This document shows, in pieces, positions 1 through 64,000 of a stretch of DNA of 64,000 nucleotides. This DNA is from Anadara kagoshimensis (lineage: Eukaryota; Mollusca; Bivalvia; Arcoida; Arcidae), in NCBI GenBank assembly GCA_021292105.1, contig CM037870.1:8777558-8841557 (forward strand), given 5' to 3'. A program made the translations under genes and the position numbers. Every line of letters begins with the position of its first letter. The stretch's first letter is position 1. The notes under the pieces are model-generated. The model searched no databases and was not told the origin of the DNA. It saw only the letters and a list, made by a program, of their open reading frames with translations.

Positions 1-495
1 TGAAACTGAAAGAGAATTTTTAAAATAATAATTATATCTTAATTATGGTATAAAGCTTATTAATTTTATGATGTCATGTCATGTGATGTGATTATTTTTA
101 AAAAATGTTTAAGAAAAAAAATTTCTGTTCATTCTGAAAAATATTCACAGTATTTTCATGAACCTTTAACTCATGATTTTCAAATGAAATGAAGTCATTT
201 GCATATAAGTGAATGAACTATTTTTAACTAATTTTGCCAAATAATTAGATTGTGTTGATCATATTATACTAAGATGATTGTATGAACTAAAACAGTTTGT
301 CTTTTAACTAAAATTAGTGTTTTAAATATGTAAAGTAGCTATGGACAGACTAATTATTAATGCATTATTTTTTAAAAATTGGAAATTTATGAAATACGTT
401 ATTTGTACATCAATCTTTTGATCAAATAGATAATGAAAATGTTTAACGTTCCCATTTACTTAACAATATAAAGTCCGTTTTGCATGTTCAGATTG

Positions 496-671
496 CAGTC
501 AAACCTGTCTATAAAGGTCATCAAACAGAACCAGTAAAGTGGCCTTTATGGGCAGGTGACCTTTATACAGGTTCAAATAATATGAATAAAGAACAATTGG
601 GATGCAATTCTACTGGCCTTTATATGCAGGTTGCCCTTATATAGAGATGGCCTTTAAGGCAGGTTGGACTG
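496..671 (+). mobile_element. MITE family B, 176 bp
   Basis: Starts CAGTCAAACCTGTCT and ends GCAGGTTGGACTG, imperfect terminal inverted repeats, with a palindromic body of 'CTTTATA' and 'GGCCTTTA' blocks. A second copy in the opposite orientation lies at 39166-39343. Confidence 0.8.
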
Positions 672-2086
672 TCATCTAATTTATGCTGTTAATATTAATT
701 TTTGTCCTGTGACAAAACAGATTTGGAAGCTATAGTAATGGGGTAGGTTGAACTGTATATAAAAATATACATGTACATATATTCAAAAAAAATTGTCAAT
801 AAATCATTTTTCATTGCACTCAGATGACACTGTGTTAATTCTTGACTAGACACCTGAAGAAGTGCAGCCAGAGGGTTAGAAATTCTCGGCAAAAATTATG
901 TGCATGTTATAAGTGCATGATGATCATGTGTCTAACTTAAAATGGAAATTACGAGTATATGATGCATGACTCGACTTTGTAAAGGAGAATGTATGCAGAT
1001 TGAAGCAGATAAAATACATTGCTTTTATAATTACTGGTATATATATATATCCAGTTTATACAGATCATGTATGTATATTTTATGCATATTTATTCAATTT
1101 ATTCAAGGCCAGACAAACTAATTTTGTCAATTGAAACACAGGTCCTGACTTGCTGACTTATTTTAGTTGTTACTTTGTCAATATTGTCAGGGCTGTCACC
1201 TCTGTTTTGTACTGGTTCATCGGCTCTTGTAAAAAGTACAAAGGCAATTTGAAAAAACTTCTAATGACAAAATACAGAAAGATACCAAAAATTACAATTT
1301 TGTATTTAATGTTTTCAAATTGGTAAATTTTTACGAAGCATATAAGTTTAAACCTTGGGAAATTAATGGACCTATTTTTTGCCCCAAATTACCTGTAAGC
1401 AGATTGACCTCCCAGATTGTTATTGTTACGGGCCTCAATAATTACATCACTATCTAGGTTATGCATTTGTATTCCTGTTATTGCATTTTGAAAATTTTAC
1501 AAGAACATGTGTGTTCAAACCTTACTCAGGACTTTTGTGTTCAAAGCTTACCGGTAATTAGCTTATTAACCTGAATTGATTAGTGAAAAGTTGTATCTTT
1601 TGTATATAAATTTAGTCCATGTTCTTCAGTTTTATGTATAAAGTTAGTATATTATACCATTAGCAATATAAATTAAAAGCAATTTATCTATATTTCATTT
1701 TTCTACAATGGTGCTTTTATATTTAAAGTGATATTTCAAATTTTCACAACATCTGACTACATATGTTGATTTATCTTTAAATAACATTGGCCTGTGAGTT
1801 TTGCAAGCACTTCTAACTACTGGGTAATATTTTCTTGATTTAAATATGGCAAGCTTAAAATCTTAATAATATTGTTCTTTCAATTTTTTAAAATATATTG
1901 ATGAATTTAATGTGTCATTTAATTTTAAAGATTATTCTGAGCATACATCCTCATTCTATTTTTACCAAAATATTTCATGTACATTGTATACTTATTTTAA
2001 GGTCAAATTAGTGAAGAAAATTTTAAGGATTAATTATGAAACTCGCAGGCCAGGTCCAGTTTGACTACATGTTATTCCATACATAA

Positions 2087-2600
2087 TCAAAAACAATCAT
2101 ACTAATCCATTTCCAAATCACAATCCAGAAGCAAAGTAAAAACTTTGGAACTGACAAGTTAGGTTACACACATGAACTTCCACCAGGAAAGGGAGGCTGG
2201 GTGCTCTGGAAGGGTAAGCTCCTCCTGTTTAGCTAGCTACACAGGTACCCTCCATGTGTGTAATCAAAATTGTGTGACAGGAACATGGAACTATGGGACA
2301 TCAAATACATCCAGGGCAATCCTAGACATAGAGACATCAAATTTATTAACAATACTGTAATGTTGGCCATAAAACCTTTTAAGGGCCTTGTTAAGCCTAG
2401 GCTTGCAATATCTTCGGGTCAACAATTTTTTTGCAAACAGCCTGCTTCATTGTACAAAGTCAACATAGTGAGTTCATTGGAAAACGATTACACCATAAGC
2501 AGGAGAAGCAAGTATATTGCTGCATAGAAAAGGAAAGTTGACAATAGAACAATTGAAGTCATCACTTTTGTCATAAAGTTTCAAATGTAGCCTTACAATT
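2087..2600 (+). mobile_element. Family A interspersed repeat, near full length
   Basis: Matches 62825-63305 along its whole length: CACAATCCAGAAGCAAAGTA, GAACTTCCACCAGGAAAG, 'TCCTGTTTAGCTAGCTAC', 'TGTGTAATCAAAATTGTGTG', 'GGCCATAAAACCTTTTAAG', then AGGAGAAGCAAGTATATTGC. No transposase frame. The class is unknown; a non-autonomous DNA element is likely. Confidence 0.8.
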
Positions 2601-3295
2601 GATTTTATATATTATATAGAACTTCAAATCATATGATTTATATAAAAAACTATGCATTTACATATTGGTAATTACAGGCAATTGGCAGTTTTAAATGTTC
2701 AGAGTTTTTAATTAACAATGTTTTATAGAAAAAAATTGATTATGATACATAATTATGTGCTGAATATGCTTCATAAATATTCATGAAATTTGTATATTAA
2801 AAGATATTTTTGAAAAATAATTACAAATGTCCTATCCCGGTACTTAAAGTGGATTTAATCTCTGTTCATTGATCTTGCTATATTATCTCCCCTTACAAGA
2901 AAGTTAATTTCCATAGCAACCGAATGTTAATTGTTCTAGTTAGTAATATTTGACAATTTTACTCCAGTTTATGCCATGAAAATCACTGGATTCATTTTTT
3001 GTCCATGCCTTTTTATCGTATTTGTCCTTGCATTTATGTGTAATTAATTGTCTATTACCTTCCTTGATTATTTGTTCACAAAGTCTGCTTCAACAATTTT
3101 TACAAATCTTTCTTATGCATCTCCAGTGTTAAATTGTGTCTGAGCCATATCTCATAATTGCTTTGGATGACTGTCATAAAACTTCACATGAATAATCTTC
3201 ATGGTCCTAAGGTGTGTTGATCATGACCTTTAACTAAGGTCATATCAGAAAGGTCAAGGTCACGGAACATGTTAAACATTTGTAGATGTTGAGGT

Positions 3296-3483
3296 ACAGT
3301 AAAACCTTGTTATAATGCCCCTCAATAACTTTGCCACCTTGGTTATCGCCACACTATTTTGAAGTCCCAAAATCCATTTTGTTTATGTTTTTCTTTATCC
3401 GCCTCCCCGATTTATCACCAAACCCCTTTATAACGCCAAAATTTGACTGAACAAATAGTGGCGATGAATCAAGGTTCTACTGT
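3296..3483. mobile_element. MITE family C, 188 bp
   Basis: Ends ACAGTAAAACCTTG and CAAGGTTCTACTGT are near-perfect inverted repeats. The interior repeats 'ATAACGCC' and 'TTATCGCC' on opposite strands. No coding capacity. Confidence 0.75.
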
Positions 3484-3490
3484 GTATTTG

Positions 3491-3523
3491 GCTCTCTCTC
3501 TCTCTCTCTCTCGAGAGAGAGAC
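3491..3523. repeat. CT microsatellite joined to its inverse (GA)
   Basis: A (CT)n run is followed directly by CGAGAGAGAGAG, making a self-complementary tract next to MITE C. Confidence 0.85.
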
Positions 3524-3777
3524 AGTTCTAGTTTATCTTTGTACACTATTTTAACAGTAATGTATTAAATATCCCTTTTATTTATGCATTTGTACCATAG
3601 AAATTGTTATTACAATGTATTTATAACCATGTTGAAAATATTTTGATAAAATGTTGATATGAAAACAGGTGATAGTTCTTATATTTACTTGTTACCATAA
3701 GTACCAGTAAATACAAAGTTTTAAGCTATCTATATGTAGTATACAATATGCCATGATTGTAAATAATTGTGCCATTT

Positions 3778-3899
3778 CATCTACAAATTTTGTATCTCCA
3801 GTGTCATGACAACTGATTTCTATAAATCACTCAGGACATTCATCTACAAATTTTGTATCGCCAGTGTCATGACAACTGATTTCTGTAAATCAGGACATT
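3778..3899 (+). repeat. Two-copy direct repeat, about 60 bp
   Basis: CATCTACAAATTTTGTATC...CAGGACATT occurs at 3778-3840 and 3841-3899 with a few differences. Confidence 0.85.
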
Positions 3900-5817
3900 T
3901 TTGTGTTTGTTTTATTTTTGCTTAAATTCCAGAGAGTGACAAGACTAAAAAAATGAACTTCTGTCAATTATACAGGTATTTTATTTCAATATTATTTGCT
4001 TGAATTTACACTGACCGTCATAAAGAAAAGCAAAAAATTAAATATGTTAATATCTTGAATAAATGTTGCATTCTTAAAACAAATTCATTAATATTTTGAA
4101 ATATCAAATCTTGTGAAAATTAACTGATGCAAAAATGTCCTAACTTCCAGCATTTTTTTTGTATATTTTTTTTTATTATTTTTTAATTTACACTTTTTAT
4201 GCTCGATGTATTTACATGTATCATATAGCTTTAAGATGTAGATAATGGATGTTTGTTACATTTTTTGCGTTGTTTCTACAACTTTTAATTCTGAGTTTAT
4301 AACCATTTTAGAGATGTACTGCTATTCTTTTTTTTACAATTTTCTAACACTGCATGCTTTTGTAAAATTTTGAAAAAATGTTTACCAGTTTGGCAGCAGA
4401 CAAATTTCAAAGTAAATGCTTACATTTTCAATTTTCTGGTAAATATGCACTTGTATTACATGGTAACCATATAAAAAATATGCTGTTATGTATAAATGAC
4501 AACAGCAGCAGCACTGATACACACAGAAAGTGGGTGCACTGATCACTGGGGTTAATGAACAACAAATGAAGGTTTTTTAAGCATGCATTGGAATTTCTTT
4601 ACAGGAGTGTTTTTGACTGCATATATATATCATTCAGCTAGCTATAGCTATAAACACCATAGCAATAATTTTGACATTTATTTATTAAGATGAAGACAAA
4701 AATACTGTATATTATATGTTCAATTGTGGGAAATATAGAAAACCATTTGAAAATAAATTTTATGCTGAAAGTGTCATAGTAATTTTCTTACAAATGTTAT
4801 TTACAAATTGAATATGAAAATACAAATGTATGATTACTTTTTACACTATTTGTTTATTATTTGTCCAGACTTTATGTATATTATATATGTTCTATCAGCA
4901 TTGCAATAAATATTTCTACATATTTACAAATTTGACTGGTTTTTTGTAAGCAATATTAATTAAGGCATAAATCAATACCACATCCTTTATGTTTTTCAAA
5001 TGAAAAAAAAATGGGAACATTTTAAGAAATGGCTTTATTCATTTAGCATGTTTAGGTTCTAGGGAAATTGGGACTTTACCATTCTATTTTAACTAGACTA
5101 ATCATTTATTTCCTACCACTGTCCTGATTAGACCAGAAAAGGTTTAATATATTGAAATTCCACTACGGCTGTATTATGACGCAAAGAATAGCAAGTGTTT
5201 ACCGTATAAAAGCACAGATAAAACTATCACAAAAATAAATAAAACCTGGATATAAAAGCTTGTAATAGACAGCTTTCATTAAGTGCAACATTCTTCACAC
5301 ATAAAAGTAATTATGGTATCTATTATGCTGTTGTTGCTAAGTTATCTGTTGTAATAATAACTAATTAAGTACACAATAAAAGCAGTTTTTGCTTTCTACA
5401 ACTTGGATGCAGTTGTCTAATAATGCACGTTATCTTGCTGGTATTGGTAATTATTCTTATATTGAATAAAACAGGTATTCTATAAATGTGCATGCTTGCA
5501 AACATGACGTGAAAAGTAATTACTTCACAAATATACAATTTAAAATTGCTTCAAATCAATTAATTAAAACCCAATTATTAATTGTCAGATTACATTTGCT
5601 TCCCAGATGATTTATCGTTTAATTAAGAACATCCTATTTTAACTAATTGCTTTCTATTTTTTTTACTTCTATATTAAGTAAGTAATTTATCAATGTTCCA
5701 TATCCAATCCCTGAATTATTTGACAGATAATATTTTTTGTGTTACAAAACATACTGATTTTCCCCTGAAAATTAAAAAAAAATAATATTTAGGTAATATA
5801 TTAGGTGATGTGTTTAA

Positions 5818-6993
5818 AGGTCACCGGTCACCAAATTTATCAATTTTGTATTTTGCATTCCTATGGGTAGAATAGTCATTATTGATGTGTCTGACGGTTT
5901 CCCACGCCTTATATTTACCTGTAATACACTAAAACCTTACCTTAACGAACTGCTAATACTCGGTAGTTTCCGACACCGCTCGTAACTTTCCGGCGACCTA
6001 ATTGATGACGTACATGGTGTTAAGCTGCTGAGGAAAGACACATTACCTATATATGTATCCATATATTACATGTGGGTTTATGTGGTGTTTTGAAGGCTTT
6101 TAAAGTTTGATTTCAAGTCAAAATGATATACTTTGTAAAGTTTGGATATAATAAAATAACAATGACCGATGAACATGTTTTTTCCACAAAATTCAGAACA
6201 ATTAAAAGCCAGAATTACACAAGTCCTTCATGCAGCTTTTTAATTGTTTTGAATGCATTCAGATTAAACATTACGAGATAAGTCAGGGAAATAAGAGTGG
6301 TAAAATCATTGAAGACAATTCAAATTATTATGAATGAATTCAGTGAAATATATAGATTTTAAACAATTTTAATTTTCAAAATTAATTTAATTCCGTTATT
6401 CAATCAGTTCACCAATTCACACGTTCAAACAGAGAGTACGCCTTGTTCAAATTAACTAATCTAATTTAACTTTAATTTATTCGATTTTCAGAATCCATCA
6501 AAAAATGACAAATAACATTTACCGGGTATATCACAAAGATATACGCACGTCTCAATTAATGTTGCATATTGTAAGGTAAACTCTGTTAATTACAGGTGGT
6601 AGATGTCTATTTCTAAACAGGATGTTTCCTAATGTAGCATATTGATAATCTCTTAATTACTGGTATGTGAGGGGATGTAAATCACACTTTGAACGATATT
6701 AATTTATTGTGAATAAATGAAAGAAAGTTTCACTCGAGTTTTGAGTCCTTAGTTAGTCGGGTATCACATTTTGATGACGTTCTTTTCATCCCATTAAAAT
6801 TATTATTATTATTAAACTTACTGCAAATAAGGAATAGGAAGCTATTGAATTGAAATTGTTTTCATATCTAAGTAATACTGGGGTGAACTATTTTATTTGA
6901 GAGACAATAAGAAATTATTTTTTAAGCCTTTATTTTGATAGGTCTAACCCAGATTCTAACCGAAAACGTGTTTTTTTATTCATTACATGGGTA

Positions 6994-7027
<34 letters not shown>

Positions 7028-7182
7028 CTTTGATTTTAATCTAAAAAGGAATTAAAAATGGGACAATTTCTAAAACAAATATGAATTAAAATCAATTTGA
7101 GGTCATAATATAGCTGTACTAGAGAGAAGAAAAGATTTTTAAAAAAATGCGGTTCTTTTTATTATTCCTTATGATAAATAGA

Positions 7183-7227
<45 letters not shown>

Positions 7228-7370
7228 CTTAATTAATTAATTAATTAATTAATTAGTTAATCAGAGATATGTAAAGATAATTAAAATGATATGAAATATG
7301 AATGAAAATTAATGTGAACAATATTTTAAATAAAAAACGGAATTTGGGGTTCTTTAATTATTTGTTGTGA

Positions 7371-7413
<43 letters not shown>

Positions 7414-8041
7414 CTCAGAGATATGTAAAGATTAAAATGATATTAAATAGTAATGAAAATTAATATGAACAATATTTTAAATAAAAACGAAAATTTGGGT
7501 TCTTTTATTGTTTGTTGTGATAAATAGATATAAATAAATTAAATAAAATAAATAAATAAATAAATAAATTTCAAAAGAAATGAAAAATTATGTTTTGTAA
7601 AAGTATTAGTAAATAGTATATCATACTTAGAGCAAACACAAATATAGTTTTTTTTCTTTATTTATTTCTTATTATTATGTTTATTATTTATTTATTTTTT
7701 CTGCTGAAGGAAATTGAAATACCCGATGCTTAAAAATAAATAAGTATATAAAAACACTAGAAGTTATTTCCGATAAATCTGGGTAATAAACGCAGTTCAC
7801 TATACAAGCTTCATTTACTAAATAGCTGGGATAACACCTTCTGCGTCACTTCCGGTTTTGTGCCCTTTTAATATCAAAGGGAGATAACACAGTTTTTCAA
7901 CAGTTTCAGGACTTTAATTTACGCTGTAGAAAAGGACAGAAATGATTAAAAAATGTTATATGTGGCTAAATCGACTTTTTATGATGTAATCTTTTGGAAA
8001 ATAGTACTAAAAAAAATTCGGTTTTTGGTGACCGGTGACCT
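5818..8041. mobile_element. 2.2-kb non-autonomous DNA element flanked by TTAA
   Basis: The left end AGGTCACCGGTCACCAAA (5818-5835) is the exact reverse complement of 8024-8041. Both ends are flanked by TTAA (5814-5817 and 8042-8045), the target duplication typical of piggyBac-type insertion. The interior has no long frame but carries (AAT)n, (AAAT)n and (TTAA)n tracts and about three degenerate approximately 170-bp units (7120-7570) with 'CAGAGATATGTAAAGAT' and 'GAACAATATTTTAAATAAAA'. The TIR sequence does not look like classical piggyBac ends. Confidence 0.85.
6970..7600. repeat. Microsatellite cluster and degenerate tandem units inside the TTAA element
   Basis: (AAT)n at about 6996-7025, (AAAT)n near 7184-7226, 7368-7412 and 7540-7567, and (TTAA)n near 7228-7256. 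Between them a longer unit with TATGTAAAGAT, GAAAATTAAT and GGTTCTTT recurs three times. Confidence 0.8.
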
Positions 8042-8464
8042 TTAATTAATTAAAACATCTTGTCTAATATATTTATCATAAATAGCTGAAATCAATATTG
8101 ATTCTTTTCCTTTTCTAATTATTTCTGTAAATTAAAAATTGTGAGTTTGTAAAACACTTAAGGTATTTTTAGACTCATTAAGCTAAATGATAAATTGAAT
8201 TATGTTTAAACAACTATCATCAATATCATATAGCATCAAATTAAGATCAGTGGTCTGTATGTTGGTATATAGGTAACATGTAGACATTAAATTCTGACAA
8301 TTTTAATGATATAGCATGAACTCAAAGTAGTGTATGAAATTACCAATCCAAATTTTGTTGTAAAAACTGATGGTGAATTTAACAAATATGGTGGAAAAAT
8401 TGCAACAACATGAATATGTAGCTAGCCTCTGATGCAATTCTCCTGTAAGAAAAAAAACATTACC

Positions 8465-8790
8465 GAATTTAGCTGGTAGAGTGCTTGCAATGCTTCTATT
8501 ATGGGAGTTAGAACCCTGTATGGGCCTGGCCAAGCCTAAATAATAGGTATTAACCCTTCTTTCAACAAGCACTTTGCATATAGAAATGAAAGTCATGGGG
8601 GTCCTTCTGAAGAGATCTTAAAAAGGATGCCCCTTGTCACAGTAGGCATGGCATGCTGATTTGAACCTCTCTGCAGATTGCTCCGAGTTCACTGCAAAAG
8701 TAAAACTTTTTGCCATTTTACCTACAGCTAGCAACATCTTGATTAAGGTGAAATAATCTTGACTGGACACAACACGCCTTTAAAAATAGA
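8465..8790 (+). mobile_element. Degenerate tRNA-derived SINE
   Basis: The head 'TTAGCTGGTAGAGTGCTTGC' resembles a tRNA A-box. The body 'ATGAAAGTCATGGG', 'GATGCCCC', CACAGTAGGCATGGCA matches the SINE at 52340-52620. An old, diverged copy. Confidence 0.65.
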
Positions 8791-9319
8791 AATGCTTGTT
8801 AGATTCTATAAATTATGAATGATGTGCAGGAGTTAACAATGGATCGGCATCCTTTCCAGTATGGAATCTTATACTCTGATTCACTTAAATATATACACTG
8901 GCATCTCTTGAGCCATCTCTTCCTTACAGACACAGTGTAGTGTACGTAGTGCAGTGAAAAAGAACCATAACTCAATTTCATAATTTAGGAGTTATTGCTT
9001 ATTTTCCACATTGTGTGCATGTTTAGAGCTTGCTAACATGAAATTTACATAGCAGTAATTAGTCACTACATGATTGGTGAATGTTTAGACCCTGGCTGCT
9101 GATGTACCAAGAACCTAAAATTGTTTTAGCTTGCCTGTACAAGATACAGAATCTGAGGTCATATCATACCCAATATGAGTGTATAAGCATAAGTTTGCAG
9201 CAGCTATTACATTTTAATCGACTATATGTGTAGGCTATGAACTGTTTAAAACCCCCCAGTTTCTAGGTAATCAATTTAATTGTGTTTCAATTTCAATCTA
9301 GCATGTTCTCATCAATGAA

Positions 9320-9640
9320 TGGACTTGGTGGCCAAGTGACCCAAAGCCCTGGCTCACGGATTACAGTGCCTCTGACCTCCTAGATTTGAATCCAATTTGA
9401 GGTGTTTAGATCTTAGTGTGGGAAACTTGTAAGTTCGTTTACAAAAGGTTGTTGGTTTTCTCCTGACACTCCAGTTTCCTCTCACCTCACCTCACCTATC
9501 CTCTTCGTGCCCATTGGCACATAAGGTCCCAGTTTCCTCTACCATCCTAGAACTGACCACCTTGATATGAGTGGAAAAATCTTTACTGGGGCTTAACTGA
9601 AGGTGTCCAACTATGGTTTGTTATTGTACAATGCTCCTCT
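9320..9640 (+). mobile_element. SINE (tRNA-like head), interrupted by a 46-bp insertion
   Basis: Head GGACTTGGTGGCCAAGTGAC, B-box-like GATTTGAATCC, and tail 'CCACCTTGATATGAGTGGAAA' with 'ACTGGGGCTTAACTG'. It shares its tail with copies at 14415, 22030, 25750 and 47190. Confidence 0.7.
9483..9528. mobile_element. 46-bp LINE 3'-end micro-insertion with 12-bp target duplication
   Basis: The segment 'ACCTATCCTCTTCGTGCCC' with a (CACCT) tract resembles the LINE end at 55634-55700. It is flanked by CCAGTTTCCTCT at 9471-9482 and 9529-9540, and interrupts the SINE. Confidence 0.7.
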
Positions 9641-9828
9641 GAAACAGCTTGATTTTTCCTGTTTTGATTTGTCAGGTTTGTAGCAGTTATTGGGCTTAGT
9701 TTGCCACAACAGGGGACATCTATCCTTTTTTCATGCAAACATTAAAATTTTACAGATTTTTTCTAAAAAGCTGAAAATGAGTAGAATAAGATAAACAAGA
9801 TAGATATTAGATTTATTTTATTTTTCAG

Positions 9829-12800
9829 TTAAGTGGTCAAAATACAGAACAAGATAGAAACGGTTATCATAAAGACACTGTTCAAAGAACTTTTAGTATT
9901 GGTAGAAGTACAAATCATTCTAACCAATCAGATTCTTCAAAACATTCATATTCAGGAAAGCCATCAACATCAAAAGAAATCCACCAATCAAATTCTTCGA
10001 AACATTCATATTCAGAAAAGCCATCAACATCAAAAGAAATCCACCAATCAGTGGGGCCAGAACATCTACCACTCGCTACAAAACAAAGTCATTTACAGAT
10101 AACTCTACAAAATACACCTTCTTCATCAGCCTCACATCCTATAGGTAAGTTTAGATAATACAGGTCATGTTTCAGGTATAGGGTCAGTATAATATATTCT
10201 GCAGGTAAATACAAGTCTTTGTCACCCTTCAAAGAAATCTCTTGCATAGCGATTGGTTAACTTGCTAAGGTACATTGAACTGTTCTAATCCTACCAGGAT
10301 ACATACACATGCAAGATTTAGTGATAAAAGGAAAGGGACTTGTACATCACAGAAGTCTAATTATATGGCAAACAAACACTGCAGCAAGGTCCACAAGTCA
10401 CACAGGATATGAAATTGATTAAACGTCAAAAACTTTGAAGGTTGACAAAAATGTTAGAGAGGTTTTTTGGCAGGATACATGGCCCAATGTTTAATGCCTG
10501 CGGCTTATGGTATATAAATCTTTGGAAAGGATACATGTATATATTGGTACATGTAACTTGTGAAAAACCTTTGTAATATTTATAGTGCATAATTGAATTA
10601 AAAATAAAGTTCCCTTTCTTTTTCCATGCTTATATTTCAATGATTTAATTACATGTAAGTCTAGGTGCTAATTTTGTTTATTATTTTTGTTCAAGAGCTA
10701 GGCATTGATGGTTACTGTTCAAATTTAAAATGTTAGCATACAGACCAACAATGTCTACAAAGAAAGGAGACACAATAAACTCAAACACATTGAGACAACA
10801 TGTAAAGACTGAGGACAAAAAAAAACTCTTTCTTGTAATTTGTTGACAGGAGTGATTAGGCGTGAGGTTTTTAAGAATATCACATTTATCACTCAGCCAC
10901 TGTAGCTTAACAACAATAGAAAAAGACAATGTAATTTTTATAAATGGTTAATAACACTTATATTCTTTTGTTGTTGTCTTGGAATTTCAGCAAAATGTTA
11001 AATGGATATAGAAATGTTCATTTAAATGAACATTTTACAATTTTATTTTTAGTTCCTGAAATTTGTTCAAATAAAGCTGAGTGTATACTGTCTGGAGAAA
11101 CTGGTGAATGTGAATCGCGATCAGTGTCATCAGAATGTTTACAATCACGGGAAACAGGTGAATGTGAATCATTACAAGGGACACAACTCTCAGAAGACGA
11201 GGTTGATTTTATACCTAGTTCCCCACCACCAACACCACCTCCGGACTATCCATCAAATTTTATTAAAACGACTAGCGAGATTTCCTCGGAAGCGTCATCA
11301 TTAAGTTATAATTCAATACATGATGAAGTGATTACAATCAGAAAAACAGATACAGTTGATTCTAAAGAAGTTTTAAACCCTCTGTATTCAAGTGGGCGAT
11401 CTTCTCCCACATTAATTATATCCAGACCAGAAATCAAGGTTACTGATCAAACAAAAAACATGAATAATTCAGGAGAAAGTACCGCTGACAAAGCTAAACA
11501 TTATTTTGAGAAAGACTTGGTCATAGAAAACCAAAATGGTGATGATAAACCGCAAACAAACGGGGTAGATTCAGAATCAATAGAGGGACATCATCAAGAT
11601 GATAATGCTCAGAGAAGAAATTCAGCTGAAGAGCAGAATAATGGTGGTAAAATTACACCAGTACCTGATGTGGTTACCGAGAGATTAAAATCAATAAATT
11701 TGGCACCACCACCACCGCCTGTTATATCCCCTGGATCACCAACTCTTACTAATGGAGATCTACGACCAGAGAGGTGAGTGTAATTAATTATGTTGGAATA
11801 TGACCGTCATTAAAGTATTTTGAGTACAATGTCTCTGCATGTATTAAAAAAAAATCTTGGAAATATTTGATATCCCATAGTTCCATATTCTTTTTATTCT
11901 CAATTTCTATTTCACATGCCATGGTTGTAGCTTGCTAAACAGTAGGTGCTTATCCTTCTGGAGCACTCAACCACACTTCCCTTGTGTTAGTTCACAAATT
12001 TATATTGATTTGCCAATTTTCAAAATGTTTCTTTTTCTGTTGGGTATGTGGCTTTAACATTGACCAGTATGTTTTGTGTTGGAATGAGGTTTTTTCAAGA
12101 TTATTTCACATATATTTTTAGGCAGATATTTCAGGAATGGTGGTCTAACAACTCGGAGAAAACTTCTACCTTTTGGCAAATGAATTTGGGTGAAAACATA
12201 TGTATGCAGGTTTCAATGTTAAGCAAAAGGGGAGGGGGAAGCAAGGAATTTTTTATAAATACTATATATTTAATTAAATGGTTGTGTAAACCTAATTTTA
12301 GTGCAAATCATGAATTGGTTTAATTCATTTGCACTTGAATGAGTATAAATTTCAAGGATTACTTTGTTGACTATGATTGTGTTTAATTGATGGTGGATTT
12401 AAATTAGCACCTCAGTATCATTGCAATATACTGAAGATTACTTTTTTATTGCGAGAGATTTATTAACCCTAATTTCACAGGGTTCTCAGTCCTGAATTCA
12501 AATATCACGCGAATATTCCCAGAATTGCGAAGATTATTAAGTCAAATTTAAAACATGATGGCAAGCAACTATGACCGTCGTAAAAGTATGTCATATAAGA
12601 TGCAATAAAGTAAATTGTAAACTTCGCCGTAACTTGCAAGGTTCTACTTGCAAGGTTCCATTGAAATTTCTGGTTAAACGGTTCTTTATTAATGTTTCCT
12701 TTCAACCGTTTACAATAAAGTTTTGATGAAACTTCACTGTAACTTACAAGGTTTTATTGAATTTTCCCTTTAAACACTGACTGTCGATGCTCAATTAAAC

Positions 12801-15800
12801 ATCCCTTTCCACTGTTTACAATAACTATGGAACATTTAGAAACGATCAACAAAACAAGAAGCCTAAAGAAAGGTAGATAACTATATAGCCACCACAAAGT
12901 GGACGCGAAATTAAAATTGCACCTGGATTGTGGACGCGAATACAGGTATTTGCGATATGAAGCTCAGATGTAAGTACAAGAAATTTGATAGTCGCAATAT
13001 TAAAGTAATCTACAGTACAACTGAAATTAATCCACCACAAACATTAATATGTTAACAGTATGTGTGTATTAACTTCTCTTTTATAGGCCAATATCATTTC
13101 TAGCAGAAATACAAAGTGTATCACTAAACAGCAGTAGAAGTGTATCTCCATCTTCTAAAATGTTGTCATCGAATAGTCCTAATTCCAACGTAAACCATGA
13201 TTTTATAGCAGAACTGAAGAAGGCGACAGGTGCTGGTGTTAATAGCCTGAAGAGAACACGGAAACCAGCTGAAGGTGGTCAAATGACAATGGTATATTCA
13301 TTTGGTAAAGATGAAACAATGTTAAATGGAAATGAGAGTACTGACAAAAATGTGAGTTCTATAGTGGGTTTTTCTGGGTTCTTAGCCGTCATACCATGTG
13401 ATACCTCATAACATTTGTGTTGAATATTTATTTCCATTGGATATGGAATCACATAAGATTTCAGTAAACACTACTCTAGAAAACTTGCAATGTAAACTTT
13501 TCCACAACATTTTGCACAAACATTAATGTGGTATGCTGGTTTGATACTAAGACTTGTTACTTTTCAGTTTGACCTGTGATGTTTTGTAAATTTTCTGAAA
13601 TAGAAAATATTTCAGATTCTAGATTCAGATCAGTTAGAATTACAGTGTATTTTCAGACAGTGTAGCCCTGGATTGCTGTATGTTCCCCACCCATTTACAG
13701 CCATATACAATTTTTAATAATTAATCTCGATGGTAAATATAAACACAAATGGCACACAAGACCGTGTTTTACTTGTGAATGTCAGTTTTTAGCATCCTAG
13801 CACACTAGCCTATAGTGTCACAAATTATAACAAACCTTTCATTTGTCCTCAAGACATTGGTTGTTGCTGCATTACTTTTTCCCGATTTTGACCCTAGTTG
13901 TTTTCCCTTTAATTTGTAGTTTGTAAACCAGTAAACCATATACATTTGTGATCTGCATCTTACAGCAAATTTGTATAAAGAGGTTTGATTAATTTTTGGA
14001 CCTTGGACTATTTGATCCACTTTTAGGGTCTTTTGTGGACCCAAGTGGCTTAATTCTTTATTGGAAAAATGAAATTTCAATAAAGTTTTTATTTTATTTT
14101 ATCTCTGGACCTCAACACTTAAAATCACTATGTGGTAAATTTTGTAGCTTGGTCAATTTGGTACATTTTTCAGCCTTAGTTCAGACTTTTAAATATCTGT
14201 TTTGTATTTTTATAGAAGGATACAGGCAAACCACTAGTACTTGAAGGCGAATTTGATCCTAAAAACTTTATGGATAAAGTTTCTGCCTATGACTCACAAG
14301 GAAATCCAATACCACAGTGGAAAAAACAGATGGTAGCCAGACAATTAGCAGAGAAAACAATGGTAGAAACACTGGAGAAAAGAAAGGTATAACACTGTCA
14401 CATCACAAATAGAGACAGGATGGCCTTGGTGGTTGTGTTGGATAAAGCTCATGCTATAGGATCAAACTGTCTCTCACTCCCTAGGTTCTAATTCTGCTCA
14501 GGACAGATCCTAGAGTGAGAAAGTGTGTTAGTTCTCTTGCAGATGGTTGATGGTCACTCAGGTTTCCTCCACCATCCCTCAATTGACCACCTTGATATAA
14601 GTGAAAGAATCTTGACTGGGGTATAAAACACCATTACTCAACTCCACTCTACTCCACAAGTATTGGAATTTAAAACTTCAACAAAACTGTTATTTAGTGC
14701 ATGTCAAATATAAAAAAACTTTTTATTAAATCTTAAATAGTGTGAAAACTTGTAAGAAGCTTTTCTCTAAAATTTGAATCAAAACACAAATAATTGAATT
14801 GGAAAATTTTGATCATAAAATTTTCCAATCTAAATTTCAGAAAGAAGAAATAGAAGCTAAATATAAGAATATGCCAGCTTGGAAGAGAGCCTTAATAGAG
14901 AAAAAAGAAGCCGAAGCTGCTCAGGCTAGGTATGATTGTTATAGGCCAATGTAAAGAAGATAAAACCAATGAGAAAAAGAGTTATAATATGTATGTTATA
15001 AAATAAAATTGTTTATATCGAAAATTTTCCGAGTTATAATTGACATCCAATAGTTCCATGTTCCTTTCATTCTTAATTTTGGTTTCACATGTCAAATTTA
15101 TTTTAACTTAATTTGCCAGTTTTCAAAGTTTTTACTTGGCTTTTAGGATTCTGATTTTTAACATGGACCTTTGATGTAAAGGGAGTTAACTGTTGTACAT
15201 ATATCTAATTCTTGTCAGAGGTGACTGGTACCCACTCATCATGTCATGGTGTTTATGTTTTGAGTTTTCAACCAATAGTTTTGATAATTTAAACCAATTT
15301 TGATGATGCTTGGAGTGATAATTATATATTTTTATATACATATGTAAAATTCTAAATTGAATTTTTTATCCCAGAGATGTACATGTATTATGTTCAGGTG
15401 TTGACTGTCCATTTCTCTCCCCCTTCGTCTGTAATTGTTTGTTCAACCAATTCCTCCAACATATTGAAGATATTTTTACTAATCTTTATATGTACATGGT
15501 TACCAGGATATGAGATTGTGTGTGCAAGAAGAGGATTAAATTTCTAAGAGTTGTGCCCCATAAGGACCTTCGAAAATTTAATTGTGTTTTTGCAAACGTA
15601 ATTAAGAGTTTAATTGCACAAATGTAAATGGATGTATCCTGCTTCACCTAGCTGCACTCTTGTTGGACATCTAGCTTGTAAATATTATTATCAATTTTAT
15701 AGCCAAAGCCTGCTGGGATGAAACATAAATAAATAGTTCATAATTTTTATGTTTTAGATTGGCTAAAGAAAAAGAAGCAGAAGAAAAGAAAAAGATTAAT

Positions 15801-15857
15801 GCTAGCAGAACAGCAATCAGTGGCCGATTGACACCGTTTGAAAGTCAGAAATCATAG
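9829..15857 (+). CDS. Espin/forked-like actin-bundling protein, 3' exons (5' part not seen)
   Basis: Six exons join in phase: 9829-10144, 11053-11773, 13087-13351, 14216-14386, 14841-14929, 15758-15857 (TAG). They give 553 residues with no initiator, so the gene starts upstream, perhaps outside the window. In order the protein shows: a Ser/His-rich stretch with a 20-residue motif repeated twice (about 35-74); a Cys/Glu segment; proline clusters (SSPPPTPPPDYP, APPPPPPV region); a segment starting RPISFLAEIQ; a WH2-like actin-binding segment at about 384-406 (DFIAEL, then LKRT); and a charged C-terminus with two Trp-Lys modules, GNPIPQWKKQMVARQL and NMPAWKRALIEKK. Paired 'P-x-W-K-[KR]' helices after a WH2 segment are what I know from the espin/forked actin-bundling module. 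If that is right, the protein bundles F-actin in microvilli or sensory protrusions, and ankyrin repeats would lie upstream. Family assignment is from memory of motifs; the exon structure is firmer. Confidence 0.68.
9931..10050 (+). repeat. In-frame 60-nt tandem duplication inside an exon
   Basis: Two 60-nt units (9931-9990, 9991-10050) encode SSKHSYSGKPSTSKEIHQS and SSKHSYSEKPSTSKEIHQS, differing at a few bases. The repeat is open in the frame that splices correctly to the next exon, which supports that frame. Confidence 0.85.
11860..12090 (-). mobile_element. Family A copy in an espin-like intron
   Basis: Reverse orientation: GATATCCCATAGTTCCATAT, TAGCTTGCTAAACAGTAGGT, GGAGCACTCAACCACACTTC, and a 'CAGTATGTTTTG' end. 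Diverged. Confidence 0.65.
14415..14650 (+). mobile_element. SINE copy in an espin-like intron
   Basis: GGATGGCCTTGGTGG head, GGTTCTAATTCTGC B-box-like, AGAGTGAGAAAGTG, GACCACCTTGATATAAGTG, and tail AACACCATTACTCAACTC. Confidence 0.7.
15035..15175 (-). mobile_element. Family A fragment
   Basis: 'GACATCCAATAGTTCCATG', TTTCACATGTC, and 'TTAATTTGCCAGTTTTCAAA' match the reverse orientation of family A. The middle is missing. Confidence 0.6.
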
Positions 15858-18430
15858 TAATGTATCATGGATGCATAGACAAAATGTTATTTATAAATGT
15901 ATAAGTTATGAGAGATGAAATGAGAATTCCATTAATTGCAGTAGCCTCACCCAATTATTGGACCATACCTGGAGAGGCTACCTGATATAAAGCCATTTTA
16001 CAGACAGGATTTAACACATTTTAAAATCATAAAAAATTTGTAAAATTGGTCATCATTTATTTAACAACACCTTTGTTTTTCTGCTGTAAAAAAGAATTAT
16101 TATACAAGATGGCATTGGTTACTGCGGGCTTGATTCTGATGCTGTATTAAACTGAATTTTTAAATCCTCACTTGTTCACAATGTTGATGCATTTTACAAA
16201 TTTTTTGAATTAAAAAGAACTCTGTATCAGAGAAATTTTCAAGTGCGAAAAGGTACAAATTAAAACTTTCATGAATATTTTATATTTGATATAACCCATT
16301 TATAATTTTATTGACCATCATCCAGTGACACTAAAATAAATGTACATGAATATGATTTTTGTAAAAATTTACTGACGTGAAAATTTCCCAACTTATATTG
16401 AACAGTTTCTGAAATCTTATAACTGCTAGTGTTATATTCCCTTTTAATATTATTTGTGAGGGCTTACAGAAATGATAATTGCGGGGAAAATGACAAGTTT
16501 TATGGTCATTGACATTCCATATTTTTCATGTGATCTTTATGTAAGATCAGTTGATCAGTTATGTCATGCTCAAATTGATGCAGATGTGTATAGCGCATAT
16601 CATTGACTCTAAAGAGTGTTCAGACCCTTCCATATCGGAACCATTGTATATGGATACTGTAAATGAAGAAGTTTTCATGTTTGTTTTATTTTCATGTAAA
16701 TTGAAGATGCAAAAATAAAAAACCATTATCTGAGGATGCTTAATAAAAATATGCAATTTGAAATGAGGATTCCCACTAAAACTTACTGATGAACAAAATT
16801 TTTGCAATTTTAAATGCATGTATTTCAATCTATAGTATGAAGCGGAGGTTCAGTATGGTCCCACAATGTAGCTGGACTAAATCGGTGCAGGGTACCAGAT
16901 GACAAGACACCATTGTACCCCATAGATTTTAGATGATTTGATATTCCATAATGGAATCAGAAATATCACATTTAGACATTCCAATTTTGAGGGTTACCTT
17001 TGAAAATACATGTATTGCAAGTCACATAGGCATTCAGTAGACAGCATTTTAAAGATATTGTGTTTAAATGTGCTCAAACTTACGTCATCTAATTGGAAAT
17101 TTAAAATTACAATGGTAACTAAATGTTTTTCAGATATGTAAGTAATGCCATGTCTTTGATTTTAGTCAGACATTTTTTTTTTCATTTTTATGTGTACTGA
17201 TATGTAAAAACTGCAAAGCTCAGCACATTTCATTATTGTATTATTTGTTTGTCATCTGTGGATTCCAAGTCCAATTATATAGTCATTTAGGTATATATCA
17301 CTTAATTTATCAAGTGGACCATTAGACTGTTTTACAAGGAGTTACGGTAATTCATTCTTGATTTTAAAGAGCCTAAAATTTCATGGAAAAAGTGAGCTTA
17401 GCTAAAAGCAGGAATGTACCGGTAGTTATTATAATTCTTCTGTTGAAATAAAATGCTTCATATAATTCATGATTTTAAATTCGAAAATATAAGTAATTTT
17501 GCAAAACATATTACATCTTAAAAAAGAGAATGGTGCAATGATATATTAAAATGCCTACCAGTTGGCTACGATGGGCTATGTTTCAAAGACTTGATTCATT
17601 AACAATAACATTTGCCGATTGCATGATGTCATGCCAGGGAATGATGGTAAATTCTACATTATACATTCTTTTAAAGTGCGATACAAAATGGTGTATAAAA
17701 TGTTTTCCACAATGTCAAAATGTAAAATGATCTTGCTTCCAAATAGTTGATACAGTTTAATGGTATATTCTTACATTATGTAGAAAATGTTTTTAAATAA
17801 TGTTTAACCTTAAATTCATCATGCACTTTGATACTTGGATTGTTTCAAATTTGGGATGTCTGTAGGTTCTGTCATTCAGCAGTTCAACTGATCTAGATAT
17901 TAGATTTACATAACAATAAACATAATTTTAGAGCATCATGGGTATTTATTTTATCAAGAATATCAATTTTTTTTTCAGATTAAATTTTAAAGATATCGCT
18001 GTTTTAGACACCCAAATTATACTTTTTGATGTTTCATGTCATAAAATGTTACCTATCAAGGAATTTCTTGTTTTTGCATAGTGTGTAGCTAGATGCATAG
18101 AAATGATTCAATCTTCCACATTTCCAATAAACTTGCCAACTTTACAAAAATTCCAGATTTATAATAATGTGTTCTCTTGCATATGTGTTCCTTTATAAAT
18201 AAAATTGTGCAATCAAATTCAGTACCATTGTCAATATCATTGTACTAATTTTTAATTCTTAGACAAATAGAAAATATGGGACTTATGTTTAATCAATTGT
18301 GTTAATTTTTTATGTTATTCACCAAACAAATAGTACACAGGTTCATGTAGCTGAATTCTTAGGAAAAGACAAGATCACAGGATATACATGTATTTTTAAT
18401 GAGTTGTGATTAATTTTTACAAGTATGTTA

Positions 18431-20005
18431 ATCTTCAAACAGATTGTATACCCTAAGTTGTACAAGAATTTGTACTTTTTCAGGTACAACAAAGTTTGAC
18501 CTTTCTCAAAACATATCTTCACAACTCTATATTGATCTATTTTTATCAAGGTTTCAATCAAAGGAAAAGAGATAATTGCTCATGCACCCATGGACTTGCA
18601 TTTCCATCTTGTCTGTTCCCTTTTCTGTCGAAGGAGATATCCTGAGATATTGATATGATATAGTGGATACTATAGAGACTTAAGTGATCATATCATTATG
18701 ATATAGTAATTTATTTACTGTTTTTATGTTTTATTTTCATATTGTAGAGTATTTTTGTAGTTTTATTACACAGTACTTTTTCTTCAATGTCCCATTGATG
18801 TCCAATCAGAAATCCTATGTGGCAATTGTCATGTGCTGTCTCATCTGCTTTCTAAAAAGGAAAAGTATTTTTATACCTTGATTGTGCCAAGTACAGAAGA
18901 ACCTAAGTCATAAACCATGATTGATATAATGTTACTACTCAGTTACAAATGTCTACCCCAACCCCAACCCTGTCATTTTATCAAAATCCTGTAAACCTGT
19001 ATTGCATTTTCTGACATTGTTCCATTGCAAATTGCCAAACATTTTTGTGTTATGAGTTTATCTAAGTACTGTACTCCATTTTTCTGACATACAATATGTA
19101 TATCTTCCATTGTTATAATTGCCAAAAAACTTTTGTAATGTCAAAATTGCCCTGAATAGATGATAATAGTTTTACAATATATACATGTTTCAGTACAGAT
19201 TGCAATCTAGTGCTATTCAAACTTCAAACAGATTGTATACCCTAAGTTGTACTAGAATTCATACTTTTTCAGGTAGAACAAAGTTTGACCTTTCTCAAAA
19301 CATATCTTCACAGCTCTATATTGATCTATTTTTATCAAGGTTTCCAATCAAAGGAAAAGAGATAATTGCTCACCCATGGACTTGCATTTCCATCTTGTCT
19401 GTTCCCTTTTCTGTCGAAGGAGATATCCTGAGATATTGATATGATATAGTGGATACTATAGAGACTTAAGTGATCATATCATTATGATATAGTAATTTAT
19501 ATTTCAACTATAATGTATTTATGTTTATTTTCATATTGTAAAGTATTTTTGTAGTTTTATTACACAGTACTTATTCTTCACTGTCCCATTGATGTCCAAT
19601 CAGAAATCCTATGTGGCAATTGTCATGTGCTGTCTCATCTGCTTTCTAAAAAGGAAAAGTATTTTTATACCTTGATTGTGCCAAGTACAGAAGAACCTAA
19701 GTCATAAACCGTGATTGATATAATGTTACTACTCAGTTACAAATGTCTACCCCAACCCCAACCCTGTCATTTTATCAAAATCCTGTAAACCTCTATTGCA
19801 TTTTCTAACATTGTTCCATTGCAAATTGCCAAACATTTTTGTTTTATGAGTTTATCTAAGTACTGTACTCCATTTTTTCTGACATACAGAATGTATATCT
19901 TCCAATTTTATAATTGCCAAAAAACTTTTGAAATGTCAAGATGATAATAGTTTTACAATGTTTACATGTTTCAGTACAGATTGGAATCTAGTGCTATTCA
20001 GTATC
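18431..20005 (+). repeat. Tandem duplication, two copies of about 789 bp
   Basis: CAGATTGTATACCCTAAGTT at 18440 recurs at 19229. The copies (about 18431-19219 and 19220-20005) stay collinear through 'CTGTCGAAGGAGATATCCTG', 'CCCATTGATGTCCAATCAG' and 'CTACCCCAACCCCAACCC' to ATCTAGTGCTATTCA. They differ by scattered substitutions and small indels, so the event is fairly recent. Confidence 0.93.
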
Positions 20006-20008
20006 CAA

Positions 20009-20173
20009 CTACAGTAAAACATGTATAGAACAAACCCCTGGGGACTTTATTTTTAACTTTGTTATAAAGATCCTTCATTATATTGTTATAGAGGAGCTTG
20101 GGTCAAATATTTGACTTCGTACTATCTATGTATTCGTTGTAAGCTTGTTTGTTATATTCGTGTTTTACTGTAG
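20009..20173. mobile_element. MITE with CTACAGTAAAACA ends
   Basis: CTACAGTAAAACA at the left and TGTTTTACTGTAG at the right are perfect inverted repeats. It lies just after the tandem duplication. Confidence 0.8.
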
Positions 20174-21119
20174 TAGAACATGAATTTCTGATTTATACTG
20201 ACTAAAATCTAGTTAAATCAGAAGTCCAATTTCTACTAGGACAGTTCAATATATTCTGATCCGTACTAGGAGGATCTTGTATTTAAAAACAAACAAAGTA
20301 TGAAAAAATGAAAATTGTAATTAAAATATTTTTAATGTCATATTTAATATTTTATATTTTAAAATATCATATTTAGACAATACATTTTTCCATTCCTCTG
20401 TATGCCTTTTGTCTGGTTGGTTGGTTTTTTGGACAACAAATTCAGAAATATTTTTATACAGGAGTTATTGCCCTTTATTTAAAAAAGACTAAAATAAGCT
20501 TTTTAATATTACATGTAATATCATAACTGCAAAAAGCATTCAATCTTTGTTTTTCCAAATTATTTAATTTTTTTTTCATTTTAAATAAATATGCCCAGAA
20601 ATATGTGTGGGTTTACAGTTTGATTATGAAATGATTTGTATTATGGTCACATTTTAGTATCACTTGTTACGAAGGTTGTGCAACACATATCTTCAATAAA
20701 CAATGCTTAGAACCAATTTGAAAATATTAGTTTTAAATCATTTATTTCCATGGTGAACAATTTTCTTTTTTTAAGAAAAAATATATTCTGTGATAGTAAA
20801 TTCATTGATGGTGATTTCTGTTTAAGATAACTTTGTTTTATTTATTGTTTATTTTGTTGACATGTTAGGTCAGGGTATCTATGGAAACAATGAATATTAG
20901 GACATCAAGACAATTAATAATTTCACAATACATATACATAGTTTTTAAAATTTTTACAGTAAATATGATTATATCATTGTTGATCAAAGCAACAAGGTAT
21001 TATCTATTAGGTTTTCATATTTAAGCAAGATGTTTTTTCTGTTTTGGTGTTTTGTATGATTTCTTTTTCATTCCTGAGTATAAACTGTTATTTTCAAAGT
21101 GGTTCTTTACATTGTTGTT

Positions 21120-21475
21120 GAGTAATATATATTTTACCCTTTTTCTATTTGTTTTGTCAAATAACACATAATTTACATAATTCACTCTTTTGTTTTGTCG
21201 AATAGTATATATTTCAACCATTTTTCAATTTTGTTTGGTAAGATACATTTCACCTATATCTTTTCAGTGATATATGATTCACTCCTGTTTTGTCAAGTAA
21301 TATATATTTCACCCTTTTTCAATTTTGTTCCCTTAGATATATTTCACCCATTTCTTTTGTCCGGTAATATATATTTTTCATTATATGAGTAATTTATATT
21401 TCACCTTTTTGTTCAGTGATATATTTCACCATTTTGTTCGGAAATATATATTTCACCCTTTTTTCAATTTTATTT
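21120..21475. repeat. Degenerate tandem repeat, TATATTTCACCC type
   Basis: About seven irregular units of 30-60 bp with 'AATATATATTTCACCC' and 'TTTTTCAATTTTGTT'. Confidence 0.7.
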
Positions 21476-21709
21476 ATCAATAATGGTTAATTTGATCTTG
21501 TTTCCCCCTCTGTCACATTCCAGATAATTTATACACAGTATTTGATATACATGGTAAAAGTCAGACCAATGTTTTATCAATGTTAAACTATTATTTTTGT
21601 TATTGTTATTAATATGTATATCATAATGTCATACATATCTAATTATATCCAGTGCTTTTAAAGTCATTAAAACGTTTTAGACTTGGTTGTCATGTTTTTT
21701 TTTCATTTG

Positions 21710-21900
21710 TCTTGTTTGTTGATTTCACACATGATGGGTGTAGCTAGCTAGACAGCAGGTGCTTAACCTTCCAGAGTAACTGGTCTCACTTACCTGGTGA
21801 ATGTTCACATGTTTTCTTTAATTTGCTAGTTTTCAAAAAATTTACTTTGCTTTTGGGATTGTAATTTGGACACAGACTGGTCTGGTATGTTTTTGATTTT
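21710..21900 (-). mobile_element. Family A fragment
   Basis: 'GATTTCACACATGATGGGTG', TAGCTAGCTAGACAGCAGGT, 'CTTACCTGGTGAATGTTCAC', and GACTGGTCTGGTATG. Confidence 0.7.
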
Positions 21901-22029
21901 TACAAATCAAGAAATGTAGTCAAGATCAGGGCTTTTAATGAGGTAAGGGTTTACTCATTTCTGATGTTATTAATTGATTTAATAATGATTGACATTCAAG
22001 GCAATATTATTTCTTATATCTTCAGTTTT

Positions 22030-22315
22030 CACTATACCTGAAGGTTATTGGTGCTCAGTTGTTGTAATGAGATGAGTAGTTGAGATTTATGCTCCAGTCA
22101 AGATTTTTTCACTTTTATAGAGGTGGTCAAATCAGGGATAGAGGAGAAAACTGCAGTGCCTGGAGAAAACCACTATTCTTTTGCTAGTGAACTGACAAAT
22201 TTTCTCACTCTAGGATCTACCCTGTGTGTAATTCACACCTTGCTAATGCTTCTGAGACACTGATTTGCAAGCAGGACCTTTATATCACTTAGCAACCAAA
22301 GTCACATTTGTTGCA
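22030..22315 (-). mobile_element. SINE copy, minus orientation
   Basis: Reverse complement shows AGAGTGAGAAAATTTG, 'TTTTCTCC', 'GACCACCTC' and 'AATCTTGACTGGAGC' blocks shared with the other SINE copies. Confidence 0.6.
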
Positions 22316-22601
22316 ATGAATAGCAATGACAATGTGAAATAATAACGAGATATATACAGAACAGCTTCACGAACCCTAGCAAAGCAACCTTTTGGTAGAG
22401 ACACATTTGTAACATTTTGAAGGCAGTCCATTTTTATATAAGATATCACCTTCAAGACTTAATTAAAAAGAAACAACTTTTTAATGAACGAATAAGTTTT
22501 GATAATATTTTTGTTTTGCTGATTTTGAAAATTTAATATAATATTGTCTTCTATACTGTTCACAAAGTATTAACTGCTCTCATTCATCTTACATTTGCTG
22601 T

Positions 22602-24783
22602 CTAGTATCTTGTTTGGGTTTGTTGACTGATGGAGGATTTAGACCTAGAACTACCGTCCCTTCTAGATTCAGTTAAGTTTACAATACTTGTAGATTTATG
22701 TACTTCACCATTACCTTTAAAAGCTTCCAACATACTTTTAAGAAATTTTGACAAATTTTCATACTCTGGATTCCTCTGTAGAGCTTGTAATGGCAGTGAG
22801 CTCTTGGAACACAATTGTAAACATTTTGTCCATAAAGCATATAGTTTGTATTCGTCAGACACATGAAGGCTCTTTATTAACAGGTCTTCTTTGACATTCT
22901 TTTCAGCATTAAGGTTATGCAGTAAGGTTTCTTCACACTTCTGTTTTAAATTCCAAATCTGGTATTCCTCCGCCAGTGGGAGTATGGCAAACGCAATCTG
23001 GTCTACAATTAAAGAAAAGCACTCCATGAAACATACAAAAGGACAAAATCTTGATAGAAATTTTATCACAAGTTTAAAAGGCTGAATAGAAATGGGAGTA
23101 AAGCGTAAAATGCCACCGACAATCCCATAATAGAACATTAAATACCGGTTATGAAATAAAATGTTTTTAAAAACAGTGTATTGTCTACATTGTACGCCAA
23201 GTACATATGTACATGTACTTGTACCACCTATAGTGGTTTTCAGAGTAATAAATTATTTGATTTGATTTAAGTTGCATAATAACGGAACAATTATGACACT
23301 TCGATAATAACTATTTACAGTGTAAATACAATTTATGCACAACATTTTCACTTTACATAAACTGCATGTATATATGTTTATGTAATTATTACATATAAAA
23401 TGAATATATATAATTACATAATGACAGAAACGGTTCAAAAATTACATTGGGCTAGTGTGTTTTCATGCTTATGGTAGCAATCTTCAGGCGAGTACATGCA
23501 TACATACAAATAATTGAACTGAGTAATAAAATCTATCCAGGTGTTCTCGAATTTCTTTAAATTCACAAAGAACAATCAATACAATGATAAAATAGATTAA
23601 AGAAAAGACAAGCGTACGCGTATGGTACGTTTTTAAAGTTAAAATGTCTACGTTTATGTAACACTTAAATCGGTTTTAGTGGTATTAACTTTTAACCTCG
23701 AGTTTGATTATTTATCCAATATAATCAATATATAAATCTGGTATCGTAATTTCAAAAATACGACAATGTGTACATGTGTATATATCTTAAGCTTTCTCGT
23801 AGAAACAACGGCTTTATGAATACGGACAAAATATTATTTCAATGACAGATTCTGAAGGCGTTCAGCTCGAAATGATAATATTAGTGCTGTATACCACTTT
23901 TGACTTTCTATAATATATTTAAATGATAATAATTAAAATAAAACATATATATCAGGTCATGTGCATAACACAATTCCAAAACAAAGTAAAAACTTTGAAA
24001 ACTGGCAAGCAAACTTGGCACGTGAACTTTCATCAAGAAAATGAGGTCGCTTGCTTCGGAAGGAGTTCGTGTCTAGCTAGCTACGCCCTTCCACGTGTGG
24101 AATGAAAGGAACATGGGACTATGGGGTGTCCAATATATCTAGGATAAGTTTGAATACAGTGACATCGTACTCAGTATGGACAATACTGTGATTGCGGCCA
24201 TAAAGATTTTCATGGCCTTGATAAGCCCAGGGTTGCAATATCAAATGTAGTATATGGCATATACATATATATTTAAATTGTATTTTTCAAACTTTTAATC
24301 CACTTCGGCATCTTGTGTGTAATACACAATTCAAGTATTTAAAAAAAATCATAAACAATAATTGCTTCTTGCAATAAATAACACATCAACAAGAATGGGA
24401 CAAATAAAACAATGTTGCACACAACATGCCAACTTACCGGTAATTCTCCGTTGGTAAGCTGGATGCAGTATATACAATAACTCCAACACATGGTCATAAG
24501 TTTTCCCTGCAAGTGGGATTTCCTTCTTTCCTTTTGTTTCCGTGGAAGTCAGCATCCTTGCAAAAACCGGAGAAGCCATGGACAACAGGGTTCTGGATGT
24601 GTATAACCGTTTACCTTCCACAATTAATATGACATCAGAGAAGCTATCTTCCTCTATAAAAGGCACACATTGTTTCTCTGTGCCAGGTAAGTTAGTTAGA
24701 GACCCGGGTGTACTTGTTCTACCTGCCGGCATGATGAAGCTCTGGCTGGATGTGGCCATTTCTGGATCGAATTCAGAACTCAT
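22602..24783 (-). CDS. BTB/POZ domain protein, two exons
   Basis: Exon 1 is 24783-24438 (ATG; donor GTAAGT) and exon 2 is 23002-22602 (acceptor after TTTAATTGTAG; stop TAA). Phase 1 on both sides gives 248 residues. Residues about 44-115 form the BTB fold start (DSFSDVILIVEGKRLYTSR, then TLLSMASPVFARML), followed by the KEIPL and 'YDHVLELLYILHP' segments. After the junction come 'AILPLAEEYQIWNLKQKCEE' and helices rich in Leu/Lys, which complete the BTB and a short BACK-like helical region. The tail (about 215-248) is Ser/Arg/Gln-rich. No Kelch, MATH or zinc-finger domain is present, so it resembles the short BTB-only proteins expanded in molluscs. BTB proteins dimerise and often act as Cullin-3 substrate adaptors; that role is inferred. 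The 1,435-bp intron holds a family A repeat (23985-24245). An upstream non-coding exon is possible because the frame stays open 5' of the ATG. Confidence 0.87.
23985..24245 (+). mobile_element. Family A copy in the BTB intron
   Basis: AAAGTAAAAACTTTGAAAAC, ACGTGAACTTTCATCAAG, 'GTCTAGCTAGCTACGCCC', CACGTGTGGAATGAAAGGAA, and AAGCCCAGGGTTGCAATATC. Confidence 0.75.
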
Positions 24784-25749
24784 ACTAACCCTTGACTTCT
24801 GAGTCCATTTGATATTCTTACAAACCGTGTATATGGACGTTTTTATCTGTAATTCATTGGTTTACTCCCCATTGCTAATCTAAGGAATGAAATCAACAAT
24901 TTTGAAGAAAGAGGTCCCGAAAGAACGCACGCAACAGCAAAATTATCCAGCGTGGATCCTGTTGAGAAACTTAGGATTTTTTACCAAGTAAAACAGCGCT
25001 ATATTGATTTTATAGACCGAAGGGAGTTTAAAATATAACCGCATTATAAGGAGCGGGGATTAAAAGTTTAAAACAATGTAAGAGGACTATAGTAAATACC
25101 TTAAATAGCCTCTAATAAAATCGTAACAACTCGGGCTATTATTTACAGTGTTGACTAAATATCGACAAACTATTTACATAAAATCGACATTGAATGGATA
25201 AATTGTAGCACCTATTGGCGGGTTGATTATTGTGAAGAATGACTTACAGATTAAATATATTATATAGTTGTATATAAAACTACAAAATTGATAAGAAATA
25301 CTCGTATTTAAACATATAATCACTTTTGTTAAATGCATGGACATAGATATGTATGTATGTGAAAGAAAAATAGAACATTTACAAGTAGACGCGGGTATTT
25401 TATTTCAGTATTAAAACAAAATTATTTCAATGTATTTCGATCTCTTTCGATTCAAACATTTTATTATTATATTATACCGCAGTTAAATATTCCATCTAAG
25501 TAAAATCATCTGCGATAAATGTATAACGGTCTGTACTATCGCATATATGGTTCTCGAAGTTAAACACATAATCTGCAGCAAAAATGTTTGGTCTCCATTG
25601 ATTCATTATATCCCAAAAATCACATTCTATCTTTAGTATATACTATAGATAAAGGTAAGTAACTGCGTAAACTTTATTAAATTATATACGATAAAATCTG
25701 CTAAAGTTACAAGGAGTTGTTGCTTACTTATGGCGAAAATGCACTTGTG

Positions 25750-25965
25750 TGGTTTGATTGGGTCAAATTGTGCAACCGTCTGCACATTGCAATTGGCCGA
25801 CAGACCACATGTTACACTTCGACAATTATCAGGCGTTGTCAGATACTAGATCAGTCCGCCGCCGAAGGTCGCTGGTTTTCTCCGGGTGTTTTTTCTTCAA
25901 TCCCATAACTAACCGCTTGATATAAGTTAAAGAACATTAACCGGGGCGTTAAGGTTAATGAAATA
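25750..25965 (+). mobile_element. SINE fragment
   Basis: 'GTCGCTGGTTTTCTCCGGGT' and 'ACCGCTTGATATAAGTTAAA' with 'ACCGGGGCGTTAA' match the SINE tail. The head is degraded. Confidence 0.55.
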
Positions 25966-26039
25966 TTTTTTACCAAAAGTAAGCAACACGACCAGGGTCA
26001 CATCACATTTTAAATACTACAATACACTAAAAAAATCGC

Positions 26040-26205
26040 AGATTGAGATCTATATCCTGGATATATTTGATATCCAATGATGCCCGCGTTCCATTCTTTT
26101 CACACGTGGCATGCCGTGTGTAGCTAGCGAGACAGGAAGTACCTACATTTCTGGAGCACCCGGTCTCACTTTTTTGTTGAAGTTCACGTGTTAAACTTAA
26201 ATTCC
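26040..26205 (-). mobile_element. Family A fragment
   Basis: 'CTGGATATATTTGATATCCA', TGTGTAGCTAGCGAGACAGG, and 'GGAGCACCCGGTCTCACTT'. Confidence 0.7.
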
Positions 26206-27357
26206 TTTTTGTATATTATGTGTTACTTATATCAATATGCATTTATTTGTGCTTGACAAAACTAGCTACATCTGATATATACCCGACACAGTGACCACAT
26301 AATGGTCACGGTAGTACAAAAAGTGTAGGAATCCTTTCCGATAAGCATTCTTCTTGATTTTTCCTATTATTTTTTATTTCCATACGTAAAACCTTTTATT
26401 TTTCAAATTTTACAATCAAAATTGATGTATTTTGAACTATTCCCATGCTAACATTTTAATGGTATTTTGCTTATCTTGAAAACTTCTTTAAACATCCTAT
26501 TTTGTTGTTGAAAGTATTTTTTCTGAACCAGAAATGCACAATGTCTGTTTGCAAATTCTTCGAGTTAATAGACAGTGGATGCAATTTTGTACATGACGTA
26601 AATCATTAATTTCTATTCAGAATATAATCCTACACATATCACATTAATTTTCAACAAGATATATCACTGTTGTAAAGATAAGAGCTGCAATTGCTTTACT
26701 GTCCAAATATTTGTGCAATCAAATGCGCACTCTGAATGTAACTGCATGTCTCATGGCTATGTTTACCGTAAGTAGGACTAATGCACAATCAGCCATTGTA
26801 AAATCCGCAATTAAAAATATGGAACATTCAGTAGTCAGTAAAGATATGTACTCTACTTGTCAACAATCAACGTAACAAAGAATACAACAATTGGTTATAT
26901 TTACAATAGAAAAATAACTTCTACGTTGAACCCAGTTTGATTTCTTTTTTCAAGATTCGCATAAACATCGGTTTTTCACATCGCGCATGAATACCAATAC
27001 TCCCGAGTCGAATACCAATCCGCAAGTCCAGATGTCGAGCACTCTATCGTCTATTAAGTCTGTTTTTTTAACAAGCTCTACCTTCTGTCAATAACTGTAA
27101 CTTCACCATAAATATGAATATGTAATTTTTTGTCATTGACTGAAATAAAATTTGTTTGAAATATTATCCAAGATTGATGACCTATTTTGTTTCTTCCAGA
27201 CATGACGTCAAATGGACGGGGCTTAATGTTTCTGAACAGCTGTGCCATGTCTAGGTCACGTCCGCCGTTAAAAAATCTTTTTCAAAACATTGGAATTTAT
27301 TTCATTCAACGGAATTTGCAATTGTGCTCTCGTAAAGAAAGAATAAATTGTAAATAT

Positions 27358-27514
27358 AAGAATTGACTGTCATTTTTTCCTGGTTCATCAAGTAATGAAC
27401 CAGATTTTAAAACTAGCAAATCTAAAATGAACTGCTTCGCAATTCATCAGATTTGCTAGTTTTAAAATCTTGTTCATTACTTGATGAACCAGGAAAAAAT
27501 GACAGTCAATTCTT
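27358..27514. repeat. 157-bp near-perfect palindrome (hairpin element)
   Basis: The left arm from 27358 (AAGAATTGACTGTCATTTTT) is matched by its reverse complement ending at 27514. Arms are about 64 bp with only one or two mismatches, around a short spacer containing CTGCTTCGCAA. No coding capacity. It could be a foldback MITE. Confidence 0.92.
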
Positions 27515-28448
27515 AATTGATCAAGTGGTCCTTTCTGTTAACATGTTTTGTTCGTAGTGGTTGCTGTTGAGGTATTGGTGATTGTTATTCTTGGAAGCTA
27601 AGTAGTTTAACTCTCTTCTCTGATACTTTGAAAGAAGAGCCACAACATAAAATGTTCCCATATGCATGTTTAATAAAAACAAACTATGATATTTACATAC
27701 GAAAATAAAATTTATTTTGAGCCAAGTAACACCAATAGGTTAGGAATCAAACAAATATATAAAAGTATGATAATTATATATATAATCTAAAACACTAACA
27801 CAGCACTATGTACTTAGTCATCGACACTGATACAACACATACCGTTATGCATTTTAGATTTGTGTCCTACAAATTGACTTTTTGGAATTCAATAATGCCC
27901 TACCAATTAGAATTCAGAATTCAGAAGTATACATTTGACCTTCATTAACAATAAAATAATACAGATCTTCAATAACATTACATTATGGTATATGTAAACA
28001 CCTGATGATGCACATGTATTGTGATTTACCAGCTTAATAACCATGTCCACATTTTACAAGTTCAATTTGTGACTTGTAATTTACCAAACATGAAAAATAC
28101 AATGTGTTGTAAAAAGCCCATTTCATGCATAGGTGCAGTTGGAATTTAAAGAAATAGATTAGATTAAAAACAAATATTGTAAAGAAATTGGTTTTGAGAA
28201 TATACAAATGAAATAATTTCTGAATAAATACATCAACCATTTTAGCTTCAAACCGTCACCATGCCTGTACTGCATATCATAAGATTACGATTACTTCGGA
28301 CTAACTTTGATATCAATTAATGTAAATAAATATTGTTACTTTTGAAATGAAAAATGGGCAAATCTAAAAAAACGTAAAATCACAATAAATAAGTACTAAA
28401 ATATAAATGTGCATAAGAAAAAAAATTCAGATAATTCTCGTCTCTATC

Positions 28449-28454
28449 TTTATT
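28449..28454 (-). terminator. Possible poly(A) signal of allantoinase
   Basis: AATAAA on the minus strand, about 35 nt after the allantoinase stop. Position and hexamer fit a cleavage signal; no cDNA evidence is available. Confidence 0.4.
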
Positions 28455-28488
28455 CTTCTCTGTTGCTTTTGGTTTGGACTTTTCGCTG

Positions 28489-31400
28489 TTATAGTTTGGA
28501 CTTCTCGTTGTCACTTTGTCTTAAGTCAGTAAATAAGAATGAACCTGTCGGTTGATCTATAAATTCACCCCGAGAGAAGACAGTTTCACCACCCACCACT
28601 GTGCTGTAAACACGACCTTTCATAATTTTACCCAAGTAAGGTGTAACCTGAAATCAAAATAGGTTATTAGTATGTTTTATAGTACAAACCTGTCGAAAGT
28701 TTTACAAAAAGCCAACGAATTAGTGCCGAATCGGCAGCTCATCTCGGCTCTCGTTAGCTGTATCTCGACAGCTTTTCGACAGATGGTATTTATCTCGACA
28801 GCTTTTCGACAGATGATATTTATCTCAACAGATGTCCAGCTACAGGCTTAACCATATGGCTTGGTCACTCAGCTTCGATTCCTTTTTGTTAACCTATTAT
28901 CTGTACTGTATATTGTGATGTTCCTCATGTGATGTTCAGCATGTGGAGCTATTTTGTTGATGTCCGGAAATACTGTTTTCTATTATGTATGCTATTGTAA
29001 AACATTAGTACACATAATTTCAGTATAAAAGTTGTACCTCGTTGTTAGCATGTCTTCAAGTCTTGTTTTTGCTCATTGAAAAATTTCAGTTCAAAAACTG
29101 ATAGCATTGGATGAATGTTGTGCAACATAACAAAACATTTACAAGTAATTAAAATTCTTTCTTTAGGTTTGTTTGAAGATACCTGCATGTAGCAGAATCT
29201 GATACAATGAGTTTATTTTTAACTTGAGTACTTTTATAGTTGTTATGTATTGTTTGTAGTTATTTACCGTTTGATTACACTTACTTTGTTTTTGTGTTGT
29301 ATATCCTCTGTCTTAACCTGTAATATAAATGTATCGATAAAAGAGTTATCTGAATTAATTAAAATGGAAAATGTTCATGTAAAAATAAATATAAGGAAAG
29401 GAAGAAGATAGCAAAGCAACATACATTATCCATAATAAACCTAGGTGCTTGACTAATGGGTCAACCAGTTAATTCTTTCAGTTACATATGCACAAATCTA
29501 GTTACAATCGAATGAATAATACACGCCTTTTAAGTGTTTTTTTTATTTTTGCAAATGGTTTTGACCTTTAATAACATGGTACCATTTTATGTAAAAATCT
29601 AGCATTTAATGCATGTTAACTTAAATTTACTTAGCGAAAACATACAATTCATGCCTGTCGAAAGTTAAACAATTACGTGTAGGTAACGAAAAGTTAACTC
29701 ATTTCAACCTCTTTAGCTGTGTGGTTGACTTTTCAGCGGCTGCTATTTGTCTCGCTCAGTGTTAAACTCTTGACAGATCTGTACTGTATCTCCATGAAAT
29801 AAACACCTATTTCAAGTTTGTAACATTGACTTACCTCATAATTTCCTTCTGGGTCCCATATAACAAAGTCGGCATCATATCCTGGTTTTATAGCGCCTTT
29901 ACGATTCTCCAACTTTACAAGTTTGGCTGTGTTCTCACATAACAGCTTAACCAGATCAAATAACGTCATACCATACTGCTGACAGTTAGTCCAAAACAAT
30001 GATAGACCTGTTGAATGATATAATAAAACTGCCTATTTCAGGAGTTCAGAAACAAAAGTGTGGGGAAAACCACCAAACTTCAGCAACTGAAACAGTAGTA
30101 CCTGTCCCAGTAGGATTGGAACCAATGTGGGATAAGATTTAAGACCACTAGACTATAAGAAGATAAAGGAAGATTAATATTACAAAAGCACCGTTTAGAA
30201 GGAGTCGTGAAAAAATTCAAAACAGTGGCAAACATATTGTGTAATGCTTATGATTTAGAAGAAAGTAATTTGAAACCGACACATATGTGCTTGGTAACAA
30301 CTAACATAACACATTACACAATACATTACTTAAAAGCTGAATTGAACTTTTTACGTTGTTATCGGGGTGTAACAACGTGAAAAGTGCAATTAAATTCTTA
30401 TAATTACAAACCCAAAATTTAATAGTTTTTCTGAACTGATCAGCTGATTTTCAGAAAATCGACGTTACAAGGTTGAACTGTGTAGTACTACAATAAATTG
30501 CATCTTTATGAAGCGATGAAATATCCGATAAAAAAGCTGTAATAGTTTTGAATTCACATCTTTTTAGTCATTTTCTAGTTATTTTCAGACAACATATAAT
30601 TTATGTTGCATTTAAACCCATTGATAAAAAAGGGACTATATTATGTCTCGTAATCATGAAAACAAACAACACTTTGTACAACGCCATACGTTTGTAGAAC
30701 AGGCGTGTTTACATGTTATTTTTATCCATCGCATAAGAAAAACCGCATTGGCTGAATGAACAGTGTGTTAAAAAACATGAAAGCAACTATTGACATGGAA
30801 TTAATCTTTTCTTGGATGAATCGATGTTTTACCACCTATGGACTGGATGTGAGATGAGGGATTCTGTCACCGGTGGTAGCGGTATCATGAGTGTATGGGC
30901 TGATTAGGGACATTTGGAGAAGGTAAACAAGCGGTACGGGTGAAAGTTAGACTGGAATATAGTATGTTATCAATTTTATCAAATTGTTATTGGCAGGGCT
31001 ACCACTGTCATTATCATCAAGATCCAGTTCAGGCTCAACCATCTGACTTATCTGCACACTGGCATTGCATTCCTCAAAATATTTGTTCTGATTCCCGGCT
31101 ATAATTGTGAAATAAAATGTCTTTGCTTTCAAAAGGATGTGTTTGTGATGAATTTCAACGGAACACCCTGTACTGAGGTTTGGCATCCGAGAATACCATG
31201 GTACGTGCTTATACTTAGGCCTATAGACACGTAAAATGCTTGCTGACGATAAAATATCGATTTTGAAAAAAAATATTTCATAAATATACAATCTTAAATG
31301 CAAATTATTAAAACATCGGTGAAAATTAATCAAAACATATTTGAATTAATTTTTCAAAATATTTATTTATAAAAAATCGAAGCATTTTAATGTTTCTATG

Positions 31401-34400
31401 TGAAATCTTTCCCGATCTTTCCGTTTGTTTACAATCTTAAAAATTGCTGTTATTAAAAGAATTCAGAGATGGGTAATCCCCGAAACAGACCTAAAGTAGT
31501 TCCGGTAGAAAGGGTAACACCGTGTTTTTGCAAGACAACAACCAAGAGAAAATGCTCTAAATTGTGTAACAACGTGAAGTTTGTAATTATAAATGAATGA
31601 TAAAACAGTCAATCAAGAAAAATATAAACACATATTTAGATTAATAGACTTGATTCTTGTAGATGAGCCACAAATTACAGTATTTATCACATAGTTGTGG
31701 CGAAATGAATTAATTTTAGGATGCTTGTTTCTTTCACCAAGTCAAGATAAACACCACAAATAGTTCTTAACCAATAACAGCATGCTTTATACAGTGCAAC
31801 TTCTTAATACATAACAATTTATGTGTCATATTGCAATTTCTTTTGAACTTTGGCTTTAAAAGGGAAACCAATAACTACAATGGTATTTCTAACGTACAGT
31901 GGAAAAAAATGTGCATAGCTTGACTATGACAAATTTATAAGAATGAAGACTTCTTTACAAAGTGTTAGATTTTTTCTAATTTTGACTATATTATAACACA
32001 CTAGTAAGTATCTGAGCTCTGCTTACCAAACTGAACAGATGATACACCACCCCAGGCAGTAAGGAAGTCTCCCTGTTCCAGCAGTTTCAGATCTGGTGTA
32101 CATGGTGAATGATCAGATACCACCATATCAATATCACCTTCTTGTAGTGCTTTCCATAGTAATTGCTAAAAAACATATAATTTGTGAAAATACAACTCTG
32201 TAAGCTATCGTGATTTTAAAAACACTTAAAAGCTTAAGTTTATTATCTGTTAAAATGCTGCATGAACTGTTCACTGTTAGTGTACCATTAAAGTAAGCAT
32301 TCTAATTTAATAAAAAAAGTGTTGCTGTTTGCACTTGCCATGTAAATATTGTGTTTTTCGTTTGATTTAGCTGATGGCTTAATAAAGAATATGAAATATG
32401 AATATTATTTAGTATCCAGTGTATGCGAATGCTTATTTTAATGCAATTATGCTACAAAATCCTTGATTGAAACATACAAGTTACAATAGTAGGAATATTT
32501 TGTACGTGAAAGCACATTTAACTTGCAAAATGACAACACCAAATGAAGTTTCCTTATTTGTACAAAATAGAAAACTTTAATCAGCGATTATAATCTTTCA
32601 GCTTAACAAATAGAACATATTACAAAAGTCTATACAAAACGAATATACAGTCGTTTAGTTGTTTACCTGGTTGTATTTCTCTCTGATTGGTGGACAACAC
32701 TTGTATTGTGTAGCACCATTTGGTATGGTTTCTGCCTCTAACGCCAGGTAATGATGACATGTTTCTACTGTAAGAGGTGCTCCTAATTTTCTGGTCTGAC
32801 GTATCAAGGGGAGGGCACTTGCTGATGATAGGTGGACTATATGACACCTTACTCTTTAAATAAATGATTGTAATCTATCATACATTATAGCTCTCTAATG
32901 CGTTATTTTTTGCGATCGATAGAATTTGTGATATATTAAATAGTCTGCCAACAAATATGTCCTACGCTTTCCTCATTACAATAATGGTCTACCTGGTTCT
33001 AGAAAACTAACCAAACATCTCCAAAATATTAGTATACCCCGCACTGTAACAATGTTCTTATTGCATATAAACCATTACAAAAATCTTCACACTTTTCCCA
33101 TCATTTTCAATTCTCATTGTCGTAAAACAGCCATTCACAAGTAGCACAGTTCAAACAAATAAAAGAAACGCATGTCCATCAAACTTTACACATTATAGTA
33201 CATACTCTATTTCTAAAATCACCCATTAGATATAAAATGTCAACAGCTTGACATTGTAAGAAAAGAATTACAAGTCCCTCCAAAACTGTTGACATTGATT
33301 GGATTTTCATTTAAAATTGTGGTACACAATTTAAAGAAACAAATACCTGTATTTTAGACACATCTCACAAACTATAGATATAGCTTCTACCTCCATTACT
33401 TCAGGACGACTCTTAAGAAACGTCTCATACAACTCAGGCTTAGCTGTTAAAATAGAATAATTACATGTTTATAAAAACTGAATTTGAATTTTTAATATCT
33501 AAAGATAATAAGTTTTCAAACAACATATTAGATAAAATAAAATAAATTGCGCCTTGGATGGTTGTAGTGTTTCAAAATATATACGTAATCAGTATCTGGT
33601 CAAAGAATACTCACCATTTTCTGACTGGCCACCACAATTACAATCCACTTCTGCGTGAAACTGAAATACGAAAAGTGTATAAAAATTGGCTCAACGCGGA
33701 AAATAATATAATTAATCCCAGAACTATGAAATACAATGTGTAATTGTGTTTGGATATGGATGTACAAAGGTATGTTTTCATTAAAATATTTACAAGGCAG
33801 CGTCAATGGCACTAATAATGACATTGACGAAACCAGAAATAAGAAATATAAAATCAGAAAACAATTATAAAAACTAATAAATAAATATATATATCATGTC
33901 GTTGACGTTGAAAGACTATTGTTTAAAGACTCATTTAACCCATTTTTAATTGTTGGTGTACCTGGAAATCGCAAACTCGCGCTAGTGACTTGAGTTTCAG
34001 AGACCCTATAGCCAAGTACATATTTAACTGCAAGTTTCTGTATTTAGTTTTTTATCACAATATGCAAGAACTAAAATTTAACTAAATATAAATCTATGTT
34101 ATACAATATCGACCTGTCGAAAATTAAAACACCTTTCGATAGATCTGTACCAGTACCTACCAGGACAACAGTATCCGTTCCTTGTAATACTTGGAATGCA
34201 GTCTCTAGATCAGACTTCTCTACAGAAGGGAATTCGTCTACACCACTGTGTATCAGGAAACACTTGAAACCCATAATACCAGCATTCAACATCGGTATCA
34301 ACTCGTTCTGAAATAAATTAACATCGTAAAACATAACATACTAGAACCCACTAACTCTGAAAAATGCACGAATAAAAAAAAACAAAAAAAAAAAAAACGA

Positions 34401-37400
34401 AAACAAAGTCTTTGAAAAAATGAGCTTAGCGGAATATGCAACATAATTTTAGATCAAAACCTTTGTTTCCTCTTGTTTAATTGGAAATGTCCATCTAGTT
34501 GGTAATTATAAAGTTTAACGGCCAAAATTGAATATAGCACAAAGTGAATTGACTTAACTCCATTTAATGTTGCATTATATTTTTTCTGCAATTCTTAATC
34601 TTATTCATACGCCTAATGATATATCATCAACATTTTGATATAAAACTTATATTGAAATATGGCATGACATTGTAAATATTTCCTTACATCTGAAGCTGAT
34701 GAAGACACCGATAGTTCATTACTAGAATACAAGTATATAATGTGTTATTCATGCTTAAAACAAGTATAAAATATTTGAGCACGCAGTTTGTTTTCAACCC
34801 TAACAATCAGACGCTGTCGACATTGCAAGCAACTGCTTTTTCGAAAACATTGAATTCATCGGTGACAAAACATGCTTACTTACCTCGTTATTTGGCACGA
34901 TACCGCCCCAAAATCCAACATCTACATAACATGTTTACTTACTTCGTTATTTGGCACGATACCGCCCCAAAATCCAACATCTACAAAACATGCTTACTTA
35001 CTTCGTTATTTGGCACGATACCGCCCCAAAATCCAACATCTACAAAACATGCTTACTTACTTCGTTATTTGGCACGATACCACCCCAAAATCCAACATCT
35101 ACATAACATGATTACTTACTTCGTTATTTGGCACGATACCGCCCCAAAATCCAACATCTACATAACATGATTACTTACTTCGTTATTTGGCACGATACCG
35201 CCCCAAAATCCAACATCTACATAACATGATTACTTACTTCGTTATTTGGCACGATACCGCCCCAAAATCCAACATCTACATAACATGATTACTTACTTCG
35301 TTATTTGGCACGATACCGCCCCAAAATCCAACATCTACATAACATGATTACTTACTTCGTTATTTGGCACGATACCACCCCAAAATCCAACATCTACATA
35401 ACATGATTACTTACTTCGTTATTTGGCACGATACCACCCCAAAATCCAACATCTACATAACATGATTACTTACTTCGTTATTTGGCACGATACCACCCCA
35501 AAATCCAACATCTACATAACATGATTACTTACTTCGTTATTTGGCACGATACCGCCCCAAAATCCAACATCTACATAACATGATTACTTACTTCGTTATT
35601 TGGCACGATACCACCCCAAAATCCAACATCTACATAACATGATTACTTACTTCGTTATTTGGCACGATACCACCCCAAAATCCAACATCTACATAACATG
35701 ATTACTTACTTCGTTATTTGGCACGATACCACCCCAAAATCCAACATCTACATAACATGATTACTTACTTCGTTATTTGGCACGATACCACCCCAAAATC
35801 CAACATCTACATAACATGATTACTTACTTCGTTATTTGGCACGATACCGCCCCAAAATCCAACATCTACATAACATGCTTACTTACCTCGTTATTTGGCA
35901 CGATACCACCCCAAAATCCAACATCTACATAACATGATTACTTACTTCGTTATTTGGCACGATACCGCCCCAAAATCCAACATCTACATAACATGATTAC
36001 TTACTTCGTTATTTGGCACGATACCGCCCCAAAATCCAACATCTACATAACATGATTACTTACTTCGTTATTTGGCACGATACCGCCCCAAAATCCAACA
36101 TCTACATAACATGATTACTTACTTCGTTATTTGGCACGATACCGCCCCAAAATCCAACATCTACATAACATGATTACTTACTTCGTTATTTGGCACGATA
36201 CCGCCCCAAAATCCAACATCTACATAACATGCTTACTTACTTCGTTATTTGGCACGATACCGCCCCAAAATCCAACATCTACATAACATGATTACTTACT
36301 TCGTTATTTGGCACGATACCGCCCCAAAATCGAACATCTACATAACATGATTACTTACTTCGTTATTTGGCACGATACCGCCCCAAAATCCAACATCTAC
36401 ATAACATGATTACTTACTTCGTTATTTGGCACGATACCGCCCCAAAATCCAACATCTACATAACATGATTACTTACTTCGTTATTTGGCACGATACCGCC
36501 CCAAAATCCAACATCTACATAACATGATTACTTACTTCGTTATTTGGCACGATACCGCCCCAAAATCCAACATCTACATAACATGATTACTTACTTCGTT
36601 ATTTGGCACGATACCGCCCCAAAATCCAACATCTACATAACATGATTACTTACTTCGTTATTTGGCACGATACCACCCCAAAATCCAACATCTACATAAC
36701 ATGATTACTTACTTCGTTATTTGGCACGATACCACCCCAAAATCCAACATCTACATAACATGATTACTTACTTCGTTATTTGGCACGATACCACCCCAAA
36801 ATCCAACATCTACATAACATGATTACTTACTTCGTTATTTGGCACGATACCGCCCCAAAATCCAACATCTACATAACATGATTACTTACTTCGTTATTTG
36901 GCACGATACCGCCCCAAAATCCAACATCTACAAAACATGCTTACTTACTTCGTTATTTGGCACGATACCACCCCAAAATCCAACATCTACATAACATGAT
37001 TACTTACTTCGTTATTTGGCACGATACCACCCCAAAATCCAACATCTACATAACATGATTACTTACTTCGTTATTTGGCACGATACCGCCCCAAAATCCA
37101 ACATCTACATAACATGCTTACTTACCTCGTTATTTGGCACGATACCACCCCAAAATCCAACATCTACATAACATGATTACTTACTTCGTTATTTGGCACG
37201 ATACCACCCCAAAATCCAACATCTACATAACATGATTACTTACTTCGTTATTTGGCACGATACCACCCCAAAATCCAACATCTACATAACATGCTTACTT
37301 ACTTCGTTATTTGGCACGATACCACCCCAAAATCCAACATCTACATAACATGCTTACTTACTTCGTTATTTGGCACGATACCACCCCAAAATCCTACATC

Positions 37401-40400
37401 TACATAACATGCTTACTTACCTCGTTATTTGGCACGATACCACCCCAAAATCCTACATCTACATAACATGCTTACTTACCTCGTTATTTGGCACGATACC
37501 ACCCCAAAATCCTACATCTACATAACATGCTTACTTACTTCGTTATTTGGCACGATACCGCCCCAAAATCCAACATCTACATAACATGCTTACTTACTTC
37601 GTTATTTGGCACGATACCACCCCAAAATCCTACATCTACATAACATGCTTACTTACCTCGTTATTTGGCACGATACCGCCCCAAAATCCAACATCTACAT
37701 AACATGCTTACTTACTTACTTCGTTATTTGGCACGATACCACCCCAAAATCCAACATCTACATAACATGCTTACTTACTTCGTTATTTGGCACGATACCA
37801 CCCCAAAATCCTACATCTACATAACATGCTTACTTACTTCGTTATTTGGCACGATACCGCCCCAAAATCCAACATCTACATAACATGCTTACTTACCTCG
37901 TTATTTGGCACGATACCACCCCAAAATCCAACATCTACATAACATGCTTACTTACTTCGTTATTTGGCACGATACCGCCCCAAAATCCAACATCTACATA
38001 ACATGATTACTTACTTCGTTATTTGGCACGATACCGCCCCAAAATCCAACATCTACATAACATGCTTACTTACTTCATTATTTGGCACGATACCGCCCCA
38101 AAATCCAACATCTACATAACATGCTTACTTACCTCGTTATTTGGCACGATACCGCCCCAAAATCCAACATCTACATAACATGCTTACTTACTTCGTTATT
38201 TGGCACGATACCACCCCAAAATCCAACATCTACATAACATGCTTACTTACTTCGTTATTTGGCACGATACCGCCCCAAAATCCTACATCTACATAACATG
38301 CTTACTTACTTCGTTATTTGGCACGATACCACCCCAAAATCCAACATCTACATAACATGCTTACTTACTTCGTTATTTGGCACGATACCACCCCAAAATC
38401 CTACATCTACATAACATGCTTACTTACTTCGTTATTTGGCACGATACCGCCCAAAATCCAACATCTACATAACATGCTTACTTACCTCGTTATTTGGCAC
38501 GATACCACCCCAAAATCCAACATCTACATAACATGCTTACTTACTTCGTTATTTGGCACGATACCGCCCCAAAATCCAACATCTACATAACATGATTACT
38601 TACTTCGTTATTTGGCACGATACCGCCCCAAAATCCAACATCTACATAACATGCTTACTTACTTCGTTATTTGGCACGATACCGCCCCAAAATCCAACAT
38701 CTACATAACATGCTTACTTACCTCGTTATTTGGCACGATACCACCCCAAAATCCAACATCTACATAACATGCTTACTTACTTCGTTATTTAGCACGATAC
38801 TGCCCCAAAATCCTACATCTACATAACATTCTTACTTACATCGTTATTTGGCACGATACCACCCTAAAGTCCAACATCTACATAACATGCTTACTTACTT
38901 CGTTATTTGGCACGATACCACCCAAAATCCTACATCTACATAACATTCTTACTTACATCGTTATTTGGCACGATACCACCCCAAAATCCTACATCTACAT
39001 AACATGATTACTTACTTCGTTATTTGGCACGATACCGCCCCAAAATCCAACATCTACATAACACTTATCTTTGGCATTCTCCAGCTTTGTATTGAAGGCA
39101 GGTAAACTTGTTGTGGATGGAATTGAGTTCCTACAAGAATATTAACACCGGTTTTAATACATATACAGTCTAACCTGCCTTAAAGGCCATTTTATATAAG
39201 GGTCAGCTGTTTATAAAGGTCAGTAGAATTGTATCCCAATTGTTCTTTATTCTTATTATTTGAACCTGTATATAAAGGCCACCTGCCCATAAAGGCCACT
39301 TTTACTGGTTCCCTTGGGTGACCTTTATAGACAGGTTTGACTGTACAGTACATACCTGGTGAAAGTTTATCAACAAGTTAACGAATTGGTGCTGAATCGC
39401 TAGCTATATTATATTATATTATATTAGCTAAACTCAACCCCATCGTTGGTCTGTATTTGACAGCTTTTCGATAGCTTTCTAACTCTCCCGACCTCTAGTT
39501 ATCAATATGCCTGTCACTCCACAGCCTACTTTACACTTTTGTTAGATCAGTGTTAAATTTTTGACAGGTTTGTATTGTACATTGTTGGAGGTATTTAATA
39601 AAAATAGATGGTTGAACTACTTAAAATGGTTATTCCTCAATTGATATTATGCATTGCTTTTCATTTGTAATTAAACATTTGTACCTAAACTTACAATGGA
39701 CCACCTGTAGAAACTAGTAAAGTTGTGAATAATTTCTTGCATGAGTAAGAAGGGGTGGTAGACTAGTGATTATTTATCAGTAACTAAAAGAACGTTTATT
39801 AAATATGTCTTGAAATTATCATTTTCGACTGGTCGACATTTGTGATTGTGATTTGAACCTAGATATAAATGTTTCTGTTGGATTTATAATGCATATAAAA
39901 TATCGCATCCAATTTTCAATTTAACTTCTTTATGCATACAATTAACTATATTGCATTTAACCAACTTACAATGGCATGTCGATAATTGTGGTGATTCCTC
40001 CAGCGGCCGCGGCTTTTGTAGCGGTGTAATACCCCTCCCAATGTGTCCGCCCGGGTTCGTTCACGTGTACATGACAATCAACAACACCAGGCATAATAAG
40101 TGCATCGCCAACATCTACAACCTATAATTATAACAGAAGATAGTGATAACCACATCATCTGGACCCAGTTGTTCGAAGCTTGATTAGCTTAATCAATGAT
40201 TAACACAGATTTAAAGTATCAATTAAAATCAATCATATCATCATCAAATCCTATTATCCATATATTTCTAGCCATGTGGATTCCATTCACTTACATCATT
40301 TTCAACATTAATCTTACAACAGAGTTGAAATTATGCATTATATACATTTTGACTAATCAACTAATTAAACAAATCAGGTTTCAAACAACTGACCCCTGAT

Positions 40401-40858
40401 GTTTCCACTTAATTTTGTGGTCGTGATTACAATAAACTATTAAACATGCAAGGCCATTTATCACAAATTCGCAATAAAGTTTCTGTCAGACATTTGAAAT
40501 AGCAACCCATTAAGGATTTCTCTGTTAGCATCTTAGTTATTTTTAAAAGTATCGTGAAGTATTTGGTGATTGCAATGAAATAAAGAAAATCTGTACATAG
40601 TGACCAAAAGAGCAAATTAGCCAATATATACAGGAATATTGTACACGTAAGTATACGCCTCTGTGTAAAAGAAAGCGTTTTGTTTTTGTTATTTTTAAAA
40701 TGTTTAATTTTCTTTTAAGTTTTAAAGCTTATTTTTATAGTTTATGTTTCCGTTATAATTGAAATGTCTCCATGTATAGTGCTTTCACTGGTGATTTGTT
40801 AAGCATGGTTTTCATTCAGCTAAATATTAATTCTTCTATTACAGTTTAAAATGCATAT

Positions 40859-40905
<47 letters not shown>

Positions 40906-41724
40906 TCATATATACATTACTTTGCACATGTTGCAGGCTTCGTAATTTTGCAATCAATATTTTATTTCGTATTTCTTGTTTACATATATATACCGACCTA
41001 ATATAACTTATTCTGTATATATGTAGTTTTACATTGTATACTATTATTATTTTGCTTTTACTATGATATAGGGCCTATATATATCATGTTTTGTCGAATT
41101 ACAATCTCTAATAACTTATAAAATACGTTCAATGTAAATTGATTCAACGCTAATTAAAGTTATTCGTATCTTGTAAAGTATAATATATATATGAGCACAT
41201 TATGCATAATATAAATTTTGACGAATCAACTAATTTAACTAATCAGGTTTCGAACCCCTGATGTTTCCACTCAATTACCACTTAATTTTGTGGTCGTTAT
41301 TACAATAAACTATTAAACATACAATGCCATTTATCACAAACTCGCAATTAAGTTTCTGTCAGACATTTGAAATAGCAACCCATTAAGGATTTCTCTGTTA
41401 GCACCTTAATTATTTTTAAAGTATCGTGAAGTATTTGGTACTTTATAAAACAAGCGTAAAACTGCTGTAAAAAGCTATGTAACGTTTGAACATGTTGTAA
41501 ATCTATAGATTTTATAACAATGCTGTCGCGACACACTTAGCTATAGTACTACCTTACTACAACCTAGTTACCTGTGATATGCCTTCTCTAGTGGCGAGGT
41601 CATTACCACTTATGCCAGGTACCACTTCCTCAATCTTCCCATTTTTCACCACTATACTTGCTGGTCCTATACAGTTGTCAAACAGGACTTTTTGACTGGA
41701 AAATATTTTCGTCTGCCCGCTCAT
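28489..41724 (-). CDS. ALN: Allantoinase, complete ten-exon gene, 453 aa, C-terminal SKL
   Basis: Exons on the minus strand: 41724-41572, 40121-39970, 39130-39016, 34307-34161, 33660-33615, 33443-33347, 32847-32667, 32165-32027, 30007-29835, 28647-28489 (TAA). All have GT donors and AG acceptors and all join in phase, giving 1,362 nt. Family signatures: [20 protein letters not shown] (62-81), [11 protein letters not shown] (127-137), [15 protein letters not shown] (153-167), FHAE (190-193), [13 protein letters not shown] (210-222), CHIVHLSSA (238-246), [31 protein letters not shown] (312-321) and [19 protein letters not shown]. The expected binuclear metal ligands of this amidohydrolase are H68, H70, carboxylated K155, H191, H242 and D315. 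The enzyme hydrolyses (S)-allantoin to allantoate in urate degradation. The protein ends NEKSKL, a canonical PTS1, so a peroxisomal location is predicted. Intron 3 contains a giant array built from the exon 3 border. Length is close to other animal allantoinases. Confidence 0.97.
28679..28860. mobile_element. MITE family D copy, rearranged
   Basis: 'ACCTGTCGAAAGTTTTAC' start as in 45814-45990, with a 31-bp internal tandem of CTCGACAGCTTTTCGACAG. Allantoinase intron 9. Confidence 0.55.
29651..29789. mobile_element. MITE family D copy next to allantoinase exon 9
   Basis: GCCTGTCGAAAGTTAAAC at the left and GTGTTAAACTCTTGACAG at the right are imperfect inverted repeats. It ends 46 bp from the exon 9 donor. 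Confidence 0.65.
30040..30180 (-). mobile_element. SINE fragment in allantoinase intron 8
   Basis: The minus strand shows a GGTTCCAATCCTAC B-box-like motif and a GTGGTTTTCCCCACAC block shared with the other SINEs. Confidence 0.45.
34107..34156. mobile_element. MITE family D remnant at the exon 4 donor
   Basis: 'CGACCTGTCGAAAATTAAAA' and AGATCTGTACC resemble the two ends of family D with the middle lost. The remnant runs up to the GTAGGT donor of allantoinase exon 4. Confidence 0.45.
34868..39063 (-). repeat. 59-bp minisatellite, 71 units, built from an exon-intron boundary
   Basis: Units start about every 59 bp from 34870 to 39002; I counted 71. On the minus strand each unit is 48 nt of allantoinase exon 3 (TGT TAT GTA GAT ... 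AAC GAA) plus GTAAGTAATCA or GTAAGTAAGCA from intron 3. Variation is limited: CATGATT or CATGCTT; CCGCCCC or CCACCCC; CTTCG or CCTCG; TCCAAC or TCCTAC; one 4-bp expansion near 37708; and single-base deletions near 38451 and 38922. The A-type unit dominates 35106-37280 and the C-type dominates 37289-38990. Every unit keeps a GTAAGT donor. Reading past any donor reaches TAG within eight codons. The rightmost unit is the real exon 3 end and the leftmost runs into ordinary intron sequence. Confidence 0.97.
39016..39130 (-). CDS. ALN: Allantoinase exon 3, parent of the 59-bp array
   Basis: This 115-nt exon encodes the end of L102 to E140 and finishes CCA AAT AAC GAA followed by GTAAGT. Its last 48 nt (codons 125-140) plus 11 intronic nt are identical to the repeat unit of the adjacent array, so the array starts exactly at this exon. 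It encodes the conserved [11 protein letters not shown] loop of allantoinases. The upstream splice join (exon 2 ends ATG CCA TT) restores Leu102. Confidence 0.95.
39166..39343 (-). mobile_element. MITE family B, second copy, inverted
   Basis: Reverse-complement relative of 496-671: it shares the AATTGTATCCCAATTGTTC core and the terminal CAGTCTAACCTGCC and ACAGGTTTGACTG. It sits in allantoinase intron 2, just upstream of exon 3. Confidence 0.8.
39344..39581. mobile_element. MITE family D copy in allantoinase intron 2
   Basis: ACCTGGTGAAAGTTTATCAA at the left and GTGTTAAATTTTTGACAGG at the right, with a (TATAT) tract inside. It directly abuts MITE B. Confidence 0.6.
40330..41442 (+). repeat. 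Direct duplication of about 220 bp in allantoinase intron 1
   Basis: About 40330-40568 and 41200-41442 share GAATCAACTAATT-type starts, 'TTTTGTGGTCG', CATTTATCACAAA, AGTTTCTGTCAGACATTTGA, 'CAACCCATTAAGGATTTCTC' and GTATCGTGAAGTATTTGGT. Confidence 0.85.
40858..40907. repeat. (TA)n(TG)n microsatellite
   Basis: Alternating TATATA followed by TGTGTG in allantoinase intron 1. Confidence 0.9.
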
Positions 41725-42062
41725 GTTTCTACACAAAATCCGTAACTAGTTCAAGGCTATTTATAAATAAAATTACCGGTGTAATTCCTTCCTACTACTG
41801 GCGTACTTTATTTACTTAACGGGAAATAGAAGTAGGTCAGTTTATAATATACCCATGTCGATTAAAATCCGGTTATCATGATTTTATATCATTCGTCGAG
41901 TATTATTGCAATAGAAAATGGGTAATTTAAAATGCAGTGTGGTGCCTTGAAGGTGGTGTGGCGCTTGCATTTGAAGAACGCTATTTGCATATATTTATAA
42001 GAACACAAATGATAAATATTTAAATAAATAGTAGATGTTTTACAATTAACTATATAACTGTC

Positions 42063-42118
42063 ATGTGCTACTTTTGAATGCGTTTTTTATTAATTATAAA
42101 AATTCAAAAGTAGCACAT
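42063..42118. repeat. Inverted repeat, 17-bp perfect arms
   Basis: The arms ATGTGCTACTTTTGAAT (42063-42079) and its exact reverse complement (42102-42118) are separated by 22 AT-rich bases. It could form a hairpin in the allantoinase 5' flank. Confidence 0.8.
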
Positions 42119-42128
42119 TACATCACTA

Positions 42129-42461
42129 TTACAATGCTATGGAAAATAACTTGAAAACATTTTCTACAAGATCAGGCTTCCCAGTATCTTCCAGTTCATG
42201 ATACAAACTCGATTTCTTCTTTGCTTTGATTTTTTTACGTTTGGAAACAGATTTCCAGTGAACATTTTGGGTACTTTTATGATAAAGTTTCATCAATTTT
42301 GACAGAAATTGCCGGTCATGATCAATCGAGTAAATAGTAGTTATATATAAGGACAAACCAAGCATGCAGGAGGATGCAAAATAGCGTGAAATAATGACAA
42401 GCTGATAATTTTTAAGATACAAGTCATTGGATATAATTTTGTCAGTATTAAAATATATCAT
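42129..42461 (-). other. Unassigned 110-codon ORF between lectin and allantoinase
   Basis: An open frame on the minus strand encodes a hydrophobic N-half and a Lys-rich C-half (KSVSKRKKIKAKKKSSLYHE). I do not recognise it. It could be a diverged exon or a retrocopy fragment. A 17-bp perfect inverted repeat (42063-42079 and 42102-42118) lies just 3' of its stop. Composition is more protein-like than most random frames here, but no partner exon was found. Confidence 0.25.
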
Positions 42462-42514
42462 AATTAAACACCAACCACCTCACACAGGTTTATGGGCGTC
42501 ACCTCACTATTGTT

Positions 42515-42765
42515 GATAAGTATGATGTTTCTGTATCAAAACCATCCTGTATATATATTTGACGTCACATATTTCCATTTTCCTTTCAGTCTTAATTTTA
42601 ATTACACACGTGGCAAAAAGAGCTAGCCAGACAAAACGTGCTTACCCTTCCGCGGCACCCGGCCTCACTTCCGACCTGCTGGAGGGTTACGTATTTAACT
42701 CAATCTGCCAGTTTTTAAAGTTTCGGTTTTTGGATTCTGTTTTGAACATAGACTGATATGTTTGC
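42515..42765 (-). mobile_element. Family A copy between lectin and allantoinase
   Basis: 'TGATAAGTATGATGTTTCTG', 'GGCAAAAAGAGCTAGCCAGA', 'CCCGGCCTCACTTCCGACC', and AACATAGACTGATATG. Confidence 0.75.
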
Positions 42766-42879
42766 GTTTCATTTAATTTTAAACAGGTTTTATGAATAGG
42801 TTTTAGTTGTTTAAAGAAACTCTTGTGTTTCTATTTAATTTAATACTACAAGACCATAACATTGTATTAGTGTATTTTA

Positions 42880-45591
42880 TTAACCAATCAACTGTGGCGG
42901 ATTTGTTCCATTGACCGGTATGTTTGCTGACGTCACAACTTTTGTAGGAGCAATAGGAGCCATATCTGAAATTAATATAATTTTTAATAATTTCATAATT
43001 TTGGTAATTTTACTCAAATAAATACTAATATACTCATTTCTAGATATTTTTTTCTATTTTCGTAAGCACAGGTGTCACAGTGTAAATATTGCGAAATCAT
43101 CCAACTCCATTTCGAAAACAGACAGCGAAAAAGACATGTAACAATACATGATAAATAATATAAATAATAATATGATTGACGATGTAACGATATATAGGCA
43201 AACAACATTGACCTGTCTGCTTGACCTTTAATTAGGAATATTCATATAGAAAGATCCACCTCATAACACTAAATTGGTAGTAGTAGGACTCACTGTCAAT
43301 AGAATGTACTCAAGGTACATGATGAGTGTTCGCACTGTGTAGACAAAATAAACCCATGTGATTCCTAAACATAGATGCACTTGTCCACAAAAAAAAAAAA
43401 AAAAAAAAAAAAAAAATTCAAATTAAAGGTCAAGCGGACAGGTCTAAGTTGTTTATACGATATTACATTACTAGTATATTTTAATGATCTTTTATGGTAC
43501 TATATGCCAGGAGAAAAATGAGTGGAAATTAATATAGGACACCAGATCTGATACATTTGAGACATTAAATTTCAGCAACATGATGGATTGTAAAACAGAA
43601 ATCACTTACCGTATTTACAAGCCCAGGAATCTTGTTCTGGTAATACAAACAGTATACCGTCACAAGGGTAGTCATACCAATGTCCAGAGTCACCTGGCTT
43701 CAACAACACGCAGTCTTCTTCGTGATGTATTGGTAAAACATTTACTATGTTACCAGGTTCACCCTGTGCCCAATATGTGAAGTCAACAGGCTCACCTATA
43801 ATGATAAGGAAGAAGATCGTAACATTATATTCTTTTCAGAATCTTTTCTGTGAGTTGTTTTGAAGATTAATGGTGTTTTGCTATCCACTCAAAATCTTTC
43901 CACTTAAATCGAGACTGTCAGTCAGTGGATGGTGGAGGAAACCGTAATACCAGAAGAAAACCACCGAACTGACATGCACTTTCTCACACAAGGATCTGTC
44001 CCGCTCGGGGTTTGAACCTAGGCGATGAGAGTCGCCGTGATCCATATGTCGAATCTTTTGACTTCTGGACCATAAAGCCCAATGTCTCAAGTTATTTCGA
44101 TTTGGATTTAGAAATAAGACTGTTACAGACTGGGTTATTTATATATATATAAGTTTTTCCATCTTCACTTGGATGCATATGACGTTTTCAAAAAGCTGGC
44201 ATTCTTTTGGTCGCCATATTGAAATTTAAAATGGCTAGGCACATTTTTGTACAAAGCTATCGCCGCCAAGCGTATGTACAAAATGTCATGTTTGTATCAC
44301 CATTTAAACAATAATGAGTCTTATCTGCTTTATTTCATTCATTTTACTTTCGTTTATATAAACGCTAAATAACATAGAGAATTGAAAAAGTCAAAAATAA
44401 ACATACTAACCCATGTCCGAATCACAGTCCAGAAGCAATGTAACAACTGTCAGGTTAGACACGTGAACTGCCACCAGGAAAGTGAGGCCGGGTGATCAGG
44501 AAGGGTAAGCACCTTCTGTTTAGCCAGCTACACCCGCCACGTGTGTAATCAAAATTGTGTGAAAGGAACATGTAAAGATGATTTTCCATTGAATAGTTTT
44601 GATAGAAGCTTGTTGATCATGATAATTAACAAAGTTGTATATATTTGTTGATAAATCGTTCACTATCTAGTTCTTTACTTTTGTAGCATTACTCACCCGA
44701 ATCCCAAACAAACGTTTTCTCGCTAACTTTATCATTCAATCCAATCCAGAGACCTTTCCCGTGAAAATTTAAAGAGCTAAGAGAAGACATAATAAAATTT
44801 TGTTCCGGAATGCTATGTATGGTCAGCAGGTTTCCTCCTTTACTTTTACAATCGTCCCTGGCATGTTCCCAGTTCTGGTGACGATGTATGATAAACTCGT
44901 AACAATGATCTTCAAACGCCTTCAGGGAGTCGCCTCTCTTGATGTTAGAAGGACAACGGCTGACGTCATCTTGTGAAACTATAAAATCACAAAAATCAAT
45001 TAAAAATAATGTGGAGTTTCTGTCCTAAAAGGTATAAATTTAGTCTTGGTTTCGTATTTTATTTGTTTTGTTTCCGGATTGCACAGTCTATTTCAAAATA
45101 CACATTGTAGCGATCTACTGTTAGAAGGACTCCAATTCATAACCTAACCTCCATAGTTAGAACACGTAACTGACACGTTGGAAAATTACATGGACACAAA
45201 AAATAGGTGAGAGATACATTGTAAATGTATAATATAAGAGAGGAAAAATTAATGAGCTAAGCAGAACTTTGCTTCAAAAATATTAGCCGAAACCTTTATC
45301 ACCTCCGGTTTGATTGGATATGTTCATTTAGTCAGTCATGATTAAGTTATCCATAGGGCACAAAATGCCCTTCTTCTCAAGTGACTAGACCTCCGTTACA
45401 CTGCAGTGTCAGAGCTATTATATAGAATTAAAAAAACCATAAATGTTAAAAATCCCAAACATTTTTTGAACACCGTCCCTGTAATAGAATATTTCGTAAT
45501 GAATACATAGAACCTTTCACCCGAACCCTTCGCCATTTTACTTACAGACGCCAACAGCGAAAGCTAACTGAAGCAGTAAAGTGAGCACCAT
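42880..45591 (-). CDS. Secreted C-type lectin (single CTLD), four exons, 199 aa
   Basis: Exons: 45591-45546, 44978-44697, 43795-43610, 42965-42880 (TAA). All introns are phase 1. Exon 1 encodes a signal peptide (MVLTLLLQLAFAVGV). The CTLD spans about residues 24-172: CP..., CYEF (C41), WEHARDDCKSKGGNLLTIHS, GLWIGLNDK, 'FVWDSGEPVDFTYWAQGEPGN', EEDCVLL, GHWYDYPCD and WACKY. The six cysteines of a long-form CTLD are present. At the sugar-specificity position the usual EPN or QPD reads EPG, and the WND motif reads WYD, so calcium-dependent sugar binding may be altered. A short Pro/Thr-rich tail (27 residues) follows. No membrane segment is seen, so the protein is probably secreted, as in mollusc haemocyte or mucus lectins. 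AATAAA overlaps the stop codon (TTAATAAAA). It lies on the same strand about 1.2 kb upstream of the allantoinase ATG. Confidence 0.93.
43210..43444. mobile_element. MITE family E with 23-bp ends
   Basis: The left end ACCTGTCTGCTTGACCTTTA and the right end TAAAGGTCAAGCGGACAGGT are inverted repeats (one mismatch over 23 bp). It carries a 29-bp A tract. Second copy at 61977-62191. Confidence 0.85.
43895..44095 (-). mobile_element. SINE copy in lectin intron 2
   Basis: The minus strand shows GGTTCAAACCCCGAGC (B-box-like), GTGTGAGAAAGTGC, and GGTTTCCTCCACCATCCAC. Confidence 0.65.
44400..44580 (+). mobile_element. Family A fragment in lectin intron 2
   Basis: 'CCATGTCCGAATCACAGTCC', ACGTGAACTGCCACCAGGAA, and 'CACGTGTGTAATCAAAATTG'. 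Confidence 0.75.
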
Positions 45592-45813
45592 ACTTTGTAG
45601 TGGAGTTTATCAGTTTTGTGTACTGATTGGTCAAACAGATTTGATTTAATATAACGATAGGTGAAAATTGTCGTACGACATTAACAGGTGTCACAATTAC
45701 ACCATGTCTGTTAATATGACTATACAACGTTATCTTTTAGATAAGTCTTAAATTCCAAAGATGATCATTTGGAACAAACTGGCGATTTTAAGTACAGTTT
45801 AGCAGCATACAGG

Positions 45814-45990
45814 ACAGACCTGTCGAAAGTTTAACACTGAATTGACGAAAATGAGCGACCAAAACGTTGCCGAGAGATAACAGATGCCTGAAGTAATCGC
45901 ATTGTCGTTAAGTTGTGAAGGACGTGCAGAGATGAGCTGCCGATTCGGAACGAATTCGTTAGCTTAGTGTTAAACTTTCTACAGGTCTGT
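45814..45990. mobile_element. MITE family D, 177 bp, best copy
   Basis: The 25-bp ends (ACAGACCTGTCGAAAGTTTA... and ...AACTTTCTACAGGTCTGT) are inverted repeats with one mismatch. No coding capacity. It lies 223 bp upstream of the lectin start codon. Confidence 0.85.
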
Positions 45991-46269
45991 ACTGTATGAT
46001 AGTGTAAGGTCATTGGCATTGGGTTCGGCCGAAGTTCGCCATGAATGGGTGTTAGCCTTGACATTACAAGAACTTTAAATAAAATCACTTTACGTATCGC
46101 ATAGACTTTAATTCAGAAACAAAACAACGTCGATATGATACCAAGTCATTTAATATTAAATTAAAACTTAAATCAAGTTCACTGACTGAAAAGCGAGAAA
46201 AGGCGAGAGACATGTTAAAGTAAAGGACGAATATTCTCCCAACATGTCAATATTGTCGGGAACAAAGTA

Positions 46270-46276
<7 letters not shown>

Positions 46277-46334
<58 letters not shown>
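46277..46334. repeat. (TA)n microsatellite
   Basis: Uninterrupted TA dinucleotide run of about 58 bp. Confidence 0.95.
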
Positions 46335-46339
<5 letters not shown>

Positions 46340-46654
46340 CCAATAAACTTGAAATATGCATACATATATGTTGCTTTGTCTTATGGCATATGCCGTTTTT
46401 GAAATTTTTTCATTCAATATATTAAACAATTGTATATGACAATAATTTAGAGGTTTGTGGCGGTTTTATTATGTACAATATGGTTTAATATTATTGTAAT
46501 TTCTGGATGAAAAATTAGTTACAGAATTTATGCCGAAAATATCTGAAAGGTATGTAGTTGGCTGATTAAAGGATTCCGAAATTACATGTCAATACTCCAT
46601 TAAGCATTAAGTTGTGTGATTAGATGCTTGTTTTACGAGTAAAAAACAAAGGTT

Positions 46655-46760
46655 TTTACCAGGCCTCACTTCCGTGGTGGAAGTTCACTTTTGCCAGTTT
46701 TTAAAGGTTTTATTTTTGTTGATTATGAATTGAACATGGACTTGTACGTTTGTTTGTTTG
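46655..46760 (-). mobile_element. Family A fragment
   Basis: 'CAGGCCTCACTTCCGTGGTG', GAAGTTCACTTTTGCCAG, and 'GAACATGGACTTGTACG'. Confidence 0.65.
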
Positions 46761-47189
46761 TCTTTTTTGGTTTCATGGATGAGATAAGGGACCGGTATTT
46801 GTTTATTTGTATTTCTAAGAAATTATCTTCATCCCTCAGCTAGTATAGGCTTGATCTAGTGACGTCAGTAAAATCTCCGGTCGCACGGACCTAATTTCTC
46901 CAGCTCCTGTGTCAGATCCTGCTAATCAAGGCTGTAATAAGCTTCAGATGGTACCGTTGTAACAGTTTAATGGTAATTCAAGGAAACATATGGACACATC
47001 TTAATCTTAAGCTAATTTTAAAGTGGTTTGTACAGTCCCGTTACAGTCACTATAGTAAACAGATTTATTATCACCGTCAGATAATGTCAAGTGTTATTTC
47101 TGGTTTATAAACCTCGTATTATGATGTACTTAATTAAAATCTGCTGATTCTGTTTGTTTACAGCTAAACTGACACATATTTGTCTGAGG

Positions 47190-47400
47190 GCACCGGATGA
47201 CTGAGTGGTCTAAAGCGCACTTTTACGGACCTTAGTGCCCCACACCGCCAAGGTTCGAATCTCACTCGGACAGATTCTAGTGTGAGAAAGTTCACTTACC
47301 AATGGTTGGTGGTGTTCTCCAAGCATTCCATCATTCCTGAATTGACTACCTCTCTATATATAAATGAATGAATGATGAAAGGGGCTTAAAAATCCCACTG
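47190..47400 (+). mobile_element. tRNA-derived SINE with clear A and B boxes
   Basis: GATGACTGAGTGGTCTAAAG resembles a tRNA-Ser/Leu A-box region and GGTTCGAATCTC a B-box. The body GTGTGAGAAAGTTCAC and tail 'GGGGCTTAAAAATCCCAC' follow. This is the best preserved head of its family here. Confidence 0.8.
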
Positions 47401-47974
47401 GTCCACTACATTACTTTCTACATCAAAATGGGGTTTTATCCCACTGTACATTGGAATAAAATGACGTGGAGCTTAATTCTGTATCCCCATGGACGAGTTT
47501 TCTGGAAACTGAAATACACAGACACATCTCTTTCCTCCACTGAATATGCATGAATAAACAGCAAATTAACAGTATCAAAATTCAAACCAGACTCCAAAAC
47601 ACCATCAAATAATAATTGAGATACTCGCACTGTAATTCGATGCAGATGTTTTTAATAAAGACACAATACACAATTTGTGTATTTTAAACACGGACACAGT
47701 AAAATTGCCACCAACTGTGTATGTATAACTATAACTTTAGATTCTGAACACGGCTCAAGATATTAATTTTAAAGATACGAGGTTTAAGGCGGTACTAGGC
47801 GTATGATTCAGGACACAAGGTTTAATGTTCGGACAAAAGGACTAAGGTTAAGGACAGAAGACTTGAAGCTGAAGACACAAGATTCAAGAAAAAATACTTA
47901 ATGCTCATGTTACACAGTTTAAAGCTCAGGCTTACGTACAGATCAAGAACTTTCATATGCTTTCGACCTTTTAA

Positions 47975-48748
47975 CAGGCCCGTAGCAACGTTTTTGAAAG
48001 TGGGGGGGCCACATTTTGTGTAATACGACCTCGAGGGCACGTAGTGCCCGAGGCTAATAGGGGGGTCTGGGGGCATGCCTGCCCCCCCCCCCCCCGAAAA
48101 ATTTTAAAAATCAGAAGGTCTGAGACGTCATTTCCTGTATTCTCATATATCAATCAGCAGGTGGTTTAATCGGCACATTTTACATACAATTTCTAATTTT
48201 AATTATAAAAATTCACAAAGTTGTATTAACGGATTGCCATTTCCTGTTGTCTTTATGGCAACTGAACTTGAAGACAAATGTTCCATGTCGTCGGGAACAA
48301 GTGATGTCCCCAACTCATCTATAACGTAATTTCCAATTGAATCAAATTTGATTCTGTCTTCCAATATTGTTTCTTGTTTCAACTTGATTTTTTTGATTTC
48401 CGCAATATTTTTGGACAATATACTCTGATACATGGTGATTATATAACATAAAATTAAAAGTCTCCAATACAATTTCGGAAGTCACTCTAGAATGATAACA
48501 CGCGGAATAGGAAATGGTACCGTATGTTCTCCAGTCCGGATTTGACCTTTGTTTACACACTATTTAAACGACAATCACATGCTAGCTTCAGTAAAACAAA
48601 GATTAAAATTATATAGCTTACGCGTTCATGAAGTTATACAAGTTTATTTTTAACAGGTTTTCATACATTTTTTCTAAAATATTTTTATAAGTCCACAAAA
48701 AAGTGGGGGGGCCCGGCCCCCCCTGGCCCCCCGGATACTACGGGCCTG
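47975..48748. mobile_element. 774-bp element with CAGGCCCGTAG ends
   Basis: CAGGCCCGTAG (47975-47985) and CTACGGGCCTG (48738-48748) are perfect inverted ends, flanked by TTTAA on both sides. Subterminal G and C runs pair with each other. A 89-codon minus-strand frame (48203-48472) inside has no recognisable transposase motif and may be a decayed fragment. Confidence 0.8.
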
Positions 48749-49649
48749 TTTAAAGTCATTGTCATTCCAGGACAAACATGGCAAGAATAATATTGAAACA
48801 TATAAATACATAGCTAAATTACACCTACTACTCGATAGTTGTCAGAGCAACCTATATCATAACACAATAAATGGGCAGCATTCGATGTTGAAATGAACTA
48901 TTTACAAAACCACCTGGCATCTGAAATCAAATAAAAACTGAACTGTCAGTGAAGCTGACCTATACTCACCGGTTTGTTTTCATTGGGTCACGACCTTTGA
49001 CCCATGCATGTTAATTTGGTACCCGACCTACCATCTGATGTTGGTTTGCATTTGTTTCAAGTTTAATTCAAATTCATTCATAGACATAGATGATTTTTAG
49101 CGACACGATATTGGCACGGACAGTCAGCTGCAGACGACCAGACAGACTGGTGAGTCTGACAGCGTTCTACTTCTTCTGAAATACTTTGTTTTAATGAACT
49201 TTATTATAGTCTTTATAATGCTGCTTAAAATCTGGTGCTAGGGGACGCCTAAACATTTGTGGCATATGGGATTTGTGCTATATTACAGACTTCACCATGA
49301 CTAACTAGATGAACATTTCCAATCAAACCAGAGATGATAAAGGGTTTGATCGATATTTTTGCTGCACAATCTGCTAGGCTAGGTAATTTTTTCATAACAT
49401 TTTTACATTATAAATGTGCTAATTAATGATTTTTGCAACCAGCATGGGTTGAAATAAATTCACACTAAAATAATGTCGTTCTCGTACTTAACAAGCGCAT
49501 ACAAATAAGCATCGTTAAGAATTATGTAAATTAGCAGCGATGCCACTTTAATTTAAACAAAAGGATCAGATATACTTTATTTATACATAACCCTCCACTG
49601 AATTAACTTCCTCCTTCAGTGGCGGTAGTTTAAAATCATATATTGTAAA

Positions 49650-52600
49650 ATGGCATACAAATTTTTACTTATTGGAATTTTATTCATGTTTATAGAAGGT
49701 AAGATTGTATTAAATATCATGTATAGATATAAAGTCCTATAACTTTGCTTTGTAACAATAATTTGTATTTATGTTTTTTTTTTTTTTTCCAATTTTTTAT
49801 TAATTATATCGAACAAAAATAAAATAATGAAAATCTATTAAAATCGCTAGTTAAAACTTCTTTAGCAAACAATGATGTCAAAGTGTGTAGTTTAAATGCA
49901 TTTTGTATTTTGCAGTCAATGGACCTTCTATACAAACGCCGTAGCGATGCTGTTTGTTTTTACTTAGTCTTGCAAATTGCATAATGTGCAAAATACCTGT
50001 ATCCAAATCTTTCATGTTTTCGTAACAAAAAGAAAAAAAAATATAATAAAGAAAAGACAAGAAAGCGTAAAATATTAAACTTTTGATATAATGGTTTATG
50101 ATGAACGATACAATGTTTGGTAAATGTAAAAGTTTATGGTTTGTTTAAGGAATATCTTCCAGACGTTCATTGATATTTCAAATGGCTGTAAAGCATAGAG
50201 TACCAAACACAACGTGTGTATGGACAGAACAGGATGGCACAACGACATCTTCTAAACCACGGGTCACATCAAAGATGCCAAACCGTCTTTATGAGTGTCA
50301 ATTGCAGTCAGTATCCAGCAGCGTTCAATCACAAACGAGTGCTCACAGATATAATCTATATATTCAGAAACCAGTCGGTGTGTATCAAATGTACACGTTT
50401 TTCTGGAGATTTGATAAAAGTTCAGGTATGATTTTATAAATTTAAAAAACAAAACATATATTACATAATTGTCACTAATAACCGTTTTCGACAATAAATC
50501 TTTAAGGCAATCAACATTACAGTTAATTTGTAATAAACCTCATTTCTAACCAAAAATACCGTATTTGTGTATTTCCTATTAAACAAGAGACTAAACTGTA
50601 TCCACACGATAGACAAGGACACATTGAGAATTCCTTGTTTTGATTTGATATCCAAACCGGGAAATATTTTGAATAATTTATGTCAGTTAAAATATTTTCT
50701 ATACAATTTATGTTAGAGATGAAGTTCAATATTCTTTCGTAAAAACATATAAAAATGTATCAATATTATATTAATTAATATAGTACTACATGGAAAACAG
50801 CTTATCATCCCTTGGCTAAAACTAAAGAAAGTTTATTTTTTTATTATAGATCAATACCGTATTTTGGTGGAAAATCGCGACTTTCCATCTAGAAAAAACT
50901 CAGAGAAATCTTCGGCATTTCTAGGTGATGAATTATTTCTTTCTTTTTCTTCTTCTTCTTATTTTTTAATGAAAATAATGGCAATTATAGTACCATATGA
51001 TATATTTACGAAATAATGTGTCATTGTACATGTAGTATTGAATGAACGAGGCTGAAAATGCTTAAGGTTATGAGATGATTGGTTAAATACATTCGTTTTA
51101 CAATTGTAAGCGTTTGTTAACTCGACAAAAATACACCAACTAAATACTGATGTTATTTTTAAGGTTTGTAACAATTAATGATTCCATTTGTGTAGGCCAG
51201 AGTCCATATAGAATTTCAGATTATGTAAGCCATGCACCGATAATTGTGAACATGCATGTTATGGGTTTGCTCACATATATTTTACAGTTTTGCCAGGTTT
51301 GCAATGGTCGCCTGATTATGAATCCATCTTTCTGGAACAAATGTTGTCAAGTATATAAGTTTGTAACTAAGTGTTTTAAAACCGCACCCACGTCGCACTA
51401 CAATGGCTCATTTTTCTGGATCTAGATCCAGTCTATGCTGAGATCTGTGTCTGTTTAACTTAACGTTCTGGAAGTAGAGTTACTAATATCCATAAGTCCT
51501 ACATCACGTCATTTTGTTATTATTTATTCTCAACGAAGTATTTAAAACATTAAAATCTTTATATTATAGACAAAAGCTATCCAGGACACAAACAAACGCT
51601 TAAAAGACAAAACGATACCTTAGGTATGTTTTATATATCATCAAACAAATAAAATATTGTTCAAGAAACCAATCTCATTGAGTTGTCCAATTGTAACTTA
51701 AAGTTTTATTTTGTTTTACGTTGTTTCATATTATCCAAGGTTGTGTTTGGTAATTCACTTTTGGTTCCGAAGTCACAAGTAACTTTATGTCCCCGGCGTT
51801 ACAGTTTAAGTGAGATTAAAATGTTGTTTCTGAACATGACTGTAAGCTGCTAGGAAAACAGAAATCATTTGAAAATATTAGAATCTTACACAGGTAGCAG
51901 TGTGAGACAGAGATATCTCAAACGAGGATGAAAATGGTCCTGTCCAGAACGAGCTTTTGCGACTTCTGGACATTGAAACTATTTAGGCTGTTACTGATAT
52001 AGGATTCTTTTTCTCATACATTTGCAACATAAAGACATGATTTGAAACAAATAATTGCATCAGATGTTCAGTTTTCATTTCACTGAATTTGTTACTTGCT
52101 AGCAACTGAAAAATATTTTGTTTTTTATTTACTTTACAGCGACGCCGTCGTATGACAATGACTCACGTTCTGACATAATGACAGGTAATAATAGGATGCT
52201 TCTTTGTGTTTTGATGAATCTTTTGACTGTCAAGGAAACCTAGTTTCAAATGAAAGAACAGACAATGGTAGCCTGACAGAACTTAAGAATTGCCCTTTGT
52301 TTCAATATAGTATGGGTTAATATTCTCTCTTTATTTAAAACTACTGCGGTAGCTTAGTTGGTAGAGAGTTCGCTCCGCAAGTTGTGGGTTCCATCCCCGG
52401 CCTAGTCGGAACCAAGCCATAAAAGTGGGTAGTGACTGTTCTTTCGCCAATCACTCAGCACTACGAAATGAAAGTCACGGTTCTTTCGGATAGGAACTTA
52501 AAATAAACGCGGTCCCCTCTCACGGTAGGTATGGCACGATAAAGATCCCTGTTGTATAATGCCATTAGCGCAACGCAAAGGGAAAAACGTCTCGATATAA

Positions 52601-55600
52601 ACACCATTACTCAACTAAACCCTTTATTTAAAATGAAGACACATTAGCTTTCATTTTTTATACATTTTGATACATTGATTCTCAAATAGGCCAAGTTCCT
52701 TGAGATCTCTATATGTTACGTGTAAAGTTAGGCAATAAAATGATTTTTGTCAGCGCTAGGTATAATATGTCTTATGCATTTCATATTTACAACAAATGAT
52801 TATTTATGTGTTATCAGTTTCTTTTTATTTATTTATTATTATTTATTTCTTATTTTTCCCTGTAGCGTCTGCTCAAGACCACCACGTCATATTGGAGAAA
52901 AGCACTGTTTACATCATTGCTTCTGCAGTGTCTGTCGTTTATATTATAACGATATCAATAGGTGTTGTATTGGTTAAAAGAATTAAAAAGACATCAGCAA
53001 TAGGTGAGTACACTAGTACACACGTCATAACTCGATATGTACAAATTCCGTGGCGTCATCTTACTTACCTGCATGGCTAAATTCGCCACTTGTACTCCTC
53101 AAATAGAAGTACTTAAAATAAAATCATTTTTTTAGATATCCTAGTCTTTGAAATTTTGTGAATGTCATATATCCGAGTAAGCGTGAAATAGAAGATACGA
53201 CTGATTCTCCAAGTTCTGCTTCATATTTAGACTTATACCTCATTTATGACGTCACCATCTCCTGTTTATGGTGTATTGTTTCACATTTATTGCGCTATGG
53301 TATAGTTTGTTTCCTCTACAACAATTAAGTTGCTTACAAATAAATTGTTGACACAAACCTAGGACTCTCAAAGACCTCAAAAAGTTTTGTTGCCGTCATC
53401 ACATTATTGTTAACAAGTATGATGTCTCGATATCCAAAATTTCCATGGATATATATTACGTCCCATAGTCCCTTTCATTCTCAATTTTGATTACAGACGT
53501 GGCGGATGGAGCTAGCTATACAGGAGATGTTTACCCGTCCTGAGCATCCGTCCTCACTTCACTGGCATAAAGTTATGTGTTTAATTTAATTTGCCAGTTT
53601 CAAAGTTTGAACTTTGCTTGGGGATTGTGGTTTGGACTTGGAATGGTATTTTGATTTTTAATTTTATAAAAATTAATGTTTGTTTTGTATATTCGAACAC
53701 GGGAAAGTTTGAAGCGAGTGTCTTACTTTCAGAAAGGAACATGTCCAGCATATACATATATGCCAAATATCGAAGAAAAAGCAGAATGATATTAACTATT
53801 ACAAGCTATAGGTTTGCCGAATACATACTAGTAAAATGTATATAAAATGAACCATCGAATAAATTATCCTTGTCAACGGACCAGGACAGATATTGATATC
53901 CTCGACTTGCGTTATCGACCAAAAATATGCAAATATGAATTGTTACACTGTAAATGTAAAAATAGTGCTTTGAAATTTTATTTTAGGAAAAATAGAAGAA
54001 GAGAGGTAAGTTAAATTAATTTAAACACTATCAAAATTTTAAAACTTACCTGATACAAAAATAAATCAATTCTATCATCACTTTTGTTAAAAAAGACACA
54101 GTTTCTTTCTAACTCATTGTGTCTTTCTCCGCTTCAAAACAATACCGACCGCCCTATTGAGTCTGATTAACTTCTGATTTTCTCCAAATAGTGTCCTATG
54201 TTCATTTTCTTCACAACAGTATTACAACACCCATTTATTGAAATTATGCAGTTACCTATTCTTAATTTTCCAGAATGAAAAGAGATATGTATCGAAACAT
54301 AGAACAGGATGTAACAAAAGGCCAGGTAGCGCCGAATACTTCTTCCAGGCCCATGTGCCAACAGAGTGAACGTGTCAATATACGATATCTACCATTGATA
54401 CATAGACAAAGAAATGGCAGTAAGTATAGACATATTCGACCATGGATTGATGATGTACGACGGAAAACCTTGTTACGGTCGGTAATGTTTTCGACCTGAC
54501 TGAAGAATGGAAATCATTGGTATACCACGTGATATCCGGTAACAATTGTTTCCATTTCTATGGAATAGCATCAAGTGACGTTTATTCGTAATATAACGAC
54601 GTTACTCTTGGAATTTTTACGTACATGTTTATTCCAAAATGCCCCATACAAACAAATAAAACTAGCGAACACCAAAGTACGAAAAATAAGCTTGCTTGAA
54701 CTGTTTTATAATGTTTGATAAGTGGTATTGCGTACTGCTTCTTGTTAAATGGCTTCTTTATTTTTCAGCAGTTAATTATAAAGGGGTGTCAAGAAAAGTT
54801 TTTACTTTAAATTTCGACCTTATAGTCTTTGAATGACGAGAATAGCTACTATAAAATGTATATATTTATATTTATAATATGAATTATTTATTAATGTTTC
54901 CATTAAAATATCATTAATATTAACTTAAAATGCACTGACCTAAACTAAACATTTTTAAATCAAAACATCGTTTTTTAGTTCTCCCGTACATAGAAAATTT
55001 TTTGGGAAAAATTTAATCAACTTTATACACCCATTGGGCCTCATTCAAAGTTATATCAGGTGTGATCATCATGAATATTCCAATTATGACATAACATTTT
55101 TATAGTTGTTTCGAGTAAGAATGTACAGAAAGGATAATTTTGACATGCTCTATGTACAGAATATAATTCACTTTTGGATGAATCAAAAATATTTTTTCCT
55201 ATTAGGTCAATATATTTTGTATCAAGTTTTGACAATTTTTTGGTAATTTTGTTGGAAAGTATTATTTTATTCTTGCATTTTCCATGTACACTCAATTTGT
55301 GGAAATACAGTAATACTATTACCAACATGTTGATTTTCGTTTGCTTTGTAATTCACAATTTTTATATTTCAAGCCTTTCCAGATGAGCCCATCTACGACA
55401 CGCCGAGATCATATAAAGTAACAGGAACTAAAAATTCACAAAATAAAGAATGTGCAAATAAAACTACAGGTAATATTTTTGTATAATTTAGATTTTTTAG
55501 TTGTGAACAATCCTTGGAAATTGGACATTGCTGTTTTAATCAACAAAGTAAACATCTCCTTTTAATTTTTTTTGTATAATTTAGATTTCGATATAGCTAC

Positions 55601-57638
55601 GCTCGTATGAACACCCGGTCTCGCTTCCCTGTAGCATATACCTACCTACCTACCTACCTATCCTCTTCGCTCCTAGAGGAGCATTAGGCGAGGCACAGAT
55701 CTTTCCACTTTGTCCTATTTAAGGCTTTGTTCTCTGCCGTTCTTCATTTTGACCAGCCCATATCATTTCTTTCTTTCTCTGTAGTTCTTCGCCAGGTCTT
55801 CCTTGGTCTTACTCTCTTTCGTTTTCCTTCTGGAGCCCAGGTCAATGCAATGTTTTCATTTTCATAGTTTCCTTTTCTTAATATATGCCCTACGTATCTC
55901 CATCGCCTTGATTTTATTGTGTTTTCTACTGATGTTGTTTGCGTTCTATCACTTAGGTCTTCATTTGTTATTTTATTCGACCAAAAGATCTTCATTATTC
56001 TTCTTAAGCATCTGTTCTGGAATGTTTCCAGCTTCTTTATGTCTAGTTTTGTTAATTTCCAGCACTCGTCTTCATAAATTAAGACAGAGATGATATTGCT
56101 GTTGAAGATTCTCACTTTAGTTGTTTTACTGTATATGTTGGATTTTCACACTTTGTTAAGGGCTATGAATGCCTGCCTTGCTTTTTGTAACCTGGCATCA
56201 ATGTCTTCCGTAGTGCCTCCTTCCGTGTTGAGTTTTGATCCTAAGTATGTGAATTCGGATACATCTTCTATCTCTTGTTGGTCTATTTTCACTGGGTTGG
56301 TATTGTCAGTGTTAATTCTAATTACTTTTGTCTTCCCGATGTTGATTTTGAGGCGTCTTATCTGCCCAGTCTCTTACTGCTGATGTTTTGTTTTGGAAGT
56401 CAATGATAGCAAATACATGGATTTAAATTATCTAAATTATTTTTTTCAGTTTTCAAAGTTTTTACTTTGATTTTACGATTGTGATTTAAACATAGACTAC
56501 TGTAGATCCGTAAATACAGTGCACACGGTGTGATCATCATAAATATTTCAATTATGGCATAGCAATTATGTTCCAAGTAAGAAGGTACAGAAGGAATTTT
56601 TTTGACATACATGTAGTTACATTAATTTTGTTGTTTTGTTTAAAATTTCAAAAATTGCTCAATGTACAGAATTAGATTCACTTTTGGATGAATGAAAAAT
56701 ATTTTCCTATAACTTCAATATATTTTGTATCTAGTTTTGACAATGTTTTGTGTGTTTGTTGGAAAGTAAGACTTCATTCTTGCATTTTCCATGTGCACTC
56801 AATTTGTGGAAATACCGAAGTATTTACTTTTTAGTTGTAAAAATCTTTCGCAAATTGACAATGCTTTTTGATCGGCGAGATGAACATTTCAGATATAACC
56901 AGAGATTTAAATCATCAGCTATGCGTCTGGTCCATTACTGCTTATGGATTTTGTTGTAGATATGTTATTAGGTGTTTGTGAAGCTATTGGAACTTTAAGC
57001 ATTATGGATAATGTCTCTCCTCATGACATCGAAAAAGAAAAATACTCATATGCTTTGCATGTAATTAAATCAAAAACAAACATGCTAATCCATGTCCGAA
57101 TCACAATCCAGAAGCAAAGTAAAAACTTTGGAACTGACAAGTTAAGTTAGACACGTGAACTTCCACCGTGGAAGTGAGGCCGTGTGCTCCGGAAGGGTAA
57201 GCACCTCTTGTTTAGGTAGCTACACCCGCCATGCGTGTAATCAAAATTGTATGAAAGGAACATGGAACTATGAGACGTCAAATATATCCAGGGCAATCCT
57301 GGACACAGAGTTTTCGTAGTGTGTTCTTGATATGCTTTTGCTCTGGATGTCTTCAAAATGGACACGATTTGACCATCTCTTGTATGATTTAAAAGCGTAA
57401 TTACATTATGATAATATCTCGTTTATCTTAATCAGGTAACAACTATCTTGAAATATTACCAACAGGAAATACTAACGCGAGTAGTCTTGATGCTGAAGGT
57501 TCTACTGCATACAGAAAACCTGACGAACCGGAAAACAGTACAGAATTTCATGTTTATATTGACGGGGATAATGAACATGGTATTGCAATCAACAACAGTC
57601 GTCATTATGATAATGATAATATCTATGTTAACAGCTGA
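49650..57638 (+). CDS. Orphan single-pass membrane protein with tyrosine motifs, ten exons, 366 aa
   Basis: Exons: 49650-49698, 50150-50425, 50850-50924, 51570-51623, 52140-52184, 52866-53003, 53987-54005, 54274-54419, 55374-55469, 57436-57638 (TGA). Introns are phase 1 except that after the 19-nt exon 7, which is phase 2. Residues 1-17 are a signal peptide. The ectodomain (18-180) has one N-glycosylation sequon (N36-T-T) and only two cysteines in its structured part (C39, C66), like a small disulphide loop or Ig-like fold. A Ser/Asp/Lys-rich stalk is spread over short exons 3-5. The membrane span is about 181-203 (VYIIASAVSVVYIITISIG then VVLV), followed by KRIKK. The tail carries EPIYDTP (Y275), NNYLEI (Y303), HVYID (Y340) and NIYVNS (Y363, a YxN motif of the Grb2-SH2 type). 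This suggests a receptor or adaptor phosphorylated by tyrosine kinases. I know no named family for it. Exon 9 could instead start at 55383 (acceptor TTTCCAG), removing three residues in frame. Confidence 0.85.
52340..52620 (+). mobile_element. tRNA-derived SINE, second family
   Basis: GGTAGCTTAGTTGGTAGAG is a good tRNA A-box and GTGGGTTCCATCCC a B-box. The body 'ATGAAAGTCACGGTTCTTTC' and 'CGGTAGGTATGGCACGATAA' follows. Located in receptor intron 5. Confidence 0.82.
53350..53650 (-). mobile_element. Family A copy in receptor intron 6
   Basis: 'GTTAACAAGTATGATGTCTC', GGATATATATTACGTCCCAT, 'GATGGAGCTAGCTATACAGG', and GGACTTGGAATGGTATT. Confidence 0.75.
53987..54005 (+). CDS. 19-nt microexon 7 of the orphan receptor
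   Basis: Acceptor TTTTATTTTAG, exon GAAAAATAGAAGAAGAGAG, donor GTAAGT. It encodes GKIEEER just after the membrane anchor. It changes the phase from 1 to 2 and is needed to join exon 6 (phase 1) to exon 8 (which needs phase 2), so skipping it would shift the frame. Confidence 0.75.
55580..56510 (-). mobile_element. Family A copy split by the LINE fragment
   Basis: The left part, 'ATATAGCTACGCTCGTATGA' and 'CACCCGGTCTCGCTTCC', ends at about 55632. The right part 'CAGTTTTCAAAGTTTTTACT' with 'GATTTAAACATAGACTAC' resumes at about 56447. The order fits one family A copy opened by LINE insertion. Confidence 0.6.
55635..56390 (-). mobile_element. RTE-like LINE, 3' fragment with reverse transcriptase C-terminus
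   Basis: On the minus strand a 123-codon frame (56115-55744) reads SVLIYEDECWKLTK, 'KLETFQNRCLRRIMKIFWSN', RRWRYVGHILRKGN and 'APEGKRKRVRPRKTWRR', the typical end of RTE-type LINE polymerases. Upstream, in another frame, lie KTKVIRINTDN, FTYLGSKLNTEGG and KARQAFIAL. It is frameshifted and 5'-truncated, so it is inactive. It ends with a (GGTA)n tail at 55635-55660. Confidence 0.88.
57085..57315 (+). mobile_element. Family A copy just upstream of receptor exon 10
   Basis: 'CTAATCCATGTCCGAATCAC', ACACGTGAACTTCCACCGTG, 'GCTCCGGAAGGGTAAGCACC', and 'CAGGGCAATCCTGGACACAG'. It lies about 120 bp before the exon. Confidence 0.8.
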
Positions 57639-58794
57639 ATCATCGGTGATGTACAGTTATAGCAGGATTAATGGCCAATAGGTATTTTATTGACCAGTAA
57701 TATTGGTAGCAACATTGACCGTCGGTAGTCACTTTAATAATTTTACAGAGACCATCTCTTGCGACGGACGCTCGATCTCTGCGCCACCCAGGCTGTTACA
57801 TGTACCAGAGTACAGTTGACTTTTATACTTTAAGTATATTATAGGAGAGTCTAGAGAAATGATTCCAGAACATGAAGCCAATATCTATTTTATTGATTAT
57901 ATTATAATTTTTATTGCTTTCGATATCTGTTTATTTAAACAAAGACACGAACATTGCTGATGTTAATTGTTGATTTGGTTGGAAGTATCTTACCAAAATA
58001 TAGTACGAAGCTATTTTTGAACATTGTTGCAAACTTTGCGTTTATATATTATGATATTTCTATTAAATGTTTTTAAAACGTTGTAGATTTGTTTTTATGC
58101 AACATGCTTTTAGCCCTGATTACAAGTATGCCTAATGCAACGATCTTTTATCAATTATGCACACTTGCTGTAACTATCATGAAGTATTTTCCAAAGGATC
58201 TATGGATATCAATTATTTATCAACAAATCAGCTTTCTCTAGTGTTTGTAAGATTACAATAGTTGAGTTTGCTCCCTTTCATCATAGTAAAATATTGGTTA
58301 GAGTCAAGCGGAGTAGAGGATAATAAATAACTCGTACGATAATTCGGGTTCGAAGTCTAAAGTTCAATAGTCTTAACCACCATACCCGAGTGAACAAATG
58401 GTGGAATGAACCGAGTTTTTGGTGTATTTACGACTGTATTCAATGATTAATTTCGTCTCATATGTTTAGACATTTGCTTGTTTTCAGCACTCATTGTTTC
58501 TGGTTTTTAGTATATTTCACAATATTACTAGTCGTACTCTATCATTATAATATCACCGATGTAACTGCCAGACACCAGACAAGGTAATGCTCCATCTACA
58601 TACCACGTCAATTGTCAGAAACAGCCTAGATAATTGTTTAATTTTTCTTTATTGTAGGGAATCTCGCACTAAAACCCAATGGTAATACCGCGTACTTTTT
58701 GGAACATTACAGTTCTTGTATACTCAATGAAAAGTCCGTAGTTATTTAACTATCCTCCTTAAATGGGATGAAGGCATTAGTGTTCTTTTCGTTC

Positions 58795-58985
58795 TCGGTT
58801 TTGATTTGACAGGTGATGGGTCTAGCTAGCTAGACAGGAAGTGTGTCTCTTTTCGGTACATCTGGTTTCATTTTCTAGGAAAACGCTCAAATATTTTACA
58901 TAATTTGTCAATTTCCATTTTCAAAAATTTCACTTTGTTTTTCGATTGTGATTTGAACATAGATCGGTATGTTTGTTATTGATTT
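58795..58985 (-). mobile_element. Family A fragment
   Basis: 'GTCTAGCTAGCTAGACAGGA', 'TTTCACTTTGTTTTTCGATT', and GAACATAGATCGGTATG. Confidence 0.7.
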
Positions 58986-59394
58986 TTAGCAGAAAGATGA
59001 TCTTATATTTCTTCTATGTACTTGTTAATGCTCTCTATGTTTCATCATCATCATCATCATCATAAAAGAAAAAAATGATAGCCATGGGTTTAGCTCAAAT
59101 ACTATGGATTTGTTTGATCCTAATATAATGATATCATATAAAATAAAACTTCCGATAATATAACAGTAGACTTTAAACTGTACTTAATGTATAATCGGAA
59201 GACAAATAGAAGAGACAGTTTCTGCGGTTTCTTATCAACATAATCCTACATCTTAAATGACTCAGATGATTTAACTCAGTGAATCATTTCACACTCATAA
59301 ACATAATGACTACATAAATTGCTATTCACTAGGTACACAAACACTTGTATAATCCGTTTTTTCACTTTATTTTTTGTTTCGAAATTGATTTGAC

Positions 59395-59700
59395 GCAAGG
59401 ATATTGCAAGCCTAGGCTTATCAAGTTTTTTTGCCGTCATCACAACATTGTTGATAAGTATGATACTTCTGTATCAAAATTATTCTGGATATATTTGACA
59501 TCCCATAGTTCCATTTTCTTTTAATTCTTAAATTTGATTACAAACGTGACATGTGTAGCTAGCTAAACAAGAGGTACTCACCTTTCCGGAGCATCTGACC
59601 TTATGACCTGGAAGTTTATGTGTATAACCTAATTTGCTTGTCAGCTTTTATTTGCTTTCAGATTGTGATTTGAACATACATGTAGATTGTTTTTTTTACT
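59395..59700 (-). mobile_element. Family A copy, reverse
   Basis: GATATTGCAAGCCTAGGC, 'TTGCCGTCATCACAACATTG', 'GGATATATTTGACATCCCAT', 'GTGTAGCTAGCTAAACAAGA', and GATTGTGATTTGAACATAC. Confidence 0.82.
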
Positions 59701-59802
59701 GATTGATTGTTCGATTGATTTTAAGGTTAAGCCATAAACACTCTAAATAAACCACAAACATACCAGTCCATATTCAAATCATATTCCCAAAGCAAAAAAA
59801 AA

Positions 59803-61605
59803 ACAAGAGGCCCATGGGCCTTATACGCTCACCTGATAACTAATGGCTAGATGATAGATTTAAAGTAAACATAAATACTAAACCCCAATGACTTTTTTCT
59901 TTACATCAAAATGATCATTGTATCAATACCTACAACATTCTAATATACATGCCTATACAAAAAGTTTATAGTTTTCGAGATAATTAACCATTTCGGTATT
60001 GTTTTCACATCTGTGACCTTGACCTTTGAACCCATGACCTTTTTCTATACATCAAAATGATCGTTGTATCAATACCTACAACATTCTAATATACATGTCT
60101 ATACAAAAAGTTTATAGTTTTCAAGATAATTAACCATTTCAATATTGTTTTGCATCCGTGACCTTGACCTTTGAACCCATGACCTTTTTCTATACATCAA
60201 AATGATCGTTGCATCAATACCTACAACATTCTAATATACATGCCTATACAAAAAGTTTATAGTTTTCGAGATAATTAACCATTTCGGTGTTGTTTCGCAT
60301 CTGTGACCTTGACCTTCGAACCTATGACCTTTTTCTATACATCAAAATGATCGTTGTATCAATACCTACAACATTATAATATACATGCCTATACAAAAAG
60401 TTTATAGTTTTCGAGATAATTAACCATTTCAGTATTGATTCGCATCTGTGACCTTGACCTTTGAACCCATGACCGTTTACTATACATCAAAACGATTGTT
60501 GTATCAATACCTACAACATTCTAATATAAATGCCTATACAAAAAGTTTATAGTTTTCGAGATAATTAACCATTTCGGTATTGTTTCGCATCTGTGACCTT
60601 GACCTTTGAACCCATGACCTTTTTCTATACACCAAAATAATCGTTGTATCAATATCTACAACATTCCAATATAAATGCCTATACAAAAAGTTTATAGTTT
60701 TCGAGATAATTAACCATTTCAGTATTGATTCGCATCTGTGACCTTGACCTTTGAACCCATGACCTTTTTCTATACATCAAAATGATCGTCGTATCAATAC
60801 CTACAACATTCTAACATACATGCCTATACAAAAAGTTTATAGTTTTCGAGATAATTAACCATTTCGGTGTTGTTTCGCATCTGTGACCTTGACCTTTGAA
60901 CCCATGACCTTTTTCTATACATCAAAATGATCGTTGTATCAATACCTACAACATTCTAATATACATGCCTATACAAAAAGTTTATAGTTTTCGAGATAAT
61001 TAACCATTTTGGTATTGTTTCGCATCTGTGACCTTGACCTTTGAACCCATAACCTTTTTCTATACATCAAAATGATCGTTGTATCAATACCTACAACATT
61101 CTAATATACATGACTATACAAAAAGTTTATAGTTTTCGAGATAATAATTATAATCAGAGGTAAAAAAAATTAGGTCACGACCTTCACAATTGACCTTGAC
61201 CTCATTTTGAAGATACTAACAAGATGTCAAAACTGAAAACCCCATGTCATTATCTGGTCAAGTAGTCAAGTTATAACAATTTGAAGCTATTTTACGATTT
61301 TTTCAAAATTAAACGCAAAAACGCGTAACCCATTTTTCGACCGAATTTCACAAAATGAACAAACTATAGGCTTAAGACCCTAGAGAAGCCAAATATCTCA
61401 TCAGATTTTTTCTCCAAACAATACTTTCGGAGAAGAAGATTTTTTAAGATTTTTGCACCCCTAGGTCACCTTGACCTAGTTATGGTAGCCATGGCAACGC
61501 CACGAACAAATCTGAATTGCACCGACCCAGACATGCTTCTGACCAAGTCTCATTGAAATCTGCCAAGTACTTTCAGAGGAGAAGTCGAAAATGTGAAAAG
61601 TTTAC

Positions 61606-61637
<32 letters not shown>

Positions 61638-61652
61638 CGACAGACAACGGAC

Positions 61653-61684
<32 letters not shown>

Positions 61685-61703
61685 TGGCTCAGGTGAGCTA
61701 AAA
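59803..61703. mobile_element. 1.9-kb element with GCTCACCTGA ends and internal tandem array
   Basis: Left 'AAGAGGCCCATGGGCC' with GCTCACCTGA; right 'CTCACTTGAGCC' with TGGCTCAGGTGAGC. The ends are imperfect inverted repeats. Near the right end is a (GAC)n run whose reverse strand reads as poly-Arg after 'SSPEPKAQVSFSDHNLS', a frame I recall from bivalve repeat-derived predictions. No transposase. Confidence 0.75.
59880..61150 (+). repeat. Nine tandem units of about 145 bp
   Basis: 'CTATACATCAAAATGATCGT' recurs near 59897, 60044, 60189, 60334, 60480, 60625, 60769, 60914 and 61059. Each unit carries 'GTTTATAGTTTTCGAGATAA' and, except at the right edge, 'GTGACCTTGACCTTTGAACC'. Confidence 0.95.
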
Positions 61704-61976
61704 AACTCTGAAAACTTGCAAATAAAGTTAAATACGGGAAATTGCACCAATGTATATGCTAAATTGATGGAATATACATTTGTGCTAATTTGGAATTGGG
61801 AACTAGATGGCGAAATGATTCGTTTAAAACAATGTAAATTCCGTCAAAAATTTGACAGAAATCAAGCTAGGACGGGAGCACCAAACTCACCAAATACAAG
61901 TAGTCCTCCGTGACGTCATTTTTAGTTACAGGAAAGATACAGCAGTACATAACAGTAAACAAACAGCAATGACAGT

Positions 61977-62191
61977 GACCTGCCTGCTTGACCTTCGATT
62001 TAAATATTAATTATGAACCAATCTTTTTATGTACCAGGGACACTTGTGTTTATTTTGTTTACATTACGGGAATTGGAATTGTTTATGTAATGACTTCGAA
62101 CCGTATTACTACTCATGTTAGAGTGGATCATGGTACATACCATGTATATATGTATATAGATATTCCCAATTAAAGGTCAAGCGGACAGCTC
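61977..62191. mobile_element. MITE family E, second copy
   Basis: GACCTGCCTGCTTGACCTTC at the left and TAAAGGTCAAGCGGACAGCT at the right, with diverged interior. Confidence 0.8.
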
Positions 62192-62824
62192 AAAGTTGTT
62201 TGACTATACGCACCATTCTTCCGGGTATCTACTCGAGCATTTCCGGTAGTGTATCGTTAAAGACTGATAAATCAATGTATATGGTTTAATCTGTTCAAGA
62301 TATTGAGGATATTATCTAGCGTAAGTAAAAAAATTATTATTATTATTTTCGTATTTTTATATAGTGATATACACATATGCTATCTGACTTACATATCGAT
62401 AAGACACTATTGTCGCTACAATGTACGCCAGTGTAAGAGATTTTGTATTTTTTGGGAGTTTTTTTTACAATATATATGGTCAAAACAGGTGATTAAGGGA
62501 TAAAATGTGCGAGTTTGAGTTTTCTAACGAAAAATAAAACGAGCAAGTTATACGTGAAACATCGTTTTACAAAACTGTACTTAATAACAAATTCAGTCAC
62601 ATTAGTCTAAAACCCGGTGACGGCTATTTTTTTCTAAAAATCAGACGAATTGTTTTATTTTTTATCTTTTATAAAACTAAGTTTAAAACAATTACAATTT
62701 TTTTATTTTAGATAAAAAAAAACTCTATACTATTAAACATTTAAATGGCATATGACAATAAATCCATTCTACGATTCTTAATTTCATTTAATGGTAAAAT
62801 TGAAATAAATCATACAATGTATAT

Positions 62825-63305
62825 CACAATCCAGAAGCAAAATATAAACTTTGAAACTGACAAGTTAGGTTAAACACATGAACTTCAACAGGAAAGTGAG
62901 GCCGGTAGCTCCTAAAGGGTAGGCACATCCTGTTTAGCTTGTTACAACCGTCACGTGTGTAATCAAAATTGAGTGAAAGGAACATGGATCTATGAGAAGT
63001 CAAATATATCCAGAGCAATCCTGGACACAGAGACATCAAACTGATGAATAAAATTGTGATGACGGCCATAAAACTTTTGAGAGCCCTGACTTGCAATATC
63101 CCTGGGCCAACAATTTATTTATTTATAAGCAGTCTGTTCCGTTGTATAAAATTCCCGTAGTAGGAACAAGCTCTACCTGGCGTATTAATGTGGAAACAAA
63201 TACACCATGGGCAGGAGAAGCAGGTATATTGCTGCATAGAAAATGGAAGTTAATAGAAAAATTGAAGCCATCACGCATGTCATAAAGTTTCCAATGTAGT
63301 CTTTC
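62825..63305 (+). mobile_element. Family A interspersed repeat, near full length
   Basis: CACAATCCAGAAGCAAAATA, 'GAAAGTGAGGCCGGTAGCTC', 'CACGTGTGTAATCAAAATTG', 'GTGATGACGGCCATAAAACT', 'GACTTGCAATATCCCTGG', and AGGAGAAGCAGGTATATTGC. Use with 2087-2600 to define the family. Confidence 0.82.
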
Positions 63306-63759
63306 ACAGAGGTCATAATTGAGATATGTCTGAATATGAAGCAGGACTTGAGGAATCAGTCGTATCTTTTATTTCAATTTCACTAAGATACATGACATTC
63401 ACCTTGTCTCCGAATGTAGGATTGTTAAGAGACAGAACGTCACCTATATATCAAAATACACTAGGATAAATTGCACTTACATCGTCTCCAAATAAATCAC
63501 TTGTTTCGGCTATAGGGTTGGTATAAAGTGAACCACTTACAAAAAATTAAAATTACATAAGGGGATTTGTGGTTACTTCCATGATACTGTTTTTGTTTTT
63601 ATTACCAAAAATCATGATGTATGTTGAAAATTGAATTTTATTCTATAAAAACATTTTATGAAGTCGAAACATATTTTTATAATATGAATATTACTATACT
63701 TGAAATGACAAGAATTTGTTAAGAAGAATGTGTCTTTTTTCATCACAATCATGATTTCT

Positions 63760-64000
63760 GAGTCCAAAATTACCCTGGATAAACTTTTCGTTCCATAACC
63801 CCATGTTCTTGTCATTCCCAATTCTGATTACACGCGTTGCGGTTGTAGCTTGGTAAACAGGAGGTGCTTACTCCTCCGGACCACACGGACTCACTTCCAT
63901 GGTGAAAGTTCACGTGTTTAACATAATTTGAAAACTTCAAATTTTTCACTTTGGTTCGGAATTAGGTTTCGACATGGATTGGTATGTTTGTTTTTTTATT
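63760..64000 (-). mobile_element. Family A copy running off the window
   Basis: 'ACCCTGGATAAACTTTTCG', TTGCGGTTGTAGCTTGGTAA, 'CACTTCCATGGTGAAAGTTC', and GACATGGATTGGTATG. Confidence 0.75.

Follow-up and report, generated by a model that had tools for sequence, protein, structure and literature searches.

A minisatellite of 71 exon-intron border units in intron 3 of an Anadara kagoshimensis allantoinase gene

Intron 3 of an allantoinase gene in the bivalve Anadara kagoshimensis holds a large minisatellite in which every unit repeats the end of exon 3 together with the start of intron 3, and thus carries a splice donor. The array lies in a window of 64,000 nucleotides, which is the whole stretch of DNA that was analysed. 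The explanation that we prefer, and that we consider probable with an appreciable margin of doubt, is that the minisatellite was begun by a short repeat common to exon 3 and intron 3, that it swaps sequence with the coding exon and that it is tolerated through exon definition.

Tandem Repeats Finder reports a single array of its kind, at 34865-39063, with a period of 59, 71.1 copies and 97% matches; tandem units of 10-100 bp, many copies and high identity are the marks of a minisatellite. Cutting the minus strand at the donors gives 71 head-to-tail units (34873-39063), with the G of the first donor at 39015 and that of the last one at 34883. Each unit combines the final 48 nt of exon 3 with the initial 11 nt of intron 3. 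An initial annotation of this DNA had described the unit as exactly this border, 59 bp long; the composition stands, and the length applies to 68 of the 71 units, two others being 58 bp and one 63 bp. Its statement that every unit keeps GTAAGT was borne out (71 of 71), and the array has 72 copies of this hexamer in total because the 63-bp unit carries two overlapping ones. In the whole window, the minus strand has 92 copies and the plus strand has 14. A 27-nt core of the unit has 71 matches with at most three mismatches, and none in 100 dinucleotide shuffles of the window.

The units fall into 20 distinct types. Counted in edits from the exon copy, the distance is zero in 21 units (the exon copy included), one in 21, two in 13, three in nine, four in four, five in two and six, the maximum, in one. 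The decoys had been said to match the real donor region over at least 54 nt, and this is true of 70 of the 71 units and fails in the one with six edits. The array was also considered as a hidden coding sequence and rejected: the minus strand has 97-103 stop codons per frame and a longest open run of 24 codons, and the plus strand has 31-38 stops and a longest open run of 98 codons. In a collection of viral contigs, an exact search with a degenerate version of the unit gave no match. The window has no Rfam family at the gathering score and no tRNA, and among inverted repeats of at least 12 nt with arms no more than 80 nt apart, none is inside the array and one pair is in its flank.

Two other tandem repeats are present in the window. 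One is a second minisatellite at 59888-61145 (145 bp, 8.7 copies, 94% matches), just past a GAGGCCCATGGGCCTTATACGCTCACCTGA motif at 59807-59836, which we take to resemble repeats of bivalve molluscs. The other, at 9923-10065, has a 60-bp unit, a multiple of three, in 2.1 copies, and is within a 115-codon plus-strand open frame that has no Pfam match.

The host gene is a predicted intact allantoinase gene (AllB, amidohydrolase family), in agreement with the initial annotation. It was assembled from ten exons on the minus strand (28489-41724) that were picked by eye and then verified through phase and homology; the nine introns all have GT-AG borders, and the 455-aa product is unbroken. The protein matches Amidohydro_1 in Pfam and, over residues 8-441, the allantoinase equivalog model TIGR03178 with a score of 492 bits (cut-off 357.85), and its matches to the narrower allantoinase models NF004839 and NF005960 are under the cut-offs of those models. 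Among proteins of solved structure, its best three matches are the allantoinases 3e74, 8hfd and 3hm7, and HVH, GFKCF, HAE, HLSS and SDHSPC align with 3e74. The residues that we take to be the metal ligands of allantoinases, HxH, K, H, H and D, are all found at the presumed positions.

Joining of the exons places exon 3 (115 nt) at 39016-39130, intron 3 at 34308-39015 and exon 4 at 34161-34307, all on the minus strand; exon 4 has the acceptor TTTATTTCAG and includes the region of the GFKCF lysine. The array takes up 4143 of the 4708 nt of intron 3, and without it the intron would have some 565 nt. Of the remaining eight introns, introns 2, 4, 5, 6 and 7 are 171-839 nt and introns 1, 8 and 9 are 1187-2019 nt. 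Unit 1 of the array belongs to the working gene: its exonic part (39016-39063, minus strand) is the genuine 48-nt end of exon 3, encodes 16 residues in phase 0 and joins exon 4 in frame, and its intronic part (39005-39015, minus strand) holds the donor GAA/GTAAGTAATCA, where the slash marks the exon end.

Domain matches were also obtained elsewhere in the window. Upstream of allantoinase is a C-type lectin exon region (43608-45024, minus strand) with a Lectin_C match of E 2.7e-11 for 44692-45024; its next piece, 43608-43835 (minus strand), has no Pfam match. Pieces of a BTB/POZ domain are at 22605-24861 (minus strand), one with E 5.9e-11 (24352-24861) and a second with E 0.006, under the Pfam cut-off. 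An open frame at 55747-56145 (minus strand) weakly matches DUF6451 (E 9.3e-05; 22.7 bits, under the cut-off of 28).

The consequences of using each donor were predicted by building, for each of the 71 donors, a transcript of exons 1 and 2, exon 3 cut at that donor, and exon 4. The frame stays open through exon 4 with donor 1 only (1 of 71), so this donor alone would make the enzyme. The products from donors 2-6 stop after VSNHVM, and all 70 later-donor products share this stop because each starts with the same stretch. Both results agree with the initial annotation, which had predicted a stop within eight codons for any later donor and a single productive one.

Donor strength was scored as pairing with the 5' end of U1, for which we used the letters that we take to be correct. 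The value is -7.2 kcal/mol for the real donor, GAA/GTAAGTAA, and for 58 decoys; two decoys with GAT pair at -7.0 kcal/mol, and GAG/GTAAGTAA, which is found in units 6, 10, 16, 20, 24, 27, 28, 33, 54 and 71, pairs at -12.3 kcal/mol. There are indeed 70 decoys, as claimed earlier, but they are not all indistinguishable from the real donor, since these 10 pair better. When the nine donors of the gene were scored with one extra exon base relative to the array donors, the real donor of the array was the second weakest, and only the exon 2 donor was weaker (-5.4). We infer that donor 1 is the one that is actually used. As most decoys pair with U1 as well or better, its use would have to rest on order, on distance to the acceptor or on the time of transcription, and not on strength. 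When two equal donors are duplicated, the intron-proximal one is often said to be favoured, and together with the weakness of the real donor this argues against easy tolerance of the array; a literature search on the choice between equal duplicated donors found no paper.

The origin of the array may be read from its two edges. On the exon side, the repeat starts at GATAAG-TGTTATGTAG, and on the far side, unit 71 (34873-34931, minus strand, GAG/GTAAGTAAGCA) runs through GTAAGTAAGCA-TGTTTTGTCACC into unique intron. As unit 71 continues in this way, its end is likely the ancestral edge of the intron. TGTT[A/T]TGT is common to the exon edge and to this far intron edge, and we infer that the array-free ancestor had the two copies 59 nt apart, as a short imperfect repeat whose exon 3 copy was TGTTATGT and whose intron copy, downstream, was TGTTTTGT. 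Replication slippage or unequal exchange between these imperfect repeats would have duplicated the intervening 59 bp, and the border between exon 3 and intron 3 would thereby have become the seed of the minisatellite, in an allantoinase gene that is intact. Units 37, 69 and 70 begin with TGTTTTGTAG, in which the intron-type TGTTTTG is joined to the exon form at the junction; this is the form that a crossover within the short repeat would leave.

The array then would have grown through copying of units and blocks and through exchange between units, and the variant patterns support this step. For the site pairs 27/57, 27/48 and 15/27, the main states are found in all four possible combinations, as would be expected if exchange between units had made them. 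An eight-unit block, ABBBAAAA, is present twice (units 38-45 and 60-67), and a repeat of this length was obtained in none of 1000 full shuffles and in three of 1000 shuffles within halves. Exchange between units and duplication of blocks are again what a minisatellite displays. Of the 70 pairs of adjacent units, 22 agree at the four sites that were scored (shuffle mean 11.5; one of 5000 shuffles as high). G at intron position +9 is found in 29 of units 1-36 and in five of units 37-71, and the exon-side half has 16 unit types and the far half 10.

The coding copy, unit 1, appears to be part of this exchange. It is letter for letter the commonest type, and 17 of the 21 copies of this type are in units 38-67; in the near half, the type is found in units 1, 8, 18 and 34, and units 2-5 are 5, 4, 6 and 4 edits away from it, respectively. 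Unit 1 has T at intron position +9, and units 68-71, at the far intron edge, have G or A. This difference suggests that the T is probably derived and would have been acquired by exchange. In addition, the exonic variants present in at least five units (sites 15, 27 and 48) are all synonymous (3 of 3; chance 0.009, based on 30 synonymous changes among the 144 possible single ones), compared with one of seven substitutions found in one or two units (Fisher 0.033). The Fisher value is 0.018 when two frameshift deletions are included and 0.088 if the intron-derived variant at site 5 (3 units) is classed as common. With three common variants to go by, this pattern is no more than suggestive of common unit types having passed through the coding exon. 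It is likely that the coding copy takes part in exchange, with fewer data behind this than behind exchange between units, and the observations suggest that coding sequence can be pulled into the turnover of a minisatellite.

As to how the gene lives with such an array, we prefer the explanation that exon definition favours the first donor and so makes the array tolerable. The splicing machinery would take exon 3 as the stretch between its acceptor and the first donor that follows, which gives the 115-nt exon, and the first donor would be transcribed ahead of any decoy. Use of a later donor would give a longer exon with a stop codon, and nonsense-mediated decay would remove the product, so that the array would cost some transcript and do no job. 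Its length probably differs between individuals. The intact donors, which had been read as meaningful, do not argue for a job: a minimal count from the table of unit variants gives about 14 substitution events, and the chance that none of these fell in the six bases of GTAAGT is 0.22. The initial annotation had also suggested that the array could sequester U1. This was set aside as implausible by numbers, the one number used being the abundance of U1, around a million per cell.

Other readings have to be weighed. The one that survives best, although we consider it rather improbable, is that the decoys divert a share of the transcripts to products with stop codons, and that the length of the array, by differing between individuals, sets the output of allantoinase. 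The frame results are in keeping with this, as all 70 later donors lead into a stop codon, and minisatellites often are variable in length; exon definition, however, disfavours exons of many hundreds of nt. Equally doubtful is the broader proposal that the exon end and its donor co-evolve with their roughly 70 copies in the intron, with the exon feeding the array and being overwritten by it, and that the row of U1 sites tunes the splicing of exon 3, with array length as a heritable dial for allantoinase output.

Slightly less probable still is a helpful array, in which downstream donors that bind U1 either strengthen the recognition of exon 3, with its weak GAA/GTAAGT, or hold U1 against early polyadenylation in a long intron, U1 being a factor that blocks polyadenylation. 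The real donor is indeed weak and 10 decoys are strong, and the donor lies in one of the more accessible regions of its unit (in 200-nt windows, opening 9 nt costs about 1.6 kcal/mol there, compared with a mean of 3.0 over all array positions). However, decoys that are fit to enhance are equally fit to be spliced, and the donors show no sign of selection. A helpful role is conceivable because a downstream donor can enhance exon definition, acting like an exonic enhancer that recruits U1, SRSF1 and upstream-acceptor factors (PMC8724738).

That the assembler inflated a short real array is an unlikely reading, somewhat more so than the one before. Runs of up to five identical neighbouring units and the repeated eight-unit block would be hard to assemble, but the 20 unit types in irregular order and the clean unique flanks look more like an array that was read through than like mechanical repetition. 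Finally, the idea that the RNA structure of the array conceals the decoys and leaves donor 1 open is very improbable: the RNA of five units (36004-36298, minus strand) folds far better than its shuffles (z -6.5, matched by none of 200), with the units pairing mutually, and in 300-nt folding windows donor 1 is surpassed in openness by only three of the 70 decoys, but this count rises to 15 in 200-nt windows and 54 in 100-nt windows, so the outcome varies with the setting and is not robust.

Whichever reading is correct, the locus is a natural competition experiment, with 71 near-identical donors in one transcript, only the first of which is predicted to be productive, and with 20 of the 70 decoy units identical to the real one across 59 nt. 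RNA from the locus would show if order, acceptor distance or U1 strength decides the choice of donor.

Some known systems resemble the allantoinase array in part. Introns can be gained through tandem genomic duplication of an exon stretch that bears AGGT, as described in a review (PMC3443670). In both cases, duplicated coding sequence multiplies splice signals, but the allantoinase array duplicates an existing border some 70 times with no new intron evident; by eye, each unit has a TAG without a pyrimidine-rich tract ahead of it. Earthworm metallothionein genes, like the allantoinase gene, have a large tandem repeat within an intron of a working gene (intron 1), which the authors termed a minisatellite, and the available text (PMC12783039) describes no units of exon end plus donor. 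Neighbouring donors also compete in GYNGYN tandem donors (PMC1779574), which are a few bases apart and form no repeat array.

The closest system is a human one. Turri, Cuin and Porter (1995, NAR 23:1854) are said to have described a minisatellite in human IFI6 (G1P3, 6-16) that provides multiple splice donors, reportedly with some two dozen copies of a unit of about 12 bp, and with a protein preserved when alternative donors are used. The allantoinase array likewise offers multiple donors, one in every unit, and it starts at a real exon end; it differs in its unit of 59 bp, its 71 copies and the 48 coding nt in each unit, and its alternative donors do not keep the frame. According to PMC4526556, two downstream repeat units of the IFI6 minisatellite serve as donors and give three mRNA species. 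Therefore, the initial annotation, which knew of no described case of this kind and size, does not hold for the kind, which IFI6 already represents. It may hold for the size, as no other donor-bearing minisatellite of this size was found among the literature matches listed (the best 20 of 101 in one listing, with most subscription papers outside the coverage). What sets the array apart from IFI6 is the size of the unit, the copy number and the presence of a single usable donor.
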